64,000 bases of DNA from Flavobacterium supellecticarium (GTDB taxonomy: Bacteria; Bacteroidota; Bacteroidia; Flavobacteriales; Flavobacteriaceae), in the NCBI RefSeq assembly GCF_004801375.1, contig NZ_SSNZ01000001.1, positions 310,001 to 374,000 of the forward strand, read 5' to 3'. A program made the translations under genes and the position numbers. The stretch's first letter is position 1, and the number at the start of each line of letters is the position of its first letter. A model generated the notes under the pieces. That model searched no databases, had not been told where the DNA came from, and saw only the letters and a list, made by a program, of their open reading frames with translations. This document shows, in pieces, positions 1-64,000 of the stretch.

Positions 1-1500
1 GGCGTGACGCATTCGATGGTTTTTGGTGGCTTTGCGCCACACGAACTCGCCATCCGAATTGACGATTCCAAACCCAAAGCCATTATTACGGCCTCATCGG
101 GAATTGAAATCGACCGACTGATCGCTTACAAACCACTGGTTGACGAAGCGATTGAAATGGCAGCACATAAACCGGAAAAAGTGATCATCTTTAATCGGAA
201 ATTAGGAGCCAAAATACCGTTTCAGGACTATGATGTCGACTATGAAAAATTAGTTTTACAATCCGAAGAAGTACCTTGTGTTCCGGTAGCAGCTACTCAT
301 CCGCTTTATATACTGTATACTTCCGGCACTACTGGAAAACCAAAGGGAATCGTAAGAGATACAGGAGGTTATGCTACAGTACTTAAATTTACAATGCAAT
401 ACGTATACGACATTCCGGAAGGCGAAACATTTTGGGCGGCATCCGATATGGGCTGGGCGGTAGGACATAGTTATATTTTATACGGGCCATTGTTAAACCG
501 AAATACAACCATAATCTTCGAAGGAAAACCGATTAAAACACCGGATGCGAGTACCTATTGGCGTATCATTGCCGAACACAAAGTGCGCATTATGTTTACC
601 GCGCCAACGGCCATTCGCGCGATAAAAAAAGAAGATCCGGACGGCAGCTTTATCAAAAAATACGACTTAAGTCATCTGAAAATACAATTTTTAGCCGGCG
701 AACGTTGTGATGTGGCTACACTGGAATGGTACCGGCAACACGTACCGGTTCCAGTTATTGATCATTGGTGGCAGACGGAATCCGGATGGCCGATGATTGC
801 CAATATGATGGGAGTCGAATACCTACCGGTAAAACCCGGATCGGCCGGGAAACCCGTTACCGGTTACGAAATCGTTATTTTTGACGAAAACGGGAAAGAA
901 TTACCACCAAACGAAGAAGGATATGTGGTAATAAAACTACCTTTGCCACCGGGAACCATGTTGGGTCTTTGGGAAGACGAAAACCGCTTTAAAGCCGGGT
1001 ATTTAAACCGTTTCCCGGGCTATTATTTTTCGGGTGACGGTGGTTATAAAGACAACGAAGGTTATATTTACATAACCGGTCGGGTAGATGATGTGATCAA
1101 TGTTGCGGGACACCGCCTTTCGACTGCTGAAATGGAAGAAATTGTAGCGTCACACAATGCCGTGGCCGAATGTGCCGTTATAGGAATTAACGATGCCTTA
1201 AAAGGGCAGATTCCATTGGCATTGGCCGTTATTAAATCGGGCGATACAACCGAGCATTTTCAACTGGAATATGAAGTTGTTCAGCTTGTTCGCGAAAAAA
1301 TAGGCGCGGTCGCTTCGTTGCGAAATGTGATCGTTGTGCAGCGTTTGCCAAAAACCCGTTCCGGTAAAATCCTTCGCAAATTACTGCGAAGTATTGTAGA
1401 CGGTGAGAAATACCAAATCCCATCTACCATCGATGATGAAACCATCATCGGTGAAGTAACCGAAGCTTTTACAAGCTATGGCATCGGTGTATTTAAATAG
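1..1500 (+). CDS. Propionate--CoA ligase-like acyl-CoA synthetase (5' end cut by window edge)
   Basis: AMP-forming acyl-CoA synthetase of the acetyl/propionyl-CoA ligase family. It activates a short-chain acid to an acyl-adenylate and then to acyl-CoA in the cytoplasm. The reading frame is open to base 1, so roughly 130 N-terminal residues are missing; the GTG at base 4 is not a real start because the frame reads straight through it into family sequence. Visible motifs are the P-loop YTSGTTGKPKG, the A5-type WWQTESGWPM and the C-terminal RSGKILRKLLR with the lysine normally acetylated by Pat-type enzymes. The GERCD and WWQTESGWP signature resembles PrpE-type propionyl-CoA synthetases more than Acs, and a true acs follows 22 bp downstream, so the two probably share a transcript. 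Substrate preference is inferred from motif resemblance only. Confidence 0.85.
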   Translation, partial: GVTHSMVFGGFAPHELAIRIDDSKPKAIITASSGIEIDRLIAYKPLVDEAIEMAAHKPEKVIIFNRKLGAKIPFQDYDVDYEKLVLQSEEVPCVPVAATHPLYILYTSGTTGKPKGIVRDTGGYATVLKFTMQYVYDIPEGETFWAASDMGWAVGHSYILYGPLLNRNTTIIFEGKPIKTPDASTYWRIIAEHKVRIMFTAPTAIRAIKKEDPDGSFIKKYDLSHLKIQFLAGERCDVATLEWYRQHVPVPVIDHWWQTESGWPMIANMMGVEYLPVKPGSAGKPVTGYEIVIFDENGKELPPNEEGYVVIKLPLPPGTMLGLWEDENRFKAGYLNRFPGYYFSGDGGYKDNEGYIYITGRVDDVINVAGHRLSTAEMEEIVASHNAVAECAVIGINDALKGQIPLALAVIKSGDTTEHFQLEYEVVQLVREKIGAVASLRNVIVVQRLPKTRSGKILRKLLRSIVDGEKYQIPSTIDDETIIGEVTEAFTSYGIGVFK

Positions 1501-1522
1501 AATATGAAAAAATAAACACACT

Positions 1523-3430
1523 ATGAGTTATTATAAAATAAACAACTTAGAAGAATACTTCAAACACTATAAAAAATCGATCCGGGAGCCACGTAAATTC
1601 TGGGGAAAAATAGCCGAAGAAAATTTTACATGGTACCAGACCTGGGACAAAGTAATGGAGTTTGATATGGCCGAAGCCGATATTAAATGGTTTACCAATG
1701 CAAAAGTCAACATTACTAAAAACTGTATTGACCGTCATTTGGCCAAAAGAGGGAATAAAAATGCGATTATTTTTGAGCCGAACGATCCGAAAGAACCGGC
1801 GCAATATATTACCTATAACGAATTGTACGATCGCGTAGCCAAAATGGCCAATGTATTGCGCGAACAAGGTATTAAAAAAGGGGACCGGGTGTGTATTTAT
1901 CTACCGATGATTCCGGAACTGGCCGTGGCTGTATTGGCCTGTGCACGGATTGGAGCGATTCATTCGGTTGTTTTCGCCGGATTTTCAGCTTCGGCAATTG
2001 CCTCCCGTGTTATCGACTGTGGTTGTAAAATGGTCATCACTTCCGACGGTGCGTATAGAGGTAACAAAACCATCGATCTGAAATCGATTGTAGATGAAGC
2101 CCTTGAAAAATGTCCAACGGTTACCAGTGTGTTGGTTGCCAAAAGAACCAACACGGAAGTAAAAATGAAAGAGGGTCGCGATTTATGGTTGCAACCTTTA
2201 CTGGATGAGGCGATTCCGAATAATGTAGCCGAAATTATGGATGCGGAAGATCCATTATTTATCCTGTATACCTCCGGATCGACCGGAAAACCGAAAGGAA
2301 TGTTGCATACTACGGCGGGTTATATGGTGTATACGGCTTATACGTTTAAAAACATATTCAATTACGAAGAAAACGATATTTACTGGTGTACGGCCGATAT
2401 TGGCTGGATAACCGGACATTCCTATATTTTATACGGTCCACTTCTAAACGGCGCGACGACAGTCATTTTTGAAGGTGTACCATCGTACCCGGATTTCGGA
2501 CGTTTTTGGGAAGTGATCGACAAACATAAAGTGAGTCAGTTTTATACGGCACCGACAGCCATTCGTTCGTTGGCTAAAGAAAGTACCGTATGGGTAGATA
2601 AACACGATTTATCTTCTTTAAAAGTAATCGGATCCGTTGGAGAACCGATCAATGAAGAGGCATGGCACTGGTATAATGATCATGTTGGAAAGAAAAAATG
2701 TCCGATTGTCGATACCTGGTGGCAAACCGAAACCGGTGGTATTATGATTTCTCCGGTTCCATTTGTCACACCAACCAAGCCGACCTATGCGACCTTACCA
2801 TTACCGGGGATTCAGCCGGTATTAATGGACGAAAAACGCAATGAAATCGAAGGGAATCAGGTTGTAGGTAGCTTGTGTGTTAAATTCCCATGGCCGTCGA
2901 TTGCCCGTACAATTTGGGGGGATCATCAGCGTTATAAAGAAACGTATTTCTCGGCTTTCCCGGGTAAATATTTTACCGGAGATGGTGCTTTACGTGATGA
3001 AGTAGGATATTATCGAATCACCGGTCGGGTAGACGATGTGGTGATTGTTTCCGGTCATAACTTAGGAACCGCGCCAATTGAAGATGCGATTAACGAACAC
3101 CCGGCAGTGGCTGAATCGGCCATTGTAGGTTTCCCGCACGATATCAAAGGAAATGCTTTGTATGGTTTTATTATCTTAAAAGAAATTGGAGAGTACCGTG
3201 ATCGTGATAACCTGCGAAAAGAGATCAACGAACACGTAGCGAGTCATATCGGACCCATTGCCAAACTGGATAAAATCCAATTTGTATCGGGATTACCAAA
3301 AACCCGTTCCGGAAAAATCATGCGCCGTATTTTGCGTAAGATAGCCGAAGGCGATTTCTCAAACTTTGGTGATATCACTACGCTATTGAATCCGGAAATT
3401 GTAGAAGAAATTAAAAACGAACGCTTGTAA
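1523..3430 (+). CDS. acs: Acetyl-CoA synthetase
   Basis: Acetate--CoA ligase (AMP-forming), 635 aa, the normal length for Acs, feeding acetate into acetyl-CoA. The sequence shows the N-terminal Acs domain, the P-loop YTSGSTGKPKG, the WWQTETGG motif and the C-terminal lid with KTRSGKIMRR, in which K598 is the expected regulatory acetylation site. ATG start 22 bp after the preceding synthetase. The last eight codons (EIKNERL plus stop) lie in a 24-bp segment that recurs at 5289-5312, so this 3' end has been duplicated by insertion of the islet that follows. The ancestral acs terminator appears to be the hairpin at 5332-5365. Confidence 0.95.
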   Translation: MSYYKINNLEEYFKHYKKSIREPRKFWGKIAEENFTWYQTWDKVMEFDMAEADIKWFTNAKVNITKNCIDRHLAKRGNKNAIIFEPNDPKEPAQYITYNELYDRVAKMANVLREQGIKKGDRVCIYLPMIPELAVAVLACARIGAIHSVVFAGFSASAIASRVIDCGCKMVITSDGAYRGNKTIDLKSIVDEALEKCPTVTSVLVAKRTNTEVKMKEGRDLWLQPLLDEAIPNNVAEIMDAEDPLFILYTSGSTGKPKGMLHTTAGYMVYTAYTFKNIFNYEENDIYWCTADIGWITGHSYILYGPLLNGATTVIFEGVPSYPDFGRFWEVIDKHKVSQFYTAPTAIRSLAKESTVWVDKHDLSSLKVIGSVGEPINEEAWHWYNDHVGKKKCPIVDTWWQTETGGIMISPVPFVTPTKPTYATLPLPGIQPVLMDEKRNEIEGNQVVGSLCVKFPWPSIARTIWGDHQRYKETYFSAFPGKYFTGDGALRDEVGYYRITGRVDDVVIVSGHNLGTAPIEDAINEHPAVAESAIVGFPHDIKGNALYGFIILKEIGEYRDRDNLRKEINEHVASHIGPIAKLDKIQFVSGLPKTRSGKIMRRILRKIAEGDFSNFGDITTLLNPEIVEEIKNERL

Positions 3431-3431
3431 T
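3408..3431 (+). repeat. 24-bp direct repeat, copy 1 (3' end of acs)
   Basis: The 24 bases covering the final acs codons and stop are repeated exactly at 5289-5312. The two copies bracket the three-gene AT-rich islet. Copy 1 supplies the functional end of acs. The layout resembles the product of site-specific or short-homology insertion at a gene's 3' end, with the end regenerated. Confidence 0.9.
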
Positions 3432-3481
3432 TATATTCTGTTAAACAACAGAGTAATTTAATTTTAGGATATAACTTATTT

Positions 3482-3502
3482 AAAGAGCCTTTATGGCTCT
3501 TT
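3482..3502 (+). terminator. Hairpin terminator after acs copy-1 end
   Basis: AAAGAGCC and GGCTCTTT form a perfect 8-bp stem with a 5-nt loop, followed by an A/T-rich tail. It lies about 50 bp after the acs stop and isolates acs from the islet genes. Confidence 0.6.
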
Positions 3503-3651
3503 ATTATTTATATAGTAGTGCTTTATAAAAATAATAATAATAAAATTCTTATAACTATTATCAATTACTTTGATAATAGTTAAATGTTGAAAAATGTGAT
3601 AAAAAAACACCTTAAATAGTTTTTTACATTCTTTAAGCTTTATAAATGTTA

Positions 3652-3659
3652 TATTTTTG
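3652..3659 (+). promoter_or_regulatory. Candidate -7 element for the islet genes
   Basis: TATTTTTG fits the Bacteroidota TAnnTTTG -7 consensus and ends 18 bp before the ATG of the first islet gene. No clear TTTG -33 element is visible, so this rests on the -7 match and position alone. Confidence 0.4.
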
Positions 3660-3677
3660 TAACTGATAATCTATATA

Positions 3678-4130
3678 ATGAATAGAAGAAAATTTATTAA
3701 GAAAACAGTTTTGAGCTCATTCTTAGTCGGTATTGGTAGTGTCATAACGTCCTGCTCTAGCGATGAGACTATACAATATGATGATAAAGAAAAGTCGGTG
3801 GCATTTAAAAAAATTATAAAAAAAAATAAAATTTTTATAATTCGTAATAGTAATGAACAGAAAAGAAATGAAAAAATATACTTTAAGAATACGGAAACAG
3901 TACAGAGCTTACTAATTATAGGTCATATTATGAATACAAAATATATTACTCTGAATATGATGAATAATCCTAATCTTAGTATTAAGAAATATACTGAAAC
4001 ACTTTCCTTGATTGAGTACAATAGACCAGCTGAAGTAAAAATTTCTAATGCTACTAAACATGAACTTGAATGTATTTGGGAAGAAAGTGTGTTGAATAAA
4101 AGGGGAAACATAATAAAATATACACTGTAA
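3678..4130 (+). CDS. Tat-like lipoprotein of unknown function
   Basis: 150-aa exported protein that I do not recognise. The N-terminus NRRKFIKK is close to the twin-arginine consensus. A hydrophobic stretch follows, then the lipobox VITSC with C26 as the predicted lipidated residue, so a Tat-exported lipoprotein is plausible. The mature part is Lys/Asn-rich with no recognised domain. It is the first gene of the islet, 9 bp ahead of the ferredoxin fusion gene, suggesting co-transcription. A role in export, anchoring or protection linked to the iron-sulfur protein is possible, but the sequence shows only the neighbourhood. Codon use is very AT-rich compared with acs. Confidence 0.7.
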   Translation: MNRRKFIKKTVLSSFLVGIGSVITSCSSDETIQYDDKEKSVAFKKIIKKNKIFIIRNSNEQKRNEKIYFKNTETVQSLLIIGHIMNTKYITLNMMNNPNLSIKKYTETLSLIEYNRPAEVKISNATKHELECIWEESVLNKRGNIIKYTL

Positions 4131-4139
4131 TAGGATAGA

Positions 4140-4802
4140 ATGAGTCAATTTATAAAAGTTAATAGTGATTTATGCACTGAATGTACATTATGTGAACCAG
4201 CTTGTGATGTTAATGCAATTAAAGTAGGAAGAAAATATATTTCTGGAGGTTGGGAACAAGAATATCTTTATATTGGAGCTAACATTGCTATTAATCACAT
4301 CATTTGCCATAGTTGTTGGGAATGTGTTGACATTTGTCCTACTGGAGCGATTTCAATAAATGGATCTACAAATTCTGGATCAGGAAATGGAAGTACTGAA
4401 GGAGGTTTACCGCCCTTTGTTATACAAAGTCAGCTTTTTTTTAGTCAATACAATAACAGTTTGTTAAAACAAAAAATGGATGCTCTAGGCTTAGTTAATG
4501 GTATTAAGGGATTAAATGCCGTAGCAGTTGAAAAATTGGTTAGCTCTTTAGGTGGAGAACTGACGACTGAGGCTAAATATATTTTAAAAGGACCTTTGGG
4601 AAAAGTTGCCGCAGTTGGTACCGTTTTACAGGGAGTTAGTACTATAGTTGCTTTTTCGGATGGCGAAATTACGAATGAAGACTGGACAAATTTAGGATTA
4701 ACTCTTTTAGGCGCAGCTGGATTTATTCCTGGTCCTATAGGGCTTATAGCAACGGGGATTTCTGTTGGAATAGCAATATACGATTCTCAAAATAATAATT
4801 AA
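4140..4802 (+). CDS. 2x[4Fe-4S] ferredoxin domain fused to a hydrophobic toxin-like C-terminal region
   Basis: 220 aa. Residues 1-72 form a bacterial-type dicluster ferredoxin, with cysteines 12, 15, 18, 22 and 56, 59, 62, 66, both CxxCxxCxxxC. Residues about 75-92 are a Gly/Ser/Asn-rich linker. The remainder has no cysteine and ends in a Gly/Ala-rich hydrophobic segment (about 150-215, including LLGAAGFIPGPIGLIATG) that looks like the membrane-inserting tail of pore-forming bacteriocins or polymorphic toxins. No signal peptide is visible. The next gene starts 5 bp later and encodes a small membrane protein in the usual immunity position. The ferredoxin assignment is solid; the toxin reading is inference from architecture and context. 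An ordinary redox protein with a membrane-associated tail is the alternative. Confidence 0.75.
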   Translation: MSQFIKVNSDLCTECTLCEPACDVNAIKVGRKYISGGWEQEYLYIGANIAINHIICHSCWECVDICPTGAISINGSTNSGSGNGSTEGGLPPFVIQSQLFFSQYNNSLLKQKMDALGLVNGIKGLNAVAVEKLVSSLGGELTTEAKYILKGPLGKVAAVGTVLQGVSTIVAFSDGEITNEDWTNLGLTLLGAAGFIPGPIGLIATGISVGIAIYDSQNNN

Positions 4803-4807
4803 TTACC

Positions 4808-5257
4808 ATGTTAAAATCAAAATATAGTTACAGGATTATTATACCGATTATCTGGTATTTATTATTACTACTTTTCACAATAAAATATGATTATGAAATG
4901 ATTATTAATGGGCGATTTCTATCTCCAACTGTAATAAATAGCCTATTATTAGATTATTTAATAAGCATCAGCCTATTTATATCCTGTTTTTTAGTGCCCT
5001 ATTTTATTTCTAATCTTTTTACAAGACTAGAAATAACGGATGAATATGTTCAATTTGTAATTTTCTTTTTTAAAAGGATCACTATCCGAAAAGAAGATGT
5101 GATCTGTTCAGAAGAAAAGGAAAGTTTTTCTCAGTATGCAATGCCAAATAAATATTTTATGTTGAAGGATAAGAATAATCCAAAAGTGAACGTAAAAATA
5201 TCAGAATATTACATCCGTAACTACTGGGAGATTAGAGATCATTACCAAAAAACATAA
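4808..5257 (+). CDS. Small membrane protein, candidate immunity protein
   Basis: 149 aa, two hydrophobic segments (about residues 8-26 and 45-70) followed by a soluble C-terminal part of about 75 residues. No family recognised. It starts 5 bp after the ferredoxin fusion gene and is the last gene before the second 24-bp repeat, so the two are almost certainly co-transcribed. A small inner-membrane protein directly downstream of a toxin-like gene is the typical arrangement for immunity to pore-forming bacteriocins, which is the basis for the suggestion. Nothing in the sequence proves it. Confidence 0.65.
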   Translation: MLKSKYSYRIIIPIIWYLLLLLFTIKYDYEMIINGRFLSPTVINSLLLDYLISISLFISCFLVPYFISNLFTRLEITDEYVQFVIFFFKRITIRKEDVICSEEKESFSQYAMPNKYFMLKDKNNPKVNVKISEYYIRNYWEIRDHYQKT

Positions 5258-5288
5258 TTCTATTCCGGAAAAATAAAATTTTTAATCT

Positions 5289-5312
5289 AAATTAAAAACG
5301 AACGCTTGTAAT
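5289..5312 (+). repeat. 24-bp direct repeat, copy 2
   Basis: Exact second copy of the 24 bases at 3408-3431. It lies in non-coding DNA downstream of the islet and 20 bp before the strong bidirectional terminator, exactly where the ancestral acs end would have been. Confidence 0.9.
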
Positions 5313-5331
5313 ATAAATTCGATCAGAACTA

Positions 5332-5365
5332 AAAAAAGCAACCTAATTTAATAGGTTGCTTTTTT
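5332..5365. terminator. Bidirectional terminator between the acs/islet side and the exonuclease gene
   Basis: A 14-bp perfect stem (5332-5345 with 5352-5365, core GCAACCTA/TAGGTTGC, 6-nt loop) flanked by A-run and T-run, so it can stop transcription both ways. It serves the leftward exonuclease gene's convergent neighbour and probably terminated acs before the islet was inserted. Confidence 0.8.
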
Positions 5366-5395
5366 AGTTTAATGAGAAATCATTTGAAAATCCGA

Positions 5396-6001
5396 TTATA
5401 GTTTTAATTTTCGTTTTAGTTTTAAAAACAACAAGGCTATAATATAGGCATCGCCGGAAGCGGTATGGCGATCGCTTTTTTTGATTTTAAAGATGTCGCA
5501 TAGTTCATCCAGATTATGGTGTTTGTCTTCCGGAAGATTTTTAAATTTCTGATACATCACATCGACATCCAACATAACATTTTTAAGTTTACCAAGATTC
5601 AAACGTTTCAGCGCCTGATTGATCATTTCGACATCAAAATTAATGTTATGACCAACAAGAATCGCATCTTTTATAAAATCAAGAAAACGGATAATCGCTT
5701 CGGCTTCGATAATCTTTTCTTCTTTACCTTCTTTTAAAATTCCGGTCAGGATAGCATTTTCCGGATTAAAGACATCCTGTTTTAAGAAAGCTTCAAAAAA
5801 ATCGCCTACTTTTATTTCATCATTGATCACCGAAATCGCACCAATAGAAAGAATAACATCGTCTTTCCAGTCCAAACCGGTCGTTTCGGTATCAAAAACA
5901 ATATAGCGTTTCGGTCCGTTTTGTTCTTCTTTGTCAAAATGGGCCAAATATTGTTTCCAAAATTGCGGGATGTCTTTTCCTGTAAGCCAGTCTAATACCA
6001 T
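5396..6001 (-). CDS. DEDDh 3'-5' exonuclease (DnaQ/PolC-epsilon-like)
   Basis: 201-aa single-domain exonuclease of the DnaQ fold. Motif ExoI is FDTETTG (D37, E39), ExoII is GHNINFD and ExoIII is HTASGDA, giving the four acidic residues plus the catalytic histidine for two-metal hydrolysis of nucleic acid 3' ends. It ends the leftward pair with the cNMP/CBS/DUF294 protein, 4 bp apart, so the two are one operon. In many bacteria an exonuclease of this type is coupled or fused to a CBS/DUF294 protein near acetate-metabolism genes, which fits acs here. The precise substrate is unknown. Confidence 0.88.
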   Translation of the reverse strand: MVLDWLTGKDIPQFWKQYLAHFDKEEQNGPKRYIVFDTETTGLDWKDDVILSIGAISVINDEIKVGDFFEAFLKQDVFNPENAILTGILKEGKEEKIIEAEAIIRFLDFIKDAILVGHNINFDVEMINQALKRLNLGKLKNVMLDVDVMYQKFKNLPEDKHHNLDELCDIFKIKKSDRHTASGDAYIIALLFLKLKRKLKL

Positions 6002-6005
6002 AATA

Positions 6006-7928
6006 TTATGTGAAATAGGTCAATTGAAAGCGGTTTTTAATCAAATCCTGTATGTCGTTTATCGGTTGAAAGCAGTTTTTAAGTTTTACTTTATCCACTT
6101 TCGAAAGTTCCTGCATGTTGATATAACCACCGTTGGAATTGTTTTGCAAGCCTTCGTCGGTTCGGAACCAGGTTAACGTATTAAAGGCTTCAGCACATTC
6201 CAGATACAAATCGGAATTTTGTTCTTCCATATCCGCTAGTTTTTTAAAACGTTGATACGTATTGGTGATTCCTTTGATGCCGCGACTAATGGTTAACACA
6301 CGTGCCGCGTCGACCAGTGGCATGATGGCTCTGTTTTTAATATCAAAAGCGTCTTTGTGCTCTTCGTCCTGTTCCAGTAAAAATTGACGGAAAAACCCCA
6401 ATGGAGCGGGTTTTTTTATGGCATTGGTTCCTAAAAAAGCATAGAATAACTGGTTGTTATCGGTGCTGTTAAAAATACTTTCCGTTAGGGAATTTTCAAA
6501 AGAAACATCGCCATAAATCAGATCGTAATCAAAGAAAATGGTGCTGAGATTAATTCCTTTTTCACCTGGAGTATTAATCCAGGTATTGTATTGTTTAATC
6601 CAGTCTGTTAGTGATTTACACCAAAGTTCATTGTTAGCCATAAGCCCTTGTGGACATGGTTCGTAACCGATTTTTTCCAAAGTTTCGATAACCTTATCGG
6701 CCAATTGTAAAAAGTATTGTTTTACATCGTCATAGCGTTCGGCTTCCACGTCTTCGAAAATCAGAATATTATCGACATCGGTCAGTAACAACTGTTCTTT
6801 TCGTCCCTGACTTCCGAGGTTAAACCAGGCAAAACGGGTAGGAGGTGGTGTCTCCATTTTTTCAATGGCCAGATCGATTGCTCGTTTTGTCAGGGCAATA
6901 TTGATTTCGGCCGCGACACTGGTAATATGTGTAATCGGAATATTTTTATCAATTGAATTCTGAATCAGATCAGTCAGTTTATCCCGAACGGCTTTTAATT
7001 CTTTCGAACGCGTGGCCCGACGGGTTAATTTTAATAAAATTCCCGGATTGTTGGCTTGTGCCGCCACAATATCGTGTTCGGTAATAATACCAGTGGCCGG
7101 ACTTTTTTCCGTTCCGTCGCGGGTCACACATAAATGACCTACGTTGTGTTTTAGCATCATCATTTGTGCTTCGGCAATCGAAATGTTTTCCGGTACGGTA
7201 ATGACCGGAGACGACATGATTTTATCGGCCGTCGTATCGATTGAAAACAATCCGGTGGCAATTTTGGAACGCAAATCCTTATCGGTTATAATTCCAATTG
7301 GCAACTGATTATCGTGAATGATGACACTTCCAATCCGACTGTTCGACATCGTTTGCGCAATATGTTTGATAATATCGCTGGAACTGGCTGTAATCGGGTT
7401 TTTGGTATATTTAATAGGCTGGAAATACTGGATATCTGTAGCACTTTGTTCGTCGAAAATAATATTTTCCGAGATTAACTTTCCGCGGTGATCCTTATCA
7501 TATGGATTACGCGTATTGGAAGCAAAACTCTCCAACAGGAAATTCTGCACATTTGTATTATTGGCTACATACGGCTGAAAAACCGCTATTGGAATCGCAT
7601 AAACGATACTTTCCTCGCGGGCTTTTGCCGTCATCAGGTAATTGTTTTTAGCAAAAAACGGACGCAATCCCAGAATATCGCCCTCGTCGCATTTGTCGAT
7701 CAGGAACTCTTCCGCATCGGAAATAACGGATAATCCGATGGCACCGTTGGCAACCACATAAAAATCGCTATGGGTCGCATCACCCACTTTAAAAAGGATC
7801 TGGTGTTTTTCCAGATATTTAACACTGATATGTTCGGAAATAGCGACTAATTCCTGGTACGTTAAACTGGTAAAAGGGGGATAATGTTTTAAAAAATCCG
7901 CTATTCTTTCTGCAATGGGGTTTTTCAT
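6006..7928 (-). CDS. cNMP-binding/CBS-pair/DUF294 nucleotidyltransferase-like signalling protein
   Basis: 640 aa with an ordered multidomain layout. Residues about 15-130 form a cyclic-nucleotide-binding (Crp-type beta-barrel) domain. About 165-290 are two CBS repeats (ITASSSDIIKH and ITVPENISIAE). From about 340 there is the DUF294 nucleotidyltransferase-like domain with NLGSQGRKEQ and TDVDN, i.e. the GS...R.E...D.D pattern of Pol-beta-type transferases, followed by a helical DUF294 C-terminal domain. Likely a cytoplasmic sensor of adenine nucleotides. It overlaps functionally, and is near-contiguous, with the downstream exonuclease gene. Target unknown; a PII-uridylyltransferase-like role is family inference. 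Confidence 0.88.
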   Translation of the reverse strand: MKNPIAERIADFLKHYPPFTSLTYQELVAISEHISVKYLEKHQILFKVGDATHSDFYVVANGAIGLSVISDAEEFLIDKCDEGDILGLRPFFAKNNYLMTAKAREESIVYAIPIAVFQPYVANNTNVQNFLLESFASNTRNPYDKDHRGKLISENIIFDEQSATDIQYFQPIKYTKNPITASSSDIIKHIAQTMSNSRIGSVIIHDNQLPIGIITDKDLRSKIATGLFSIDTTADKIMSSPVITVPENISIAEAQMMMLKHNVGHLCVTRDGTEKSPATGIITEHDIVAAQANNPGILLKLTRRATRSKELKAVRDKLTDLIQNSIDKNIPITHITSVAAEINIALTKRAIDLAIEKMETPPPTRFAWFNLGSQGRKEQLLLTDVDNILIFEDVEAERYDDVKQYFLQLADKVIETLEKIGYEPCPQGLMANNELWCKSLTDWIKQYNTWINTPGEKGINLSTIFFDYDLIYGDVSFENSLTESIFNSTDNNQLFYAFLGTNAIKKPAPLGFFRQFLLEQDEEHKDAFDIKNRAIMPLVDAARVLTISRGIKGITNTYQRFKKLADMEEQNSDLYLECAEAFNTLTWFRTDEGLQNNSNGGYINMQELSKVDKVKLKNCFQPINDIQDLIKNRFQLTYFT

Positions 7929-7988
7929 GATCGGGAATTAATTCTTAAAAATACTAAATTTTATAGAACTTCAAAATATAAAATAGCG

Positions 7989-8855
7989 TTAAAGTGCATA
8001 CAATTGTGAAGCCGTAATTACGATAATCGCCAGAAAAGCCAGGAAAATCCCAATAGCATTCAGTCGGCTGATTTTTTCTTTAAATAATAGCGTTCCAGCA
8101 AGTGTTCCCAACAGGATTACACCGAAATTCATAGAAGCAAAAACCGTCGAAGGGTTGTCGTGTAAGGCTTTATGTGCTTTTAGATAAAACAATATATTTC
8201 CAAAATTAAGGATTCCTAAAGCCAAACCAAACAACAGACTTTTCCCGTTTGTTTTTTCTTTTTTTACCAAAAGGGTATACAACGTAATCGCCGTTGAAAC
8301 CACCAAGGCACCGCAGAAAACCACAAACAGCGACGTTGTATACGGAATTTCAGTAGAAGCGGCGATTAGTTTAAAACAAACGTCAATAATTCCGAAACCT
8401 AATAACACGATTATCGGATACCACCCATTATTTTTTTCGCCGGAAGTCGTTTCATTTCGGTATAAAACCAGAAAAATGGCTGTAAAACCAATAGCCAGAC
8501 CAATCCATTTTACCGGACTAATCGATTCGTTAAAAACGAAAAAAGCCGCCAGAATTGAAATGATCAGTGAAAAACGCTGTGCGATATCCGTTTTTACAAT
8601 TCCGATGTGACGAACCGAAGCAGCCAAAACCAGAAAAACCGTAGGCAATAATAGCGCTAATAAACTGTATAACGACCATGGTGCATTGGAAGTAACCATA
8701 TGGATATCGGGTTGATACGCCAGATAACATAAAATAATGGCTACGACATAATTATAATTGATCATTTGCTGAAACGAAACCGCATAGCGCCTGGCTATTT
8801 TAAAAAGGATTCCGACGGATACGCTGCAAAGTATACTAAAAATTAAAAAGTGCAT
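7989..8855 (-). CDS. EamA/DMT-family transporter
   Basis: 288 aa, about ten hydrophobic helices in two homologous five-helix halves, as expected for a drug/metabolite transporter of the EamA superfamily in the inner membrane. Each half ends with the characteristic pattern of acidic residue, Pro/Ile and Gly (ESISPVKWIGLAIG; EKISRLNAIGIFLA). It is transcribed leftward, 60 bp upstream of the cNMP/CBS gene and divergent from arsR. The substrate cannot be deduced. Confidence 0.85.
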   Translation of the reverse strand: MHFLIFSILCSVSVGILFKIARRYAVSFQQMINYNYVVAIILCYLAYQPDIHMVTSNAPWSLYSLLALLLPTVFLVLAASVRHIGIVKTDIAQRFSLIISILAAFFVFNESISPVKWIGLAIGFTAIFLVLYRNETTSGEKNNGWYPIIVLLGFGIIDVCFKLIAASTEIPYTTSLFVVFCGALVVSTAITLYTLLVKKEKTNGKSLLFGLALGILNFGNILFYLKAHKALHDNPSTVFASMNFGVILLGTLAGTLLFKEKISRLNAIGIFLAFLAIIVITASQLYAL

Positions 8856-8933
8856 TTTAAAAGATGTGTTTTGAAAAGAGATGTAAAGGTAAAGCGCAAT
8901 ATTCAGATTTTAGGGTAATAGGGTAAAAAAATC

Positions 8934-8968
8934 ATTGTGATTTCAATTTAATATCGTAATATTGCGAT
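8934..8968 (+). promoter_or_regulatory. arsR promoter with overlapping ArsR operator
   Basis: A -33-like ATTG (8934-8937), a 19-bp spacer and a -7-like TAATATTG (8957-8964) are overlapped by the 16-bp palindrome ATCGTAATATTGCGAT (8953-8968, half-sites ATCG/CGAT). A 15/16 match recurs at 9335-9350 in front of the next gene. Such an overlap would let ArsR block RNA polymerase until arsenite or antimonite releases it. Confidence 0.7.
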
Positions 8969-8984
8969 TATAAAACAGCGCACC

Positions 8985-9314
8985 ATGGGGATAACCAAAA
9001 CAGAAATATTTACCGATAACCAAAACCGATTGGCTTCCATCTTTAAAGTTTTAGGACATCCGGCCCGAATTGCGATCCTCAACCATATCATCAATCAGAA
9101 AGCCTGTATTTGCAATGATTTGGTATCCGAATTAGGTTTGGCACAGGCTACGATTTCACAGCATTTAAAGGAATTAAAAAATATAGGAATTATAAAAGGT
9201 ACTATCGAAGGAAAATCGGTTTGCTATTGTATTGATGAAAAAGTCTGGGAATCAATCAAAGGGGAATTAGCATATTTCTTTAATCAGGATGTGAGGGTAG
9301 ATAAATGCTGTTAA
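8985..9314 (+). CDS. arsR: ArsR-family metalloregulatory repressor
   Basis: 109-aa winged-helix repressor. The helix-turn-helix is at about residues 45-66 (LVSELGLAQATISQHLKEL), preceded by the cysteine pair C41-I-C43 at the usual ArsR metalloid site; C80/C82 and the terminal C108-C109 may also contribute. It heads the arsenic operon and is flanked by two copies of the same palindromic operator, consistent with autoregulation and with control of the arsenic genes downstream. The stop codon lies inside a small hairpin with a T-run, so full read-through into the operon is not guaranteed. Confidence 0.9.
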   Translation: MGITKTEIFTDNQNRLASIFKVLGHPARIAILNHIINQKACICNDLVSELGLAQATISQHLKELKNIGIIKGTIEGKSVCYCIDEKVWESIKGELAYFFNQDVRVDKCC

Positions 9315-9329
9315 GCATTTTTTTATTTT
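9303..9329 (+). terminator. Attenuator-like hairpin at the arsR stop
   Basis: AAATGC (9303-9308) pairs with GCATTT (9315-9320) around a 6-nt loop that contains the arsR stop codon, followed by TTTTATTTTTT. It probably separates arsR from the downstream genes, which have their own operator. Confidence 0.55.
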
Positions 9330-9334
9330 TTATT

Positions 9335-9350
9335 ATCGTTATATTGCGAT
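9335..9350 (+). promoter_or_regulatory. Second ArsR operator
   Basis: ATCGTTATATTGCGAT differs at one base from the operator at 8953-8968 and has the same ATCG-N8-CGAT half-sites. It sits 36 bp before the DUF6428 gene, just after the arsR hairpin, so the structural genes likely have their own ArsR-controlled promoter. Confidence 0.7.
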
Positions 9351-9386
9351 ATTACATTTTAAATATTTTATTATAAATCACATATT

Positions 9387-9836
9387 ATGAAACTATCAGA
9401 AATCAAAAACATTTTACCGGGACTGGATACAGTGGTGTTCCAGCTTGAGAACGGCACTTTTGTACCGGAACATTTTCATGTTACTGAAGTAGGAAAGATA
9501 ACCCGACACTTTATAGATTGTGGCGGAACGATCCGTAATGAAAGCGTTGTTAATTTTCAGTTATGGGATGCTGATGATTATGAACACCGGTTAAAACCCG
9601 CAAAATTGTTGTATATCATTCAGTTATCCGAAGACAAACTGGGTATTGCGGATACGTCTATCGAAGTGGAATACCAATCGGAAACCATCGGAAAATATGA
9701 TCTGGATTTTGACGGTAGGCATTTTATCTTAAAAAACAAACAGACCGCTTGTCTGGCAGCTGATGCTTGCGGTTTGCATGATGATCAAAATACACAGAAA
9801 AAAGCCTGCTGTTCGTCGGATTCCGGATGCAATTAG
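9387..9836 (+). CDS. DUF6428-family protein of the arsenic operon
   Basis: 149 aa, matching in size and sequence character the DUF6428 proteins found between arsR and the reductase gene in Bacteroidota ars operons. It contains FVPEHFHVTEVG early on and a cysteine-rich C-terminus (TACLAADACG, then ACCSSDSGC), which could bind metalloid. No signal peptide, so cytoplasmic. It starts the operator-controlled transcript and is 6 bp ahead of the reductase gene. The biochemical role is not known to me; binding or delivery of arsenite is a reasonable inference from the cysteines and context. Confidence 0.8.
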   Translation: MKLSEIKNILPGLDTVVFQLENGTFVPEHFHVTEVGKITRHFIDCGGTIRNESVVNFQLWDADDYEHRLKPAKLLYIIQLSEDKLGIADTSIEVEYQSETIGKYDLDFDGRHFILKNKQTACLAADACGLHDDQNTQKKACCSSDSGCN

Positions 9837-9842
9837 AAAATT

Positions 9843-10478
9843 ATGAATCGCTATCCAATACTATCTGATACCATCCGACTTTTGGAACCGGAACAATCCA
9901 TTAGTCGGGAACGCAAAACCGTTTTACAACCTTTAATCGACTATATACAGCAAAAAGTAACCGATAAACAGGCTATTAACCTCATCTTTATCTGCACCCA
10001 TAATTCGCGGAGAAGTATTTTTTCACAGGTATGGGCGCAAGTCGCTGCTTTCCGGTATGGTATTTCCGATGTGTACTGTTATTCGGGTGGAACCGAAGCA
10101 ACTGCTGTATTTCCAAAAGTAATCGAAACCTTATCGGAACAGGGATTGAACACCATAAGACTTTCGGAAGAAAACAATCCAGTATATGCTATACAATATA
10201 GCGATACGGCATTTCCGGTAATTGGTTTTTCCAAAAAATACAACCATTTGTACAATCCGATAGCGGGATTTGGAGCCATTATGACCTGTTCGGAAGCGGA
10301 TGGCGGTTGCCCGTTTATAGCCGGAGCGGAAAAACGAATTGCGATTACGTATGAAGATCCTAAACTTTCGGATTCCACACCCGAACAGTCGACCGTATAT
10401 GCCAGCCGTAGTTTACAGATTGCAACAGAAATGTTTTATGTTTTTTCCATGATAAAAAAGGATAGTGATGCAAACTAA
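9843..10478 (+). CDS. Low-molecular-weight phosphatase-type arsenate reductase
   Basis: 211 aa, LMW protein tyrosine phosphatase fold. The P-loop CTHNSRRS (C51, R57, S58) fits C-x5-R-S, and FSQVWAQ follows it as in ArsC homologues of this class. Reduces arsenate to arsenite for export by the adjacent ACR3 protein. It is longer than classical ArsC (about 130 aa), as in the Bacteroidota subgroup of this operon. It overlaps the ACR3 start, indicating translational coupling. Phosphotyrosine phosphatase activity is the alternative, but the context favours arsenate. Confidence 0.85.
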   Translation: MNRYPILSDTIRLLEPEQSISRERKTVLQPLIDYIQQKVTDKQAINLIFICTHNSRRSIFSQVWAQVAAFRYGISDVYCYSGGTEATAVFPKVIETLSEQGLNTIRLSEENNPVYAIQYSDTAFPVIGFSKKYNHLYNPIAGFGAIMTCSEADGGCPFIAGAEKRIAITYEDPKLSDSTPEQSTVYASRSLQIATEMFYVFSMIKKDSDAN

Positions 10479-11502
10479 ATTAAAATTTGCCGACCGTAAC
10501 CTTACGGTATTAATCTTTCTGGCAATGGCCGTAGGAATAGGTTTAGGACATTTTTTTCCGGCCATACCGAATGTTATCAGCAGATTATCCGTAGGAACCA
10601 CCAATATTCCGCTTGCTATCGGCTTATTGTTAATGTTGTATCCACCATTAGCAAGAGTGGATTACTCATTATTGCCCTTGGCTTTTAAAAACAGAAAAGT
10701 AATGGGTGTATCAGTATTACTCAATTGGATTGTAGGACCGCTGTTAATGTTTGTAATAGCCCTTTTATTTCTGGCAGACGAACCCGAATATAGGAGCGGT
10801 TTGATATTAATCGGATTGGCCCGATGCATCGCTATGGTACTGGTATGGAACGACCTGGCCAAGGGAAACAGGGAATATGCCGCTTTACTGGTCGCTTTAA
10901 ATAGCATTTTTCAGATACTGACGTATGGTTTCTTCGTTTGGTTGTTTATCAATGTATTACCTGAAAAATTGGGATTAGCACACTTTACTGTAACCGTAGC
11001 GATAGACGATGTGATGCAGAGTGTTTTGTTGTATTTGGGTATACCGTTTGTAACAGGTTATCTAAGCCGATATTGGTTGATCAAGTTTAAAGGAATCCAA
11101 TGGTATAACCGGAAATTTATTCCCCAAATCGCACCAATAACCTTATATGCCTTACTGTTCACTATTGTTGTTATGTTTAGCCTAAACGGAGCCAAAATAC
11201 TGGAATTACCAGCCGATGTCATTAAAATAGCCCTACCGTTAATCGTGTACTTTGTATTGATGTTTATGGTAAGCTTTTTCCTGAGTAAAAGTTTAAAGGT
11301 TCCTTATAGCCAAAATGCTTCGATAGCTTTTACTGCCGCGGGAAACAACTTCGAACTGGCCATTGCTATAGCCATAGCGGTTTTTGGTATTCATTCGCCA
11401 CAGGCATTTGTCGGGGTTATTGGTCCTTTGGTGGAAGTTCCGGTATTGATCACATTGGTAAAGGTTAGTTTATGGTTGAAAAAGAAATATTACCCCGCGT
11501 AG
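10468..11502 (+). CDS. arsB: ACR3-family arsenite efflux transporter
   Basis: 344 aa, ten predicted membrane helices, ACR3 (bile/arsenite/riboflavin transporter superfamily) type. The conserved cysteine is in GLARCIAMVLVWNDLAKGN, essential for arsenite transport in this family. The ATG at 10468 was chosen; a GTG at 10465 is in frame but poorer. The start overlaps the reductase gene by 11 bp. Exports As(III) driven by the proton motive force, completing the arsR-DUF6428-reductase-ACR3 pathway. Annotators often call this arsB although it is not related to E. coli ArsB. Confidence 0.92.
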   Translation: MQTKLKFADRNLTVLIFLAMAVGIGLGHFFPAIPNVISRLSVGTTNIPLAIGLLLMLYPPLARVDYSLLPLAFKNRKVMGVSVLLNWIVGPLLMFVIALLFLADEPEYRSGLILIGLARCIAMVLVWNDLAKGNREYAALLVALNSIFQILTYGFFVWLFINVLPEKLGLAHFTVTVAIDDVMQSVLLYLGIPFVTGYLSRYWLIKFKGIQWYNRKFIPQIAPITLYALLFTIVVMFSLNGAKILELPADVIKIALPLIVYFVLMFMVSFFLSKSLKVPYSQNASIAFTAAGNNFELAIAIAIAVFGIHSPQAFVGVIGPLVEVPVLITLVKVSLWLKKKYYPA

Positions 11503-11570
11503 TTTTATGTGTTGATTTAGAGTTTATTAAATTCTTTTATATAAACCACTTTTACTGTTAGCGGATTAAA

Positions 11571-11600
11571 AAAAATCCTGTAACGAATTACAGGATTTTT
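11571..11600. terminator. Bidirectional terminator between ars operon and SDR gene
   Basis: AAAAATCCTGTAA pairs perfectly with TTACAGGATTTTT around a CGAA tetraloop, a 13-bp stem with an A-run on one side and a T-run on the other. It lies between convergent arsB and the SDR gene. Confidence 0.8.
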
Positions 11601-11632
11601 AAAAAGCGTAGGTTATGGTATAGTAGGATTTA

Positions 11633-12355
11633 CTATGGATTTGTTGACCAAAGGCTTACGTCTTTTACAAAAGCCCTACGGTTTAATTTTAATTGTGAAA
11701 CCAATACTTCCGCGAAATCTTCCGGCTGTAATACACTTTCCGGATTACCGTCCGTCAGGTTTAGACTTACCGATAAATCGGTTGCAATCGTACTTGGATT
11801 CATTGTAAACACCCGGATATTGGATTTACGAACCTCTTGCATCAACGCTTCCGACAAACCGTTTAATCCGAATTTTGACGCACTATAAGCGCTTGTCAAC
11901 GCAGAACCACGCTGACCGGCACTGGAAGCCACGTTAATAATATCACCCGTCTGACGTTCCAACATTTCCGGTAATACGGCACGGATCACATAATAAGCCC
12001 CCAAAAGGTTCACCTTAATAATGTTTTCCCATTCGCTTACTTCATAATCCATAAACTTCGCGAATTTCCCGATACCCGCATTATTAATCAGAATATCAAT
12101 AGTACCGATTTTAGCTTTTAATTTCGAAACCGCATCCGTCACCGAATTAAAATCGGCCACATCCGCTGTTTCAAACTCAATGTTAATGTTAGGGTATTCC
12201 TTCTGAATAGTCGTTTTTAGTTCCGCTAAATCCGATTCGGTTCGCGATACTAACGCCAGATGAACACCTTCGGCGGCCAATGCGAAAGCTACTGCTTTTC
12301 CTAATCCTTTTCCCGCTCCGGTAATCAGAGCCGTTTTTCCGTTTAATTGTTCCAT
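11633..12355 (-). CDS. SDR-family NAD(P)-dependent oxidoreductase (FabG-like)
   Basis: 240-aa classical short-chain dehydrogenase. Cofactor-binding TGAGKGLG (about 13-20), NNAG at about 89-92, catalytic serine in VASSAGQ and the YSASK active-site pair are all present, so it should be an active reductase. Annotated homologues are usually called 3-ketoacyl-ACP reductases, but with no fatty acid genes nearby the substrate is open. It follows the MFS transporter by 4 bp and is probably co-regulated with it by the divergent IclR-type protein. Confidence 0.85.
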   Translation of the reverse strand: MEQLNGKTALITGAGKGLGKAVAFALAAEGVHLALVSRTESDLAELKTTIQKEYPNINIEFETADVADFNSVTDAVSKLKAKIGTIDILINNAGIGKFAKFMDYEVSEWENIIKVNLLGAYYVIRAVLPEMLERQTGDIINVASSAGQRGSALTSAYSASKFGLNGLSEALMQEVRKSNIRVFTMNPSTIATDLSVSLNLTDGNPESVLQPEDFAEVLVSQLKLNRRAFVKDVSLWSTNP

Positions 12356-12359
12356 ATTG

Positions 12360-13535
12360 TTATGCTTTACATGTAATTAAAGTAGTTTCTTTTTGTTTTC
12401 GGTGGAAAAATAACGCCAGCGCGATTAAAATCCCGACAAAAGCCAGCGCAAAACCGACCCAATCCGGCGAGGTATAACCATAGCCCATCGTTAGCGGAAT
12501 ACCGGCCAGATAAGCCCCTAATGCATTTCCGGCATTCATCGCAGCCGGGCTAATCGACGATCCTAATATTTCGGCTCCTTTTGCCGATTGCATCATCATG
12601 ATCTGAACCGGGGCTACGATCGCAAAAGCCACCGCGCCAATCACAAACGTCATAACCGTTACCGTGATCTGATTATCGGCTACAAAGGTAAGCAACATCA
12701 AAACGATACACATTCCAATTAATAAACCGATCGTAGCCATAAGCGGCGAATACGTATCCGATAATTTTCCACCCAGGAAATTCCCGAAGGTCATTCCCAA
12801 TCCGGCCACAACCATCAAATACGTCACTGCACCGGCATCGAATTTAGACACTTCGGTAAACAAAGGTGCAATATAGCTATACCAGCTAAAGAATCCACCC
12901 GTACCGATAATCGCAATCGCCAATACCAACCATAAATCGACACGTTTAAAAATAGCCAAATCCTTTTTAAAACTCGAATTCTCATTGGATTCGAATTTCG
13001 GAAGCCAATAAATAATACTCACAATCGTTAGCAATCCGATTACCCCGACGATACAAAACGTAATCCGCCAGTCGATATAATGCCCGATATACGTTCCCAA
13101 CGGAACACCAACCACATTGGCAATCGTCAGTCCTGAAAACATCACCGCAATCGCCTGAGCTGTTTTTCCTTCTTTGGCCAATTTTCCGGCTACAACAGCA
13201 CCGATTCCGAAAAAGGTTCCGTGTGGTAAACCGGATAAGAAACGCAAAATCAACAAGGACCAATAATCGTTTGCTACGGCCGATAAGCTGTTAAAAACCA
13301 TAATCCACGCCGCCAATACAATTAAAGCGGTTTTGGGCGGTTTATTTTGAAGCATCACGGTTAAAAACGGAGCGCCAACCACGACACCCAACGCATAAGC
13401 GGAGATAAAATGACCGGCTTCCGGAATCGAAATTTTAAGCGAAGCCGCCAGATCGGGGAGGATCCCCATCATTACAAATTCCGTCATTCCAATGGTAAAA
13501 GCCCCGATAGCCAGGGCAATAAGTCCTTTTTGCAT
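12360..13535 (-). CDS. MFS transporter, AraJ/DHA1-like
   Basis: 391 aa with 12 predicted helices and the MFS motif between helices 2 and 3. It starts with GAFTIGMTEFVMMGILPDLA, typical of the AraJ/sugar-efflux DHA1 subgroup. The ATG at 13535 (MQKGLIAL) was chosen; an upstream TTG at 13562 would add nine polar residues with no better leader. First gene of a two-gene leftward operon with the SDR. Probably exports a small hydrophobic or sugar-like compound; substrate not deducible. Confidence 0.87.
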   Translation of the reverse strand: MQKGLIALAIGAFTIGMTEFVMMGILPDLAASLKISIPEAGHFISAYALGVVVGAPFLTVMLQNKPPKTALIVLAAWIMVFNSLSAVANDYWSLLILRFLSGLPHGTFFGIGAVVAGKLAKEGKTAQAIAVMFSGLTIANVVGVPLGTYIGHYIDWRITFCIVGVIGLLTIVSIIYWLPKFESNENSSFKKDLAIFKRVDLWLVLAIAIIGTGGFFSWYSYIAPLFTEVSKFDAGAVTYLMVVAGLGMTFGNFLGGKLSDTYSPLMATIGLLIGMCIVLMLLTFVADNQITVTVMTFVIGAVAFAIVAPVQIMMMQSAKGAEILGSSISPAAMNAGNALGAYLAGIPLTMGYGYTSPDWVGFALAFVGILIALALFFHRKQKETTLITCKA

Positions 13536-13635
13536 ATAAAAATTTAGTTGTTTCGGATGCAAAAATCCGCTAATTTTGAAACTTTAAGGTTAATTTAAAT
13601 TTAAAAAGCGAGTTTGTTCATCATTATTGAATTTT

Positions 13636-14325
13636 ATGATACAGTCGGTAAAAAGAGCTTTTGATATATTGGAATATATCACGCAAAACGGAAACCTGGT
13701 ACGCCTAAACGACATCGCCAGCGCCCTGGAATTACAGAACACCACGGTACACAATTTTCTAAATACCCTAAAAGAACTGGGTTATGTGGAACAGGACGAA
13801 CTGAGTCCGCGGTATCGGGTCACGACCAAAATGCAATGTATTTATCCGCCGCCGGTATCGGTATCGGTTTTAAAAAATACGCTACGACCCACTTTGGAAA
13901 AAATCACCGAACTGACGAATGAAACCTCGTATTTGTCCGTACAAATGGGAACCTATTTTCGACACGAATTGATTTCGGAACCCGACCGATCGGTTAAAAT
14001 CTCGTTGGAACTCAACAAAGACTACGAAATGACCCGAACGGCAATCGGGAAAGTGTTTATGGCACACTCGGAACACCTACAAAATACGCTGCTTAAAAAT
14101 CTGGACGAACCGGTACAAAAGAAATTACAAGCGGAATTAAGCGAAATTTTAAAAAACGGCTATGCCTTAGATTTGGAAGAATACGAACCCGATTTAAACT
14201 GCGCCGCGATTCCGTATTACCAAAACAATAGAGTAGTGGCGGTGTTATGCGTTTCCGGACCGGCTTTTCGATATAAACTTCCGGAAATAATGAAAGCGAT
14301 AGAAATTATGAATGAGTTGAAGTGA
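13636..14325 (+). CDS. IclR-family transcriptional regulator
   Basis: 229 aa: N-terminal winged helix (about 1-60, with NLVRLNDIASALELQNTTVHNFL as recognition region) and a C-terminal IclR effector-binding domain (about 70-225). The ATG at 13636 was chosen over a TTG three codons upstream. Divergently transcribed from the MFS/SDR operon with about 100 bp between starts, the usual layout for a local regulator. The ligand is likely the transporter's substrate or a precursor, by inference. Confidence 0.82.
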   Translation: MIQSVKRAFDILEYITQNGNLVRLNDIASALELQNTTVHNFLNTLKELGYVEQDELSPRYRVTTKMQCIYPPPVSVSVLKNTLRPTLEKITELTNETSYLSVQMGTYFRHELISEPDRSVKISLELNKDYEMTRTAIGKVFMAHSEHLQNTLLKNLDEPVQKKLQAELSEILKNGYALDLEEYEPDLNCAAIPYYQNNRVVAVLCVSGPAFRYKLPEIMKAIEIMNELK

Positions 14326-14443
14326 TTCGGTTCTAATAATATCATGTTAGAAATTTAGAGAATTTGTTGTGTAACAAAAAAAGCTTTATGTTTAATAATA
14401 AATTAATCCTATTTTAATTCAAAGAATATTAATAGCTAACATT

Positions 14444-15283
14444 TTGGAAAACGAAACTTATATAAAACACAAAATCAAAGAAAGTATAGTTGAACTAAAA
14501 AGTATTTTCTTGAAAATTCATAGTCGAGAAGATTTACTTAAGTATCAAAAAGAAAAGAATATTGGATATGCAGAAATAGAAATTATTGCCATGCTTAAAT
14601 TTGATTTTGCATGGGGAGCAAAAAAGCTTTATAAGCAAATTTGTTTTTTCTTAGAAAATCAAAGGATGTTAGAATATTTACATCAATTTAAAGAAAGTTT
14701 AGAATTATTTTATGTAAATGATCATTCGATTTTGAAAGGAGCTAAGAGTGCTCACACAGGAGAAATATTAAGTTTACTCTTAATCGAAATTGAAGATTTT
14801 TTGAATGTTTTTGAGTATTATGGAGAAAATGAAATTGAATATTTATTGAAAAGAACAGGAATTATTTACCTTGAGACTATTTTAAATAATTCTGCCATGA
14901 TTATAAATGATTTAAATAGAAATCCTAAAACAGAAACTGAAGTTTATAATGTAATAAAGATTGTGTGTAAATCTATTTTTCCAGAGGCAAACTATCCCAC
15001 AACGACATTTAATAAAATAGCAAAAGAATATAAACCTGATATATTAATTCCATATCTTAATTGTGCCATCGAATATAAATACGCTGAAAGTGAACAAAAG
15101 CTTAAAGAAACTATTGATCAAATCTTTGTTGATGTTCATGGCTATTCGGACAATAGTACCTATAAAATATTTTATGCTGTTTTCTATGTGAAGACTGATA
15201 TTTGGGGAAGAAAGAAATTTGAAAAAGTATGGCAAGAAAAAGGGTTTCCAAAAAATTGGATAGGCATCTATGTTGTTGGTTAA
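14444..15283 (+). CDS. PD-(D/E)XK nuclease-fold protein
   Basis: 279 aa, AT-rich, no close family recognised. The N-terminal 150 residues are helical. The C-terminal part shows a PD-(D/E)XK active site: P198-D199 in YKPDILIP and E210-Y-K212 in CAIEYKYAE, after a helix carrying E164/E166. This resembles the C-terminal nuclease domains of defence or restriction proteins. The frame opens with TTG at 14444; no ATG occurs before residue 50, so either TTG is used or the true start is uncertain. It stands alone between IclR and a SymE-like gene, in the same accessory stretch as dinD. Confidence 0.6.
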   Translation: MENETYIKHKIKESIVELKSIFLKIHSREDLLKYQKEKNIGYAEIEIIAMLKFDFAWGAKKLYKQICFFLENQRMLEYLHQFKESLELFYVNDHSILKGAKSAHTGEILSLLLIEIEDFLNVFEYYGENEIEYLLKRTGIIYLETILNNSAMIINDLNRNPKTETEVYNVIKIVCKSIFPEANYPTTTFNKIAKEYKPDILIPYLNCAIEYKYAESEQKLKETIDQIFVDVHGYSDNSTYKIFYAVFYVKTDIWGRKKFEKVWQEKGFPKNWIGIYVVG

Positions 15284-15420
15284 AAAGTGTCTAAAAGCTA
15301 GCAATAAAGCCCAAACGTTGTCCACTTATGCCACACCAAAAAGCGATCTTATTTATTAAACATTTTCTACCTTGTTTGATGCGAAACAATAGACGAATAT
15401 AACTTAATATTCCACTATGC

Positions 15421-15633
15421 ATGCAATCTAACAAAAAAACAAAAGCTATCAGGAGACCCGAAGTGCGTAGCCTGAAAATTCAACCGAAAAGAAGGGTTAA
15501 CAAATACAGTCATAAAGACGTTCCGGAAATCAAACTTTGTGGCGATTGGTTACGGGAACTAGGTTTTCAAATGGGAGAACGGGTAACGGTTACTTCGATG
15601 TCCAATTTGTTAATCATCAGACCAACCGAATAA
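15421..15633 (+). CDS. SymE-like toxin
   Basis: 70 aa. Residues about 28-68 match the SymE domain (HKDVPEIKLCGDWL, LGFQMGERVTVT, LLIIRP), an AbrB-superfold protein that in E. coli is an SOS-induced, RNA-associated toxin repressed by the antisense RNA SymR. The basic N-terminus (KKTKAIRRPEVRS) fits nucleic acid binding. No protein antitoxin partner is adjacent. An antisense RNA on the minus strand is possible but I cannot identify a promoter for it with confidence. Confidence 0.75.
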   Translation: MQSNKKTKAIRRPEVRSLKIQPKRRVNKYSHKDVPEIKLCGDWLRELGFQMGERVTVTSMSNLLIIRPTE

Positions 15634-15830
15634 TACAATCCAAGAGCTATTGACAACCTTATGTTGATAGCTCTTTCGGTTAACATGCAAATACACGACC
15701 TCGACTTAACGAAGTAATATTGTAACAAAAAATCTCTATTTTTAACACTTAAAAAAGGTTTTGATGCATTTTTCTGTATTTTGATAGTTTTTAATCCAAA
15801 TTTTATAAGTTTAATAAGTTCCAAATAGAT

Positions 15831-16682
15831 ATGAAATCAGAAGAAATACAAGACTTATTCCTTAAATTTGAAGATGCTGCAGCAGAGCTTGAAGGTGTTG
15901 AATGTTGGAGTGCCAGAGATTTACAAGTACTGTTAGGCTATAGTAAATGGGAAAATTTTGAAAAAGTAATTATTAAAGCAAAAGATGCCTGCAAAAATGT
16001 TGGTGAACAAATAGCATATCATTTTCCTGACGTCAGGAAAACGATAGCGATGCCAAAAGGTGCTGAAAAAGAGATAGATGATATTCTACTGACACGTTAT
16101 GCTTGCTACCTAATTGCGCAAAATGGCGATAGTCGAAAAGAAGAAATTTCATTTGCTCAGAATTATTTTGCGGTACAAACTAGAAGAGCAGAGCTTGTTG
16201 AACAACGACTTTTAGAATTTGAACGTGTTAAAGCGCGGGAAAAACTAAGTCAGACAGAAAAGCAACTCTCGGGAGTTTTATATGAAAGAGGTGTTGATAG
16301 CCAGGGATTTGCAATTATCAGAAGTAAAGGAGATCAGGCGCTATTTCATCTGAATACTCAAATGTTAAAAAAGAAAATGGGAGTACCGGGTAATCGACCC
16401 GTTGCCGATTTTTTGCCAACGATTAGTATAAAAGCGAAAGATTTAGCTGCAGAAATGACAGGACTGAATGTTCAGAATAAAGATTTGAAAGGCCAATCCA
16501 AAATTGAAAAAGAACATATTGATAATAACTTAGCGGTAAGAAATATGCTTACAAATAGGGGGATAATTCCTGAAGATTTACCGCCAGCTGAGGATGTTAA
16601 AAAGCTTCAACGGAAACTAGATAGTGATGAAAAAAAGGTTTTAAAAGACACTAAAAAAAGTAAACAAAATAGAAACGAATAA
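15831..16682 (+). CDS. dinD: DinD-like DNA-damage-inducible protein
   Basis: 283 aa, similar in length and sequence to DinD. An N-terminal BRO-N-like region (ECWSARDLQVLLGYSKWENF) is followed by the conserved DILLTRYACYLIAQNGD segment and a Lys/Glu-rich C-terminus. In E. coli DinD is LexA-regulated and inhibits RecA filament activity. Together with the SymE-like gene upstream this gives two SOS-type genes side by side. I see no clear LexA box for this phylum, so SOS control here is assumed from homologues. Confidence 0.8.
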   Translation: MKSEEIQDLFLKFEDAAAELEGVECWSARDLQVLLGYSKWENFEKVIIKAKDACKNVGEQIAYHFPDVRKTIAMPKGAEKEIDDILLTRYACYLIAQNGDSRKEEISFAQNYFAVQTRRAELVEQRLLEFERVKAREKLSQTEKQLSGVLYERGVDSQGFAIIRSKGDQALFHLNTQMLKKKMGVPGNRPVADFLPTISIKAKDLAAEMTGLNVQNKDLKGQSKIEKEHIDNNLAVRNMLTNRGIIPEDLPPAEDVKKLQRKLDSDEKKVLKDTKKSKQNRNE

Positions 16683-16777
16683 TTAGTTGGATAATAAATA
16701 GGATAAACAAAATACTCCAGTAATGATTTATCAATTTTCAAAGAAAATAGAAAACGTTTTTGAATAGAACCTATAAC

Positions 16778-17755
16778 ATGAAACCCTTGTATAGTATACT
16801 GTTCCTGTTATTCACGGGGTCGCTCTTTTCCCAAACCACTTTTAAAGTTGATAATTTTTCAAAACAATACTACGGTAAAATGTTTATCGCCGATACTTCC
16901 GAAGTTTTTTCTCCGGGTTGGATTGCGATTTATGATCAAAAAACGAATAAGCAACTGATCAAAGTAAAATCGGAAGAGCTGACGTTTAGTCTTCATAACG
17001 GAAAAGTTTTAGCGAACATCAAGGAATTACCCTATGGCGAACAAAGTCAGATTTTATACGAGGATTATAATTTCGACGGCGTAAAAGACTTTGCCATTAT
17101 GGATGGGCAATTTAGTTGTTACCATGGACCGTCTTTTAAAATTTACCTGGCTACAACTGCCGGGTTTCAATACAACGCCGATTTTACAAGACTGGCGCAG
17201 GAATATTGCGGCATGTTTCAGATCGATTCCAAAGAAAAAAGAATTAGCACGATGACCAAAAGTGGTTGTTGTTGGCATCAATTCTCCGAATTTAAAGTCC
17301 GAAACAACAAACCCTATCCGATCAAAATTATAGAAGAGGGGATGGATCCTTCGGGAATCCTATGGGATTATACGGAACAAAAATGGACGAATGGCAAGAT
17401 GCTACAAACAAAATACCAGGTACTTGATGAAGAACGAACCTACGACAAGGTTTTACTTTCATTTGAATTTGAAAATAAAAAAAAGATGAAAATTCTCAAC
17501 TCCGGAACCCTTTTGTACTATGTCTTTACCGATGTCAATAATAAGATAGAATTGCTTTACCACGATACATTTACGTATTCAAAAGCCGAAAACAGTTTAA
17601 AATTCGTAAATCATAATACGGAATATACGATTTATGATACCAAAATTGTAATCAAAACGCCTAATAAAACCTACGAAATGAAAGCTGCCAATAACACCAA
17701 ATACGGGACACTGGCAACGTTTAAAAAACAAGAAGTAAATAATGTGATCCCATGA
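16778..17755 (+). CDS. Secreted XAC2610-like protein
   Basis: 325 aa with a signal peptide (MKPLYSILFLLFTGSLFSQ), so probably periplasmic. The ATG at 16778 was preferred over a TTG at 16760, which would put six residues ahead of the signal peptide. The motif DYNFDGVKDFAIMDG resembles the calcium-binding EF-like loops of XAC2610-type and FG-GAP proteins, followed by a cysteine-containing region (GCCWHQ). XAC2610 of Xanthomonas is a periplasmic inhibitor of a secreted lysozyme-like toxin; whether this protein has such a role is unknown. Confidence 0.65.
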   Translation: MKPLYSILFLLFTGSLFSQTTFKVDNFSKQYYGKMFIADTSEVFSPGWIAIYDQKTNKQLIKVKSEELTFSLHNGKVLANIKELPYGEQSQILYEDYNFDGVKDFAIMDGQFSCYHGPSFKIYLATTAGFQYNADFTRLAQEYCGMFQIDSKEKRISTMTKSGCCWHQFSEFKVRNNKPYPIKIIEEGMDPSGILWDYTEQKWTNGKMLQTKYQVLDEERTYDKVLLSFEFENKKKMKILNSGTLLYYVFTDVNNKIELLYHDTFTYSKAENSLKFVNHNTEYTIYDTKIVIKTPNKTYEMKAANNTKYGTLATFKKQEVNNVIP

Positions 17756-17813
17756 TAAAACGAATAATTCGATTTTTGACATCTTTGATTTGTGAATGTG
17801 TTATCAGGATGCT

Positions 17814-17821
17814 TTTCTGAA
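17814..17821 (+). repeat. Target-site duplication, left (IS256-family element)
   Basis: TTTCTGAA directly before the IS left end; the same octamer follows the right end at 19164-19171. An 8-bp duplication is normal for IS256-family transposition. Confidence 0.8.
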
Positions 17822-17850
17822 GGTAGTGTCTCACTAACTGTGTAAGTATA

Positions 17851-17884
17851 AAAAATAATGGGGTTTTAAAACCCCATTATTTTT
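17851..17884 (+). terminator. Perfect hairpin inside IS left end
   Basis: A 34-bp perfect palindrome (AATGGGGTTTT/AAAACCCCATT core) followed by T-rich DNA lies between the left inverted repeat and the transposase start. It would stop transcription entering from outside and may sequester the transposase start region. Confidence 0.65.
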
Positions 17885-17913
17885 TTGTTTAATTTTAAAT
17901 GTTACACAGTCTT

Positions 17914-19109
17914 ATGAAAAAAGAAGAGTTATTATCAGAAGAGTTTTTAAAACAGTTCAAAACAGGTGAAGACTTAAATGGTTTTCTTGCCCAACTACAA
18001 AAACGTGGTTTAGAAGCCATCTTGAATGGTGAGTTAGATGCTCATTTAGGTTACGATAAACACGAAAAATCAACGACATCCAATTCTAGGAACGGTTATT
18101 CCAACAAAAAGGTTAAAACCTCATTTGGAGAATCAGAACTTCAGGTTCCCAGAGACAGAGAAGCTTCTTTCAATCCCATGATAATCCCTAAAAGGCAAAG
18201 TATGGCTGACGGATTGGAAAATGTCATCATATCGCTTTATGCCAAAGGAATGAGTGTTAGCGATATTGAAGAGCAGATAAGGGAAGTATACAATTTTGAG
18301 GTATCTACCTCTACTATATCAAGGATTACAGAATCGGTATCCAATGACATTGTTGCTTGGCAAAACCGTCCATTAGAGCCTGTTTATTTAATAGTTTGGA
18401 TGGATGGTATCGTATTTAAAGTTCGTGAAAGCTCTATGGTCATCAACAAGACCATTTATCTGGCTGTAGGCCTAAACAGAGACGGTAAAAAGGAAGTTCT
18501 TGGTATGTGGTTAGGCAAGAATGAAAGTGCCAGTTTTTGGTTGGGAGTATTAACGGATTTAAAAGCCCGAGGTGTGGAAGATATTCTCATTACTGCAACT
18601 GATAACCTCAATGGCTTTACACAAACCATTAAAAACGTATTCCGGAATCGCAAACACAAATCTGTGTTGTACATCAAATCCGGAACTCAGCCCGTTATGT
18701 AGTCTGGAAAGATAAAAAGGAGTTTTCTAAAGATATGAAACAGATTTATGATGCGCCAACCAAACAAGCTGCAAAAGGAGCTTTGGAAGATTTTGCCAGC
18801 AAATGGAATCATAAATATCCTTATGCGGTTAAATCATGGCAAGAAAACTGGGAGGAACTTACCGTCTTTTTTGACTTCCCGATTGAAATCAGAAAAATCA
18901 TTTACACCACAAATCTAATTGAAAATCTTAATGGAAAAATTAGAAAATATACCAAAAACAAATTGTCATTCCCTACGGATGAAGCCGTTTTAAAATCCGT
19001 ATATTTGGCTTTAAGAGAAGCAACCAAAAAATGGACTATGCCAATCCATAATTGGGGATTAATCCTCAATCAGTTCTTAACCATATTTGAAAAAAGGGTT
19101 CAACTTTAA
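17914..19109 (+). pseudogene. IS256-family transposase, frameshifted
   Basis: About 400 codons when the two frames are joined, the normal length for this family. The DDE residues are visible as WMDGIVFK (first D), TATDNLNGF (second D) and [20 protein letters not shown] (E). The first frame runs to a stop at 18700-18702; the second resumes as [18 protein letters not shown] and continues to 19109. The shift is a missing base at about 18641-18645, where TTCCGG would need to be TTCCCGG to restore VFPES. IS256 transposases are single-frame, so this is a mutation or a sequencing error. Start taken at ATG 17914 (MKKEELL); an ATG at 17899 is also in frame. Confidence 0.85.
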
Positions 19110-19163
19110 ATAAAAAGTCAAACCCTGTTATTTTTTAACTTACACACTTTTTGGGATAGTGTC

Positions 19164-19171
19164 TTTCTGAA
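19164..19171 (+). repeat. Target-site duplication, right (IS256-family element)
   Basis: TTTCTGAA directly after the IS right end, matching 17814-17821. Confidence 0.8.
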
Positions 19172-19216
19172 AGAAAAACTTTATATTTACTACAAAAAAC
19201 AGCATATTATCATTCG

Positions 19217-19738
19217 ATGAAACGCCTACTATTACTACTGACATCGTTACTTTTTGTAGTAACAACAAATGCCCAAAATGATTCGCAAACAGAAAAAAAA
19301 GTTTTTGCGAACCAAGGTGAACAAGAAAAATATTGGGCGGAAGTCTTTTTTAAAGACCACTATAGTGCTCAAAGTTATCCCGAATTTAGCGGTAAAATAA
19401 CCGAAATCGACTTTAACACGTTTAAATTCGACGATAAAGTAATTGTTTTAGATAACATCAATCGTAGCTTAAAACCAATTTTTTTAAAAGGGTTACTTTA
19501 TCCGCAAATTATAGGAGACGAAATTTCCTTTATCAGTAGTTTGGAAGAATTAAAATTTTTAAGCACTTCACCTAAAGTAAAACGATTTAAATTTTGGTTA
19601 TTCAATAAGAATGTCAGCAATCCAACCGTTTATTTATTAGAGATCACGAGCGAGCAGGCAACCGAAAAAACAGATATCAAAACGTTTATAGAAAACGGGA
19701 AACTTACCTTTCTTAAAAAAGGTTGGACTATTATATAA
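19217..19738 (+). CDS. Secreted hypothetical protein
   Basis: 173 aa with a clear signal peptide (MKRLLLLLTSLLFVVTTNAQ). No family recognised. Mature part mixed alpha/beta with no cysteines and a terminal KKGWTII. It is immediately followed by an S41 peptidase whose start is 12 bp past the stop, so the two are likely co-expressed. Possibly periplasmic or surface; function unknown. Confidence 0.7.
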   Translation: MKRLLLLLTSLLFVVTTNAQNDSQTEKKVFANQGEQEKYWAEVFFKDHYSAQSYPEFSGKITEIDFNTFKFDDKVIVLDNINRSLKPIFLKGLLYPQIIGDEISFISSLEELKFLSTSPKVKRFKFWLFNKNVSNPTVYLLEITSEQATEKTDIKTFIENGKLTFLKKGWTII

Positions 19739-19749
19739 CAAATCGGAAT

Positions 19750-21465
19750 ATGAAAAATAGCATCATCCTTTTCCTATTTATAACGTCTCAACTCTTCGCA
19801 CAATCCACCGTAATTTCCGATGATCAATTGGTTACGTTGGTAAAAGTCTGGGGGGTGATTAAATATTACCATCCGGCGGTTTCACAAGGGAAAGTCGATT
19901 GGGATAAAACCCTGATTACTACTTTTGAAAACAAATCCAAACGTACCGAAGATCAGATGATCACCGAATGGTTGGAAATAGCCGATAAAGCGGCATTTGA
20001 AACGCTTACGCCTCAAAAAGCAATCTGTGACAGTATTACGCTTCGGAATTTTGATATCAAATGGATTGAAAAAGCAAAGCTTAGTACTACCAACAAAACC
20101 AGATTGTTACAGTTGATCAACCAACCAAAAAATATTGGAAGCTATTATAGTAATCCGACCTTAAAAAGCATCCGACTTGACAGTCAGAGTGAAAAAGTAT
20201 ATGACGGTTTTTCAACGAATGTTAAACTGTTGGAACTGTTTCGGGTATGGAATGCGATTGCCTATTTTTATCCGTATAAATATCTATTGGATCACCATTG
20301 GGATGCCGTGCTGAAAAAATACGTTCCGATTTTTAAAAACATCAAAACCGAACAAGACTATAAATGGGCGATTACCCAACTGACAGCGGAAATCCAGGAT
20401 ACGCATACCAGCTTAAAAAACACCCACCAATATGATGTTTTTGGAAAACTTAGCGCGCCTTTTACGTTTCAGATTGTGGATAAAGGTGTGTTAATTACGG
20501 CGATAAAAGACGAAAAGAAAACGCAAAAAGCGACTATTCAGATAGGGGATTTGATTACCAAAATCAACGGGAAATCAGTTCAAAAAATCATAGCTGAAAA
20601 ATCAAAATATTACCCGGCGTCGAATGTATCGGTACAAATACGGGATGCCTATAATTATTTGTTTAGCGGAAATGAGCCTAGTGTTACGATTGAAGGTGTT
20701 ACTGAAAGCGGAAAATCATTTAAAACGACTTTAGAACGAATGTCCCGAAACTTTAAAGAAGAATGGGACCAAGAGGGGATTCCGAATTATCATCTGACTT
20801 ATAATGGTAAGAATTATGAATATCTGATTTGGAATAATGCGAAAAGTCGATTAAATCCTGTTTTTCGATTGGATAATAAGGCTTATGTCGAATTTTCGTC
20901 CTTACGCGGAAAAGAAATCGACAGTCTGATGCGTTCCCTTCAGAATACTAAAGGAATTGTGTTCGATTTGCGAGGTTATAATGATGATGGTTCTTTGCTA
21001 AAAGTATTTGATCATCTCTTTACAAAACCACAGTTTATCGGCATTAAAACACAACCTGATTTTGAACAACCGGGGAAATTTTGTTTTGTTGATTATATCA
21101 TTACTAAAGAATATAAATACATCGGGAAAGAAAATCCGGAGGCTTATACAGGTCAGGTGGTGGTTTTAATCAACGAGTACACCCAAAGCGCGGCCGAATT
21201 GTGGGCGATGATTTTTAAAAAGGTACCAAATGTCATTTTTGTCGGAAGTCAAACAGCCGGTGCAGATGGCAATATGGTTTCGATAAAATTAACCGATGGC
21301 AATGCTCTTTATTTTTCCGGATTGGGAATTTATTATCCCGATGGAACCGAAACGCAGCGTATCGGGATAAAACCTGATGTGATTATTCGACCAACATTAG
21401 AAAGTATCCGAAACAAAGAAGACCGTTTGCTGGAAAAAGCGTTTCAACTGATTGACGGGAAATAA
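19750..21465 (+). CDS. S41-family (C-terminal processing-like) peptidase
   Basis: 571 aa exported serine peptidase. The ATG at 19750 gives a proper signal peptide (MKNSIILFLFITSQLFAQ); an upstream in-frame ATG at 19723 would spoil it. An N-terminal helical domain is followed by a PDZ-like domain (about 235-300, with GDLITKINGKSVQ) and the S41 catalytic core with FDLRGYN and the nucleophile in EYTQSAAELWAM (about residue 480), then GSQTAGADGN. Probably cleaves proteins in the periplasm or at the outer membrane. Substrate unknown. Confidence 0.88.
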   Translation: MKNSIILFLFITSQLFAQSTVISDDQLVTLVKVWGVIKYYHPAVSQGKVDWDKTLITTFENKSKRTEDQMITEWLEIADKAAFETLTPQKAICDSITLRNFDIKWIEKAKLSTTNKTRLLQLINQPKNIGSYYSNPTLKSIRLDSQSEKVYDGFSTNVKLLELFRVWNAIAYFYPYKYLLDHHWDAVLKKYVPIFKNIKTEQDYKWAITQLTAEIQDTHTSLKNTHQYDVFGKLSAPFTFQIVDKGVLITAIKDEKKTQKATIQIGDLITKINGKSVQKIIAEKSKYYPASNVSVQIRDAYNYLFSGNEPSVTIEGVTESGKSFKTTLERMSRNFKEEWDQEGIPNYHLTYNGKNYEYLIWNNAKSRLNPVFRLDNKAYVEFSSLRGKEIDSLMRSLQNTKGIVFDLRGYNDDGSLLKVFDHLFTKPQFIGIKTQPDFEQPGKFCFVDYIITKEYKYIGKENPEAYTGQVVVLINEYTQSAAELWAMIFKKVPNVIFVGSQTAGADGNMVSIKLTDGNALYFSGLGIYYPDGTETQRIGIKPDVIIRPTLESIRNKEDRLLEKAFQLIDGK

Positions 21466-21573
21466 AAACGTTTATAAATACGTTTTTTCTAAAAGGAAAC
21501 TAGTTATATACCATTAAAATTGATACTGGAGCCTACTTCAATATCAGATACTAATCAATTGTTAACTACTTGA

Positions 21574-22617
21574 ATGAAAATAAAATACAACTTAATTGGG
21601 ATTTTTATATTCCTGTTTAACACCCTTTATGCACAACAGAATCTTGTCGTTACGATTGACGATAGGATGGAAGCGTTAAGTATTTTTTATACGCTGGCAA
21701 CTGCCGATACATTAGATGTAAAACCTACACCTTCGACTTATTATAAAGATGTTAAAACCTATTTTGAACCGTATAAAAACCATGCATCCTTAAACTGGTA
21801 TCGGAATTTAGAATCCTGGGATGGTTACGATATGGCTTCGATGGGTTTGTTTTTATCCGATACGTATCCGTTTACTGTAAAAATAAAACCGGAAGTAAAG
21901 TATATAAAGAGTACTTCAAATGATGTGTTTTTGCAGCATTTTAATACATTTTATAAAGAATGTAACGTCAAAAAGTTTATCAAAGAGCATCAAAAACAAT
22001 ATCAGTCTGTTTGTAAAACAGTGAACGATTCCGTTCAATCCTCTGCAATTTTAAAAGAAATCAACAACTTTTACGGACAGTCGACCGATGGGAAATTTAT
22101 AATCTATCTGGATTTATTAAATAATTTAGGAAACAACGCTATTCCTTCGGTAGATCCTTTATTTAAAGGAAAAAGAATGTTCCGATTGGCCTATCTGAAC
22201 GATACCGCTAAAAATTTAACCGATAACAGTCCGGTACAATTTACACCCTATTTAAACGTAGTTGTCCACGAAATAAGTCATCTGTTTTTAGGAAGCTTTA
22301 TACAAAAATATGATACGGAATTGTTTGCCATCCGAAGTCTGTTTTTAACAACTACCAAAGGTGAAACGCTTAAAGAATCGGAATGGAAAAACGAATCGGA
22401 AGAGCTACTTGTACGCGTTTGTACCGCAAAAATACTCGCGCAAAAATTTGGGAAAGAAGCCGGTTTAAAAGAAATAGAAAATCAGGCGCGCCATTTTAAA
22501 TTAGCCATACCCTTATATTATTTTATGGAAACCTATTCGACCAATAGAAACTCATTTAAAACGATTCGCGATTTCTATCCGGAGTTATTAGGTTTTTTGC
22601 AAAAGAATAAACTTTAA
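21574..22617 (+). CDS. DUF4932-like secreted metalloprotease-type protein
   Basis: 347 aa with a signal peptide (MKIKYNLIGIFIFLFNTLYAQ). A zinc-peptidase motif HEISH occurs at about residues 232-236 (VVVHEISHLFLGSF), matching the DUF4932 pattern of bacteroidotal secreted proteins. A second-shell acidic residue downstream cannot be assigned by eye. Transcribed in the same direction as the S41 peptidase about 110 bp earlier. Likely a periplasmic metalloprotease, though activity is unproven for the family. Confidence 0.75.
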   Translation: MKIKYNLIGIFIFLFNTLYAQQNLVVTIDDRMEALSIFYTLATADTLDVKPTPSTYYKDVKTYFEPYKNHASLNWYRNLESWDGYDMASMGLFLSDTYPFTVKIKPEVKYIKSTSNDVFLQHFNTFYKECNVKKFIKEHQKQYQSVCKTVNDSVQSSAILKEINNFYGQSTDGKFIIYLDLLNNLGNNAIPSVDPLFKGKRMFRLAYLNDTAKNLTDNSPVQFTPYLNVVVHEISHLFLGSFIQKYDTELFAIRSLFLTTTKGETLKESEWKNESEELLVRVCTAKILAQKFGKEAGLKEIENQARHFKLAIPLYYFMETYSTNRNSFKTIRDFYPELLGFLQKNKL

Positions 22618-22704
22618 ATTTTACGATTATTTATAGCGTTTTGATTTACCATTTTATGAATATAAAAGCACAAATAACTATTATTATTTCTTGACCAAAT
22701 TCGA

Positions 22705-23667
22705 ATGAAAAAACTGATTTTACTTTTGATTGTAACCGTAACACTGATACGCTGTACTTCCAAAACAACAGAAAATAACGATACCGCAGTAACGGATATC
22801 ACCACAGAAGCAGAATTAAAAGCTATTGAACAAAGCGGTCGTTCTTTTTACGACTGGTATTTTAAAAATGATTTTCCGAATTGCGAAATTGTAAAAGGAA
22901 AAAATGGCTATTGCGTTATGGATACCATATCATATTTTAAAACCCTTCGCAATTTAGGAACTATTTCAGAACAATTTATCCGAAGCGAGAGAGACCGACT
23001 TCAGAACTGTGCAGAGTTTATTGAAAACTTCGAATATGAAGAATATCAAAATGTTCAAGTATACGATCCTGGTCATTACTGTTCGTACTTATATACAATG
23101 AACTGGCTCGGCAGCGAGGATCCGGCCGCTAAATTCTGGACTCAGAATGTAACGAAAATTAACGATACAACTGCTTCGGTTGCTATTTATATTGCCTATG
23201 ATATAAGTGGAAATGACAAACAACTGTTATCGACAGTATTTTTAAAGAAGGAAAAAAATAAATGGATGATGACCGAAATCCGGTTAGCAACTAAGGATAC
23301 TAAGGAAAAAGAACCCGAAGATTTTAGAGGGTCGTGGGCTGGTGGGATTGTAAACCTTTATATTGGCAGCACTTCGATGCGAATTGTATACCACGAACAA
23401 TGCCGGTACAACTATCCGATAAAAAAGATAAGCGATACCGAGTTTATCATGATTTGGAGTGACGATATGGATTGTAATTTCAATAATCGGACAAGCGAAA
23501 CGTTCGGATTAAAAAAGGTACCGCAAATCGGAAAACCATTTGCCAAATACAAAATCAAAAATAATATTCTTTATGCCGAATATTATTATCCGGAATGGGT
23601 AAATAGCTATACGAATAACGTCGAATATGTTTTTTCTGAGAAGTATTTCAGAATGGAGCGGGAATAA
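22705..23667 (+). CDS. Putative lipoprotein, unknown function
   Basis: 320 aa. N-terminus MKKLILLLIVTVTLIRCTSK has a lipoprotein-type signal with C17 as the likely lipidated residue. The central part has a YDWYFKNDFP region and a later FRGSWAGGIVNLYIG segment that could start a lipocalin-like or DUF3828-like beta domain, but I cannot assign a family. Surrounded by other exported proteins. Confidence 0.7.
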   Translation: MKKLILLLIVTVTLIRCTSKTTENNDTAVTDITTEAELKAIEQSGRSFYDWYFKNDFPNCEIVKGKNGYCVMDTISYFKTLRNLGTISEQFIRSERDRLQNCAEFIENFEYEEYQNVQVYDPGHYCSYLYTMNWLGSEDPAAKFWTQNVTKINDTTASVAIYIAYDISGNDKQLLSTVFLKKEKNKWMMTEIRLATKDTKEKEPEDFRGSWAGGIVNLYIGSTSMRIVYHEQCRYNYPIKKISDTEFIMIWSDDMDCNFNNRTSETFGLKKVPQIGKPFAKYKIKNNILYAEYYYPEWVNSYTNNVEYVFSEKYFRMERE

Positions 23668-23761
23668 GAAGAAATGATAATCCAATAACGTTAGCAAACC
23701 ATAAGATCAAAACAATAAAAAAAATATAATTAAATACAAGGCATAATCGCTTATTAATTCT

Positions 23762-24562
23762 ATGAAAATAAACCATTTAGTGGTAATCTCTTTTTTATTC
23801 CTGATAGGCTGCAATAGCTCAAATGAAAAAAAAGAAACAAAGACAGCAAAAGCAGTTGATACAAGAGCCGCAACACCAGTTAAAAAAACGCAAGAGGCCG
23901 GACTTATTTTACCAGTTGTTGACAGTTTACGGGAATCGGAACAATATTGTTGTGTACTATCGCCCGAATCGGGTTTTACAGTGTATGACAAACCCGGTGG
24001 CAAAGCTATTGGAATACTAAAGCGTGAGATCAATAAAGACGATGATCAATCACCATATGGGCTCTATTTTATTTCCGAAAATAGGAAACAGTTAATTGAT
24101 ACTGAAGAATATAAAGAAATCGGTTATGACCTGTTTGCAATTAATTATAACGATATGGTAACAGGTTATGTGCGTGTTTTCGACAGTCGGAAAAGCTATT
24201 GGTTACAAATGGACGAAATAAACCGTAAAGGATTTAAAACGGTTAGCTGGATGGAACATCTGTTAAAAGAGCGCACTACTGTTTTAGGATATTATGCCAA
24301 CGAACCCGGTTTAAAATTGCGGAAAGAACCCAACAGTAACAGCGAAGTGATCCGTACGATCCGAGGTGATCTGTTGGAAATTAAACTTTCCGAAAAAGTT
24401 TTTGGACAATGGTGTAAGGCAAACGTCATAAAATATAAAGAACATCCCTGTAATACCGAGTTAAGTGAGTCGGAAAACACAGTGGAACAAACTGAAGGCT
24501 GGCTAAAAATTATCGATGATAACGGAGAACCAAACATCTGGAGTTATAGTAAAGGCTGTTAA
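23762..24562 (+). CDS. SH3-like domain lipoprotein
   Basis: 266 aa. Signal MKINHLVVISFLFLIGCNSS with lipobox cysteine C17. The C-terminal part contains a bacterial SH3 (SH3b) pattern: GLKLRKEPNSNSEVIRTI, then GDLLEIKLSE and GQWCKANV. Similar domains bind cell wall or mediate protein contacts. Probably an envelope-anchored protein. The gene is followed by another lipoprotein gene on the same strand. Confidence 0.75.
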   Translation: MKINHLVVISFLFLIGCNSSNEKKETKTAKAVDTRAATPVKKTQEAGLILPVVDSLRESEQYCCVLSPESGFTVYDKPGGKAIGILKREINKDDDQSPYGLYFISENRKQLIDTEEYKEIGYDLFAINYNDMVTGYVRVFDSRKSYWLQMDEINRKGFKTVSWMEHLLKERTTVLGYYANEPGLKLRKEPNSNSEVIRTIRGDLLEIKLSEKVFGQWCKANVIKYKEHPCNTELSESENTVEQTEGWLKIIDDNGEPNIWSYSKGC

Positions 24563-24702
24563 GAACCGGACAAAAATGTATTTAAGAAAAAAACAATTTT
24601 ATTTATGGTAATCGAACCATTACTACTTAAATAAAAAACACCAACACTATTCGAATCTGATAATTAAAGATTATAAACTTCCAAACAGTTTGTTTTATCC
24701 TA

Positions 24703-25494
24703 ATGACACTAAAAAAACGAATATTATATCTAACAATTACAATAGCTTTAACAGCTTGTCATTCCAAAACAGAAGAAAAAGAGCACACTCTTAATTCGAC
24801 TATCGGAACTGAAGGTAAAAAACAAGCTGTGGCAAAAAAAACGGAACCTACCGTAAAAAAACATAATTTAAAAAAAATGAAACACTATTTACGATTAACG
24901 GGCTTAATTCTATTTTTTGTTTTCAGTTGTAATACCAAAGAAAACGGACAATCCGAACCGAAAACAGCAACAAACGTTACCGACAGTATTAAAAAAGAAA
25001 CTGCTACTATAACGTCAAAAGAAGAAAAAAGCATACTTGACACTTCTTTTATCGATAAAGAAGGGAAAGAAATAGAAGCGTATCCTATATTTGAATGCAG
25101 TGGTACGTTAGTCGAAAACGATTTGGAAACCGATCGCTATGCTGTAGCTATATTTAGTAAAAATATAGAACAATGCTGGAATGGAAAAAGCAAAGTCGTA
25201 TTAGAACAATTTCTGGATGCTCCCGAAACACAAAACAGACCCTATGTAATAGTTGACGAAATAAATGGAACCGGGAAAAATAAGAAAAGAAGGTTTTCTA
25301 TGGTTTACCTAAACCTTCCGGATAATGGTGAATATGATGAAAGAGAGAGTTATGTAGCCGATTATGAAGAAAATGGAAAACCCGTGATTACAAAAGTTTA
25401 CCGAATCTGGAAAATAGATACCCGGGAAGGAAAATTTAAGGAAGTCTTAAAACCTCAAAAGCTAACCTTTAACAATCCGGATTATATGGAATAA
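24703..25494 (+). CDS. Lipoprotein with two consecutive signal sequences
   Basis: The open frame codes 263 aa and contains two complete lipoprotein leaders. The first is residues 1-19 (ending TACHS). The second begins at M59 (MKHYLRLTGLILFFVFSC), i.e. ATG at 24877. Either the gene starts at 24877 (205 aa) and the upstream 58 codons are the surviving leader of a lost lipoprotein fused in frame, or the whole frame is translated. The second reading would leave an internal hydrophobic segment, so I favour 24877 as the working start. The mature domain (YPIFECSGTLVENDLETDRYAVAIFSKN region) is not recognised. Confidence 0.65.
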   Translation: MTLKKRILYLTITIALTACHSKTEEKEHTLNSTIGTEGKKQAVAKKTEPTVKKHNLKKMKHYLRLTGLILFFVFSCNTKENGQSEPKTATNVTDSIKKETATITSKEEKSILDTSFIDKEGKEIEAYPIFECSGTLVENDLETDRYAVAIFSKNIEQCWNGKSKVVLEQFLDAPETQNRPYVIVDEINGTGKNKKRRFSMVYLNLPDNGEYDERESYVADYEENGKPVITKVYRIWKIDTREGKFKEVLKPQKLTFNNPDYME

Positions 25495-25634
25495 AATATA
25501 TTTTAATAAAGATAAATGATACTCCAATCCTTTTTACGAGTAAGCTATCCGTATTTTGTAGACTAAATATAAAAAAGTAAAACAGAAAGCAACGTGAAAG
25601 ACATTCAAAAAAACTGTTCAACACTACCATTTCC

Positions 25635-26153
25635 ATGCAAAAAGAGTCGCCAATCGTAAGGAACAACATAAAAATTGTATCCCTGTTTTTTATCGGGATT
25701 TTTGTTTTAAAATCATATAATGAATGGAGCGAACCGCTTGTTGTATTCTCCTATATAATGTCCAAATGGGATCTCGAAACCGTTTTATGGTTGCTATCGT
25801 TAGTGGTTCTTCCGTCAGGAATCGTCTTGTTCTATATCAACAAGCCACTTGGTTGGTTTCTCTTAGCCTTGTATGCAACACATGCAGCTGTTTTAAATAT
25901 GGGTACTTTCATTAGCATTATAATTATGGAAACGTCTGTATCGATGCTGTTTAAAGACGGTCCGGCTACACTGGTAATGATCGCTTATGTTTTGCTATCG
26001 CTGTTTTTTTTAACGATAATAATAATGTTGTGTAACAAGAATATGCGTGCAGTCTATGGTATCGACAACAGGATTATGATAGGGGTACTTATAATTACAA
26101 CACTAGTAGCATGTCTGGAGTTATCGCAGCATGTATTTTTTTTAACTTTATAG
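25635..26153 (+). CDS. Integral membrane protein, unknown
   Basis: 172 aa with about four hydrophobic helices (roughly 15-30, 42-65, 72-95, 112-135, plus a C-terminal one). No family recognised. It is followed within 10 bp by the 26163 gene, so probably one transcript with the next three genes. Confidence 0.65.
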   Translation: MQKESPIVRNNIKIVSLFFIGIFVLKSYNEWSEPLVVFSYIMSKWDLETVLWLLSLVVLPSGIVLFYINKPLGWFLLALYATHAAVLNMGTFISIIIMETSVSMLFKDGPATLVMIAYVLLSLFFLTIIIMLCNKNMRAVYGIDNRIMIGVLIITTLVACLELSQHVFFLTL

Positions 26154-26162
26154 CAAAAAGAA

Positions 26163-26627
26163 ATGGCAAGTTGTTTTATAATTTATAAAGATGGCAGGTG
26201 TTTTTCGAGACGCTGGACCGGCTATGATTCTATTCTTAAAATTGCCATTAACGAATTACAATATATTCCGGATGGTATCCCATTAGCCCAATGGCTGGAG
26301 TTACAAATACCTATAGAAAATGAAGAATTGGAAAGCGATTGCGGTTATGGTTTTTACAATGCAAGACTAAATAACTGGACAAACCGATATTTGGATATAC
26401 GCAGTTTAACGCCCAAAAATCAAATCCTTTTTTGGCAGGCGATAGAAAAAGGCCGAATGCGATTGCTGGAAGAAGGGACGGCTTATTCCGAATTAAATCC
26501 CGACTATTTTCAAGCTTTTTATAAGATGTACCAACTGTCCGAAAATGACGAACCACCTATGGAATACAACGATTTAGGAAAAATTGCCGAACCCTGTTTG
26601 CATAAAAACGGACCGGGTTGGGTATAA
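26163..26627 (+). CDS. Hypothetical cytoplasmic protein
   Basis: 154 aa, no signal peptide, no membrane segment, no recognised domain. Rich in aromatic and acidic residues (SRRWTGYDSILKIA; NQILFWQAIEKG). Lies between a membrane protein gene and the 392-aa CxxC protein gene in a tight co-directional row (gaps of 9 and 30 bp), pointing to a shared, unknown function. Confidence 0.6.
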   Translation: MASCFIIYKDGRCFSRRWTGYDSILKIAINELQYIPDGIPLAQWLELQIPIENEELESDCGYGFYNARLNNWTNRYLDIRSLTPKNQILFWQAIEKGRMRLLEEGTAYSELNPDYFQAFYKMYQLSENDEPPMEYNDLGKIAEPCLHKNGPGWV

Positions 26628-26657
26628 TCACTTAGCCCTATCAAAAATTAAAATCAA

Positions 26658-27836
26658 ATGACCATTACTACAGCCATTATACTCGGACTCTTTATTTCTT
26701 TTGTATTGATTATTTATATAGTAAAAGGGAACCCTTTCCAATTCAAAAAGAAAAACGATCATCAGGATCTTATCGACAGCATTCAGGAACGAATCGCAAA
26801 AGCCAACGGTGCAACGATCGAACACTATGCGCTCGACAACCTGTCTCAGGTAAAAAAACCGGAAGTCGACTTCTATAAAGATGCCGAATTTGTAAATAAA
26901 GAATGTACCAATCTGGACGATTTTATCATTAATGATCAACTAAACTCATATGATTTAAGAAAGCTGGCCGATTTAAACGGAATCCAATTGCAAATCCGAC
27001 AGGGATGGCATCCGTTACTAATTGAAATGCTACAGGAATTAGACCAACAGGGATGGAATAGGAGCGTTTCCTGCATTAAAGAAAAATATGCATCGTTGCG
27101 TTTTTACACGCAATGCCAATATGAAGATCCCATTCAGACTATTCTGGAGGAATACGAATACAAATCTGAAAAAGTTTGCGAAACCTGTGGTAAAAAAGGA
27201 GAAATCCGGTATAATTCCGGTTGGGACTATGTGGCGTGTCAGGAGCACTATGTAGAAAACCGCGGTGAAGTTACGATCCAGAAAAATGGTTTTATACATA
27301 ATGACAAATTTTATGAATGGAATAATATAAAAAAGGCTTTGTTCGACAAGGATTTAGATTATAGCGATAAACATCGTTTTTTAAAAATTGAATTAAAAAA
27401 ACCATATATAGAACCCTCAGGCTGGCCTACCGGTACGATATATATAGCAAATTACGTTACAGGTTTTGGTTCTTTTTTGAATCATATCCCTAAAGGCTTT
27501 CCGGGACTGGACTACAACTACATCAAAAATTTCGAAAACCCGGAATTTTGTGAAATCTGCGGTTATAAAGCGGTTTACTTCGATCGATGCGAATGCTGCG
27601 AAAGCCTATCCTGGTCGGCCTATCACAAACAATGGAAAACGCAGGATGGTAAAGATGAAAACGAAGAAAAAAGATGGTATTTAAAACACAAACAAATGAA
27701 TTGGCAGGTAATCGAGGGCGATAAATACGTACCAGCGTATGGTAACTATACTAAAAAACCGGATCATAAAATTCTATATACCGAGCTGGAATTTCAGGAT
27801 TATTTAAACAAGGAAGATTTATATCCGGAAGATTAA
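26658..27836 (+). CDS. Hypothetical protein with membrane anchor and two CxxC zinc-type motifs
   Basis: 392 aa. One N-terminal hydrophobic segment (about 4-23) anchors a large soluble part. Two cysteine clusters look like metal sites: VCETCGKKGEIR (about 175-186) and FCEICGYKAVYFDRCECCES (about 297-316). In between is a WHPLLIEMLQEL region resembling proteins found beside Imm/SUKH-type genes, but I cannot assign a family. The gene lies 12 bp upstream of the exoribonuclease gene. Confidence 0.6.
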   Translation: MTITTAIILGLFISFVLIIYIVKGNPFQFKKKNDHQDLIDSIQERIAKANGATIEHYALDNLSQVKKPEVDFYKDAEFVNKECTNLDDFIINDQLNSYDLRKLADLNGIQLQIRQGWHPLLIEMLQELDQQGWNRSVSCIKEKYASLRFYTQCQYEDPIQTILEEYEYKSEKVCETCGKKGEIRYNSGWDYVACQEHYVENRGEVTIQKNGFIHNDKFYEWNNIKKALFDKDLDYSDKHRFLKIELKKPYIEPSGWPTGTIYIANYVTGFGSFLNHIPKGFPGLDYNYIKNFENPEFCEICGYKAVYFDRCECCESLSWSAYHKQWKTQDGKDENEEKRWYLKHKQMNWQVIEGDKYVPAYGNYTKKPDHKILYTELEFQDYLNKEDLYPED

Positions 27837-27848
27837 AAAGTAAAAAAG

Positions 27849-28370
27849 ATGAGTTATATAATGGTAGACATAGAATCCGACGGGCCTATTCCCGGGGATT
27901 ATTCCATGATTTCATTTGGAGCTGTTCTTGTGGATGAGCATTTGGATAAAACCTTTTATGGTCAGTTACAACCGATTTCCGAAAAATGGGTTCCCGAAGC
28001 CTTAGCCGTTTCCGGATTTAGTCGGGAAGAAACCTTAAGTTTTGACGCACCTCAGAAAGTCATGCAGGATTTTGCCAACTGGATTAAAGAACATTCCAAA
28101 GGACAAGCGGTTTTTATCAGCGATAATAACGGTTTTGACTGGATGTTTATCTGTTGGTATTTTCATCATTTCCTGGAAAAAAATCCGTTTGGACATAGTT
28201 CGCAAAATCTGGGAAGTTTGTATAAAGGCGTGGTAAAAGATATGTTTCAGAATTTTAAACATTTACGGGTCACCAAGCACACCCATCATCCTGTTGACGA
28301 TGCCAAAGGGAATGCCGAAGCCTTACTAACGATCAAAAAAACGTTTGATTTAAAGATTAGTTTGAAGTAA
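27849..28370 (+). CDS. 3'-5' exoribonuclease-like DEDDh protein
   Basis: 173 aa exonuclease-fold protein. MVDIESDGP supplies the first acidic pair (D7, E9), ISDNNGFDWMF the ExoII aspartate, and HHPVDDAKGNAEAL the ExoIII histidine/aspartate. This matches the 3'-5' exoribonuclease subgroup often annotated in plasmids and accessory islands. It closes a run of four tightly spaced genes (25635-28370). RNA preference is a family inference. Second DEDDh exonuclease in the window, but not closely similar to the one at 5396. Confidence 0.8.
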   Translation: MSYIMVDIESDGPIPGDYSMISFGAVLVDEHLDKTFYGQLQPISEKWVPEALAVSGFSREETLSFDAPQKVMQDFANWIKEHSKGQAVFISDNNGFDWMFICWYFHHFLEKNPFGHSSQNLGSLYKGVVKDMFQNFKHLRVTKHTHHPVDDAKGNAEALLTIKKTFDLKISLK

Positions 28371-28413
28371 ATAAAAGTACGATACACCAGAATAAAAAAT
28401 TAACAAAACGATT

Positions 28414-29379
28414 ATGAAACAAATAAGAACACCACTATTACGCTTTGCATTCCTTTCTATTATGGGATTAGCTACTAAATCCTTCGGTCAAAGCACAGAA
28501 TATACGGAATGGTATTTACGAACGCCCGATAGCCTCGATGCTTACAATCAGGATATTTATGTACGTGAAACCGGTACCGGAAAAGATACTGTTGTGGTGA
28601 TTCACGGAGGATTTGGTGCCAATCACGATTATATGCTCGACGCAATCAAAGGGCTGGAAACCAAATACCATTTTGTATTGTATGATCAGCGTGGTTCTTT
28701 ACTTTCGCCTGCACCAAAAGAAAAATTAACCTTTCAAAAAAATGTAGGCGATCTGGATTTACTTATCAAACAACTTGGTGGAAAAAAAGTTAAAATTATG
28801 GCGCATTCCATGGGAACATTGGTCGCGATGGAATATGTAAAACAACATCCCGAGAAGGTCTCAAATCTGGTTTTAATTGGCGCGATACTTCCACAATCGG
28901 ATAGTATCGGAAGTGTATTTTCAAAACGGTCGCAGGAACAGATTAAATTCCTGAGTACAAGGCCGGAAGTTAAAAACGTACCTATTTATAAAAAGTATAT
29001 AGCCTCCAAAAGACAGTTAACCAGCGACAGGGAAAGGTCGGATTTTAACCGAATGGTTTTTGCAATGTCTAATATCTACAAGATAGATCGCTACAAACTA
29101 ATGCGCGGTGGTTTTCATTATTATAAAGAAGACGCATCTGTTATGGTTGAAACTGTTGACTGGAAATACGATTACAGAAAGTCTCTTCATGATAATGCAA
29201 AAACGACCATTATTTTTGGACAGTATGATTTTCTGGATTTTAACGGAGAAGTATATAAGGGACTAATCAAAGAATATCCTAAGATTAATTTTAAATTGAT
29301 ACCATTAGCGGGACATAATATCTGGGTCGATGAGCCGGAACGGTTTAAAAAAGAGTTGGATAAAGCCTTAAAACAATAA
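28414..29379 (+). CDS. Secreted alpha/beta hydrolase
   Basis: 321 aa with signal peptide (cleavage near SFGQS). The fold is shown by the oxyanion region VVIHGGFGANHD, nucleophile elbow MAHSMGTLVAME and the terminal catalytic histidine in LAGHNIWVDEPE. Closest in pattern to proline-iminopeptidase-like/S33 hydrolases. Periplasmic esterase or peptidase activity is likely; substrate unknown. Confidence 0.85.
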   Translation: MKQIRTPLLRFAFLSIMGLATKSFGQSTEYTEWYLRTPDSLDAYNQDIYVRETGTGKDTVVVIHGGFGANHDYMLDAIKGLETKYHFVLYDQRGSLLSPAPKEKLTFQKNVGDLDLLIKQLGGKKVKIMAHSMGTLVAMEYVKQHPEKVSNLVLIGAILPQSDSIGSVFSKRSQEQIKFLSTRPEVKNVPIYKKYIASKRQLTSDRERSDFNRMVFAMSNIYKIDRYKLMRGGFHYYKEDASVMVETVDWKYDYRKSLHDNAKTTIIFGQYDFLDFNGEVYKGLIKEYPKINFKLIPLAGHNIWVDEPERFKKELDKALKQ

Positions 29380-29446
29380 TTTTACCGGATTTATTTTCCT
29401 TGTGCTCACGTATTTAAAAGAAACATTATATAAAACGAACCATCAA

Positions 29447-29992
29447 ATGGTAAAACATTTTTTAAAGTATAAATTGATAGGCCTACTTCTTTTGATTTTC
29501 CTTATAACCTCCTGCAATCAACAAAATAAAGAAAGCAAGGTTGAAGAAGTAAAAAATTATGATGAAAAAGGAAAACGAATCGTCTATAACGAAGATGTAT
29601 ATACTGAGATGTGGCGTAAAAACAAAAATCTGGATGTTACGGTTATTGATACCTTTTGTATCAATCAAAAAGCGCGCGCCATTCGGGATATTAAAAATGG
29701 GAAACTAATTTATTTTGATTTTCATCCGCTGGAATTGGATAAAATGGCCAGAATATTAAGCCATTACGGAATTGAAACGCAAGAACAATTAAGAAGATAT
29801 GTAAAAATTACAGGTTTTGAGCCGTATTGTTATGAATTCGAAATGCATCGGGAAATAAGTAGAAAATTCGGTGAAAAATTTATTGATTCTATTTTTAGAG
29901 TGGCACAAAAAGAATACATATTGGAAAACCCAAACGAAGAATATATTGAAGACGGAATCGATTTACGGGAAAAATACCTGAAAAAGAAATAA
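29447..29992 (+). CDS. Putative lipoprotein
   Basis: 181 aa from ATG 29447, which yields a lipoprotein signal MVKHFLKYKLIGLLLLIFLITSC. A GTG at 29402 would add 15 polar residues before it and was rejected. The mature part is highly charged with an E/K-rich C-terminus (EYIEDGIDLREKYLKKK). No family recognised. Precedes a small membrane protein gene by 22 bp. Confidence 0.65.
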   Translation: MVKHFLKYKLIGLLLLIFLITSCNQQNKESKVEEVKNYDEKGKRIVYNEDVYTEMWRKNKNLDVTVIDTFCINQKARAIRDIKNGKLIYFDFHPLELDKMARILSHYGIETQEQLRRYVKITGFEPYCYEFEMHREISRKFGEKFIDSIFRVAQKEYILENPNEEYIEDGIDLREKYLKKK

Positions 29993-30014
29993 TCAATGCT
30001 CAGGGAGCTTAGGT

Positions 30015-30467
30015 ATGGAAATTTTGAAACACGAAACAAAATATATTTTTAGAGTCATTACTATAAATCTGATAATCGCCATTTTGATTATGCTGATTTT
30101 AATTGATTTTGATTTTACTTCATTACTAGAATTTTTTATCGATTTTTCACTTAATTTTTTAATCGGAATTACGGGATTATATGCTACAGGCTATGTTATA
30201 GGTCAAAATCTGTATAAATTCAAAAGGAATAAATATACTGTTGCACATGGAATTCTTTCCATTTTTGGTGTTCTGTTTTTGGGAACCCTATTGGGTGCTA
30301 CAGTAGGGTTTATTCAGGAAGGCCTTCCAAATGGGAATGAATATTGTTTAAAAGACGAGCTATTTGATTATTTTGCCAAACCATTGTTTTTAATTTTTTT
30401 ATTTGGATTTTTTCCGACCCTGATTAGTGGCATTTTGTTAGGGATACGATTAAGAAAAGATTTGTAG
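30015..30467 (+). CDS. Small integral membrane protein
   Basis: 150 aa with four hydrophobic helices (about 14-31, 42-66, 78-98, 124-144). No family recognised. The last gene of a rightward series before paired terminators. Confidence 0.6.
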   Translation: MEILKHETKYIFRVITINLIIAILIMLILIDFDFTSLLEFFIDFSLNFLIGITGLYATGYVIGQNLYKFKRNKYTVAHGILSIFGVLFLGTLLGATVGFIQEGLPNGNEYCLKDELFDYFAKPLFLIFLFGFFPTLISGILLGIRLRKDL

Positions 30468-30490
30468 TTGAATACTATATAAAACTAAAC

Positions 30491-30513
30491 AGGCTGTCCA
30501 TTATAGACAGCCT
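30491..30513 (+). terminator. Hairpin after the 30015 gene
   Basis: AGGCTGTC pairs with GACAGCCT (8 bp, 7-nt loop). No T-run follows directly; the next hairpin at 30526 completes the termination region. Confidence 0.5.
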
Positions 30514-30525
30514 GCTTTGATAGTG

Positions 30526-30565
30526 AAACCCGACCGGGTTTTAAAAACCTGTCGGGTTTGTTTTT
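30526..30565 (+). terminator. Hairpin with T-run between convergent genes
   Basis: AAACCCGAC (30526-30534) pairs with GTCGGGTTT (30551-30559), followed by GTTTTT. It ends the rightward series and lies just before the stop of the leftward metallopeptidase gene. Confidence 0.6.
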
Positions 30566-30569
30566 AAAA

Positions 30570-33236
30570 TTATTTAATTACGATTTTCTGAACTTCTTTA
30601 CGTTCACCATCCTGAACGGTTACCAGATAGATTCCGGTTTGAGCGTTGCGTAATTCCAGATTTTGGTTAAATAAACCGGTATTCTGGAACGACTGGTTAA
30701 AGATTTCTCTTCCACGGATATCGTGTACGTTTACTTTGATCTCATTTGCAGAAGCCGATTTAAACGAAATCGTAAAGTTACCGTTGTTTGGATTCGGGAA
30801 AATGGCGAAATCCTGTAAACCAAAACTTTCCGTACCCAAAAGAGCCGTCTGATAACATACTTCTACCGACCATGAATTTAAATTCCCGGTATCGCCCTGG
30901 AAATAATCGTTGATCAATAATTGCCAGTTACCGTTTGATGGCTTACCATTTAAAGCGGCCAACGGTTGGTTTGGTGCAAAAGTTCCAGTGGTGATAGGAG
31001 CCGCACAAACAATACTTGGAGAGCCATCATTAAAATTGATATTAAAACCATCCTGATCATTACAAATACGGCTTGCTAAAATTACTTCCGTTCCGTCAGG
31101 GTGTTTTAATCGGGTGATCAAGTCACGGATCCATTGGTGTGTAACATTTACGTTTACATTTACATCTGTAAGGGTTTGTGCGGCCGTAATATTCAGGTTT
31201 GACGTTAATGTTGGACCTGCTGTAGACGTGTTTGGATTTGGTCCGTCCGGAATAGCGCTAACCGTATTGTTTGTAAACGTTTCACAAGAGTTTGTAATCG
31301 TATAACCAACAGCAATATTTTTAGACAAAGCGTAGAAAATATTTCCAACCGCTTCTACCATAATACGACAATAAGGCGCTGCAGTATTCGGAACAGTGAT
31401 TACTTCCGATCCATCGTTAGGGGTATTAGCCACCAATGTCGTAAAAGTAGCACCGTTATCCATTGATATTTTAATGTTCACATTTGCGGTATTGATTCCG
31501 TTTGCGGTTGTACCGGCTACATCCCAGGTAACGGTTTGTGAAGAACCTCGTTCCCAGGAAACGTTAGCCGTTGCAGGCGATGTAATACGGAATGGTCCTG
31601 TATTGGCAAACGTTACGGTCATATCGCCACGTCCGGTCTGACCTCCATTAGGAGCGCGGTTATCGCGAACGGTTAAGGCAAAATTCATCGTACGGGCAAC
31701 ATTCGGAACAACTTCCCATGTTGGGGTAAGATTTCCGGCTAAAACATCTTCGAAACGCGGCATATAGCGGTTTGGCGATGTTGATGGTGGTAACGATCGG
31801 AAATTTGGTCCTGTAGTAGCTGTAGCAGTTGGCGGTTGTGTTGATACCTGATTATTGGTTTGTTCCCAACAGTACGTAAGCGATTCCCCGGCAGTATCGG
31901 TTGCACTTCCTTTTAAAATAAAAGCAGTTCCATAAGGAATGGTATAATTCGCACCGGCATTCACCACAGGAGCGGCATTACCGTTGTTGGTTGTTACGGC
32001 ACAGTTTCCACCGGCGTTTACAAATGTTTGCATCTGAGCAATACTTACTGTATGAAAATGCGCGTCGGAATGTTCCTGTACGTTAGGAGCACAGATTCCG
32101 GCATATCCCATAATCGTACTGGCACTTCCCGGTTCTACAGCAGTAGCATCGGTACGGTTACATGCATTATTTTGCGTATGGGTAGCTCCGTATTGGTGCC
32201 CCATTTCGTGTGCCACATAATCGATATCAAACGGATCTCCAACCGGGTTTGGCTGACCGGTGATTCCTCTGGCTTTATTTGCCGAACAGGGCGAGTTTAA
32301 TTGTGCAATACCCGAATCGGTAGTACAAACTCCGTGACCGATATCGTAGTTAGCCGCGCCGATAGCAGCATCAACAATTGGCTGAATTTCGTTGATCATT
32401 TGTGGTGAATTGGTAAAATTATCACTGTCAATATAGATGATCAAATCATTATTAGCAACGATATTCATATGAAGGGACATGTCTCTTTCATAAAGACCAT
32501 TTACACGCGTCATCGTTACGTTCATAGCGGCTAAAACTGCTGCTTTTTTCTGAGCCGTTGTCCCGCCACTTAAACCAGCAGCATTTACATGGTAAGCGGC
32601 ATATTCGATTGTACAAGCCATAGCCAAACGGTACACGCGGTATTTGCCATCGCTGGCCATTGCCGTCTCAGGACTGTTGATCAATCTTCCGGAAACTGCT
32701 TCATGATCGTCCTGAACCATACAAGAAAAAGCGCGGTTTGGTTGTAAATCTTTTTTGCTATATATAATGTAGTTATTCAAATCTTTGGTATACGGATCGA
32801 TATAAGACGTTCCTGTTTTACCGGATAATGTCATGGTGTGTAATCCGAAAAGTGTTAAACTGAAATTGATGGTTGCAGTAGGATCGTCAATCCCTTTACC
32901 GATATACGATTTGATTCCCGGATATTTTGCGGCCAATTCTGCTTCCATAACCGGAGATTCATAGATTTGATAATTCTCTATTTTACCATTTGGAGCAGGG
33001 AAGGAGAGGACTAGCGCCGAAGGTGCATTGGAACGCATCGGAGCCATTTCCAATTTTGCTTTTAATGCTGGTAGGTCAAGTGAAAACAATTGGAAATTCT
33101 GAGGTTGCGAGGCTCGTTCCACTTTTTCATACATTCGTAGCCGTTCGGGGCTGACTTTTGTCCACAATGAACTCTGACCATAAGATGACGCAAACAGACA
33201 GAAACTGGCTGCGACATAGAGTAGTTTTTTTTTCAT
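30570..33236 (-). CDS. Reprolysin-like metallopeptidase with P domain and T9SS sorting domain
   Basis: 888 aa secreted zinc peptidase. The signal peptide ends near SSYGQ and a propeptide-like region follows to about 200. The catalytic domain carries HEMGHQYGATH at about 340-352, matching HExxHxxGxxH of metzincins. Next are Ig/PKD-like regions (about 430-640), a proprotein-convertase P domain (LKHPDGTEVIL, GNWQLLINDY, LNSWSVEVCY) and a C-terminal T9SS type A sorting domain (FAIFPNPNNGNFTISF to VQKIVIK). It should be exported through the type IX system and cleaved, either surface-bound or free. The sorting domain is a strong Bacteroidota marker. Confidence 0.93.
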   Translation of the reverse strand: MKKKLLYVAASFCLFASSYGQSSLWTKVSPERLRMYEKVERASQPQNFQLFSLDLPALKAKLEMAPMRSNAPSALVLSFPAPNGKIENYQIYESPVMEAELAAKYPGIKSYIGKGIDDPTATINFSLTLFGLHTMTLSGKTGTSYIDPYTKDLNNYIIYSKKDLQPNRAFSCMVQDDHEAVSGRLINSPETAMASDGKYRVYRLAMACTIEYAAYHVNAAGLSGGTTAQKKAAVLAAMNVTMTRVNGLYERDMSLHMNIVANNDLIIYIDSDNFTNSPQMINEIQPIVDAAIGAANYDIGHGVCTTDSGIAQLNSPCSANKARGITGQPNPVGDPFDIDYVAHEMGHQYGATHTQNNACNRTDATAVEPGSASTIMGYAGICAPNVQEHSDAHFHTVSIAQMQTFVNAGGNCAVTTNNGNAAPVVNAGANYTIPYGTAFILKGSATDTAGESLTYCWEQTNNQVSTQPPTATATTGPNFRSLPPSTSPNRYMPRFEDVLAGNLTPTWEVVPNVARTMNFALTVRDNRAPNGGQTGRGDMTVTFANTGPFRITSPATANVSWERGSSQTVTWDVAGTTANGINTANVNIKISMDNGATFTTLVANTPNDGSEVITVPNTAAPYCRIMVEAVGNIFYALSKNIAVGYTITNSCETFTNNTVSAIPDGPNPNTSTAGPTLTSNLNITAAQTLTDVNVNVNVTHQWIRDLITRLKHPDGTEVILASRICNDQDGFNINFNDGSPSIVCAAPITTGTFAPNQPLAALNGKPSNGNWQLLINDYFQGDTGNLNSWSVEVCYQTALLGTESFGLQDFAIFPNPNNGNFTISFKSASANEIKVNVHDIRGREIFNQSFQNTGLFNQNLELRNAQTGIYLVTVQDGERKEVQKIVIK

Positions 33237-33568
33237 TAGTTTTAATTTTTAAGGGTGTTATTTAGTCATTTGTCATAAAAATACATTTTTAAATTTAATT
33301 CATTGATTAAAACAGTTGTTTTTAATTGAAAAAATAGAATTATGAGTACAAAAACAATAAAATAAGAAATTTATAAATTAGTATATCAAAGTATTAAAAA
33401 AACAGAAAAATTATTGTAGCAAGAATATTTGTGATGAAAACTTTAAAGGATAATGAGGTCATAATACTGTAAAAAAAGATCGTCAAAGATTCGAAATAGA
33501 GAAAGCAAAAGTAATTTTAAGTCGATATATATGAATCAGGATTAATCACTAAATCACGCGCTATCCTC
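33237..33568. other. 332-bp AT-rich divergent intergenic region
   Basis: Separates the leftward metallopeptidase gene from the rightward secreted-protein gene, so both promoters must lie here. It is strongly AT-rich. I see no convincing pair of -33/-7 elements, no hairpin with a T-run and no recognisable RNA gene. Confidence 0.4.
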
Positions 33569-34234
33569 ATGAAAACGACATTACTTATTTTATGCTATTT
33601 AAGCAGTATTCCTTTTTTCTCTCAAGTAGGAGTCAATACAGTTGTACCAAAAAGTAGTTTAGACATCGTTGGTAAATTAGGAATTATGGATATTGATGGG
33701 TTGCTCGCACCAAGACTAACACTTGATCAACTAACTTTAAAAGGTGATGCCTTATACCAATCCGATCAGGATGGTACGATTATTTATATTACAGATAGTA
33801 CCGGAGGTAATACTTCAGGACAAAGAAAAAATATAAATTTTCCGGGTTATTATTATTTTGACAATAACCGGAATAGTTGGCAAAAAATGATGATCAAAAG
33901 TGATGCTTCGATAAAAGCGATTCGAATAATCAATGCGTCATCGGATAATACTGTTGAACCAGACGATGAAGTTATCTTTGTAACCACTGTTACCGTTGGT
34001 AGTATTACTTTCCCGACCACAAATCCAATTGGAAAAACCTATATCATCCGGTATGATGGTACACCCAATACTACACTAGTTTTTAATAATTTAAGTTATC
34101 TTCCCGATTCCTGGATCGGAATTAACGCTAGTAGTAGCGGTGTTTATAAAAATACTGTAAAAGCAAGAAGCAGTGTTACAGTTCTATACACAGGTACTAT
34201 TTGGATTCAGATTGGAGGAGCAGATCAGCAGTAA
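33569..34234 (+). CDS. Secreted hypothetical protein with adhesin-like start
   Basis: 221 aa, signal peptide MKTTLLILCYLSSIPFFSQ. The mature protein begins VGVNTVVPKSSLDIVGK, a pattern common at the start of bacteroidotal secreted beta-rich proteins, followed by Thr/Asn/Ser-rich beta strands. No catalytic motif. Its last 10 bases overlap the opposite-strand PLD remnant. Function unknown; surface or filament-related is the best guess. Confidence 0.65.
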   Translation: MKTTLLILCYLSSIPFFSQVGVNTVVPKSSLDIVGKLGIMDIDGLLAPRLTLDQLTLKGDALYQSDQDGTIIYITDSTGGNTSGQRKNINFPGYYYFDNNRNSWQKMMIKSDASIKAIRIINASSDNTVEPDDEVIFVTTVTVGSITFPTTNPIGKTYIIRYDGTPNTTLVFNNLSYLPDSWIGINASSSGVYKNTVKARSSVTVLYTGTIWIQIGGADQQ

Positions 34235-34410
34235 AAAGCAATATTTAAAGATCCATAATTAGCCGAACCGCTAATGATTATAGGATCGTCAGATAATGGA
34301 TCGATCAACATTAGTTTGGCATGGATATAAGGAACAAATACATTTAGACCTAATTCTTTTGTTGTCAATTCTTTATTCCGTTGGTATAGAGCATTATTGA
34401 TGGTTGCACC
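34225..34410 (-). pseudogene. Remnant of a phospholipase D-like (HKD) protein
   Basis: An open stretch of 61 codons on the minus strand reads ...FVPYIHAKLMLIDPL...PIIISGSANYG, with the exact PLD signature HxKxxxxD (HAKLMLID) and the following GSxN. It begins after an in-frame stop and ends at a stop right after the motif, so only the second HKD half-site of an originally much longer protein survives. PLD-family nucleases are common in defence islands, and this one adjoins the RT operon. Confidence 0.7.
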
Positions 34411-34439
34411 TCAAGCCTGATATTTTATAATTGTGAATA

Positions 34440-35207
34440 GATGAATTAAGTTAATACGAAATCGGGAGCAAAATGGAAAAGAGTCTTTTTTATAATTAAG
34501 GCGTTTTTTGTCCACAATGAAATAATAATATTTTTTTATTTTACATAATGTATATTATAGTTCAAATATAAACAAAGAGAATTAAGGACGTAAGCACTTG
34601 GTTTGAATCTTTTCCTGTATTTAAAGAGAATTCTATATTCCATATGAGTTTGATTGATTTAGAATGCTACAATGGTTTACTTTTCAACTTTACTTTGTGG
34701 CAAAAAATCTCGTATTCTGAAAAAATTTTCGGTTTTTGTTTTTTACGCTATTTATAAACTATAATCAGGGCTTAAATTTTCGTTCAAAATTGTGCAACTA
34801 TTTTTTTGATCCTATATATCTGGAATTGTACGATTTGAATTGCATCAGATTTTTAAATTTTAATTTTGATGTGCGCATTCCGGCACGGAATCATTATTCT
34901 TTAAGCTAAAGAATCCTACCAATTGGATCTTTATTAATCCGCTCAGATTCTTTTTAGCATTTACCATTGTTAAATATAAAAGCCATCCGGTATACTTTTG
35001 ATTGTTTATTACTCCTCTAATGTTTTCTATTTTACATAATGTAAAAGTTTTCTATTTCGTAGGCATTTACAATTGCATCCACTTATTTGTTTTTATAAAA
35101 CTCTTCCGCTAGGATATTCAATTGATATCAGGGATGTTTTATGGGTAAAACGGATAATTTAGGAATAAGATTTTCCGCTATACAGCGCATTATTTTAACA
35201 AAAATAG
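34440..35207. other. About 770-bp gene-less AT-rich stretch upstream of the XRE-RT operon
   Basis: No convincing coding frame on either strand. It holds two copies of TTTTACATAATGTA (about 34542-34555 and 35032-35045), the second extended to the near-palindrome TTTTACATAATGTAAAA, and the hairpin group listed separately at 34877-34953. The rest looks like decayed accessory DNA, possibly including parts of the gene that left the PLD remnant. Confidence 0.5.
34877..34953 (+). ncRNA. Candidate structured RNA upstream of the XRE-RT operon
   Basis: Two neighbouring perfect hairpins with 3-nt loops: ATTCCG-GCA-CGGAAT (34877-34891) and ATTCTTTA-AGC-TAAAGAAT (34896-34914). The right arm of the second can instead pair with GATTCTTT (34946-34953, AAAGAATC partner at 34908-34915), which is followed by a T-run. 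Mutually exclusive pairings ending in a T-run are typical of regulatory RNA or attenuators. Several defence RTs need a nearby non-coding RNA, so this is a candidate. No homology evidence; low confidence. Confidence 0.3.
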
Positions 35208-35215
35208 TATATTTG
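35208..35215 (+). promoter_or_regulatory. TATATTTG, candidate -7 element at the XRE start
   Basis: Exact TAnnTTTG match ending 5 bp before the ATG of the XRE gene. If used, transcription would begin at or next to the ATG and the mRNA would be leaderless. No clear -33 element. Confidence 0.4.
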
Positions 35216-35220
35216 AGACT

Positions 35221-35640
35221 ATGACACATATCAATACACCAAACAAGAGAATACACCAGAGACGTAACATTAAACGTTTCCGCGAAATGCTGGGCATCAA
35301 ACAGGAAGCATTGGCTTTTGAACTGGGCGACAACTGGAATCAGAAAAAAATATCACTACTCGAACAAACCGAAACTGTTGAAAAACAGGTTTTAGAACAA
35401 GTCGCCAAAATTCTAAATGTTCCGACTCAGGCTATTGAAAGTTTTGATGTGGAGCAAGCGATTAATGTTATTTCTAATACAATCAATAATAATGATAATG
35501 CCACAATGACTAATCCGGCAGTATTTAATTATCAGCCTTCTTTCAATCCTCTTGACAAAATGGTAGAACTTTACGAACGTATGCTTCAGCAACAACAGGA
35601 AATGATTGAGAAATTGGAGAGGTTGATTGGAAAGAAATAA
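35221..35640 (+). CDS. XRE-type helix-turn-helix regulator
   Basis: 139 aa. An N-terminal Cro/CI-like HTH (about 16-67: IKRFREMLGIKQEALAFELG, then QKKISLLEQTE) is followed by a polar linker rich in Asn and a C-terminal coiled-coil (LDKMVELYERMLQQQQEMIEKLERLIGKK) for oligomerisation. It precedes the RT gene by 26 bp on the same strand and very probably controls the operon. Proteins of this type are common in Bacteroidota beside accessory genes, so a housekeeping role is the alternative. Confidence 0.8.
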   Translation: MTHINTPNKRIHQRRNIKRFREMLGIKQEALAFELGDNWNQKKISLLEQTETVEKQVLEQVAKILNVPTQAIESFDVEQAINVISNTINNNDNATMTNPAVFNYQPSFNPLDKMVELYERMLQQQQEMIEKLERLIGKK

Positions 35641-35666
35641 ACATAACTCATTCAAATTATAAACAT

Positions 35667-37259
35667 ATGAAAGAAAACTTCAGAAAAGCATTGGTTAATA
35701 TTGCTCGACATGGAGATACAGATATTTTCCCTTTTCCTTTTGAAAGGCATTTGTTTGAAGAAAAGCAGAATGAAACTTTAGCAATTCTAGAATCTTATCA
35801 TGCAAATATTTATGATGCTATAAGTTCGTCTCCAGTACTTACATTAGTCAAATTAAGTCAGGTTGGGTACTATGGTTTTAGACAAGCAACTCTTATTGAA
35901 CCTTTTTGGAATGCTTATTTTCTTGGGTTAGTTATTTCGATAGCAGAAGATATTGAAAAAAAGAGAATTAAAGAGGAAGACAAGAATATCTATTCGTATC
36001 GTTTCGAATGGGATGAAGCTTCTGGTTCATTATTTAAGAATACAACTTGGATTGACTATAAAAAACAATGTATTGAGAATGCAAAAGAGTACAAATATGT
36101 ATTACAAACGGACATTTCTAATTTTTATCCAAGAATCAATCATCACAAATTAGAAAATGAATTAAAGCGCATTGACACAACTAATTCAGTTACAACAAAT
36201 TTAATGAAACTGCTAAGTGCTTTCACTGGAACAATTTCTTATGGGCTTCCCGTTGGTGGTCCTGCATCAAGAATACTTGCTGAGCTTGCGCTAAATCATT
36301 CTGACTTTAATTTAAAATCCCGAGATATAAAGTTTTGTAGATATGCAGATGACTATACTATCTTTTGTAAAGATGAATCTGAAGCATATAAAACTTTAAT
36401 TTTTCTTTCAGAGAAGCTTTCAAATGACCAACTTGGACTTCAAAAGGATAAAACAAAAATAATGACTTCTGAGGAATTCATAGATATTCATAAATTTTTA
36501 GACCCTCAGCCAAACGATGCAAATCCAGAAGAAGAACAAAAATTACTGAATATATCTATTAGATTTGACCCTTATTCTGCAACAGCAGTTGAAGATTATG
36601 AATATTTAAAAGAAGCAATTAAGGAAATTGATATTATAAGTATACTGTCTAAGGAGGTTAATAAAACTCGTATTGACCAAACAGTTACTAAACAGGCGAT
36701 TAACTCAATAAAAGTATTAAATCCTGAAAGTCAAGTTCAAGCAGTAAAAATATTATTAGACCATAGTAACCTTGTTACTTTGTCTCCTGTTCTTACTTCT
36801 ATTATGCGCTCTGTTAGAAGTATTTATATGGAATTAAGTGATGAAGGGAAAAACATTGTCGATAATTCATTGATTGACTTATTTAAAAATCAAAGCTTCT
36901 TGACAAAGATAGAAATGAATGTTACTTATATGGTTCAAATTTTATCAATTCGTCATTCTGCTGTAAAAGAAACCCTATTTATCAAATTATTTGAAACAGA
37001 GACTAATCATTTTTTAAAAAGGCAAATAATAATTGCAATGTCAAATTGGGGTTGTCATTATTGGATCGTCGATATAAAAAACAATTTTACCGCTCTTACA
37101 AACTGGGAAAGACGTGCTATGATTTATGCATCATATTTTTTAGGAGACGAAGGAAAACATTGGAGAAACCACAATAAAAAATCTTTTAGTAAAGAAGAAA
37201 TTCTAATTAGGGATTGGTTTTCAGATAGAATACAAGCAAATAAAAATATTCTTGTATGA
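35667..37259 (+). CDS. Reverse transcriptase, candidate defence RT
   Basis: 530 aa RNA-directed DNA polymerase. Early region GFRQATLIEPFWNAYFLGL (about 70-88) corresponds to the fingers motifs. Motif A is QTDISNFYPRI (D149), motif B GLPVGGPASRILAE (193-206), motif C RYADDY with catalytic D228/D229, motif D around LGLQKDKTKI. Both catalytic positions are intact. Residues about 330-530 are helical, possibly HEAT-like, with no maturase or endonuclease domain, so this is not a group II intron RT. The architecture fits the abortive-infection/unknown-group RTs of anti-phage systems. It overlaps the next gene by 4 bp (ATGA), so the two proteins are translationally coupled. The exact class is not assignable by eye. 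Confidence 0.88.
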   Translation: MKENFRKALVNIARHGDTDIFPFPFERHLFEEKQNETLAILESYHANIYDAISSSPVLTLVKLSQVGYYGFRQATLIEPFWNAYFLGLVISIAEDIEKKRIKEEDKNIYSYRFEWDEASGSLFKNTTWIDYKKQCIENAKEYKYVLQTDISNFYPRINHHKLENELKRIDTTNSVTTNLMKLLSAFTGTISYGLPVGGPASRILAELALNHSDFNLKSRDIKFCRYADDYTIFCKDESEAYKTLIFLSEKLSNDQLGLQKDKTKIMTSEEFIDIHKFLDPQPNDANPEEEQKLLNISIRFDPYSATAVEDYEYLKEAIKEIDIISILSKEVNKTRIDQTVTKQAINSIKVLNPESQVQAVKILLDHSNLVTLSPVLTSIMRSVRSIYMELSDEGKNIVDNSLIDLFKNQSFLTKIEMNVTYMVQILSIRHSAVKETLFIKLFETETNHFLKRQIIIAMSNWGCHYWIVDIKNNFTALTNWERRAMIYASYFLGDEGKHWRNHNKKSFSKEEILIRDWFSDRIQANKNILV

Positions 37260-37987
37260 TAAGTGAAAGAGAAATAGCTGAAAAATTTACAGTAATTTGG
37301 AAACAGAATTTTCCACTTCTAACGTCTGGCTATATAAGGGTATTTAATGCTACTCAGCTAGAGAGCATTAACTCTAAACCTGTTCCTACAAATGATAATG
37401 TTAGATATGACCTTGTTTCCGAATCTGCGTTCAATCTTTCTAATATTGCAAAATCAGAAAGCTGTACGCCCTCAGAATATTTATCAAATACTTCCAACAA
37501 AGAGAAACTTATAGCAAGTACCGCAAAAAGCATTTGGAAATCTGGGAATTTCAAAAAAGAAGACTTAACTCTATCTAAAGATGAACTAGAAGGTATAGTT
37601 CTTATTTCTAAAAACATATTAGAATTTATCCGAAAGGTTGGAGATAATAATATTATATTTAAACCAAAATTAAAGGGTTATAGCTTCATCCCAGACCTTG
37701 TTGCTGATATTTCAATTGGTGATACGTTATATGAAATAAAAACAGTAAACCGAAATTTTCAATCGAGTGATCTAAAGCAGCTACTCATATATTTAGCTTT
37801 GAAACAAGTCAGTGAACAAACTACTTGGTCATATGCTGGACTTTATAATCCTAGAAAAGGTACATATTGTAGATTCAATGTAAGGAACCTAGTTTATAAT
37901 ATATCTGGAGGAAAAACTCCGAATGAAGCTTTTGAAGGCTTACTAAACGGGCTTGTTAGAGATATAGAAATAGATAGTAAATTTTAA
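37256..37987 (+). CDS. PD-(D/E)XK nuclease-like protein coupled to the RT
   Basis: 243 aa. A C-terminal nuclease core is visible: P146-D147 in FIPDLVADI, E160-I-K162 in LYEIKTVNRNF, and Q175-LLI-Y179, the QxxxY motif typical of RecB/Cas4-like nucleases. The N-terminal half is helical with no recognised domain. Start ATG overlaps the RT stop by 4 bp. Its stoichiometric coupling to an RT and upstream XRE gene suggests it is the effector or processing nuclease of the same system; that role is inference. Confidence 0.8.
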   Translation: MISEREIAEKFTVIWKQNFPLLTSGYIRVFNATQLESINSKPVPTNDNVRYDLVSESAFNLSNIAKSESCTPSEYLSNTSNKEKLIASTAKSIWKSGNFKKEDLTLSKDELEGIVLISKNILEFIRKVGDNNIIFKPKLKGYSFIPDLVADISIGDTLYEIKTVNRNFQSSDLKQLLIYLALKQVSEQTTWSYAGLYNPRKGTYCRFNVRNLVYNISGGKTPNEAFEGLLNGLVRDIEIDSKF

Positions 37988-38190
37988 AATTGTTTATTGA
38001 CAATTTATAAGAAATAAACAAGTTAACAGATAGGTCTTACAAGCTTTTTCTTTTATCCCTTATATGTCGCCTTTATAATCATTCCTTAGAAAAGACAGAA
38101 AAAATATCAGATTTTGTTAGTAAAAAAAATATAAAACCTTATTTTTGCATACCTATAAAAAATGCAACCTAAAATTCAACTGATAGTACT

Positions 38191-38562
38191 GTGGAAAATC
38201 CAACTGCACAAAAATTAATCAATAAAATCCAACTTGACCTGTTCAAAACCGGATTTGATGCCGAGACATTAATTGGAGATTTAAAAAAATTACGCGAATT
38301 AGCTTTAGAAGAGCAAAATCCTGTTCTGGTTAAAGCAATACGTTTAACGTACGAACATATTGAAGAAAACAACGCATTTTTAATTGCGATTCCGGACGAT
38401 GAGCCACTAGAAGATTCAGAAGAAAACGAATCGGAAATCGTACGCCCGGAAGAAACCGATATTGAAAGCCTGGAATATTTGATTTCATTATTTTCGGATC
38501 TGAAAAATAAAAACAATATCTCTGACTTAAGAGAATACAACAAAGCATTTTTGGCTTTTTAA
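38191..38562 (+). CDS. Small acidic conserved hypothetical protein
   Basis: 123 aa from GTG 38191. Helical N-terminal half (AQKLINKIQLDLFKTGFDAETLIGDL), an acidic Asp/Glu-rich middle (PDDEPLEDSEENESEIV) and a helical end. No in-frame ATG is available upstream. The composition and two downstream terminators support the plus-strand frame over an overlapping minus-strand frame of similar length. Function unknown. Confidence 0.65.
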   Translation: MENPTAQKLINKIQLDLFKTGFDAETLIGDLKKLRELALEEQNPVLVKAIRLTYEHIEENNAFLIAIPDDEPLEDSEENESEIVRPEETDIESLEYLISLFSDLKNKNNISDLREYNKAFLAF

Positions 38563-38588
38563 AAATAGAATCCAATTTTACATACGAT

Positions 38589-38620
38589 AAAAACTGTACT
38601 CAAAATAGTACAGTTTTTTT
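38589..38620 (+). terminator. Hairpin terminator after the acidic protein gene
   Basis: AAAAACTGTACT pairs with AGTACAGTTTTT (12-bp stem, 6-nt loop) and continues into a T-run. Confidence 0.75.
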
Positions 38621-38680
38621 ATATCTTTTAGTGAATAATTAACGAATTTTCTGCTTTTCTGTTATACATTTGGCGCAACA

Positions 38681-38707
38681 AAACCCGGAGTTACTCCCGG
38701 TTTTTTT
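38681..38707 (+). terminator. Second hairpin terminator
   Basis: AAACCCGGAG and CTCCCGGTTT form a stem with one internal mismatch and a TTA loop, followed by seven Ts. Together with the previous hairpin it separates the accessory block from the DUF3817 gene. Confidence 0.6.
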
Positions 38708-38740
38708 AGAACTCATTATCAACTATTTAATACTAAAATA

Positions 38741-39010
38741 ATGTTGCGTTTCTTTAAAATCATCGCCTTTTTGGAAGGTATTTCCCTCCTACTCCTACTA
38801 TTTGTAGCCATGCCTCTAAAATATATGTACGACAAACCGGAAATGGTTCGTATGGTTGGAATGGCTCACGGATTATTGTTTATCGGTTATATCGTTTTGG
38901 CGAGTATGCTAAAAATGGAAGAAAACTGGTCGCTAAAAAAATACCTTATTGTTTGTGTCGCTTCGGTAATTCCGTTTGGGACGTTTTATGTTGAGAAAAA
39001 AATTCTGTAA
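38741..39010 (+). CDS. DUF3817 membrane protein
   Basis: 89 aa, three hydrophobic helices, matching the DUF3817 family in length and in the pattern FLEGISLLLLLFVAMPLKY at the start and HGLLFIGYIV in the middle. Function unknown. It is 9 bp upstream of the mechanosensitive channel gene and probably shares its transcript. Confidence 0.82.
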   Translation: MLRFFKIIAFLEGISLLLLLFVAMPLKYMYDKPEMVRMVGMAHGLLFIGYIVLASMLKMEENWSLKKYLIVCVASVIPFGTFYVEKKIL

Positions 39011-39019
39011 ATTTAAAAT

Positions 39020-40273
39020 ATGAAAATCTTTAATTGGGCATATAAAATTCTGAAAAACATGGATTTCAGTGATACCTGGGCTTCGTATCTGAACCTGGCG
39101 ATCAACATTGTTATCCTGATTGCAATCGCTTATATTTTAGATTATATATTTAAAAAAATACTCATTATTATATTGGCGATCGTAGCCGAAAAAACCAAAT
39201 CGAGTTTCGACGATTTCCTGGTGGCCAATAAAACGGCTAAATATGTGGCCCATCTGGTCCCACTCTACTTTATCAGTAAAGTCGTTCCGGTAATCCTGAA
39301 AAATTTTGTATACTGGGAAAGCTTTTTTGGAAAAAGTGTCAAAGTCTACATGGTTTTCCTGTCGTTATGGATTATCCGAAGTATTTTTAATTCCTTAAAG
39401 GATTATTTAAAGGAGAAGCCCAAATTTAGCGACAAACCAATCGATAGTTATACGCAGGTGATCATGATCATTCTTTGGGTGTATGCCATCACCTATTTGG
39501 TTTTGATCTTGTTTGATACGAATTTTAAAACCCTTTTGGGGACTTTCGGGGCCATTTCGGCGATTATCATCTTGATTTTTAAGGATACGATTTTAGGATT
39601 GGTAGCCAGTATACAGGTTACGGTTAACGATACCGTTCGAATTGGCGACTGGATTACTATCGATAAATTTGGTGCCGATGGTGATGTAATTGAAATCAAC
39701 CTGGCGACGGTTAAAGTAAAAAACTTCGATAATACCACGACTACCGTGCCGACCTATAGCTTGATTTCGGATTCGTTCCGAAACTGGCGTGGGATGCAAA
39801 ATTCGAATGGGAGGCGTATTAAGCGACATATTCTGATCAAAGAAAACAGTGTCCGGTTTATTCATCCGAGTGAGATTGATCATTTTAAGAAGATTCAACT
39901 AATTACGTCTTATATTGAGCACCGTCAATCGGATATCGAAAAATTCAATACGAATAATGGTATCAATAAAGAATTGGCCATTAACGGTCGGAATCTGACC
40001 AATCTGGGGTTATTCCGGAAATACCTCACCAGTTATCTGGAAAGTCATGCCGGAATTAATAAAGAAATGAATCTGATGGTTCGGCATTTACAACCTACCG
40101 ATAAAGGGATTCCAATTGAAATTTATGCCTTTGTATCGGACAAGCGCTGGATTAATTACGAACATATCATGGCCGATATCTTCGATCATATTATTGCTTC
40201 AGTAAATTATTTCGATCTGGAAATTTTTGAATTGCCATCGAATAGCAATCGTAAAGACTATTCGGAAGAATAA
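39020..40273 (+). CDS. MscS-family mechanosensitive channel (YbdG-like)
   Basis: 417 aa. Five predicted N-terminal helices are followed by the pore-lining segment and MscS beta domain (TLLGTFGAISAIIILIFKDTILGLVASIQ, then VRIGDWITID and the VIEINLATVKVKNFDNTTTTVPTYSLI region). The late soluble part HLQPTDKGIPIEIYAFVSD is typical of the YbdG/YnaI branch. Inner-membrane osmotic release valve. Translation start at ATG 39020. Confidence 0.88.
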   Translation: MKIFNWAYKILKNMDFSDTWASYLNLAINIVILIAIAYILDYIFKKILIIILAIVAEKTKSSFDDFLVANKTAKYVAHLVPLYFISKVVPVILKNFVYWESFFGKSVKVYMVFLSLWIIRSIFNSLKDYLKEKPKFSDKPIDSYTQVIMIILWVYAITYLVLILFDTNFKTLLGTFGAISAIIILIFKDTILGLVASIQVTVNDTVRIGDWITIDKFGADGDVIEINLATVKVKNFDNTTTTVPTYSLISDSFRNWRGMQNSNGRRIKRHILIKENSVRFIHPSEIDHFKKIQLITSYIEHRQSDIEKFNTNNGINKELAINGRNLTNLGLFRKYLTSYLESHAGINKEMNLMVRHLQPTDKGIPIEIYAFVSDKRWINYEHIMADIFDHIIASVNYFDLEIFELPSNSNRKDYSEE

Positions 40274-40437
40274 TGCGATAAAATATAAATGACAAGGGGT
40301 GCTATGCATCCCTTTTTTAGGTTCAAAATGTGCTTAAAATTAGTAAAAATGAGATGTAAATAAGATAAAATGAAAAGTATTGTTTTAACAACTAAATAAA
40401 ATGTATATTTAGTAATTATAACAGTATCAGGATTAAA

Positions 40438-40821
40438 ATGAAGAAATCCGTTTACATAGTCTTATTGATTGTATCATTTCTGATAAGTATAGTTGGCTTT
40501 TCGGATTTGAATGCCAATGATTTCCGATATCCGGATATAAAAGTGGTATTCGTTTTTTCAAATCTGAGTTTGTGTCTGGTATTTTTTGATCTAATCATCA
40601 AAAAAAACACCATTTCAAAAGAGCAAAAGCTTCTATTTTATGCGGTACCGGTCGTTTTATTGGAATATTTGGTGTTAATCAACCTGTTTTATTTCTATAA
40701 AACAATTGACTTTTTTTTAAATTACCTTGTGATCAATGGAATTGTGATTGCCCTCACCCTTTTTATAGTCTATTACACTATCCTAATTCTAAAAAAACTA
40801 CGCTCAAAAATCATTGGGTAG
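40438..40821 (+). CDS. Small integral membrane protein
   Basis: 127 aa with four predicted helices and a basic C-terminus (KKLRSKIIG). No family recognised. Single gene between MscS and the convergent thioesterase. Confidence 0.6.
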   Translation: MKKSVYIVLLIVSFLISIVGFSDLNANDFRYPDIKVVFVFSNLSLCLVFFDLIIKKNTISKEQKLLFYAVPVVLLEYLVLINLFYFYKTIDFFLNYLVINGIVIALTLFIVYYTILILKKLRSKIIG

Positions 40822-40830
40822 AGAAAGTGT

Positions 40831-40861
40831 ATTCCGACAGTACCCAAGACACTGCCGGAAT
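40831..40861. terminator. Weak bidirectional hairpin between convergent genes
   Basis: ATTCCGACAGT can pair with ACTGCCGGAAT (one A/C mismatch) around a 9-nt loop, between the convergent 40438 and thioesterase genes. The flanking T/A tails are short. Confidence 0.4.
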
Positions 40862-40871
40862 TTATATGCTA

Positions 40872-41243
40872 TTAGATAATTTCTACTTCTGTTTTGCCAT
40901 GCGATGCCGGACGACCAAAACTGTCAAGATTTACCATTGTAATGGCGTCAACAGTAATGATAACATCTTTGGTCATTACATTACGAACTTCACACTTCAT
41001 AATGATTGAAGTCCGACCGAATTTTACCAAATCAATCCCAATTTCGATAATATCCCCTTGTCTGGCGGAACTCATAAAGTTGATTTCCGACATAAATTTG
41101 GTAACGATTTTGTTGTTTTTCAATTGAATAATTGCAAATAGTGCCGCTTCCTCGTCAATCCAGGATAACAGTTTTCCTCCGAAAAGTGTCCCATTTGCAT
41201 TCAGGTCCTCTGGTTTAACCCATTTTCTTGTCTGATAAATCAT
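40872..41243 (-). CDS. Acyl-CoA thioesterase (hotdog fold)
   Basis: 123 aa. NANGTLFGGKLLSWIDEEAA carries the central hotdog helix with the catalytic acidic residue, and VKFGRTSIIMKCEV the following strand, as in YciA/BACH-type thioesterases. Hydrolyses acyl-CoA. Its start overlaps the NUDIX gene by 4 bp (41240-41243), so translation is coupled. Confidence 0.85.
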   Translation of the reverse strand: MIYQTRKWVKPEDLNANGTLFGGKLLSWIDEEAALFAIIQLKNNKIVTKFMSEINFMSSARQGDIIEIGIDLVKFGRTSIIMKCEVRNVMTKDVIITVDAITMVNLDSFGRPASHGKTEVEII

Positions 41244-41659
41244 GATATAAATTTTTGCAGTGCCAAAGTTACTATTTCTTGATGGTCAAATGCTAATTTG
41301 GGAAGCTCTTTTATTGGAAACCATGCGGCTTCTTTGGCATCATCGGCCGCAATCGCAACAGTATTTTCCGGTACCATTCCAAAATAAGCAACTGAAACCG
41401 TATGACTTCTAGGGTCACGAAATGGCTTTCCAAAGGCTCCGATTTGCTCCAAATGATCGGTTTTGATAGTAGTTTCTTCAAAAAGTTCTCGTATAGCGGC
41501 ATCCATTAAGTCTTCATCCTGATCGACAAAACCTCCGGGTAAAGCCCAGTCATTTTTAAAGGGCTCGTTTGCCCGTTTAATTAAAAGAATGCTATAATCA
41601 GACTGTGTTTTTTTGACAATGACCGCATCAACTGTTAAAAAAATGTTAGATTTTCTCAT
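41240..41659 (-). CDS. NUDIX hydrolase
   Basis: 139 aa, Nudix box GGFVDQDEDLMDAAIRELFEETTI is present at about residues 42-65 with the REx2EE core, so it should bind Mg and hydrolyse a nucleoside diphosphate-linked substrate. NTF-like VDAVIVKK start and C-terminal KFIS fit a small NrtR-like or ADP-ribose-type enzyme without a DNA-binding domain. First gene of a two-gene operon with the thioesterase. Confidence 0.86.
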   Translation of the reverse strand: MRKSNIFLTVDAVIVKKTQSDYSILLIKRANEPFKNDWALPGGFVDQDEDLMDAAIRELFEETTIKTDHLEQIGAFGKPFRDPRSHTVSVAYFGMVPENTVAIAADDAKEAAWFPIKELPKLAFDHQEIVTLALQKFIS

Positions 41660-41712
41660 AAAGTACGAATTATGTATCTCGAAATTTTCAGTATTTTTTT
41701 GTTATAAATATG

Positions 41713-41720
41713 CAAATTTA
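41713..41720 (-). promoter_or_regulatory. Candidate -7 element for the NUDIX-thioesterase operon
   Basis: On the minus strand TAAATTTG fits TAnnTTTG and lies 53 bp upstream of the NUDIX start. No clear -33. Confidence 0.4.
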
Positions 41721-41841
41721 GTTCACTCCTGTGAAAAAGTTTATAGGAAATCGAACCTTTCTTTAAACATAAACAAGCCGGAAGCCTCAATTCTAAAGGC
41801 AAAGTTAATAAATTGTTATGCTAGTCACGTCCGATTCTCAT

Positions 41842-41849
41842 TATCTTTG
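41842..41849 (+). promoter_or_regulatory. Candidate -7 element for the OmpA-family gene
   Basis: TATCTTTG is an exact TAnnTTTG match about 60 bp before the OmpA-family start. No good -33 at the usual 19-bp distance. Confidence 0.45.
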
Positions 41850-41910
41850 TCCAAATCAATACAAATAGCCCACAGTATACTGTTGGAATTTAAAAAAAAC
41901 TAAAGTGAAT

Positions 41911-43152
41911 ATGAAAAGAATTATGCTCCCCTTATTTGTAACGGTATTGGCTTTCGGAACAGCTACGGCTCAGGAAAAACCAGTCTTTAACAAATGGTCA
42001 ATCGACATCAACGGAGGAATCAGCAAGCCTACTGCCCCATTTACAAGCGGTTATTATGCAAAAGATTACAACCTTTTCCATGCTGATTTAGGTGTACGTT
42101 ATATGTTTAACACCAAATTCGGTTTGAAAGTCGATTTAGGTTACGATCAGTTTGACAATGATTCTAAAAGTGCTCCTTTCGACGGACAGTATTATAGAAC
42201 AACTTTACAAGGTGTGGTCAATTTGGGACGGGTGCTTAATTTTGAAGAGTGGACACAACGCTTAAACGTTCAGGCACATACCGGTATCGGATACGCTTTT
42301 ATGAAAAACGATCGCTTTGATGGAGTTGACAATATGCTAAACCATATTATTGGTCTTACCGGACAAATTAAATTATCGGAGCGTGTTGCTTTAAACGCCG
42401 ATTTCTCGATGATCAACAACGTTCGTCAAACCTATACTTTTGATGGCGCTATAGCTCCTGAAGACAGAGGTTTTAATGGAACACTATACAATGCTACGGT
42501 TGGTTTATCTATTTATTTAGGTAAGAACGAAAGACATGCCGATTGGTATTATGCAGAAGAAAAAGTGGATCGAATAGAAGAATTGGAAAAACGAATTGGT
42601 GATTTGGAAACCTTAATGAACGATTCAGACAAAGACGGTGTGCCGGATTATCTGGATGCGGAAGCCAATACTATTCCAGGTGTAGCTGTTGATACTAAAG
42701 GACGTGCTGTTGACAGAAATAACAACGGAATACCGGATGAATTAGAAAGCTATTTAGAGCGCAACTATGGTGCAAGCAGCAAAGGATCGTCTTTAAACGG
42801 TGAAACGTTAAAAGAAATGATCAACCAAGGATATGTAAATGTGTATTTTGACTTTAACCAGTCGCAACCGTCATCAAATTCGGTTAGCGGAATGGATTTC
42901 TTAGTGAAATATCTAAAAGCACATCCAGATGCAAAAGCAGATGTAGTAGGTTATGCTGACGAAATCGGAGATACCAATTATAACAAAAACTTATCTCAGA
43001 AACGTGCTGAAAACGTAAAAAATACTTTGGTTAAAGCCGGAATTGATGCCTCCCGATTAAACATTATCGGAAACGGTGTGGATAGTTCGGTTGCAAAAGA
43101 TTCGAAAGCTGCACGACAACTGGTAAGAAGAGTTACTTTTAAGATCAAGTAA
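41911..43152 (+). CDS. OmpA-family outer membrane protein
   Basis: 413 aa from ATG 41911 (a GTG at 41905 is in frame two codons earlier). The signal peptide ends near TATAQ. An N-terminal beta-barrel (about 25-215) is followed by a short coiled coil, an Asp-rich TSP3-like calcium repeat (DSDKDGVPDYLD) and a C-terminal OmpA peptidoglycan-binding domain (VYFDFNQSQPSS, then GYADEIGDTNYNKNLSQKRAENVKNTL). Anchors the outer membrane to the cell wall. Ordinary core gene; the ICE begins after its terminator. Confidence 0.92.
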   Translation: MKRIMLPLFVTVLAFGTATAQEKPVFNKWSIDINGGISKPTAPFTSGYYAKDYNLFHADLGVRYMFNTKFGLKVDLGYDQFDNDSKSAPFDGQYYRTTLQGVVNLGRVLNFEEWTQRLNVQAHTGIGYAFMKNDRFDGVDNMLNHIIGLTGQIKLSERVALNADFSMINNVRQTYTFDGAIAPEDRGFNGTLYNATVGLSIYLGKNERHADWYYAEEKVDRIEELEKRIGDLETLMNDSDKDGVPDYLDAEANTIPGVAVDTKGRAVDRNNNGIPDELESYLERNYGASSKGSSLNGETLKEMINQGYVNVYFDFNQSQPSSNSVSGMDFLVKYLKAHPDAKADVVGYADEIGDTNYNKNLSQKRAENVKNTLVKAGIDASRLNIIGNGVDSSVAKDSKAARQLVRRVTFKIK

Positions 43153-43182
43153 TTAACAATATCTTATTCATAACTTATAAAG

Positions 43183-43211
43183 AACCGCTGTAATCCTACA
43201 GCGGTTTTTTT
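43183..43211 (+). terminator. Terminator of the OmpA-family gene
   Basis: AACCGCTGTA pairs with TACAGCGGTT (10 bp, 4-nt loop) and runs into a stretch of Ts. It marks the right limit of the core DNA before the conjugative element. Confidence 0.85.
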
Positions 43212-43360
43212 ATAACTTTAAAATAAAGCAGCACTAAATGTACCTCAAAGAGCAAGATAGTTAAAAGCGCTTGTAAATAAGGTGTTTACAGTCTTTTTTC
43301 ATTTTTTGGTAGCGAAGTTAGAAGCGGTAAAAAGCAATAAAAAGCGTTAGTTTAGTTACT

Positions 43361-43394
43361 AAATCGTTACCTATTCAGATTTTGGTAACGATTT
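43361..43394 (+). promoter_or_regulatory. Inverted repeat upstream of the integrase
   Basis: AAATCGTTACC (43361-43371) and GGTAACGATTT (43384-43394) are perfect 11-bp inverted repeats with a 12-bp spacer, about 90 bp before the integrase start. Position and symmetry fit an integrase or excisionase binding site, or the crossover region itself. Confidence 0.5.
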
Positions 43395-43485
43395 TGCAAT
43401 TGATTGTTTTTCAGTGTATTGCGTTATGTTTCATCTTGATTCCCAACTCACAAAGTTTTAATTTTAACACTAAGTGTAGGGAGTT

Positions 43486-44736
43486 ATGGAAAAGACAAAA
43501 AGATCAACGTTTAAGGTGCTATTCTACCTTAAAAAAAATGCACCAAAAAAAGATGGAACAGTACCGGTAATGTGCCGTGTTACTGTCAATGGAAAGCAGT
43601 CAGCTTTCAGTGCAAAACTGGATATTTCACCGTCCAATTGGGATTTAAAGTTTGGTAGGATTTCTGGGAAAAGTAAACAAGCTCAGTGCCTCAATGCTGA
43701 ACTCGATAGTATTCGTCTGAATCTGGAGCAGTGCCATGCGAAACTATTAAAGGAATCGAGTATGCTGACCAGTGAGAAACTCAAAAACGCCTATCTGGGG
43801 CTTAGCGAAGGCGAAATGACCTTTTTCAAATTCTTTGACCAATACAATGCTGATTTTAAGAAAAAAGTAGCTAACGGGATCAGAAATGCTCATACTTTAC
43901 ACAAATACGAAATACTGCTGCGGCATCTTAGATCCTTTGCAAGAAAAAAGTACGGTTGTTCTGATTTAGGATTTAACGATATTAGCTGTGATCTGGTACA
44001 GGAATTTGATTACTACCTTCGCAACGAGAGAAGTCTGCAACAAAACAGTGTCTGGTTATACATGATCGCTTTTACAACAGTATGTCGTCTGGCAATCAGC
44101 AGAAAGTACCTTATCTTTAATCCTTTTTCCGAGTATAAAAATACAAAAGAGGATAAAGATCGTGGCTATCTTTTGCGCAACGAACTGGAAGAAATAATAG
44201 GTTACAAATGTGTAAAACGTCGCCATATACTGATTAAAGATTTATTTTTGTTCAGTTGCTTCACAGGGCTGAGTTATTCAGATATAAAGCGTTTAGAATA
44301 CAGTCACATCCAAGAGTTCTTTGATGGCAATAAATGGATTATCATACGTAGAAAGAAGACTACAACATCCTCAAACGTGATGCTACTGCCTATGCCGAAA
44401 ATGATCATAGAAAAATATACCGGATTGAGCAGAAACGGCAAGTTATTTCCTGTACCATGTAATAAAACCTGTAATCATTTCTTAAAAGCACTATCCGAGG
44501 GAATCCCTTGTTTAAGGGGGAAAAAAATCACATTCCATTTAGCCCGACACACCTTCGGAACACTGTTTTTGAGTGAGGGGGTTCCGCTAGAAAGTCTGAG
44601 TAAAATGATGGGGCACAAGAACATTGCTACGACACAGATTTACGCAAAAGTTCTTAACGAAAAGGTTGGAAAGGATATGCAACAGGTAGCGCACAGATTT
44701 GAGACAATGGAACGCGCATTTGTACCTACCCTTTAA
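43486..44736 (+). CDS. Tyrosine-type site-specific integrase of the ICE
   Basis: 416 aa. An Arm-type N-terminal domain (FKVLFYLKKNAPKKDGTVPVMCRVTVNGK) is followed by a SAM-like core-binding domain (about 110-200) and a catalytic domain with FTGLSYSDIKRLEYSH (first Arg region), HLARHTFGTLFLSEG (HxxR) and the terminal tyrosine in TTQIYAKVLNEKVG. It matches the integrases of Bacteroidota conjugative transposons. It integrates and, with excisionase, excises the element. It is transcribed toward the transfer operon. Confidence 0.92.
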   Translation: MEKTKRSTFKVLFYLKKNAPKKDGTVPVMCRVTVNGKQSAFSAKLDISPSNWDLKFGRISGKSKQAQCLNAELDSIRLNLEQCHAKLLKESSMLTSEKLKNAYLGLSEGEMTFFKFFDQYNADFKKKVANGIRNAHTLHKYEILLRHLRSFARKKYGCSDLGFNDISCDLVQEFDYYLRNERSLQQNSVWLYMIAFTTVCRLAISRKYLIFNPFSEYKNTKEDKDRGYLLRNELEEIIGYKCVKRRHILIKDLFLFSCFTGLSYSDIKRLEYSHIQEFFDGNKWIIIRRKKTTTSSNVMLLPMPKMIIEKYTGLSRNGKLFPVPCNKTCNHFLKALSEGIPCLRGKKITFHLARHTFGTLFLSEGVPLESLSKMMGHKNIATTQIYAKVLNEKVGKDMQQVAHRFETMERAFVPTL

Positions 44737-45061
44737 AATTCAGCTAATGTGTTGCAATGAATTTATGTATTTAATGGGATGTGCTTTATTATTAACTATA
44801 TTTATGAATTGAAATCGAAAATTAGATTTTAAATCCGTAAATAATCAACTTATGAAGCCAATCATAGAAACGGAGCGATTAATTACGAAGGAGATCTAAC
44901 CGATTGGTTTGAGTTAAAAAAGCAGACTTGGGAAAATAAAATCTAAATCACTGACTATAAATGATAGTAGCCCATTGGCCTGTGCCAATGGGCTTACTAT
45001 TTTACCGTAAAAGTAGGCACGGGTGAAGCTCTAAAAAAGCTCAACCAACTGCCAAAAGAAA
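44737..45061. other. 325-bp region between integrase and HTH genes with coding scraps
   Basis: Contains a short frame beginning ATG at 44852 (MKPIIETERLITKEI, then stop), which resembles the start of GNAT acetyltransferases, and an adjacent frame ending TDWFELKKQTWENKI. A third scrap reads GEALKKLNQLPKEITS just before 45061. None is long enough to be a gene; they look like worn remnants. The terminator at 44964-45001 lies between them. Confidence 0.4.
44964..45001. terminator. Bidirectional terminator between integrase and transfer operon
   Basis: GCCCATTGGC pairs with GCCAATGGGC around a CTGT loop; the stem extends through ATAGTA/TACTAT with one bulged T. The structure can stop the convergent integrase transcript and the leftward operon. 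Confidence 0.75.
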
Positions 45062-45343
45062 TCACCTCTTATAGTTTTCTTCCAGTACCTTTACTATGTC
45101 TGTTTCGCGGAATAGGATCTTCCTTTCCAGTTTGATAAACGGGATCAGGCCATCGTCTCGGTACTGTTGCAGCGTACGTCTGCTAATATGTAGCATGGCG
45201 CACACCTGGTCTCCTGTCAGGTAGATTTCGCCCCTTAACAGGGGATGAAAATTTTCCCGGATAAACAGCAATTCATTTTTGATGCGTACCAATAACTCCA
45301 TTAGTGCAATCACATCGTCGTTAGAGTTTCCGATATTTTTCAT
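45062..45343 (-). CDS. Excisionase-like helix-turn-helix protein 2
   Basis: 93 aa with a MerR/excisionase-type HTH: LTGDQVCAMLHISRRTLQQYRDDGLIPFIKLERKILFRETDI. Starts inside the stop of the preceding paralogue (4-bp overlap). Probably controls excision directionality or transfer gene expression together with its neighbour. Last gene of the leftward run. Confidence 0.82.
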   Translation of the reverse strand: MKNIGNSNDDVIALMELLVRIKNELLFIRENFHPLLRGEIYLTGDQVCAMLHISRRTLQQYRDDGLIPFIKLERKILFRETDIVKVLEENYKR

Positions 45344-45636
45344 AGCCTTCCCTTTTTTGATGCGGTATCCGACTGCATTAACCTTTCAATATCCGCCATC
45401 CGAAAGAAGTTTTTTCGGTTGATACGCGTATTCTTGAGAAGTCCTTTTGCACGGTAGGTTTGTACCGTTCTTTTACTTATTCCCAGTAGCTGGCATACTT
45501 CCTGTTGATCCAGCCACTTACTTTTTTGTTGCAGAGCCCGGTAAGGTTCCGTGATTTCACGGACTAATTCTCCAACTTCCTTTAACTCCCTAATCAGCGT
45601 ATTGACTACCTGAACATCCAAAACCGTTAATTCCAT
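45340..45636 (-). CDS. Excisionase-like helix-turn-helix protein 1
   Basis: 98 aa, same architecture as the 45062 gene: LDQQEVCQLLGISKRTVQTYRAKGLLKNTRINRKNFFRMADI. The N-terminal 35 residues form a helical region. The two genes are tandem paralogues overlapping by 4 bp, as often seen in Bacteroidota ICEs. Role inferred from family. Confidence 0.82.
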   Translation of the reverse strand: MELTVLDVQVVNTLIRELKEVGELVREITEPYRALQQKSKWLDQQEVCQLLGISKRTVQTYRAKGLLKNTRINRKNFFRMADIERLMQSDTASKKGRL

Positions 45637-45709
45637 TTTTCCTTTATTTTAATCTGACCTCATTCTATTCCAGTTTCTTCCAATCTAAGGTTAAAATAAC
45701 GGGTAGCTT

Positions 45710-46003
45710 CTAATCTCTTATAACCTGAAAATATATCTGACTTCCAACCGCACTATTAAACGATGCTACATAATCAATATACCCGAACTTATGAAGATCT
45801 CTTACACATCGATGATATGTCGTTGAAGCCGAAATTTTGGCTAACTCCATAATCTCATAACTATAAACCCGGATGGGATTTAAAAGTCCACAGCGATTAC
45901 GGTACTCCAATAGAGCAGCAAAGACACCGATATGAGTTGAACTAATCCTAGCATCTTTAGAAATAGCTGCAAAAAAATCTGATAAGAGCTTATTATTTTC
46001 CAT
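45710..46003 (-). CDS. Winged-helix replication-regulator-like protein
   Basis: 97 aa. The segment VYSYEIMELAKISASTTYHRCVRDLHKFGYIDYVASFN reads as a winged helix (recognition helix then wing), of the kind found in small plasmid/ICE regulators and RepL-type proteins. Follows the 354-aa DUF3945-like gene by 8 bp. Function inferred only. Confidence 0.7.
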   Translation of the reverse strand: MENNKLLSDFFAAISKDARISSTHIGVFAALLEYRNRCGLLNPIRVYSYEIMELAKISASTTYHRCVRDLHKFGYIDYVASFNSAVGSQIYFQVIRD

Positions 46004-46011
46004 GTCACTAC

Positions 46012-47076
46012 CTAATTTAATTTCATGCCGTTACGCCTTTTTGTGTTTTGCAACTTATTATCTTGCTGCATATCCACCTTCTTTGCCGTTTTTAGGGCTT
46101 CAGAAACATCTCCTTCCTTCAATGAGTTCAGTGTTATTTTTTTTGAATGTTCATCATAGATATTCAATGTTCTAAACTGTGGGTTTGCTTCAATGTAGAA
46201 ACGCTTTTCATTTCCGTCTTTAAGAAAAGAAACTTCCTGTATACCACCTCGCTTTAAGGCGGCTTTGATATCCTCCCTTTCCGTGTAATTCAATCCATCC
46301 TTAATCGGTAGCTCATTTAATGCCTTATCAAGGTCGTAACCATACATATTACCAAACTCCTTAACCCGGTACTCTCCCTTAGTATTCACATCATTTAGAT
46401 CTAATTGCAACCAACTATCACCCTTTTTGATTGCTCTACCGGACAATAGATGATAAGCTTCCGATTCTCTAATATTTTTTGAGGTGTCAACAGAAAAAAA
46501 ATGTTCCCGTATTTCTGCTGGCTTCTTATTATTTATTAAAGCAGTTCGGTGTCCTTCAAATTGATACTGACCCGTATTATCTTTCTCAAATTTTAGTTTA
46601 TGATCTAATCTTTCGTTCTCATTCACATAGGTACTAAGTTCAATGTTGAACTGAGGACTGCCATTTTTAAGATGACTATCAATTTTTTCAATGGGCATTT
46701 TAAATCCTAACTGATTGATTTGATCCAACAAACGAGCCTTTTGTACCGTCAGATCCCGGGTACCTTCCTTTCTACGAACCTGTTGTCTTAAAGGAACCAC
46801 AACCCAACGCCGAAACAAACGGAGAATCCGGCTGGAATACAATTGCTTTTCGATTCTTCTACGCTCATCTTTCATTAAACGCAGCGCAAACTTCTCATCG
46901 AGATTTTTTGTGCCTGTATAAGTAGCGGCCACACGGTCAAAGTAACGTAGTTTCTCCCGCAACAACGTTTTATTACTTCCCATATTTGTTGAGAAAATGC
47001 TACTATATCTGTCTTCTCGTTTGTTCCATTCTGCAATCGCAGCTTCGACCCTGTTTGCTCCTAGTTGGTTTTCCAT
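46012..47076 (-). CDS. ICE protein with DUF3945-like domain (1)
   Basis: 354 aa. N-terminal basic helical region (about 1-130) then a domain (about 205-315) that shares order and motifs with the 461-aa neighbour: AYHLLSGRAIKKG, YGYDLDKALNELPIKD, FYIEANPQFRTLNIYDEHSK. I take this as the DUF3945-type module of Bacteroidota conjugative elements. A start site SD (AGGAGGG at 47084-47090) lies 7 bp upstream, unlike chromosomal genes. Function unknown; DNA-transfer or stability role suspected. Confidence 0.7.
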   Translation of the reverse strand: MENQLGANRVEAAIAEWNKREDRYSSIFSTNMGSNKTLLREKLRYFDRVAATYTGTKNLDEKFALRLMKDERRRIEKQLYSSRILRLFRRWVVVPLRQQVRRKEGTRDLTVQKARLLDQINQLGFKMPIEKIDSHLKNGSPQFNIELSTYVNENERLDHKLKFEKDNTGQYQFEGHRTALINNKKPAEIREHFFSVDTSKNIRESEAYHLLSGRAIKKGDSWLQLDLNDVNTKGEYRVKEFGNMYGYDLDKALNELPIKDGLNYTEREDIKAALKRGGIQEVSFLKDGNEKRFYIEANPQFRTLNIYDEHSKKITLNSLKEGDVSEALKTAKKVDMQQDNKLQNTKRRNGMKLN

Positions 47077-47099
47077 GACTTCACCCTCCTCTTACCTTC

Positions 47100-48485
47100 T
47101 TAAATAGATTTTGACTTGCCCCTTCTCTTTTTTTGCTCAGGCACATCGGGCGCCTCTATCTCTGCTGCCTGCGATTGCTTTTCAGCGTGAGATTTTGCCG
47201 ATTCTTTAGCATTTTTACCTGTATCTCCCACCTCCTTACTTGCATCCACATGATTGTTTATGGAATCATTCGTAACGCCTTGCGATTCTGGTTCTACAAC
47301 ATTTATGTCATTAATCGTTGTTCCTTCCGGAACTACTTTGTTTGTAGACTCCACAGTTTCCGGAGCTGGGCTACTTTCGCTTTGTCCAACCGAAGTTTCC
47401 GCTTTTGTATCTTCCCGCTCTCCCGCACCTGTTTGGACTGCTTCTCCTTCTGTATTGCTTTGAGCCTGTCCAGTGGATCGGTTAGCTCCAACTTTCTTAC
47501 CACCGACATCATATACATTTATGTTTTTAAATTGTGGATTTGCGGTTATGAACCTTTCCACTTCTGAGTCCCCTTTTTTAAACGTAGCAACAGCAACATT
47601 ACCTCTTTTCAACGAAGACAATAAGTTAGCTTTAAGCTCATCAATTTCAAGTTCTTTAATCGGAAATCTACCTAGCGCGGATTCCAGATCATACCCATAA
47701 TTATCGTTAAACTGTTTGAGTTTGAAATTCCCGGAGTTATCTGTCTGTTTAAAATCAAGTTCAATCCAGGCACTATACGCATTACCGTCTTTTGTCGAGA
47801 GCTTTTTATAAACCGATCTGCCCGAAAGTAGATTATAGGCTTCTTTAAGCGTTATATTATTCTTCTTGTTGATGTAAAAAGTCTGATTGGTACTTTTTTC
47901 CTCTTTTTGCTTTTGAAGGTTGACCTCATAAGAATTAAAGAAATACATATCACTTTCTTTGCTTTTACTGAAATTCAAATTGACTGATACGGAGTCTTTT
48001 CCAAACTCTTTATCATAGGGAATGGCAAATTTTTCGGGCGTATTTTCAACCTCTTTTGCTATTTTATCTGTAAGCTCATCACCGAACCCGGTGAACTTAA
48101 CTTGCTCCTGTAGATATTCTAAATTACTCATATTCATAGTTTCCTTTTCTTGTTTTACATATAGTGTTTCGTTTAGAAAAAGCTTATAATCTAGTGCAGC
48201 AATATCTACCACACCATCTACCGCCGGAGCCAAATCTGGCTGTTCGAGTGCAGTTTCAATCAGACTGCACAAGCTCTTGACACTCCATGCATGTAAAGAT
48301 TCTTCGGCAATATCCGATTGGTTATCATATCCATACTGAAGACAATCCCATTCGTTTTTTAAAACTTCCAATTTCCGGATAGTGGAAATCGGAAATGCTG
48401 ACTCACCGATATAGTAGAATTTATTACTTAACAACCCCTTCAGCTCATCCCGAACACTTTCTAAACTTTCTAAATAAATTTTCAT
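47100..48485 (-). CDS. ICE protein with DUF3945-like domain (2) and acidic/basic tail
   Basis: 461 aa. Residues 1-115 are unassigned, 120-340 carry the same module as the 354-aa protein (AYNLLSGRSVYKK, YGYDLESALGRFPIKE, FITANPQFKNINVYDVGGKK), and the last 120 residues are a low-complexity Glu/Ser/Thr/Asn-rich tail ending KKRRGKSKSI. Gene order right after traN suggests co-expression with the transfer apparatus. Function unknown. Confidence 0.7.
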   Translation of the reverse strand: MKIYLESLESVRDELKGLLSNKFYYIGESAFPISTIRKLEVLKNEWDCLQYGYDNQSDIAEESLHAWSVKSLCSLIETALEQPDLAPAVDGVVDIAALDYKLFLNETLYVKQEKETMNMSNLEYLQEQVKFTGFGDELTDKIAKEVENTPEKFAIPYDKEFGKDSVSVNLNFSKSKESDMYFFNSYEVNLQKQKEEKSTNQTFYINKKNNITLKEAYNLLSGRSVYKKLSTKDGNAYSAWIELDFKQTDNSGNFKLKQFNDNYGYDLESALGRFPIKELEIDELKANLLSSLKRGNVAVATFKKGDSEVERFITANPQFKNINVYDVGGKKVGANRSTGQAQSNTEGEAVQTGAGEREDTKAETSVGQSESSPAPETVESTNKVVPEGTTINDINVVEPESQGVTNDSINNHVDASKEVGDTGKNAKESAKSHAEKQSQAAEIEAPDVPEQKKRRGKSKSI

Positions 48486-48518
48486 TCTATTTTTCTCTAT
48501 TGATCAAAACTGACCAAG

Positions 48519-49364
48519 CTATTTCAAAGGGATAGCATTAATGATGCTTTTATTCTTTACCGCTAACTCCAAGTGGCGCCCACCATTTTTTTCCATTAAT
48601 TGGATATTAAGATACTTTTTGTCAGGAATTGTAAATTTGGGGACAGCGAAAATCATAATCTGAATGGAGCGAGCTTTTATTTTGTCAACTTGGTTATGTA
48701 CATATACCGGCTCAATCTCTACTTCCTGAGAAGCTGTACGTTTAGCTTTTTTCTGATCCCGGATAAACAGCCGGAACTGATCAATATCATAACCAATATT
48801 TGAACGATTCTCAATTTTCGCCTTGAAATACATAATATCCTGATGAATAAAAATCCCATTGAGATCAAGCATAATACTATTACTCTCGCTTTTTACACCG
48901 CTTCGACCGTGCTTTGTGTACAGCGCATAGTCGGCATATTTTTTCACTTCGGACTCATTGATCGATTCCGGTGTCAGATATACCGTGTTGCTCTTGCTCG
49001 TACTCATTAAGGAGAAATTAAGCACATTCGGATCTTTTGCATAGGCTACAATGAAAGAACATAGTTTCCCATCGGCAAGTACGACACTTAGGTTCGTTTC
49101 CGAAAAACCTTCCTTTCCTGCTTTGACCTGTAAAATATTTTCTACACCAGCGGCTTTTTGAACCAATAAATCTTTACTACCCCGATCCACACTAACAATG
49201 GCATGAGGGAACACAATATTACTTGTCTTAAAATAGCCGACCTCGATACGATGCGGCACGGCTTCGTTAGTCTTTAAAGACATTCCGTTTTGAGCAAACG
49301 CACCTACAACTCCTGAAATGAACAGGATTAATCCCATTATCATTTCCGCACTTCTCTTTTTCAT
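48519..49364 (-). CDS. traN: Conjugative transfer protein TraN (VirB9-like)
   Basis: 281 aa with signal peptide ending near AFAQ. DUF4138/TraN type: SNIVFPHAIVSVDRGSKDLLVQKA and MYFKAKIENRSNIGYDIDQFRLFIRDQKKAKR are typical. Outer-membrane-complex component of the MPF-B secretion channel by family. Order TraM then TraN is conserved in CTnDOT-like elements. Confidence 0.87.
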   Translation of the reverse strand: MKKRSAEMIMGLILFISGVVGAFAQNGMSLKTNEAVPHRIEVGYFKTSNIVFPHAIVSVDRGSKDLLVQKAAGVENILQVKAGKEGFSETNLSVVLADGKLCSFIVAYAKDPNVLNFSLMSTSKSNTVYLTPESINESEVKKYADYALYTKHGRSGVKSESNSIMLDLNGIFIHQDIMYFKAKIENRSNIGYDIDQFRLFIRDQKKAKRTASQEVEIEPVYVHNQVDKIKARSIQIMIFAVPKFTIPDKKYLNIQLMEKNGGRHLELAVKNKSIINAIPLK

Positions 49365-49387
49365 CTTTATGGAATTTTAAATTATTT

Positions 49388-50686
49388 TTAGTTTGTTAGA
49401 CTTTGTTTTTGCTTTTCGTCACGCAGTAGCACCTGATAACCAGCTTTAACCATAACTTTAATCAGCTTGACTTTTTTACTCATAAGGCTCTTTACAGCTT
49501 CGATTCCAACACCTGCGGCCTGCATTCCGATCGAAGGGTCCAATGAGGTCAGCCCTAAAGTCTGCATCGAACGGTCCGCGGATTCTTTGGCCACATCACG
49601 GGATATTGCGCCCGGAATATATATTCCATCCAGCCCATCGATATCAAATACCGTTAGCTCAACAGGGTAAATAGAATTACCATAACGGATATTTTCGATG
49701 CTGATACCAAGACGTTCTCCGTTTAGCGAAGCTATACCGAAAAGAAAATTCCCTTTTGGTATTACTACACCGTTTATCTCTACATCTTCGGTCAACCTTA
49801 GCTTTACAGTGGAACCGTTAACAAGTACCTGGTTATCATGGATCACAGCCGGAATAGCATTCTGGTCAACAGAATCATTTAAGGAGCGATCTAACGAATA
49901 AAACCCATTTTCTCCCGATCTTACAGTTCGTCCTGATTGAAGCAAACTAATATTACTACCACTCGTAACCTTACTAACAGGATAAACCCGTCCTTTTTTT
50001 TGTTGCGACTTCTGCTTTAATTTGTCCTGCACCCGATCGGGATGCTGTATATCAAGTATTTTTTCCAACATACCGTTCAATTGGGTAATTTCCTGATCCT
50101 CTCCTGTTGATTGCCCCATCATACCCATCATCTGTTCCAACCGATCAATATCGCTACTGTTTACCCCCGAATAGCCCGATACTGGTGAACTTCGATATGT
50201 AGTCATGCCAGAAACATCATTTCCAGATGTCGTAGGTCGATTGACTTCATAATTTAATTCTGCAAGTTTCCGGTAGATACTTTCTTCATTCGGATTATTG
50301 AAATTACCCCGACCATTAAGCGATCTATTCAACCCACTATAATTTTGAGGATTACCAAAATAGTCATAAGGTGCCCCGGCTATTTCGTCTTGATACATTT
50401 GATAGTTTGGATCGTTTTTCATCAATTCCTCAAACTTCGCAGAATCCTGATGAGCCTGATCGTAATACCCCATTTTATCCAGTACCCTATCCTCTTTAAG
50501 ATTTGCATCTGGTAGCATACTGTTTAGTCCCGCTTGTTTAGCATCTTCACCCTTTGTTACTTCACCATCCCGACCTCCGCCTAACGCCCAAAAGAAAGCA
50601 GTCAGAAATGGTAACACAAGAATGGGCAACATAAGCAGGAATTTACGCTGCTTAATTTCTTTTGCTGTTTTTACTTGTTTTTCCAT
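49388..50686 (-). CDS. traM: Conjugative transfer protein TraM (VirB10-like)
   Basis: 432 aa. One N-terminal transmembrane segment (about 13-30), a long Gln/Ser/Asn-rich periplasmic region, and a conserved C-terminal part with NGSTVKLRLTEDVEINGVVIPKGNFLFG and the GISIENIRYGNSIYPVEL region. Spans both membranes in the secretion channel. The start overlaps the 50671 gene by 16 bp. Confidence 0.87.
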   Translation of the reverse strand: MEKQVKTAKEIKQRKFLLMLPILVLPFLTAFFWALGGGRDGEVTKGEDAKQAGLNSMLPDANLKEDRVLDKMGYYDQAHQDSAKFEELMKNDPNYQMYQDEIAGAPYDYFGNPQNYSGLNRSLNGRGNFNNPNEESIYRKLAELNYEVNRPTTSGNDVSGMTTYRSSPVSGYSGVNSSDIDRLEQMMGMMGQSTGEDQEITQLNGMLEKILDIQHPDRVQDKLKQKSQQKKGRVYPVSKVTSGSNISLLQSGRTVRSGENGFYSLDRSLNDSVDQNAIPAVIHDNQVLVNGSTVKLRLTEDVEINGVVIPKGNFLFGIASLNGERLGISIENIRYGNSIYPVELTVFDIDGLDGIYIPGAISRDVAKESADRSMQTLGLTSLDPSIGMQAAGVGIEAVKSLMSKKVKLIKVMVKAGYQVLLRDEKQKQSLTN

Positions 50687-51042
50687 AATTCACTTTTTTT
50701 ATTAAATTCATTTTCATCCCTATCCATAGTTAGACTATCCCTTTTTATACGGATATCCGGCTCTCCCGTTTCTGAAAAATGATCAGGCGGTTTTATCTTC
50801 TGGATCTTGAAGGTGCTTTTATCGGAAGGTTCAAAAGCTTTAAAAATAACAAGCCCGTTATAGAGAGAACCTCCCAGAACCAACACTGACAACAACACGA
50901 TCCAGTTTGATTTTGAAAAGGAAGCGGTCTTGGCATTCATCCATTTTACCCAGTAACTTCTAACATACTCCACGCCCATTTTTAATCCTTCAAATCCTGC
51001 TTTTGGAGACGCTTTACTTTTTCGTTTTTTTAATATCCCCAT
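50671..51042 (-). CDS. Small membrane protein at the TraL position
   Basis: 123 aa. Basic N-terminus, one membrane helix (about 46-68) and a charged periplasmic tail. It lies between traK and traM, where TraL normally sits, and overlaps traM by 16 bp, but sequence identity with TraL cannot be confirmed by eye. Confidence 0.65.
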   Translation of the reverse strand: MGILKKRKSKASPKAGFEGLKMGVEYVRSYWVKWMNAKTASFSKSNWIVLLSVLVLGGSLYNGLVIFKAFEPSDKSTFKIQKIKPPDHFSETGEPDIRIKRDSLTMDRDENEFNKKSELWKNK

Positions 51043-51043
51043 C

Positions 51044-51664
51044 TTATCGCCTGTTTTCCGTTTTCAAATCCCTATTCTCAATCGTATTCCAGCGTTCGAT
51101 CAGAAATCCATGCGGATTATTGTCACTCCTGCCGACATTTCGCAGTGAACCCTCTGTAATCAGATTACGTGAGGTTATACTGGTTGGTCTAACAATATTC
51201 TGCCTTGCGTAACACCGGAAGCGATAGGGATAATCATTTATATCGACAACCACGCTATCCACACTGATCGTCTGATTAACATTACCAGATATGAGAGAGG
51301 AATAATATCCAGTCTCTTTTAAATCATCATAAATACGCTTCGCTGTTCCATCCGCGAGATAGAGCGCTTTTGTGATACTGGCTTGTATAGCTTTATCGTC
51401 GGGGTCAAGGGTAAAGAACAGTGCATGAAATGTCTTTACGTGATCTCTGGCTTCTACCGGAATATTGTCTTTCCGTTCGGAAGCAAATGCTTCCAACGCC
51501 TTTCCGTTTGCCAGTATATAGATCTTTTCCTGCATCTGACTTACTAGATTAACACTTTTAAAAATGGCAAAACAGCTTATCAGTGTACAGGCAACCACCA
51601 TGAAAATTGTAAAACTGCGCACGTGACGGAAGGCGGTATCGATATTTTTCATCTTCTTAAACAT
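51044..51664 (-). CDS. traK: Conjugative transfer protein TraK (VirB8-like)
   Basis: 206 aa. N-terminal helix FTIFMVVACTLISCFAIF then a periplasmic domain, with RDHVKTFHALFFTLDPDD and GYYSSLISGNVNQTISVDSV typical of TraK of Bacteroidota ICEs. VirB8-like inner membrane scaffold. A strong SD (GGGAGGG, 51668-51674) precedes the ATG by 3 bp. Confidence 0.88.
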   Translation of the reverse strand: MFKKMKNIDTAFRHVRSFTIFMVVACTLISCFAIFKSVNLVSQMQEKIYILANGKALEAFASERKDNIPVEARDHVKTFHALFFTLDPDDKAIQASITKALYLADGTAKRIYDDLKETGYYSSLISGNVNQTISVDSVVVDINDYPYRFRCYARQNIVRPTSITSRNLITEGSLRNVGRSDNNPHGFLIERWNTIENRDLKTENRR

Positions 51665-51675
51665 AATCCCTCCCG

Positions 51676-52863
51676 TTAAGAATTGCCTTTAATTTTATTC
51701 CCCATGTAATCATTCCCTTTATTACCGAAATATGGTGAAGATGCTTTATACGAGCTTAGATCATTTTTCATCTTATTGGCTTCATCCCCTAAAGAATCTG
51801 CAACCATATCCGTTTTATTCAATGCAGTGGTAGCAGAACTACCAAAGACAGAAGTAACCTTTTGACCCAGCGCACTACCCCCCGCGTGAACAATGTAATT
51901 TGCCACGGAAGGAACGGTGAAATAACCTACAATTCCTATTATCATAAAAATTAAGTAGCCCATATCGGTACGGCTGAAAAAGGTATCGCCTTGTTGTTGG
52001 ATCTGACTGAGGTCGATCTGCAACATATTTTCCTGAATCTTTCCGATAATGGAGCCGAAGATATTAGCCACAGGCAACCAAAGAAAGATATTAATGTATC
52101 GGGCTAACCAGGCGGTAAGGGTGTGTTGAAAACCGTCAAATACTGCTAAACCAAAAACCAATGGTCCCAGAATAGCCAGTACGACCAATTGGAACGTACG
52201 CAGTGTATTGATACACAATGCAGCTGCTTCGAATATGATCCGCAAAACTTCACTCATCCATTCCTTAACTGAATTCCTGAAATTATACGAAGCTTTATCC
52301 ATTGCAAACTTTAAGTCATTCCCTATACGCGACCACATACCCTCACTACCTCCATTTCCATTTCCCTGCTTGGTATATTTATACCACAGATCACGATCTC
52401 CTACACCGGTCTCTCCTACATACATCTGCCAAGCATTCGTTTCTTTAATTGCTCTTTCTTTTTCCAGAAGCAAGGATGCAATGCTCTTGTTTGATCCTTC
52501 GACCATTGCTGTTGTTGCTGTCACAGTGGGTTTCATAACGCCATTGATCAACCCTAACACGGACGGAAAAATAGCGATACAGAACCCCAGGACAAACGGT
52601 CTGAATAACGGGTAAAAGTCTATCGGTTCCGCGTTGGCAAGATGTCTCCACACACGTACGGCGATATAAAACAATGCGCCGAATCCTGCTAACCCCTGCC
52701 CTACACCGATAAGCTGGCTACACATGGGCATCATTTCGTCATAAAGCTGGTCCAAAACTCCATGAAGCGAGTGCATATCATCTTCGAGATTCTGAGCAGT
52801 ACTGAATAAAGGAACCAACAGGTTCAACAACAGTATAGATATACTTACTTTATCTCTTTTCAT
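51676..52863 (-). CDS. traJ: Conjugative transfer protein TraJ (VirB6-like)
   Basis: 395 aa. Signal peptide (ends near STAQ), then about six hydrophobic helices, with LIGVGQGLAGFGALFYIAVRVW and FDGFQHTLTAWLARYINIFLWLPVANIFG typical of the TraJ/VirB6-like family. Inner-membrane pore component. Follows traI paralogues and precedes traK, conserved order. Confidence 0.9.
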   Translation of the reverse strand: MKRDKVSISILLLNLLVPLFSTAQNLEDDMHSLHGVLDQLYDEMMPMCSQLIGVGQGLAGFGALFYIAVRVWRHLANAEPIDFYPLFRPFVLGFCIAIFPSVLGLINGVMKPTVTATTAMVEGSNKSIASLLLEKERAIKETNAWQMYVGETGVGDRDLWYKYTKQGNGNGGSEGMWSRIGNDLKFAMDKASYNFRNSVKEWMSEVLRIIFEAAALCINTLRTFQLVVLAILGPLVFGLAVFDGFQHTLTAWLARYINIFLWLPVANIFGSIIGKIQENMLQIDLSQIQQQGDTFFSRTDMGYLIFMIIGIVGYFTVPSVANYIVHAGGSALGQKVTSVFGSSATTALNKTDMVADSLGDEANKMKNDLSSYKASSPYFGNKGNDYMGNKIKGNS

Positions 52864-52867
52864 TTCC

Positions 52868-53497
52868 CTAGTGATTAATTCCGTAAATCCTTGCTATGGT
52901 CTGTGCATCTTTACGTTCTTTTGCACGTTGCAGCGCCAATACACCCGTCTTATTATTGAAATGGCGTAAAAACAGGATTTTTTGTTCCATTTCATTGTAA
53001 ATCCCATCTATCGCCTTTAATCGTTCGTCATCACTCATCCTCATCTTACCGGAAGTGATGACGTTGGTCAGCTCATCAAGATTCATTATACTTTCTTTTA
53101 AAAGATTGTTGTAGACGGTAGCCAAATACTCAATTTCGTTAGCCGTAAAATTTTGATCGTTTCGGAACCGTTCATATGCGCCGCGATACTCATTAACCAA
53201 TGTTACTTGATAACTGACGATCTCCCCGACCTTTCTATAGTTTCTTACGGTCGGGCTTACCTGCATTAAGCCATCAAGAAAAGCTTGATGCAGTTTGAAA
53301 TTACCCTGAGAGATTCCCTTTATCGTATTATATCCTCCTGACAAGGCTTCATAGCCCTTTTTCATGTTGCTTAAAATCTGCTTGAATTGAGCAAGTTTTT
53401 CAATATTTAATGCCAACTGCATACTTTCTTGAACCTGTCCCTGTGTTCTGGTTATCCCGATGCTGATCAGGAATAACACTACTAATACTTTTTTCAT
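52868..53497 (-). CDS. TraI-like protein, third copy
   Basis: 209 aa with signal peptide (ends near RTQG). Shares with the two neighbouring TraI-like proteins the core NFTANEIEYLATVYNNLL, MSDDERLKAIDGI, and LFLRHFNN...LALQRAKERKD near the C-terminus. VirB5-like periplasmic/pilus-associated function is assumed by analogy. 2 bp from the middle copy. Confidence 0.8.
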   Translation of the reverse strand: MKKVLVVLFLISIGITRTQGQVQESMQLALNIEKLAQFKQILSNMKKGYEALSGGYNTIKGISQGNFKLHQAFLDGLMQVSPTVRNYRKVGEIVSYQVTLVNEYRGAYERFRNDQNFTANEIEYLATVYNNLLKESIMNLDELTNVITSGKMRMSDDERLKAIDGIYNEMEQKILFLRHFNNKTGVLALQRAKERKDAQTIARIYGINH

Positions 53498-53499
53498 AG

Positions 53500-54147
53500 C
53501 TATCTGTTTAAACCTTGTTGAATCCGACTACGCTCTACTTCCCTTTTCTCCTTTAGCCGGGCAATGGCGAGCAGCTTATTTTCCGCGGAGAAACTTTCGC
53601 AGAACATAAATTTCTCCTGCATATCCTGATGTATCTTGTCGATACGTTCAATACGTTCCTCATCTTTCATTTCCAGTTTGTGATCTGTTATTACGCTTAT
53701 AAGTTCATCGAGCGTTTTTTCACAATCAGTAATAAGTCGGGAATACACCTCATTTATACTCCTTTTTTCTTCATCCGATAGCACATCATTGAAAAGTAAT
53801 TCGCCTCTTGATATGTTATATCGGTTAATGATCCGTCTTTGCAACTGCATTATAGTAGAGACCTTCGGGTGCGTCCTAATTTTGGGGTTTACCAGTTTTA
53901 AAGACTCGAAATAGTCACCGTGAATATCAAATTCTCCTTTGGATAGGTCACCGACTGTTTTTAAACCTTTCTTTGCTATGTTGTAACCATCTTTTGTGTA
54001 TTTGATATAAACCTGCAGTGCCGCGATCTGTTGAAGTAGATACTTCGTTTGGGTTGACTTTTGGTTAAACCATTCATCCCAGGTCTGTGCTTTTAAGCCA
54101 CTCCAAGTGAGTAAAAGCGCAATCAACATGATTAAATTCCTTTTCAT
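53500..54147 (-). CDS. TraI-like protein, second copy
   Basis: 215 aa with signal peptide (ends near LKAQ). Core motifs LLFNDVLSDEEKRSINEVYSRL, MKDEERIERIDKIHQDMQEK and LLAIARLKEKRE parallel the other two copies. Separated from the first copy by a 142-aa gene of unknown function. Confidence 0.8.
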   Translation of the reverse strand: MKRNLIMLIALLLTWSGLKAQTWDEWFNQKSTQTKYLLQQIAALQVYIKYTKDGYNIAKKGLKTVGDLSKGEFDIHGDYFESLKLVNPKIRTHPKVSTIMQLQRRIINRYNISRGELLFNDVLSDEEKRSINEVYSRLITDCEKTLDELISVITDHKLEMKDEERIERIDKIHQDMQEKFMFCESFSAENKLLAIARLKEKREVERSRIQQGLNR

Positions 54148-54149
54148 AC

Positions 54150-54578
54150 TTAAAATTTGAATCTTTTACTTTTTATATTTCTAGGATTTTCAACTTTCTG
54201 AATAACTTCTTCACAAGTGGGTAACGTTGCTGTAGTAAGATTCTTTAGCTCAACATTTCTTATCCAAATACCCGCATTTCGATAAACTAAGTTCATCCCA
54301 TATATCTCAAATTTTCCAATTATACCGGGTTCATACTTCACAAACATGCAACCGCATATACTTTCTTTGTCGTCTCCTTCAAACTTGAGATAGGTAGCTA
54401 ACCTAAGCTCCTCCTTTAGCCCATCTTCCAGACCTAACAGAGAATCATACAAATACTGTTTCACACTTTTCTCAAGAGTTTCACTGTAACAAGCATTGGT
54501 TTGAAATGCTTTAGTATCATAACCCTTTCCTTCAAGTTCATCGACCAAATTTTTCAATGCCTTTTCGATCCTTTCCAT
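54150..54578 (-). CDS. Hypothetical protein within the transfer operon
   Basis: 142 aa without signal peptide or membrane segment; a soluble, mixed-charge protein (CMFVKYEPGIIGKFEIYGMNLVYRNAG region). I do not recognise the family. It sits between two TraI-like genes, overlapping neither (2 and 7 bp gaps), an unusual position for an insertion into the conserved tra order. Could be an immunity or regulatory accessory gene. Confidence 0.65.
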   Translation of the reverse strand: MERIEKALKNLVDELEGKGYDTKAFQTNACYSETLEKSVKQYLYDSLLGLEDGLKEELRLATYLKFEGDDKESICGCMFVKYEPGIIGKFEIYGMNLVYRNAGIWIRNVELKNLTTATLPTCEEVIQKVENPRNIKSKRFKF

Positions 54579-54585
54579 AATAGTC

Positions 54586-55287
54586 CTATTGTTGAATTCC
54601 GTAATATCTTTTTACACTTTCGATCTCAGATAGTGATTTTGACCGCTGTACACTCAACAGAATATTTTGGTTATTAAACTGGCGTAAACGATTATAACTT
54701 TTATCGATCTGATTGGAAGCTTCGTTGATAAGCTCCAATCTTTTTGCATCACTCATTTTTGTGGTAAAGGACTGTACGATCAAACTGATATGATCAATGT
54801 TCTGTAAGCTCTCGCCAAGTATGCCGGAGTTCACGTCCTCCATATAGTCCAATTCATCTGCTGTAAAATTGGCATCCTGTCTTAACAGATTCCAGAGCCG
54901 CCCGTATTCCTGTACCATCAAACCTTGCTTTTCTACGACATCCCTGATCCGCTGATAATAGCTGATGATACTTTTTACTTTGGTCAGTTCTTCATAATAG
55001 CTTTCATATTGCTTTTTCTGTTTATCCGTCCATTCTCCGATCTCCTTCAGCTTTAGCTTTGTTAATGTGTTTTCTAATGTCTTCTGTGCATTTTGCAACC
55101 AGATAACTTTGTTCTGCGCACGCTGGATTTTAAGATCAATGGCTTTAATAGCTTTATTGATCGCAGAAGTAACTAAACTAAAAATACCCAACGCCGCCGT
55201 TGCTCCCTGTACCGGTTGTACCGGAACCATCACCGTTGCCATCATTAAGCTGATGATCAACATTTTTATATACTTTCTCATACGCAT
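54586..55287 (-). CDS. traI: TraI-like conjugal transfer protein, first copy
   Basis: 233 aa from ATG 55287; a GTG at 55302 is in frame but overlaps traG and has no room for a ribosome site. Signal peptide (ends near VQGA), long helical/coiled-coil middle, then the shared core NFTADELDYMEDVNSGIL, MSDAKRLELINEA, LRQFNNQNILLSVQRSKSL. DUF4141/TraI position directly after traG is conserved. Confidence 0.82.
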   Translation of the reverse strand: MRMRKYIKMLIISLMMATVMVPVQPVQGATAALGIFSLVTSAINKAIKAIDLKIQRAQNKVIWLQNAQKTLENTLTKLKLKEIGEWTDKQKKQYESYYEELTKVKSIISYYQRIRDVVEKQGLMVQEYGRLWNLLRQDANFTADELDYMEDVNSGILGESLQNIDHISLIVQSFTTKMSDAKRLELINEASNQIDKSYNRLRQFNNQNILLSVQRSKSLSEIESVKRYYGIQQ

Positions 55288-55291
55288 AATT

Positions 55292-57775
55292 TTAAATTTC
55301 ACTCCTTAAATCATCCGCCATTGCTTTAATACCTTTAACCAGATCCCCTCCAAACTTGTCGGCATACTGCATTAGCTTGACCTTCTCCGTCTGTTCGGTC
55401 GTATATACCAGATACTCCTCCAGACTAACCTCGGTACGATAAACTTTGGATAGGACGCCACCAAGAGAGATAAAAACCTCTTTATACTTTTTCAAGGGAT
55501 CGTTCGCCTTATTAACGGATAGCACCTGCGCCTTTTCTTTCTCGGTCAAGCCTAACAGTTCCTGGATCTGGTCAAACTTGTTCTGGTATTTAGATTGATC
55601 AAGTAGAATTTTACAATCGGAGTTATTAATAATTGCCTGTTTTACCACAGGGGAAGAAATGATATCTTCGACTTCTTGCGTCACGACGATAGCTTCACCG
55701 AAGAATTTTCGAACTGTTTTAAACAGGTATTTAATATACTCCGCGAACCCCTCTTTCATTAAGGCTTTCCAAGCCTCTTCAATCAGGATCATTTTGCGAA
55801 TCCCTTTCATTTTTCGCATTTTGTTGATGAATACCTCCATTATTATAATGGTGACAGTCGGAAAAAGAATAGGATGATCTTTAATGTTATCCAACTCAAA
55901 AACGATAAATCGCTCTTGAAGGAGATTCAGGTTTTCGGTAGCATTTAATAGGTAATCAAATTCTCCGCCTTTATAGTACGGTCGGAGTACATACAGAAAA
56001 TTGTTAACATCAAAATCCTTTTCCTTTACTTTATCATCGGTTAACACTCCGACGTAATGTTCACGCAGAAAATCATAAAAGGTATTAAAACAGGGAAATA
56101 CATCTGTATTACTTTCCAGATAGGCATAATATCCGCCAATGGCATTGGACATAGCCACGTACTCCGATCGTTTAAATTCTTCGTCGTCTTTTTTCCATAA
56201 TGCAAGTAACAAAGTCTTGATACTTTCTTTTTTCTCTGTATCCAGGCTATCTCCTTCACCGATGTAGAATGGATTAAACCGGATTGGATTTTCTTCACTG
56301 TATGTGAAGTAGTACCCCTTAACCATATCACACAGACCTTTGTAAGAGTGACCAACATCAACCAATACAATATGCGTCCCCTGTTCATAGTAACTACGCA
56401 CCATATGATTTGTAAAGAAAGACTTGCCGCTACCGGAAGGACCGAGAATAAACTTGTTGCGGTTGGTGCATATACCCATCTTCATCGGCTCATCTGAAAT
56501 GTCAACATGAACAGGCTTTCCGGTCAGCCTATCTCCTAGCCTTATTCCCATCGGGCTGATCGAAGAGCGGTAACCAGTTTCGAGGTTCAGAAAACAGGTA
56601 GCTTGTTCCGCGAAAGTGTCGAACGTATCATTCATGGGGAAGTCGGCAGCATTGCCGGGAATTCCCGCCCAATATATCTGTGGTGCCCCAACGGTCTCCT
56701 GTTTAACAACAGCATCCATCTGTGCAAGAGCCGAAGAAACTTTATTTTTCAGTTCTTTCAATTCTTCCTTCTCATCACTCCATACCAATACATTAAAGTG
56801 TGCTTTTACGGGTAGCCGTTGCTGACTGATGGCTTCATTTAAAAAATCATTGGTAGCATCCCTGGCAATACTGTTTTCCCGGCTATAAGCCGACAGTGAC
56901 TGTAACCGCAAACGCTTACTTTCCAGCTTTTGCAATGTTTTCGCTGAATCTTCGATAAAGATGTACTGGCTATATACATGGTTGCATGGAAGTAATTGCC
57001 CCAATGTACTGGCAAATCCGATACTGAACTTTGTTCGGTCGGTGGAGTATTTATCATAGTTTATCCGGCTACCACATAAAGAGGGAAGATCGGCGGCATC
57101 TGCAAGTGTAAAGAGCTGTGCGGTTTGTCCTCCGACACGGATACCATCACTAAAACCAATGTCTTTAATAAAGATGGATTCCCTATCCGATGTAAGATTG
57201 CAATACCGTTCAATTAGTCCGACATTTCTTTTACCGCTTCTGAAATCTGATTCTGTAAGGCGTCTTAACTTGACAAAGCCACTTTCTTCTAAAATATGTT
57301 TGAACTGACCGCAGGAATCAACAAAATCCTGTAGATGATTTATATTCAGGTTTTCGTCGGGAACTATCGTCTTTCGGATCAGATTCGAAAACATCGAATT
57401 ACCTACTTTTCTATCTTTTGGTTTCTTTGTCAGAAAGATGTAACAACTATGATCCAGAAACGGACGTTCGTTAAAGAAACGATCACTGCTTCTCGATAAA
57501 AAACTGATATCATCTGCCGTAAAATCCGGTTTATATTTGGTGTCTAAAAACCAATCCTGCTTATACAATACAGTAAACTTTGGAAGTACCTTGATTGCCT
57601 TTATCCAGATTTGGTGAAACGCTTCATATTCATTATTTGACAATGTGAAAATTTCCGGTAGTTCTACCCGAAACCCAATTGTCATGTCTCCCTGTTTGCT
57701 TAATATACAATCATGCTCAATGCCCATGATCGGCATAATATCATCTATCCACTTCTCCATCGCACTTTCTCCCAT
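55292..57775 (-). CDS. traG: TraG-family conjugation ATPase (VirB4-like)
   Basis: 827 aa. Walker A GPSGSGKSF at about residues 443-451 and Walker B region MILIEEAWKALMKEG at about 660-675; N-terminal VirB4 domain before. Energises assembly of the secretion channel at the inner membrane. Size and motifs match TraG of Bacteroidota conjugative transposons. Named traG in this nomenclature, not the VirD4-type coupling protein. Confidence 0.92.
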   Translation of the reverse strand: MGESAMEKWIDDIMPIMGIEHDCILSKQGDMTIGFRVELPEIFTLSNNEYEAFHQIWIKAIKVLPKFTVLYKQDWFLDTKYKPDFTADDISFLSRSSDRFFNERPFLDHSCYIFLTKKPKDRKVGNSMFSNLIRKTIVPDENLNINHLQDFVDSCGQFKHILEESGFVKLRRLTESDFRSGKRNVGLIERYCNLTSDRESIFIKDIGFSDGIRVGGQTAQLFTLADAADLPSLCGSRINYDKYSTDRTKFSIGFASTLGQLLPCNHVYSQYIFIEDSAKTLQKLESKRLRLQSLSAYSRENSIARDATNDFLNEAISQQRLPVKAHFNVLVWSDEKEELKELKNKVSSALAQMDAVVKQETVGAPQIYWAGIPGNAADFPMNDTFDTFAEQATCFLNLETGYRSSISPMGIRLGDRLTGKPVHVDISDEPMKMGICTNRNKFILGPSGSGKSFFTNHMVRSYYEQGTHIVLVDVGHSYKGLCDMVKGYYFTYSEENPIRFNPFYIGEGDSLDTEKKESIKTLLLALWKKDDEEFKRSEYVAMSNAIGGYYAYLESNTDVFPCFNTFYDFLREHYVGVLTDDKVKEKDFDVNNFLYVLRPYYKGGEFDYLLNATENLNLLQERFIVFELDNIKDHPILFPTVTIIIMEVFINKMRKMKGIRKMILIEEAWKALMKEGFAEYIKYLFKTVRKFFGEAIVVTQEVEDIISSPVVKQAIINNSDCKILLDQSKYQNKFDQIQELLGLTEKEKAQVLSVNKANDPLKKYKEVFISLGGVLSKVYRTEVSLEEYLVYTTEQTEKVKLMQYADKFGGDLVKGIKAMADDLRSEI

Positions 57776-57811
57776 TTGGGGATTTCTCCCCGTTCCACAC
57801 CTTAATCTACC

Positions 57812-58468
57812 TCAAATGCTTTTTCCCTTTTTGCGTTGTCTCAACTCTATCTCACTCCCGTCTCTAACTTCTTGATTGATCTTTTGATTTTCTGCGGAGT
57901 GTAAATCTCTATATTGTCCGATCTGCAATCCCGCACGATAACCTTTAAGCATCCGGCAAGCAATCTCCCTATAAAACTTCTTTCTATCTTGATCCGTCTC
58001 GTTCAGAATATGATGTCGAACAATCTGACTGGCAATAAGCTTTGCCTCAAATGGTTCTTCAATCCGGTAAAGTTCTCCCGTTAATTGGTCCTTAAAAACA
58101 AGCGCCAAACAGAATTGCCCGTCCGACCGCCTATGTACAGGCTTTTGCATAGCAATTCCTATTTTAGATTCACCCTGTCTATCACACGCTCCAAAAATTT
58201 TGTCCCGGACCGATTTATTAATAACAATATCAACTGTTCTGTCATGCGGGTCGATAATGCGGCCAAATTGCAATCGGTCTTCATCCGGAAAAGGGAATCG
58301 GAACAAAAAACCTTGTTCTACCTGAAGGTAGATAGGTGTAAATGTTCGCTCACGAATACTGTTTTTTTCCCGCTCGTAATCCACATATTTATCGTAACTA
58401 ACATAGTATAAACTCTCGCAGGTCCCAATCTTTACATCCTGTCCTCGATACTTTACGTATTCTCCCAT
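57812..58468 (-). CDS. Hypothetical ICE protein (MGEYVKYRGQDVKIG type)
   Basis: 218 aa, soluble. The start MGEYVKYRGQDVKIGTCESLYY is like that of other uncharacterised proteins I associate with Bacteroidota conjugative elements. Ends with a basic RQRKKGKSI tail. First of three such genes between DUF4133 and traG-side genes. Function unknown. Confidence 0.65.
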   Translation of the reverse strand: MGEYVKYRGQDVKIGTCESLYYVSYDKYVDYEREKNSIRERTFTPIYLQVEQGFLFRFPFPDEDRLQFGRIIDPHDRTVDIVINKSVRDKIFGACDRQGESKIGIAMQKPVHRRSDGQFCLALVFKDQLTGELYRIEEPFEAKLIASQIVRHHILNETDQDRKKFYREIACRMLKGYRAGLQIGQYRDLHSAENQKINQEVRDGSEIELRQRKKGKSI

Positions 58469-58502
58469 CGCTAAAAATTCCTATCCATATCCAAACAATC
58501 TC

Positions 58503-59111
58503 TTACTTTCTACGCCCCCGTCGTCCCCTTTTCGGTTCTTTCTTAATTTTTTTTTGGCTATCATCCTTTTGTGAGGGGTTATTTTCGGCTTTAGCTGTAG
58601 CTTCACGCATCGACTTCTCTTCGGCGTCAATCTGTGCCTCTACCTCAGATTCAATTTCAGCAAGTAGTTCCTTTACACGGTTTCGTTCAGCAATCGTAAT
58701 TAGGTTGGTCATCGTTAACGGAATTGCTTCTGCTACAATTCGTTCCGACATCGGATTGTCTTTTACGAACTTCTTTTCATCGATTCCATATTCTCTTGCT
58801 ACACCAACAGGGTCAAGCTGCAATCCACCGGGTATTTTTACGATCATAACGTCTTTGGGAAGCATCGTCAGCTTCATATCCAGATCAACAAACTTCTTTT
58901 CGACTGTGTTATAGTAAAAAAAATAGATGTCTGCATAAAAGTTTCGCTTTCGCTCCGATAAGACAAGCGGCGCTACATCGATACAATCTTTAGCGCGCAA
59001 AACGCGCTCCCGCCAATCCACAACATATACCTGACCCGGTAATTCAATTTCAGGCAGAACGCCCTTTCTTCGTAATTGATAAAGTCTCTCTTGCTCATCA
59101 CTTAATTTCAT
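58503..59111 (-). CDS. Hypothetical ICE protein with repeated-domain module, short form
   Basis: 202 aa. Residues about 15-140 match the C-terminal part of the 383-aa neighbour: LPEIELPGQVYVVDWRER...FYYNTVEKKFVDLD...MLPKDVMIVKIPGG...LDPVGVAREYGID. A Lys/Arg-rich C-terminal tail (KKEPKRGRRGRRK) suggests nucleic acid contact. An SD (GGGAGG at 59116-59121) lies 4 bp before the ATG. Family unknown. Confidence 0.68.
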   Translation of the reverse strand: MKLSDEQERLYQLRRKGVLPEIELPGQVYVVDWRERVLRAKDCIDVAPLVLSERKRNFYADIYFFYYNTVEKKFVDLDMKLTMLPKDVMIVKIPGGLQLDPVGVAREYGIDEKKFVKDNPMSERIVAEAIPLTMTNLITIAERNRVKELLAEIESEVEAQIDAEEKSMREATAKAENNPSQKDDSQKKIKKEPKRGRRGRRK

Positions 59112-59189
59112 TTTTCCTCCCGCACTAAACTTCCACTAATAGAACGAAACGCTCGCTATCATTTCCTTAAATTCCTGTATTGATCAACC

Positions 59190-60341
59190 TTAGTAGCTCT
59201 GTCCCTTATTTCGCGTGGTTTTCAAAGCTGCATTTTTATCAAGCTGATCTTTTTGCGCTATCACTGGATTATTATTCTTGACCAGTCTTGAATAGGGTGT
59301 CTTTTCTATCGGGATAATCCGAGCTTCCGTCTTTGGCTGATAAGGATACCTATCAAGCAGATAATAAGGATCGCCATAGATTTCACGTCCCTCACCTATA
59401 GGATCTAGTGTTTCGATATCGGGAATAACAATCATTACAGAATGCTTAGGAAGTTCCTTTAAATCCCCATTGTCCGGTATTATCTTTCTGTTCAGATAAT
59501 CATAGAGAAAGACAAACTTGTTATCGTATTCATCATTACCGCGACCACCCGTATCTTTCAATTCTATTTTTTTCCAGAACTTGTTGGACGATCTCAATTC
59601 CCTTAACCGGGTATCCACATAGTAATCTTCATCAACAATCCGGATAACAGGTAGCTTTCCTCCCTTAATTCTTTCTTCCACATAGTCTGGGTTAGACCGG
59701 ATTTTCCAATCCTTTTTAGGTAGCTTTTCTACCGGAATACCATAGACTCTGGAAACTTCTTCGGGAACCTGTTTAACCAGGTGTTTAATTTTGACCAAGG
59801 TTGCCTTTTTATCATCCGTATCAATTATTTTCCCATTTTCGTCGATAAAAAAACCGTATTTTCCCTTGTAGGGTTCGAGTCCATTAAGATCAATAAATAC
59901 AAGCGGTTCATCTTTTTTCCGTATCTCACGTAATGAAACATCAATCTCATACTGAAAGCCATTTTTCTCAATAGTTGGGAGTTCCCGGATCGTGCACGGC
60001 ATAGGCATATTTTCAAGTTCCACCAATGCCTGCTTATCAAGCAATTTTACGCCATAGCTTTTGCCCAGCTTTTTATTAAAATTTTCAGCATAAGCAGATC
60101 CTTCGCCATAGCCCTCTTCAAAACATATCTTAGGAATCTTAACGGATGGCATCTTTGTATTTTCATTTTCAACAAGAAGCCCCGTTTTAGGATCAATCTT
60201 TACCGCATAGTAATTGTCATATTCTACCATGTCATCGATTGATATGATATTATCCGGATTACCAACCTGAATCAGCTCCTCAAATGTCGTATCAATACGA
60301 TACATATGTTCTCCAATAAAACAACGTTCTTCTTCTCTCAC
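59190..60341 (-). CDS. Hypothetical ICE protein with repeated-domain module, long form
   Basis: 383 aa starting at GTG 60341, supported by an AGGAGG site (60348-60353) 6 bp upstream; an ATG 12 codons later lacks one. Contains at least two copies of a module: one at about 115-215 (NGFQYEIDVSLREIRKKDEP...FFIDENGKIIDTD...VSRVYGIPVEKLP) and one at about 235-335 (LPVIRIVDEDYYVDTRLREL...DYLNRKIIPDN...LPKHSVMIVIPDIETLDPIG). The 202-aa gene product carries the same module once. Novel family to me. Confidence 0.68.
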   Translation of the reverse strand: MREEERCFIGEHMYRIDTTFEELIQVGNPDNIISIDDMVEYDNYYAVKIDPKTGLLVENENTKMPSVKIPKICFEEGYGEGSAYAENFNKKLGKSYGVKLLDKQALVELENMPMPCTIRELPTIEKNGFQYEIDVSLREIRKKDEPLVFIDLNGLEPYKGKYGFFIDENGKIIDTDDKKATLVKIKHLVKQVPEEVSRVYGIPVEKLPKKDWKIRSNPDYVEERIKGGKLPVIRIVDEDYYVDTRLRELRSSNKFWKKIELKDTGGRGNDEYDNKFVFLYDYLNRKIIPDNGDLKELPKHSVMIVIPDIETLDPIGEGREIYGDPYYLLDRYPYQPKTEARIIPIEKTPYSRLVKNNNPVIAQKDQLDKNAALKTTRNKGQSY

Positions 60342-60374
60342 GCTCCACCTCCTATCCTTGTATTAGATTAAACT

Positions 60375-60707
60375 TCACTTTTTCCTTTCCTTGCCAAATG
60401 CCTGAAAAACATTTCTGCTATTACATTTCACAACTTTGGGCACCTGCTTTCGCGCAAGCGCTTTCATCAAACCATGCTCTCCGTACTTATGGCTCATCTT
60501 GTATATTTTCATAACCAGCAATGTGCCACATCCTCCGATTAGGATCAGACAAACAACGGTGGGTAAACCTATGATATACATTACTGAATACAGTATCAGT
60601 AATCCCACAACGCCGCCGCCCAAATACCAGATATATTGTGCCTTTAAGCCCTTAAATTCGATGCTCTGGTTAATCCCTTTATTTATTTTGTAAACACTAT
60701 TTGACAT
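60375..60707 (-). CDS. TraF-like (DUF4133) conjugative transfer protein
   Basis: 110 aa. Two adjacent membrane helices (about 28-70: YIWYLGGGVVGLLILYSVMYIIG then LPTVVCLILIGGCGTLLVM) after FKGLKAQY, the DUF4133/TraF signature. VirB3-like inner-membrane component. The expected TraE (DUF4134) partner is not seen next to it in this window. Confidence 0.85.
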   Translation of the reverse strand: MSNSVYKINKGINQSIEFKGLKAQYIWYLGGGVVGLLILYSVMYIIGLPTVVCLILIGGCGTLLVMKIYKMSHKYGEHGLMKALARKQVPKVVKCNSRNVFQAFGKERKK

Positions 60708-60716
60708 ATTGTAATT

Positions 60717-63700
60717 TTATATTCTCATACCACTGTTTCTCTGACGCGAAGCCTGTATTACCACCGGTTCCAGTGTCTCCCCTTTTTCAGCCTGATGCTG
60801 TTCGTTTGGTCCAATGACAGCTGTCTCTTCGACCATCTCACCTTCGTTTAATCTATTTTCTTTGATTTTGAGCGATATTTCCCGCTCAAGACTACTCAAT
60901 TCGATTCTAAGCGCCTGTAATTCCTCTTCCTGTGAAAAACCCAGGGAACACAATTCCTCTAATCTTGGAATATTAGCGGAATGCTCCCTTATTTGTCGAT
61001 CATATGTGTACAGTAATCCGTCAATTCGTTCCAGCGCATTTAGGAAATAGCGCGCCGCAAGCTTTTCATTATTTGCATTAGGAAATCCTTGATTCGAGGT
61101 ATATTTTATGCCGTCATTCCTTTGAACATAAAGATTATGACTGTAACCGTAGGCAATTTTTCCGTTATACTCATGTGTCTCGTTAATCCTACGGATATAA
61201 AGATCAAAACCATAAAGCGTACCAATTTTCTGCTCTGTTTCTCCCTCTTTGGGTTTCCAATTTTTGAATAGATCAAGAAGATGTCTACCTATTAGATCCG
61301 GTTGCGTAGATGGGCAACCGATCAGTTTTACAGGATTAGCCTTTGTACCGTCATTTTCGTAATACAAGTTTTTTTCATAAACCAAATAGTCTTCTTTTAA
61401 CCGACTATAAGTGGCAGTATCTTTTTCCAGTTCATGGATAGTCGATTGCAAAAGATTCTTATTCACAAAAGCTTCACGAAAATGACTCGCTTTCAAGCTT
61501 TCCAAAACAGCTATTTTCTTTTGTAGCTTCGTCTTTTCAAGTAATGAGGTATCTCCGGACAGGATTGCGATATACTCCGCAAAATTCATCCCGGACTGTT
61601 CATCCAAAGCGCCTTCGTCGATCGTTCTTACGTTTAGCTCGCAGTTCTTCATCTGAGAAATGAAGGTCTGCTTATTCTTTAATAAGTTAAACTTATAGTT
61701 GTCCAGACTCTGTTCTACGGCATAGTAATAGGTCCTCACTTTGTTATCACGATACTGCTTCGCCGCCCAGTTTCCTTGCCTGCTTCCTCGGCCGTTTCGT
61801 TGCTCTAAGTCTTTGGGAGTCCACGGTATATCAACATGGTGCATGGCAATGACCCGCTGTTGCACATTAAGCCCTGTACCGGCTTTTTCCGTGCTACCAA
61901 TGAGAATACGAATCTCCCCATCGTTCATTTTTTTGAACAGATTCGAACGCTTCCAACCCACCCAGTTATTATCGTGAATGAACGTCACTTCATGCTCAGG
62001 TATGTCAAAGTCCCTGACAAGCTTGGTTTTCAACTCGTCATAAAGATTGAATTGATCAGACTTGGGCGTACCAATATCTGAGAATACAATCTGTGTACCT
62101 TTAAATGGTGTACTGTCGTGATACTCGGCAACAACCTGGCGGGCTATGTAATTGATCTTATTTTCGGGATGGTCGCAATAAACTATCTCATTAATTAACC
62201 GCATATCGGCCGACATTTTCTTAGCGTAGTTGGTTGCAATCAACATACGCGCTTTATCCTCGGCCTGACTTAACTGTCCTCTTCCGATCAATACGCCATC
62301 CCCTGTTTTAGCAAACTCTATTAAATTTTCAATAAACACCTGCTGTTCGGGTGTCGGTTTAATATTGATCAGTTTTTCATCTAGTTCCGGCTTATCAAGG
62401 CTAATGTGTTTTGCTGTCTTGTAGTCCGTAATCAGATTGTACAACAAAGCAAGTTCAGGGACTTTAATAAAATGCCGGAACCGCTCCTTTGCGATAATCT
62501 CATTCGTAACCGAGAACTCAAAATCTGTAGATTTTTTTGCATACACAGCGGCCCATCCATCAAAGTTTTCAATCCCGAGGCGCTCCATTTCGCGCGGTAT
62601 AAAATATTTAAAGATCAGGTACTCCTCCGTTAGACTATTTGAAATTGGTGTACCCGTCAGGAAAGTCACACAGATATCTGCATTGTACCGTAATTGTAAA
62701 GTTCTTACGGCAAACAACATATTAAGCGCTTTTTGACTCCCTTCCACATTACCCAGCCCCGCCACACGACTATGCCGAGTAGTAAAGGTTAGATTCTTAA
62801 ACTTATGGCTTTCATCCACAAACATATGGTCAAGTCCCATATCATTGAAGGTGATGCCGCTGTCTTTCTTTTTCTCAATATTAAACCGTACGGCTCTCAA
62901 TTTTCCGATAAGGTTCTTTTTTCGGATCTCAAGACCTTTGAGCACTTTCTTTGAAATATCCCCTCCTTCCTTCTGGGCTGTATCCAGATCCCGCTCGACA
63001 TTTTCGAGTTCCACATTAAAGATCTGTTGCTGAATTTCGGGAGACTGCGGTATCTTCCCGAATTGATCGTGCGTCAATATCACACAGTCCCAATCATTAT
63101 TTTTTATTTCGTGCAATAACCTAACTCGGTTCCGTGGTTCAAAGTCCTTTTCACTTGGAAACAACAATTTACCTGATGGATAAGCCTTTTTATAAGTGTC
63201 GGCAATATCACCCACGTTAGCCTTTAGCGCAAGTATGATAGGCTTTTGGATAATGCCAAACCTTTTCATTTCCATACCTGCAACTATCATTGTCAGTGTT
63301 TTGCCCAATCCCACTTCGTGGTCGATCAACGCCCCGCGATTTTGGATGATACGCCAGATGGCATTTTTTTGAGATACATAGAGATCTTCGATACCCAGTC
63401 CTTTTTTATCTAAGCCCGGAAATGTAAGGTGACTCCCATCGTACTCACGCAGCACATAACAATTATAAGTATCGTTGTATAGCTTTTCGATTTCTCTTTT
63501 ATCCACTTCGGGTAATGCCATCATCCAGCTAACAAAGCCATTCCGCATCACCTCTATCTTCTGATGTGCCAACTGGATCAGTTCATTGTCGGGAACACGG
63601 ATTTTTTTACCGTCCTTCTCTACTTCGTATGTAAAGAACGGAGCAGTGTTTTCCAGTGCATGCTCAAATAATGTATAGCCATACACTTTACTACCTCTAT

Positions 63701-64000
63701 CATTGACAATCGCGTATTCCCGATCCACTTTAATGTTATGGCTAACGGAAACTTTGAAACTGTCCAGTGACGGGAAATAGCGAACTTTTGTATCGCTATC
63801 GAAAAATTCTGTTCCGAAGCGGCTGTAGTATTTCTGTGGTATCCACCGCTCTCCCATGTTAAAATCCAGTAGTTCAAATGGAATACGTTCGGGCTGGATC
63901 GCAACAATTGCATCATAACTACGCTGATATTGTAAATTACCCGCACTACGGTCAATAGCAGCTTCTGCCTTCACCATTTTCTCCACCACATTACCACTTA
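60717..64000 (-). CDS. SNF2-type helicase of the ICE (5' end beyond window)
   Basis: At least 1094 aa visible; the frame is open to the window edge, so the apparent start at 63989 (GTG) is not real. Helicase motifs: I at VGLGKTLTM (about residue 220 of the visible part), II at [10 protein letters not shown] (about 390), III region [14 protein letters not shown], and VI at [11 protein letters not shown] (about 730). C-terminal part with coiled coil and basic end. In related ICE proteins the missing N-terminus often carries an N6-adenine methylase domain, as in the anti-restriction DarB-like proteins; here this cannot be seen. Confidence 0.8.

What the first reader, a model, noticed from the sequence alone, without database searches (positions are those of the whole stretch)
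58503..60341. Repeated-domain proteins of unknown family between TraF and TraG
Seen: a 383-aa protein with at least two copies of a module (YxxDxxLRE, a central F-N/D-K-I segment, then LPK-VMIV-P and LDPxG) and a 202-aa neighbour carrying one copy. Expansion of an unknown domain within a conserved transfer operon suggests an adaptor or substrate-recognition role.
Basis: partly seen in the sequence, partly recalled or inferred. Interest (0 to 1): 0.6.

Follow-up and report, generated by a model that had tools for sequence, protein, structure and literature searches.

The report
Repeat proteins carried by conjugation operons
Two neighbouring genes inside a bacterial DNA-transfer operon encode an undescribed family of repeated-module proteins whose tail end resembles an export tag, so they may be proteins that a mobile element sends into the new host cell together with its DNA.

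Summary
The 383-aa protein (A) has three copies of a ~100-residue module, the 202-aa protein (B) one. No Pfam, NCBIfam, PHROGs or PADLOC family matches at its cut-off; no solved fold was found. Relatives occur at 55 loci in named Bacteroidota records; 54 have the gene beside CTnDOT-type transfer genes, mostly between TraC and TraE, sometimes between TraF and TraG, with 1-4 modules per ORF. The gene is optional: none of 12 operons picked by TraF carries it. No member has a membrane-like segment. A variable linker ends in a conserved basic tag, (K/R)-G-(R/K)-(K/R)-(M/I/L), in 43 of 59 family ORFs (B yes, A no) and in 0 of 593 background chromosomal ORFs. The same tag ends unrelated accessory proteins of such elements (DUF4099/DUF3945 and KfrB-like proteins); looser versions end a DarB-like methylase-helicase and three more proteins of this element. 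Best reading: effectors that the type IV secretion system carries into the recipient, the tail being the export signal. Translocation is inferred, not shown.

The parts
59190..60341 (-). Protein A, 383 aa: three modules, then a tail
60120..60326 (-). A module 1 (residues 6-74), the most diverged copy
59715..59981 (-). A module 2 (residues 121-209)
59352..59654 (-). A module 3 (residues 230-330), closest to the module of B
59193..59225 (-). A C-terminal tail (ends RNKGQSY): at best a weak form of the tag, missed by both tail patterns
58503..59111 (-). Protein B, 202 aa: one module, long helix, basic tail
58761..59057 (-). B module (residues 19-117)
   Evidence: AF2 pLDDT about 91-97 in blocks of ten over this stretch
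58506..58535 (-). B C-terminal basic tail (ends KRGRRGRRK)
57812..58468 (-). 218-aa neighbour, not a module copy, but ends RQRKKGKSI; no relative in the 149 other genomes of a 150-genome genus sample
60717..64000 (-). DarB-like methylase-SNF2 helicase, 1835 aa from its ATG, continuing beyond the window end; ends RQRNSGMRI (looser tag only)
   Evidence: filed as DarB-like by the domain order described in PMC5512222
47100..48485 (-). 461-aa accessory protein with tail KKRRGKSKSI (looser tag); paralogue of the next gene (31% over 214 aa)
46012..47076 (-). 354-aa accessory protein with tail KRRNGMKLN (looser tag); its relative in another element (L189, 357 aa, 48% over 353 aa) ends KKNGMRLG
60375..60707 (-). 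TraF (DUF4133), upstream border of the slot
55292..57775 (-). TraG (VirB4-type ATPase), downstream border of the slot

Best explanation
A and B belong to an undescribed family of soluble, optional accessory proteins of CTnDOT-type conjugative elements of Bacteroidota. One to four copies of a ~100-residue beta-rich module are followed by a variable linker and, in most members, a conserved basic C-terminal tag. Most likely they are made in the donor with the transfer machine, recognised at the tag by the element's coupling protein (MobC), and carried through the type IV secretion system into the recipient, where the modules bind a recipient or DNA target and help the incoming element to establish itself (counter-defence or DNA protection). 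Shown: the repeats, the family, the lack of membrane segments, its place and optional presence in the operon, the tag and its presence on unrelated accessory proteins. Inferred: recognition by MobC, translocation, and action in the recipient. The target of the module is unknown.
For: Position: of 55 loci found by profile, 42 read TraC>family>TraE among classified genes, 8 TraC>family with nothing classified after it, 3 family>TraE, 1 TraF>family>TraG, 1 has no family ORF of 60 aa or more; L034 (TraF>family>TraG) and the window are of the TraF-TraG kind too. Optional: 0 of 12 TraF-picked operons have it. Soluble: 0 of 60 members over 150 aa have a 19-residue stretch over 1.6 on the Kyte-Doolittle scale. 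Tag: 43 of 59 family ORFs (distinct by their last 40 residues) match the strict pattern, against 0.2 expected from shuffled tails. Background: 0 of 326 chromosomal ORFs outside the window and 0 of 46 in it and, with the pattern frozen, 0 of 221 of another genome. 0 of 499 rows of TraA, B, C, E, F, G, I, J, K, M, MobA and MobC match. Over 33 diverged members positions -1 to -5 have 1.5-2.3 bits of entropy, positions -8 to -40 3.0-3.8 bits. Other strict bearers: DUF3945-type proteins 6 of 17 rows, fragments and weak hits included; of 10 rows unseen when the pattern was set 3 match, two of these being 90% identical (domains); the KfrB-like small proteins L035 and L052, 53% identical. The relaxase, the protein known to be carried with the DNA in conjugation, also ends strongly basic (47 of 50 with net charge 5 or more in the last 14 residues). 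C-terminal clusters of positive or hydrophobic residues are known T4SS signals (PMC3297438, passage; PMC11288057, passages), and an F plasmid translocates several of its own proteins (PMC8406263, abstract and passages).
Against: No translocation data. A itself ends RNKGQSY and misses the pattern. 16 of 59 family ORFs miss the strict pattern: some are fragments, five are the L036-L038 group of another type of element, others are full-length. The strict pattern was written after looking at family tails and at some DUF3945 tails. The wider pattern, under which 5 of 70 ORFs of the window's element match, was enlarged after seeing those tails, so its Fisher P values (9e-5; 8e-7 for the transfer part) are descriptive only, and two of the five are paralogues. 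DarB-like rows match the strict pattern in 0 of 26 cases. Basic charge alone is not specific: 6 of 41 TraF rows, 8 of 21 rows of a 142-aa tra-operon protein and 26 of 678 unclassified rows also have net charge 5 or more, as do 6 of 326 background ORFs; only 26 of 59 family ORFs do. Relaxases have no strict tag (0 of 50), so the tag is not the relaxase's own signal. Basic tails also bind nucleic acid, and DUF3945 and DarB-like proteins plausibly act on DNA. For four F-system substrates with positively charged C termini truncation had no significant effect (PMC11288057, passage). The fold gives no function.
Confidence: 0.45

Rival explanations
1. The family is an accessory part or adaptor of the secretion machine, for example a cytosolic factor that tunes TraG, TraC or the coupling protein in certain elements.
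For: Encoded beside TraC/TraE or TraF/TraG in 54 of 55 loci, and without membrane segments, so it could dock on the cytosolic ATPases.
Against: Absent from 12 of 12 TraF-picked operons, variable slot and 1-4 modules, two or more genes or fragments in 8 of 55 loci; shares its tail with proteins that are not machine parts.
Confidence: 0.25
2. The basic tail is a nucleic-acid binding tail and the family works in the donor on DNA processing (relaxosome, topoisomerase partner) without being exported.
For: Other tail bearers include proteins with Toprim_Crpt/DUF3945 domains; 1 of 5 topoisomerase rows has the strict tail.
Against: The tag is a short, position-fixed motif at the extreme C terminus after a variable linker, not only a basic composition; shuffled tails of the same composition give 0.2 matches against 43.
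Confidence: 0.15
3. The genes are cargo that merely uses an insertion-tolerant spot of the operon, with a function in the host cell (defence, entry exclusion or regulation) unrelated to transfer.
For: The TraC-TraE interval also holds unrelated inserts in L015, L016, L019, L035 and L115; two slots are used.
Against: 54 of 55 loci have it in the transfer operon and the distant copies L036-L038 still lie by a coupling-protein gene, though the scan was by family profile and cannot exclude other places; no PADLOC family beyond one single-member weak hit; the tail is shared with transfer-associated proteins.
Confidence: 0.15

Closest known systems
Polyvalent proteins and single-domain relatives of conjugative elements (Iyer et al. 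2017, PMC5512222; abstract and passages seen)
   Same: Proteins of variable module number coded beside T4SS genes of conjugative elements, here next to a methylase-helicase of the DarB type; some relatives are fused to another domain (KfrB-like N-terminal part in L057-L060, L062, L080; Api92-like ferredoxin domain in L036).
   Different: The module matches no Pfam model (as I recall, Pfam holds many of that paper's LPD domains); no enzymatic domain was seen fused to it; the large multi-domain architectures that define the class were not seen.
DUF4099/DUF3945 proteins of Bacteroidota conjugative elements
   Same: Accessory proteins of the same kind of element with similar C-terminal tags (SKGRKM, SRGMKM, KKGRKI).
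   Different: The bodies show no detected similarity to the module family; two that were scanned carry topoisomerase C-terminal repeat, DUF3945 and DUF4099 domains.
T4SS substrates with basic C-terminal signals (VirB/D4 type; PMC3297438 passage)
   Same: Short, positively charged C-terminal signal on otherwise unrelated proteins.
   Different: Here a defined K-G-R-K-M-like ending at the last residue; translocation not tested.
CTnDOT-type TraA-TraQ operon (nomenclature recalled)
   Same: Gene order TraA-B-C-[family]-E-F-G of the host operon.
   Different: The family gene is not part of the core: 7 of 12 TraF-picked operons, one of them from the window's own genus sample (L110), go from TraC to TraE with no family gene.

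Membership tests
Core component of the CTnDOT-type T4SS | Present in essentially every operon of the type | tested here: not met
   0 of 12 TraF-picked operons
Core component of the CTnDOT-type T4SS | Coded within the tra operon | tested here: met
   54 of 55 loci next to TraC, TraE, TraF or TraG
T4SS-translocated substrate with C-terminal signal | C-terminal basic/hydrophobic signal | tested here: met
   43 of 59 strict, B included, A not; background 0 of 593
T4SS-translocated substrate with C-terminal signal | Transfer into recipient shown by reporter | not testable with these tools
   needs Cre or similar reporter assay
Polyvalent proteins (PMC5512222) | Contains one or more of the domains catalogued there | tested here: inconclusive
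   no Pfam match for 32 members at E 0.01; weak KfrB match (E 0.0025, 18.2 bits against a cut-off of 25) for the stand-alone relative of a fused N-terminal part; DUF1281_C in one L036 protein at 23.3 bits against 22.8. Neither name occurs in that paper's main text, and its domain alignments were not available
Polyvalent proteins (PMC5512222) | Coded beside conjugation or phage packaging genes | tested here: met
WWE domain | WWE fold | tested here: inconclusive
   recurrent but insignificant Foldseek rows (E 1.6 or worse); not listed among rows of Z 2 or more; no Pfam match
Any Pfam, NCBIfam, PHROGs or PADLOC family | Match over the curated cut-off, or consistent matches among members | tested here: not met
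   only single-member hits, the strongest TIGR01784 for B at 20.6 bits against a cut-off of 52.1

The most novel reading that the evidence does not exclude
Conjugative elements of Bacteroidota mark a whole set of unrelated proteins (this module family, DUF4099/DUF3945 proteins, KfrB-like proteins, DarB-like methylase-helicases) with one short C-terminal export tag, so that the type IV secretion system delivers an anti-defence and establishment kit with the DNA; the module family, with its changing number of repeats, is a new kind of member of that kit.
Probability: 0.35. Interest if true: 0.8.

Novelty: new variant of a known kind. Interest (0 to 1): 0.55.

Why it matters
CTnDOT-type elements spread genes through Bacteroidota. 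I saw nothing on proteins that they deliver with the DNA in the search listings (listings only; most subscription papers are not held). A readable C-terminal tag would let one predict such proteins from sequence and test them with a simple reporter, and this family would be a first set of candidates.

Tried and rejected
Known family: Pfam and NCBIfam with A and B, all four libraries with 32 members, PDB sequences with A and with the 32-member profile gave no curated match; isolated weak hits (Siah-Interact_N, CcdB, Rpn transposase, Cmr5, two PHROGs, an adenosylhomocysteinase, a P450) are single-member or insignificant.

Fold: AF2 models of A (mean pLDDT 74.8) and B (89.5). Foldseek against PDB (A, B) and the viral library (B only) had no match at E 0.001 or better. 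VIA-align's best was Z 3.9 over 42 residues of B's long helix and Z 2.8 for A. WWE-like rows recur but are insignificant; I do not use them. A missing match does not show a new fold.

Plasmids: A, B and one typical relative had no tblastn match in 72,556 plasmid records. Viral contigs: no relative of B (A was not tried). Element ends: only exact repeats of 13-14 bases were found between the integrase side and the stretch beyond the relaxase, so no att site is claimed. ARAGORN found no tRNA in the window or L023.

Considered and dropped: charge of the tail as the criterion (not specific); the looser pattern as a statistical test (fitted after the fact).

Full report
What is there. The window is part of contig C1 (310001-374000) of an unnamed 3.85-Mb genome. 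An integrase-like gene at 43486-44736 (by eye) precedes a minus-strand transfer operon whose TraG and TraF are recognised by curated models; the names TraA-TraC, TraE and TraI-TraM are given by position and recalled CTnDOT nomenclature. The relaxase (PF03432) and coupling protein (PF02534) lie about 49 kb beyond the window's end (L023).

The repeats. A (383 aa) holds three modules and B (202 aa) one; statistics are in the observation check. TraF, A, B, the 218-aa gene and TraG follow one another with gaps of 33, 78, 34 and 36 bases on one strand, so they are probably one transcript (inference).

The family. B finds relatives in 7 of 150 genomes of the genus, its own included; A alone finds only itself and B in 299 genomes of the family; a profile of eight sequences, A and B among them, finds matches in 5 of 395 genomes of the class, own included. 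A scan of named genomes gives 55 loci: Flavobacterium, other Flavobacteriaceae, Chryseobacterium, Epilithonimonas, Paenimyroides, Pedobacter, Pelobium, Sphingobacterium, Chitinophagaceae, unclassified Bacteroidetes bins and one Massilibacteroides contig. Among 64 distinct ORFs from all loci, fragments included, 15 have one module, 31 two, 13 three and 5 four. The gene stands in the TraC-TraE interval (42 of 55 with both neighbours classified) or, in the operon type to which the window belongs (TraE, DarB-like gene, TraF, TraG; also L034 and L051), between TraF and TraG. L034 shows the simplest form there: TraF, one 271-aa two-module gene, TraG. The window's element has the enlarged form: A with an extra N-terminal module, B, and the 218-aa gene.

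Not a core gene. I took 12 operons from eight other genomes by TraF. None has a family ORF at E 0.001; seven run from TraC to TraE with no family gene between, the other five have no TraC in the stretch. A machine part would hardly be absent so often. Inserts of other kinds in the same interval show that it accepts cargo.

The tail. In the window, L021-L023 and seven compared loci, ORFs whose last 14 residues carry net charge 5 or more are relaxases, family members, a few accessory proteins, one 145-aa tra-operon protein and two ordinary ORFs of the window left of the element. Charge alone is therefore not specific. The motif is: among 1327 ORFs made distinct by their last 40 residues, the strict ending matches 43 of 59 family members, the 218-aa gene (1 of 1), 7 of 678 unclassified ORFs and 0 of 589 rows classified as Tra, Mob, relaxase, helicase or the two small tra-operon proteins. 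Of the seven, two are KfrB-like proteins (L035, L052; 53% identical), three are DUF4099/DUF3945-type proteins (L109, L110, L111; related to each other and to L112), one is a topoisomerase and one an L036 protein. Background: 0 of 372 and, with the pattern frozen, 0 of 221; the looser pattern meets 0 of 372 and 1 of 221. Of 10 DUF3945 rows fetched after the strict pattern was set, 3 match (L140, L144, L148, the last two 90% identical), two are near misses (SKGRKVS, SKGMRV), five do not fit and include fragments. With frozen patterns, three element regions (177 ORFs, those of the known loci L035, L034 and L110 included) gave one new hit, by the looser pattern: a 357-aa protein 48% identical to the window's 354-aa protein, ending KKNGMRLG where that ends KRRNGMKLN. 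In the window's element five of 70 ORFs fit the looser pattern: B, the 218-aa gene, the DarB-like gene, and the paralogous 461- and 354-aa genes; A does not. That pattern was enlarged after these tails were seen.

Why an exported effector. T4SS signals of this simple sort are known, though the same review warns that such simplicity is probably not general (PMC3297438, passage), and F-type plasmids send several of their own proteins into recipients (PMC8406263, abstract and passages). The neighbour upstream is a methylase-helicase of DarB type; PMC5512222 (passages) describes DarB as a virion component that protects injected DNA and lists such dyads in conjugative elements. It is therefore reasonable that the optional, soluble, tag-bearing family beside it is delivered too. 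What the module binds is not known; the fold searches are silent.

Limits. ORF sets for counts are greedy choices of long ORFs, not curated annotation. Loci found by the family cannot prove that it never occurs elsewhere: the scan used two conserved peptide stretches, and L036-L038 show more distant copies beside another coupling-protein gene. Literature: over the held open-access library; nothing on this family or on the tail was seen in their listings, but most subscription papers are not held.

Noticed in passing
window 60717-64000, continuing to L021 about 4224: The 'helicase' ORF is cut by the window end: read on, it is a 1835-aa methylase-SNF2 protein (motif NIPFG, start motif GFGG) of the DarB type, an antirestriction protein class.
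   Followed up: partly
window 52868-55302: Three related TraI-like genes (209, 215, 238 aa; 20-31% identical), with a 142-aa gene between the last two, where L020 has one.
   Followed up: partly
L036 9241-12476, L037 9730-10644, L038 9433-9984: Distant module genes in another type of element, three in L036, one of them with an Api92-like half (DUF1281_C), beside a different coupling-protein gene.
   Followed up: partly
L035 11605-12006; N-termini in L057-L060, L062, L080: A small KfrB-like protein exists alone and fused in front of the module family; the stand-alone forms L035 and L052 and the fused forms end in the same tag.
   Followed up: partly
L050 and L090: The family protein of a Massilibacteroides vaginae contig is identical to that of Sphingobacterium psychroaquaticum: recent transfer or contamination.
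   Followed up: partly
window 46012-48485: Two paralogous accessory genes (354 and 461 aa), the shorter one with a faint match to DUF3945-type proteins (E 3e-4 in a small set).
   Followed up: partly
window 35667-37259 and 37256-37987: A reverse transcriptase-like protein (YADD, by eye) overlapping a 243-aa gene downstream, perhaps a defence reverse transcriptase system.
   Followed up: no
window 17899-19109: A transposase-like gene apparently split into two ORFs (267 and 124 aa).
   Followed up: no
L016 2509-7901: A cluster of five genes of unknown role inserted between TraE and the family gene, probably cargo or defence.
   Followed up: no
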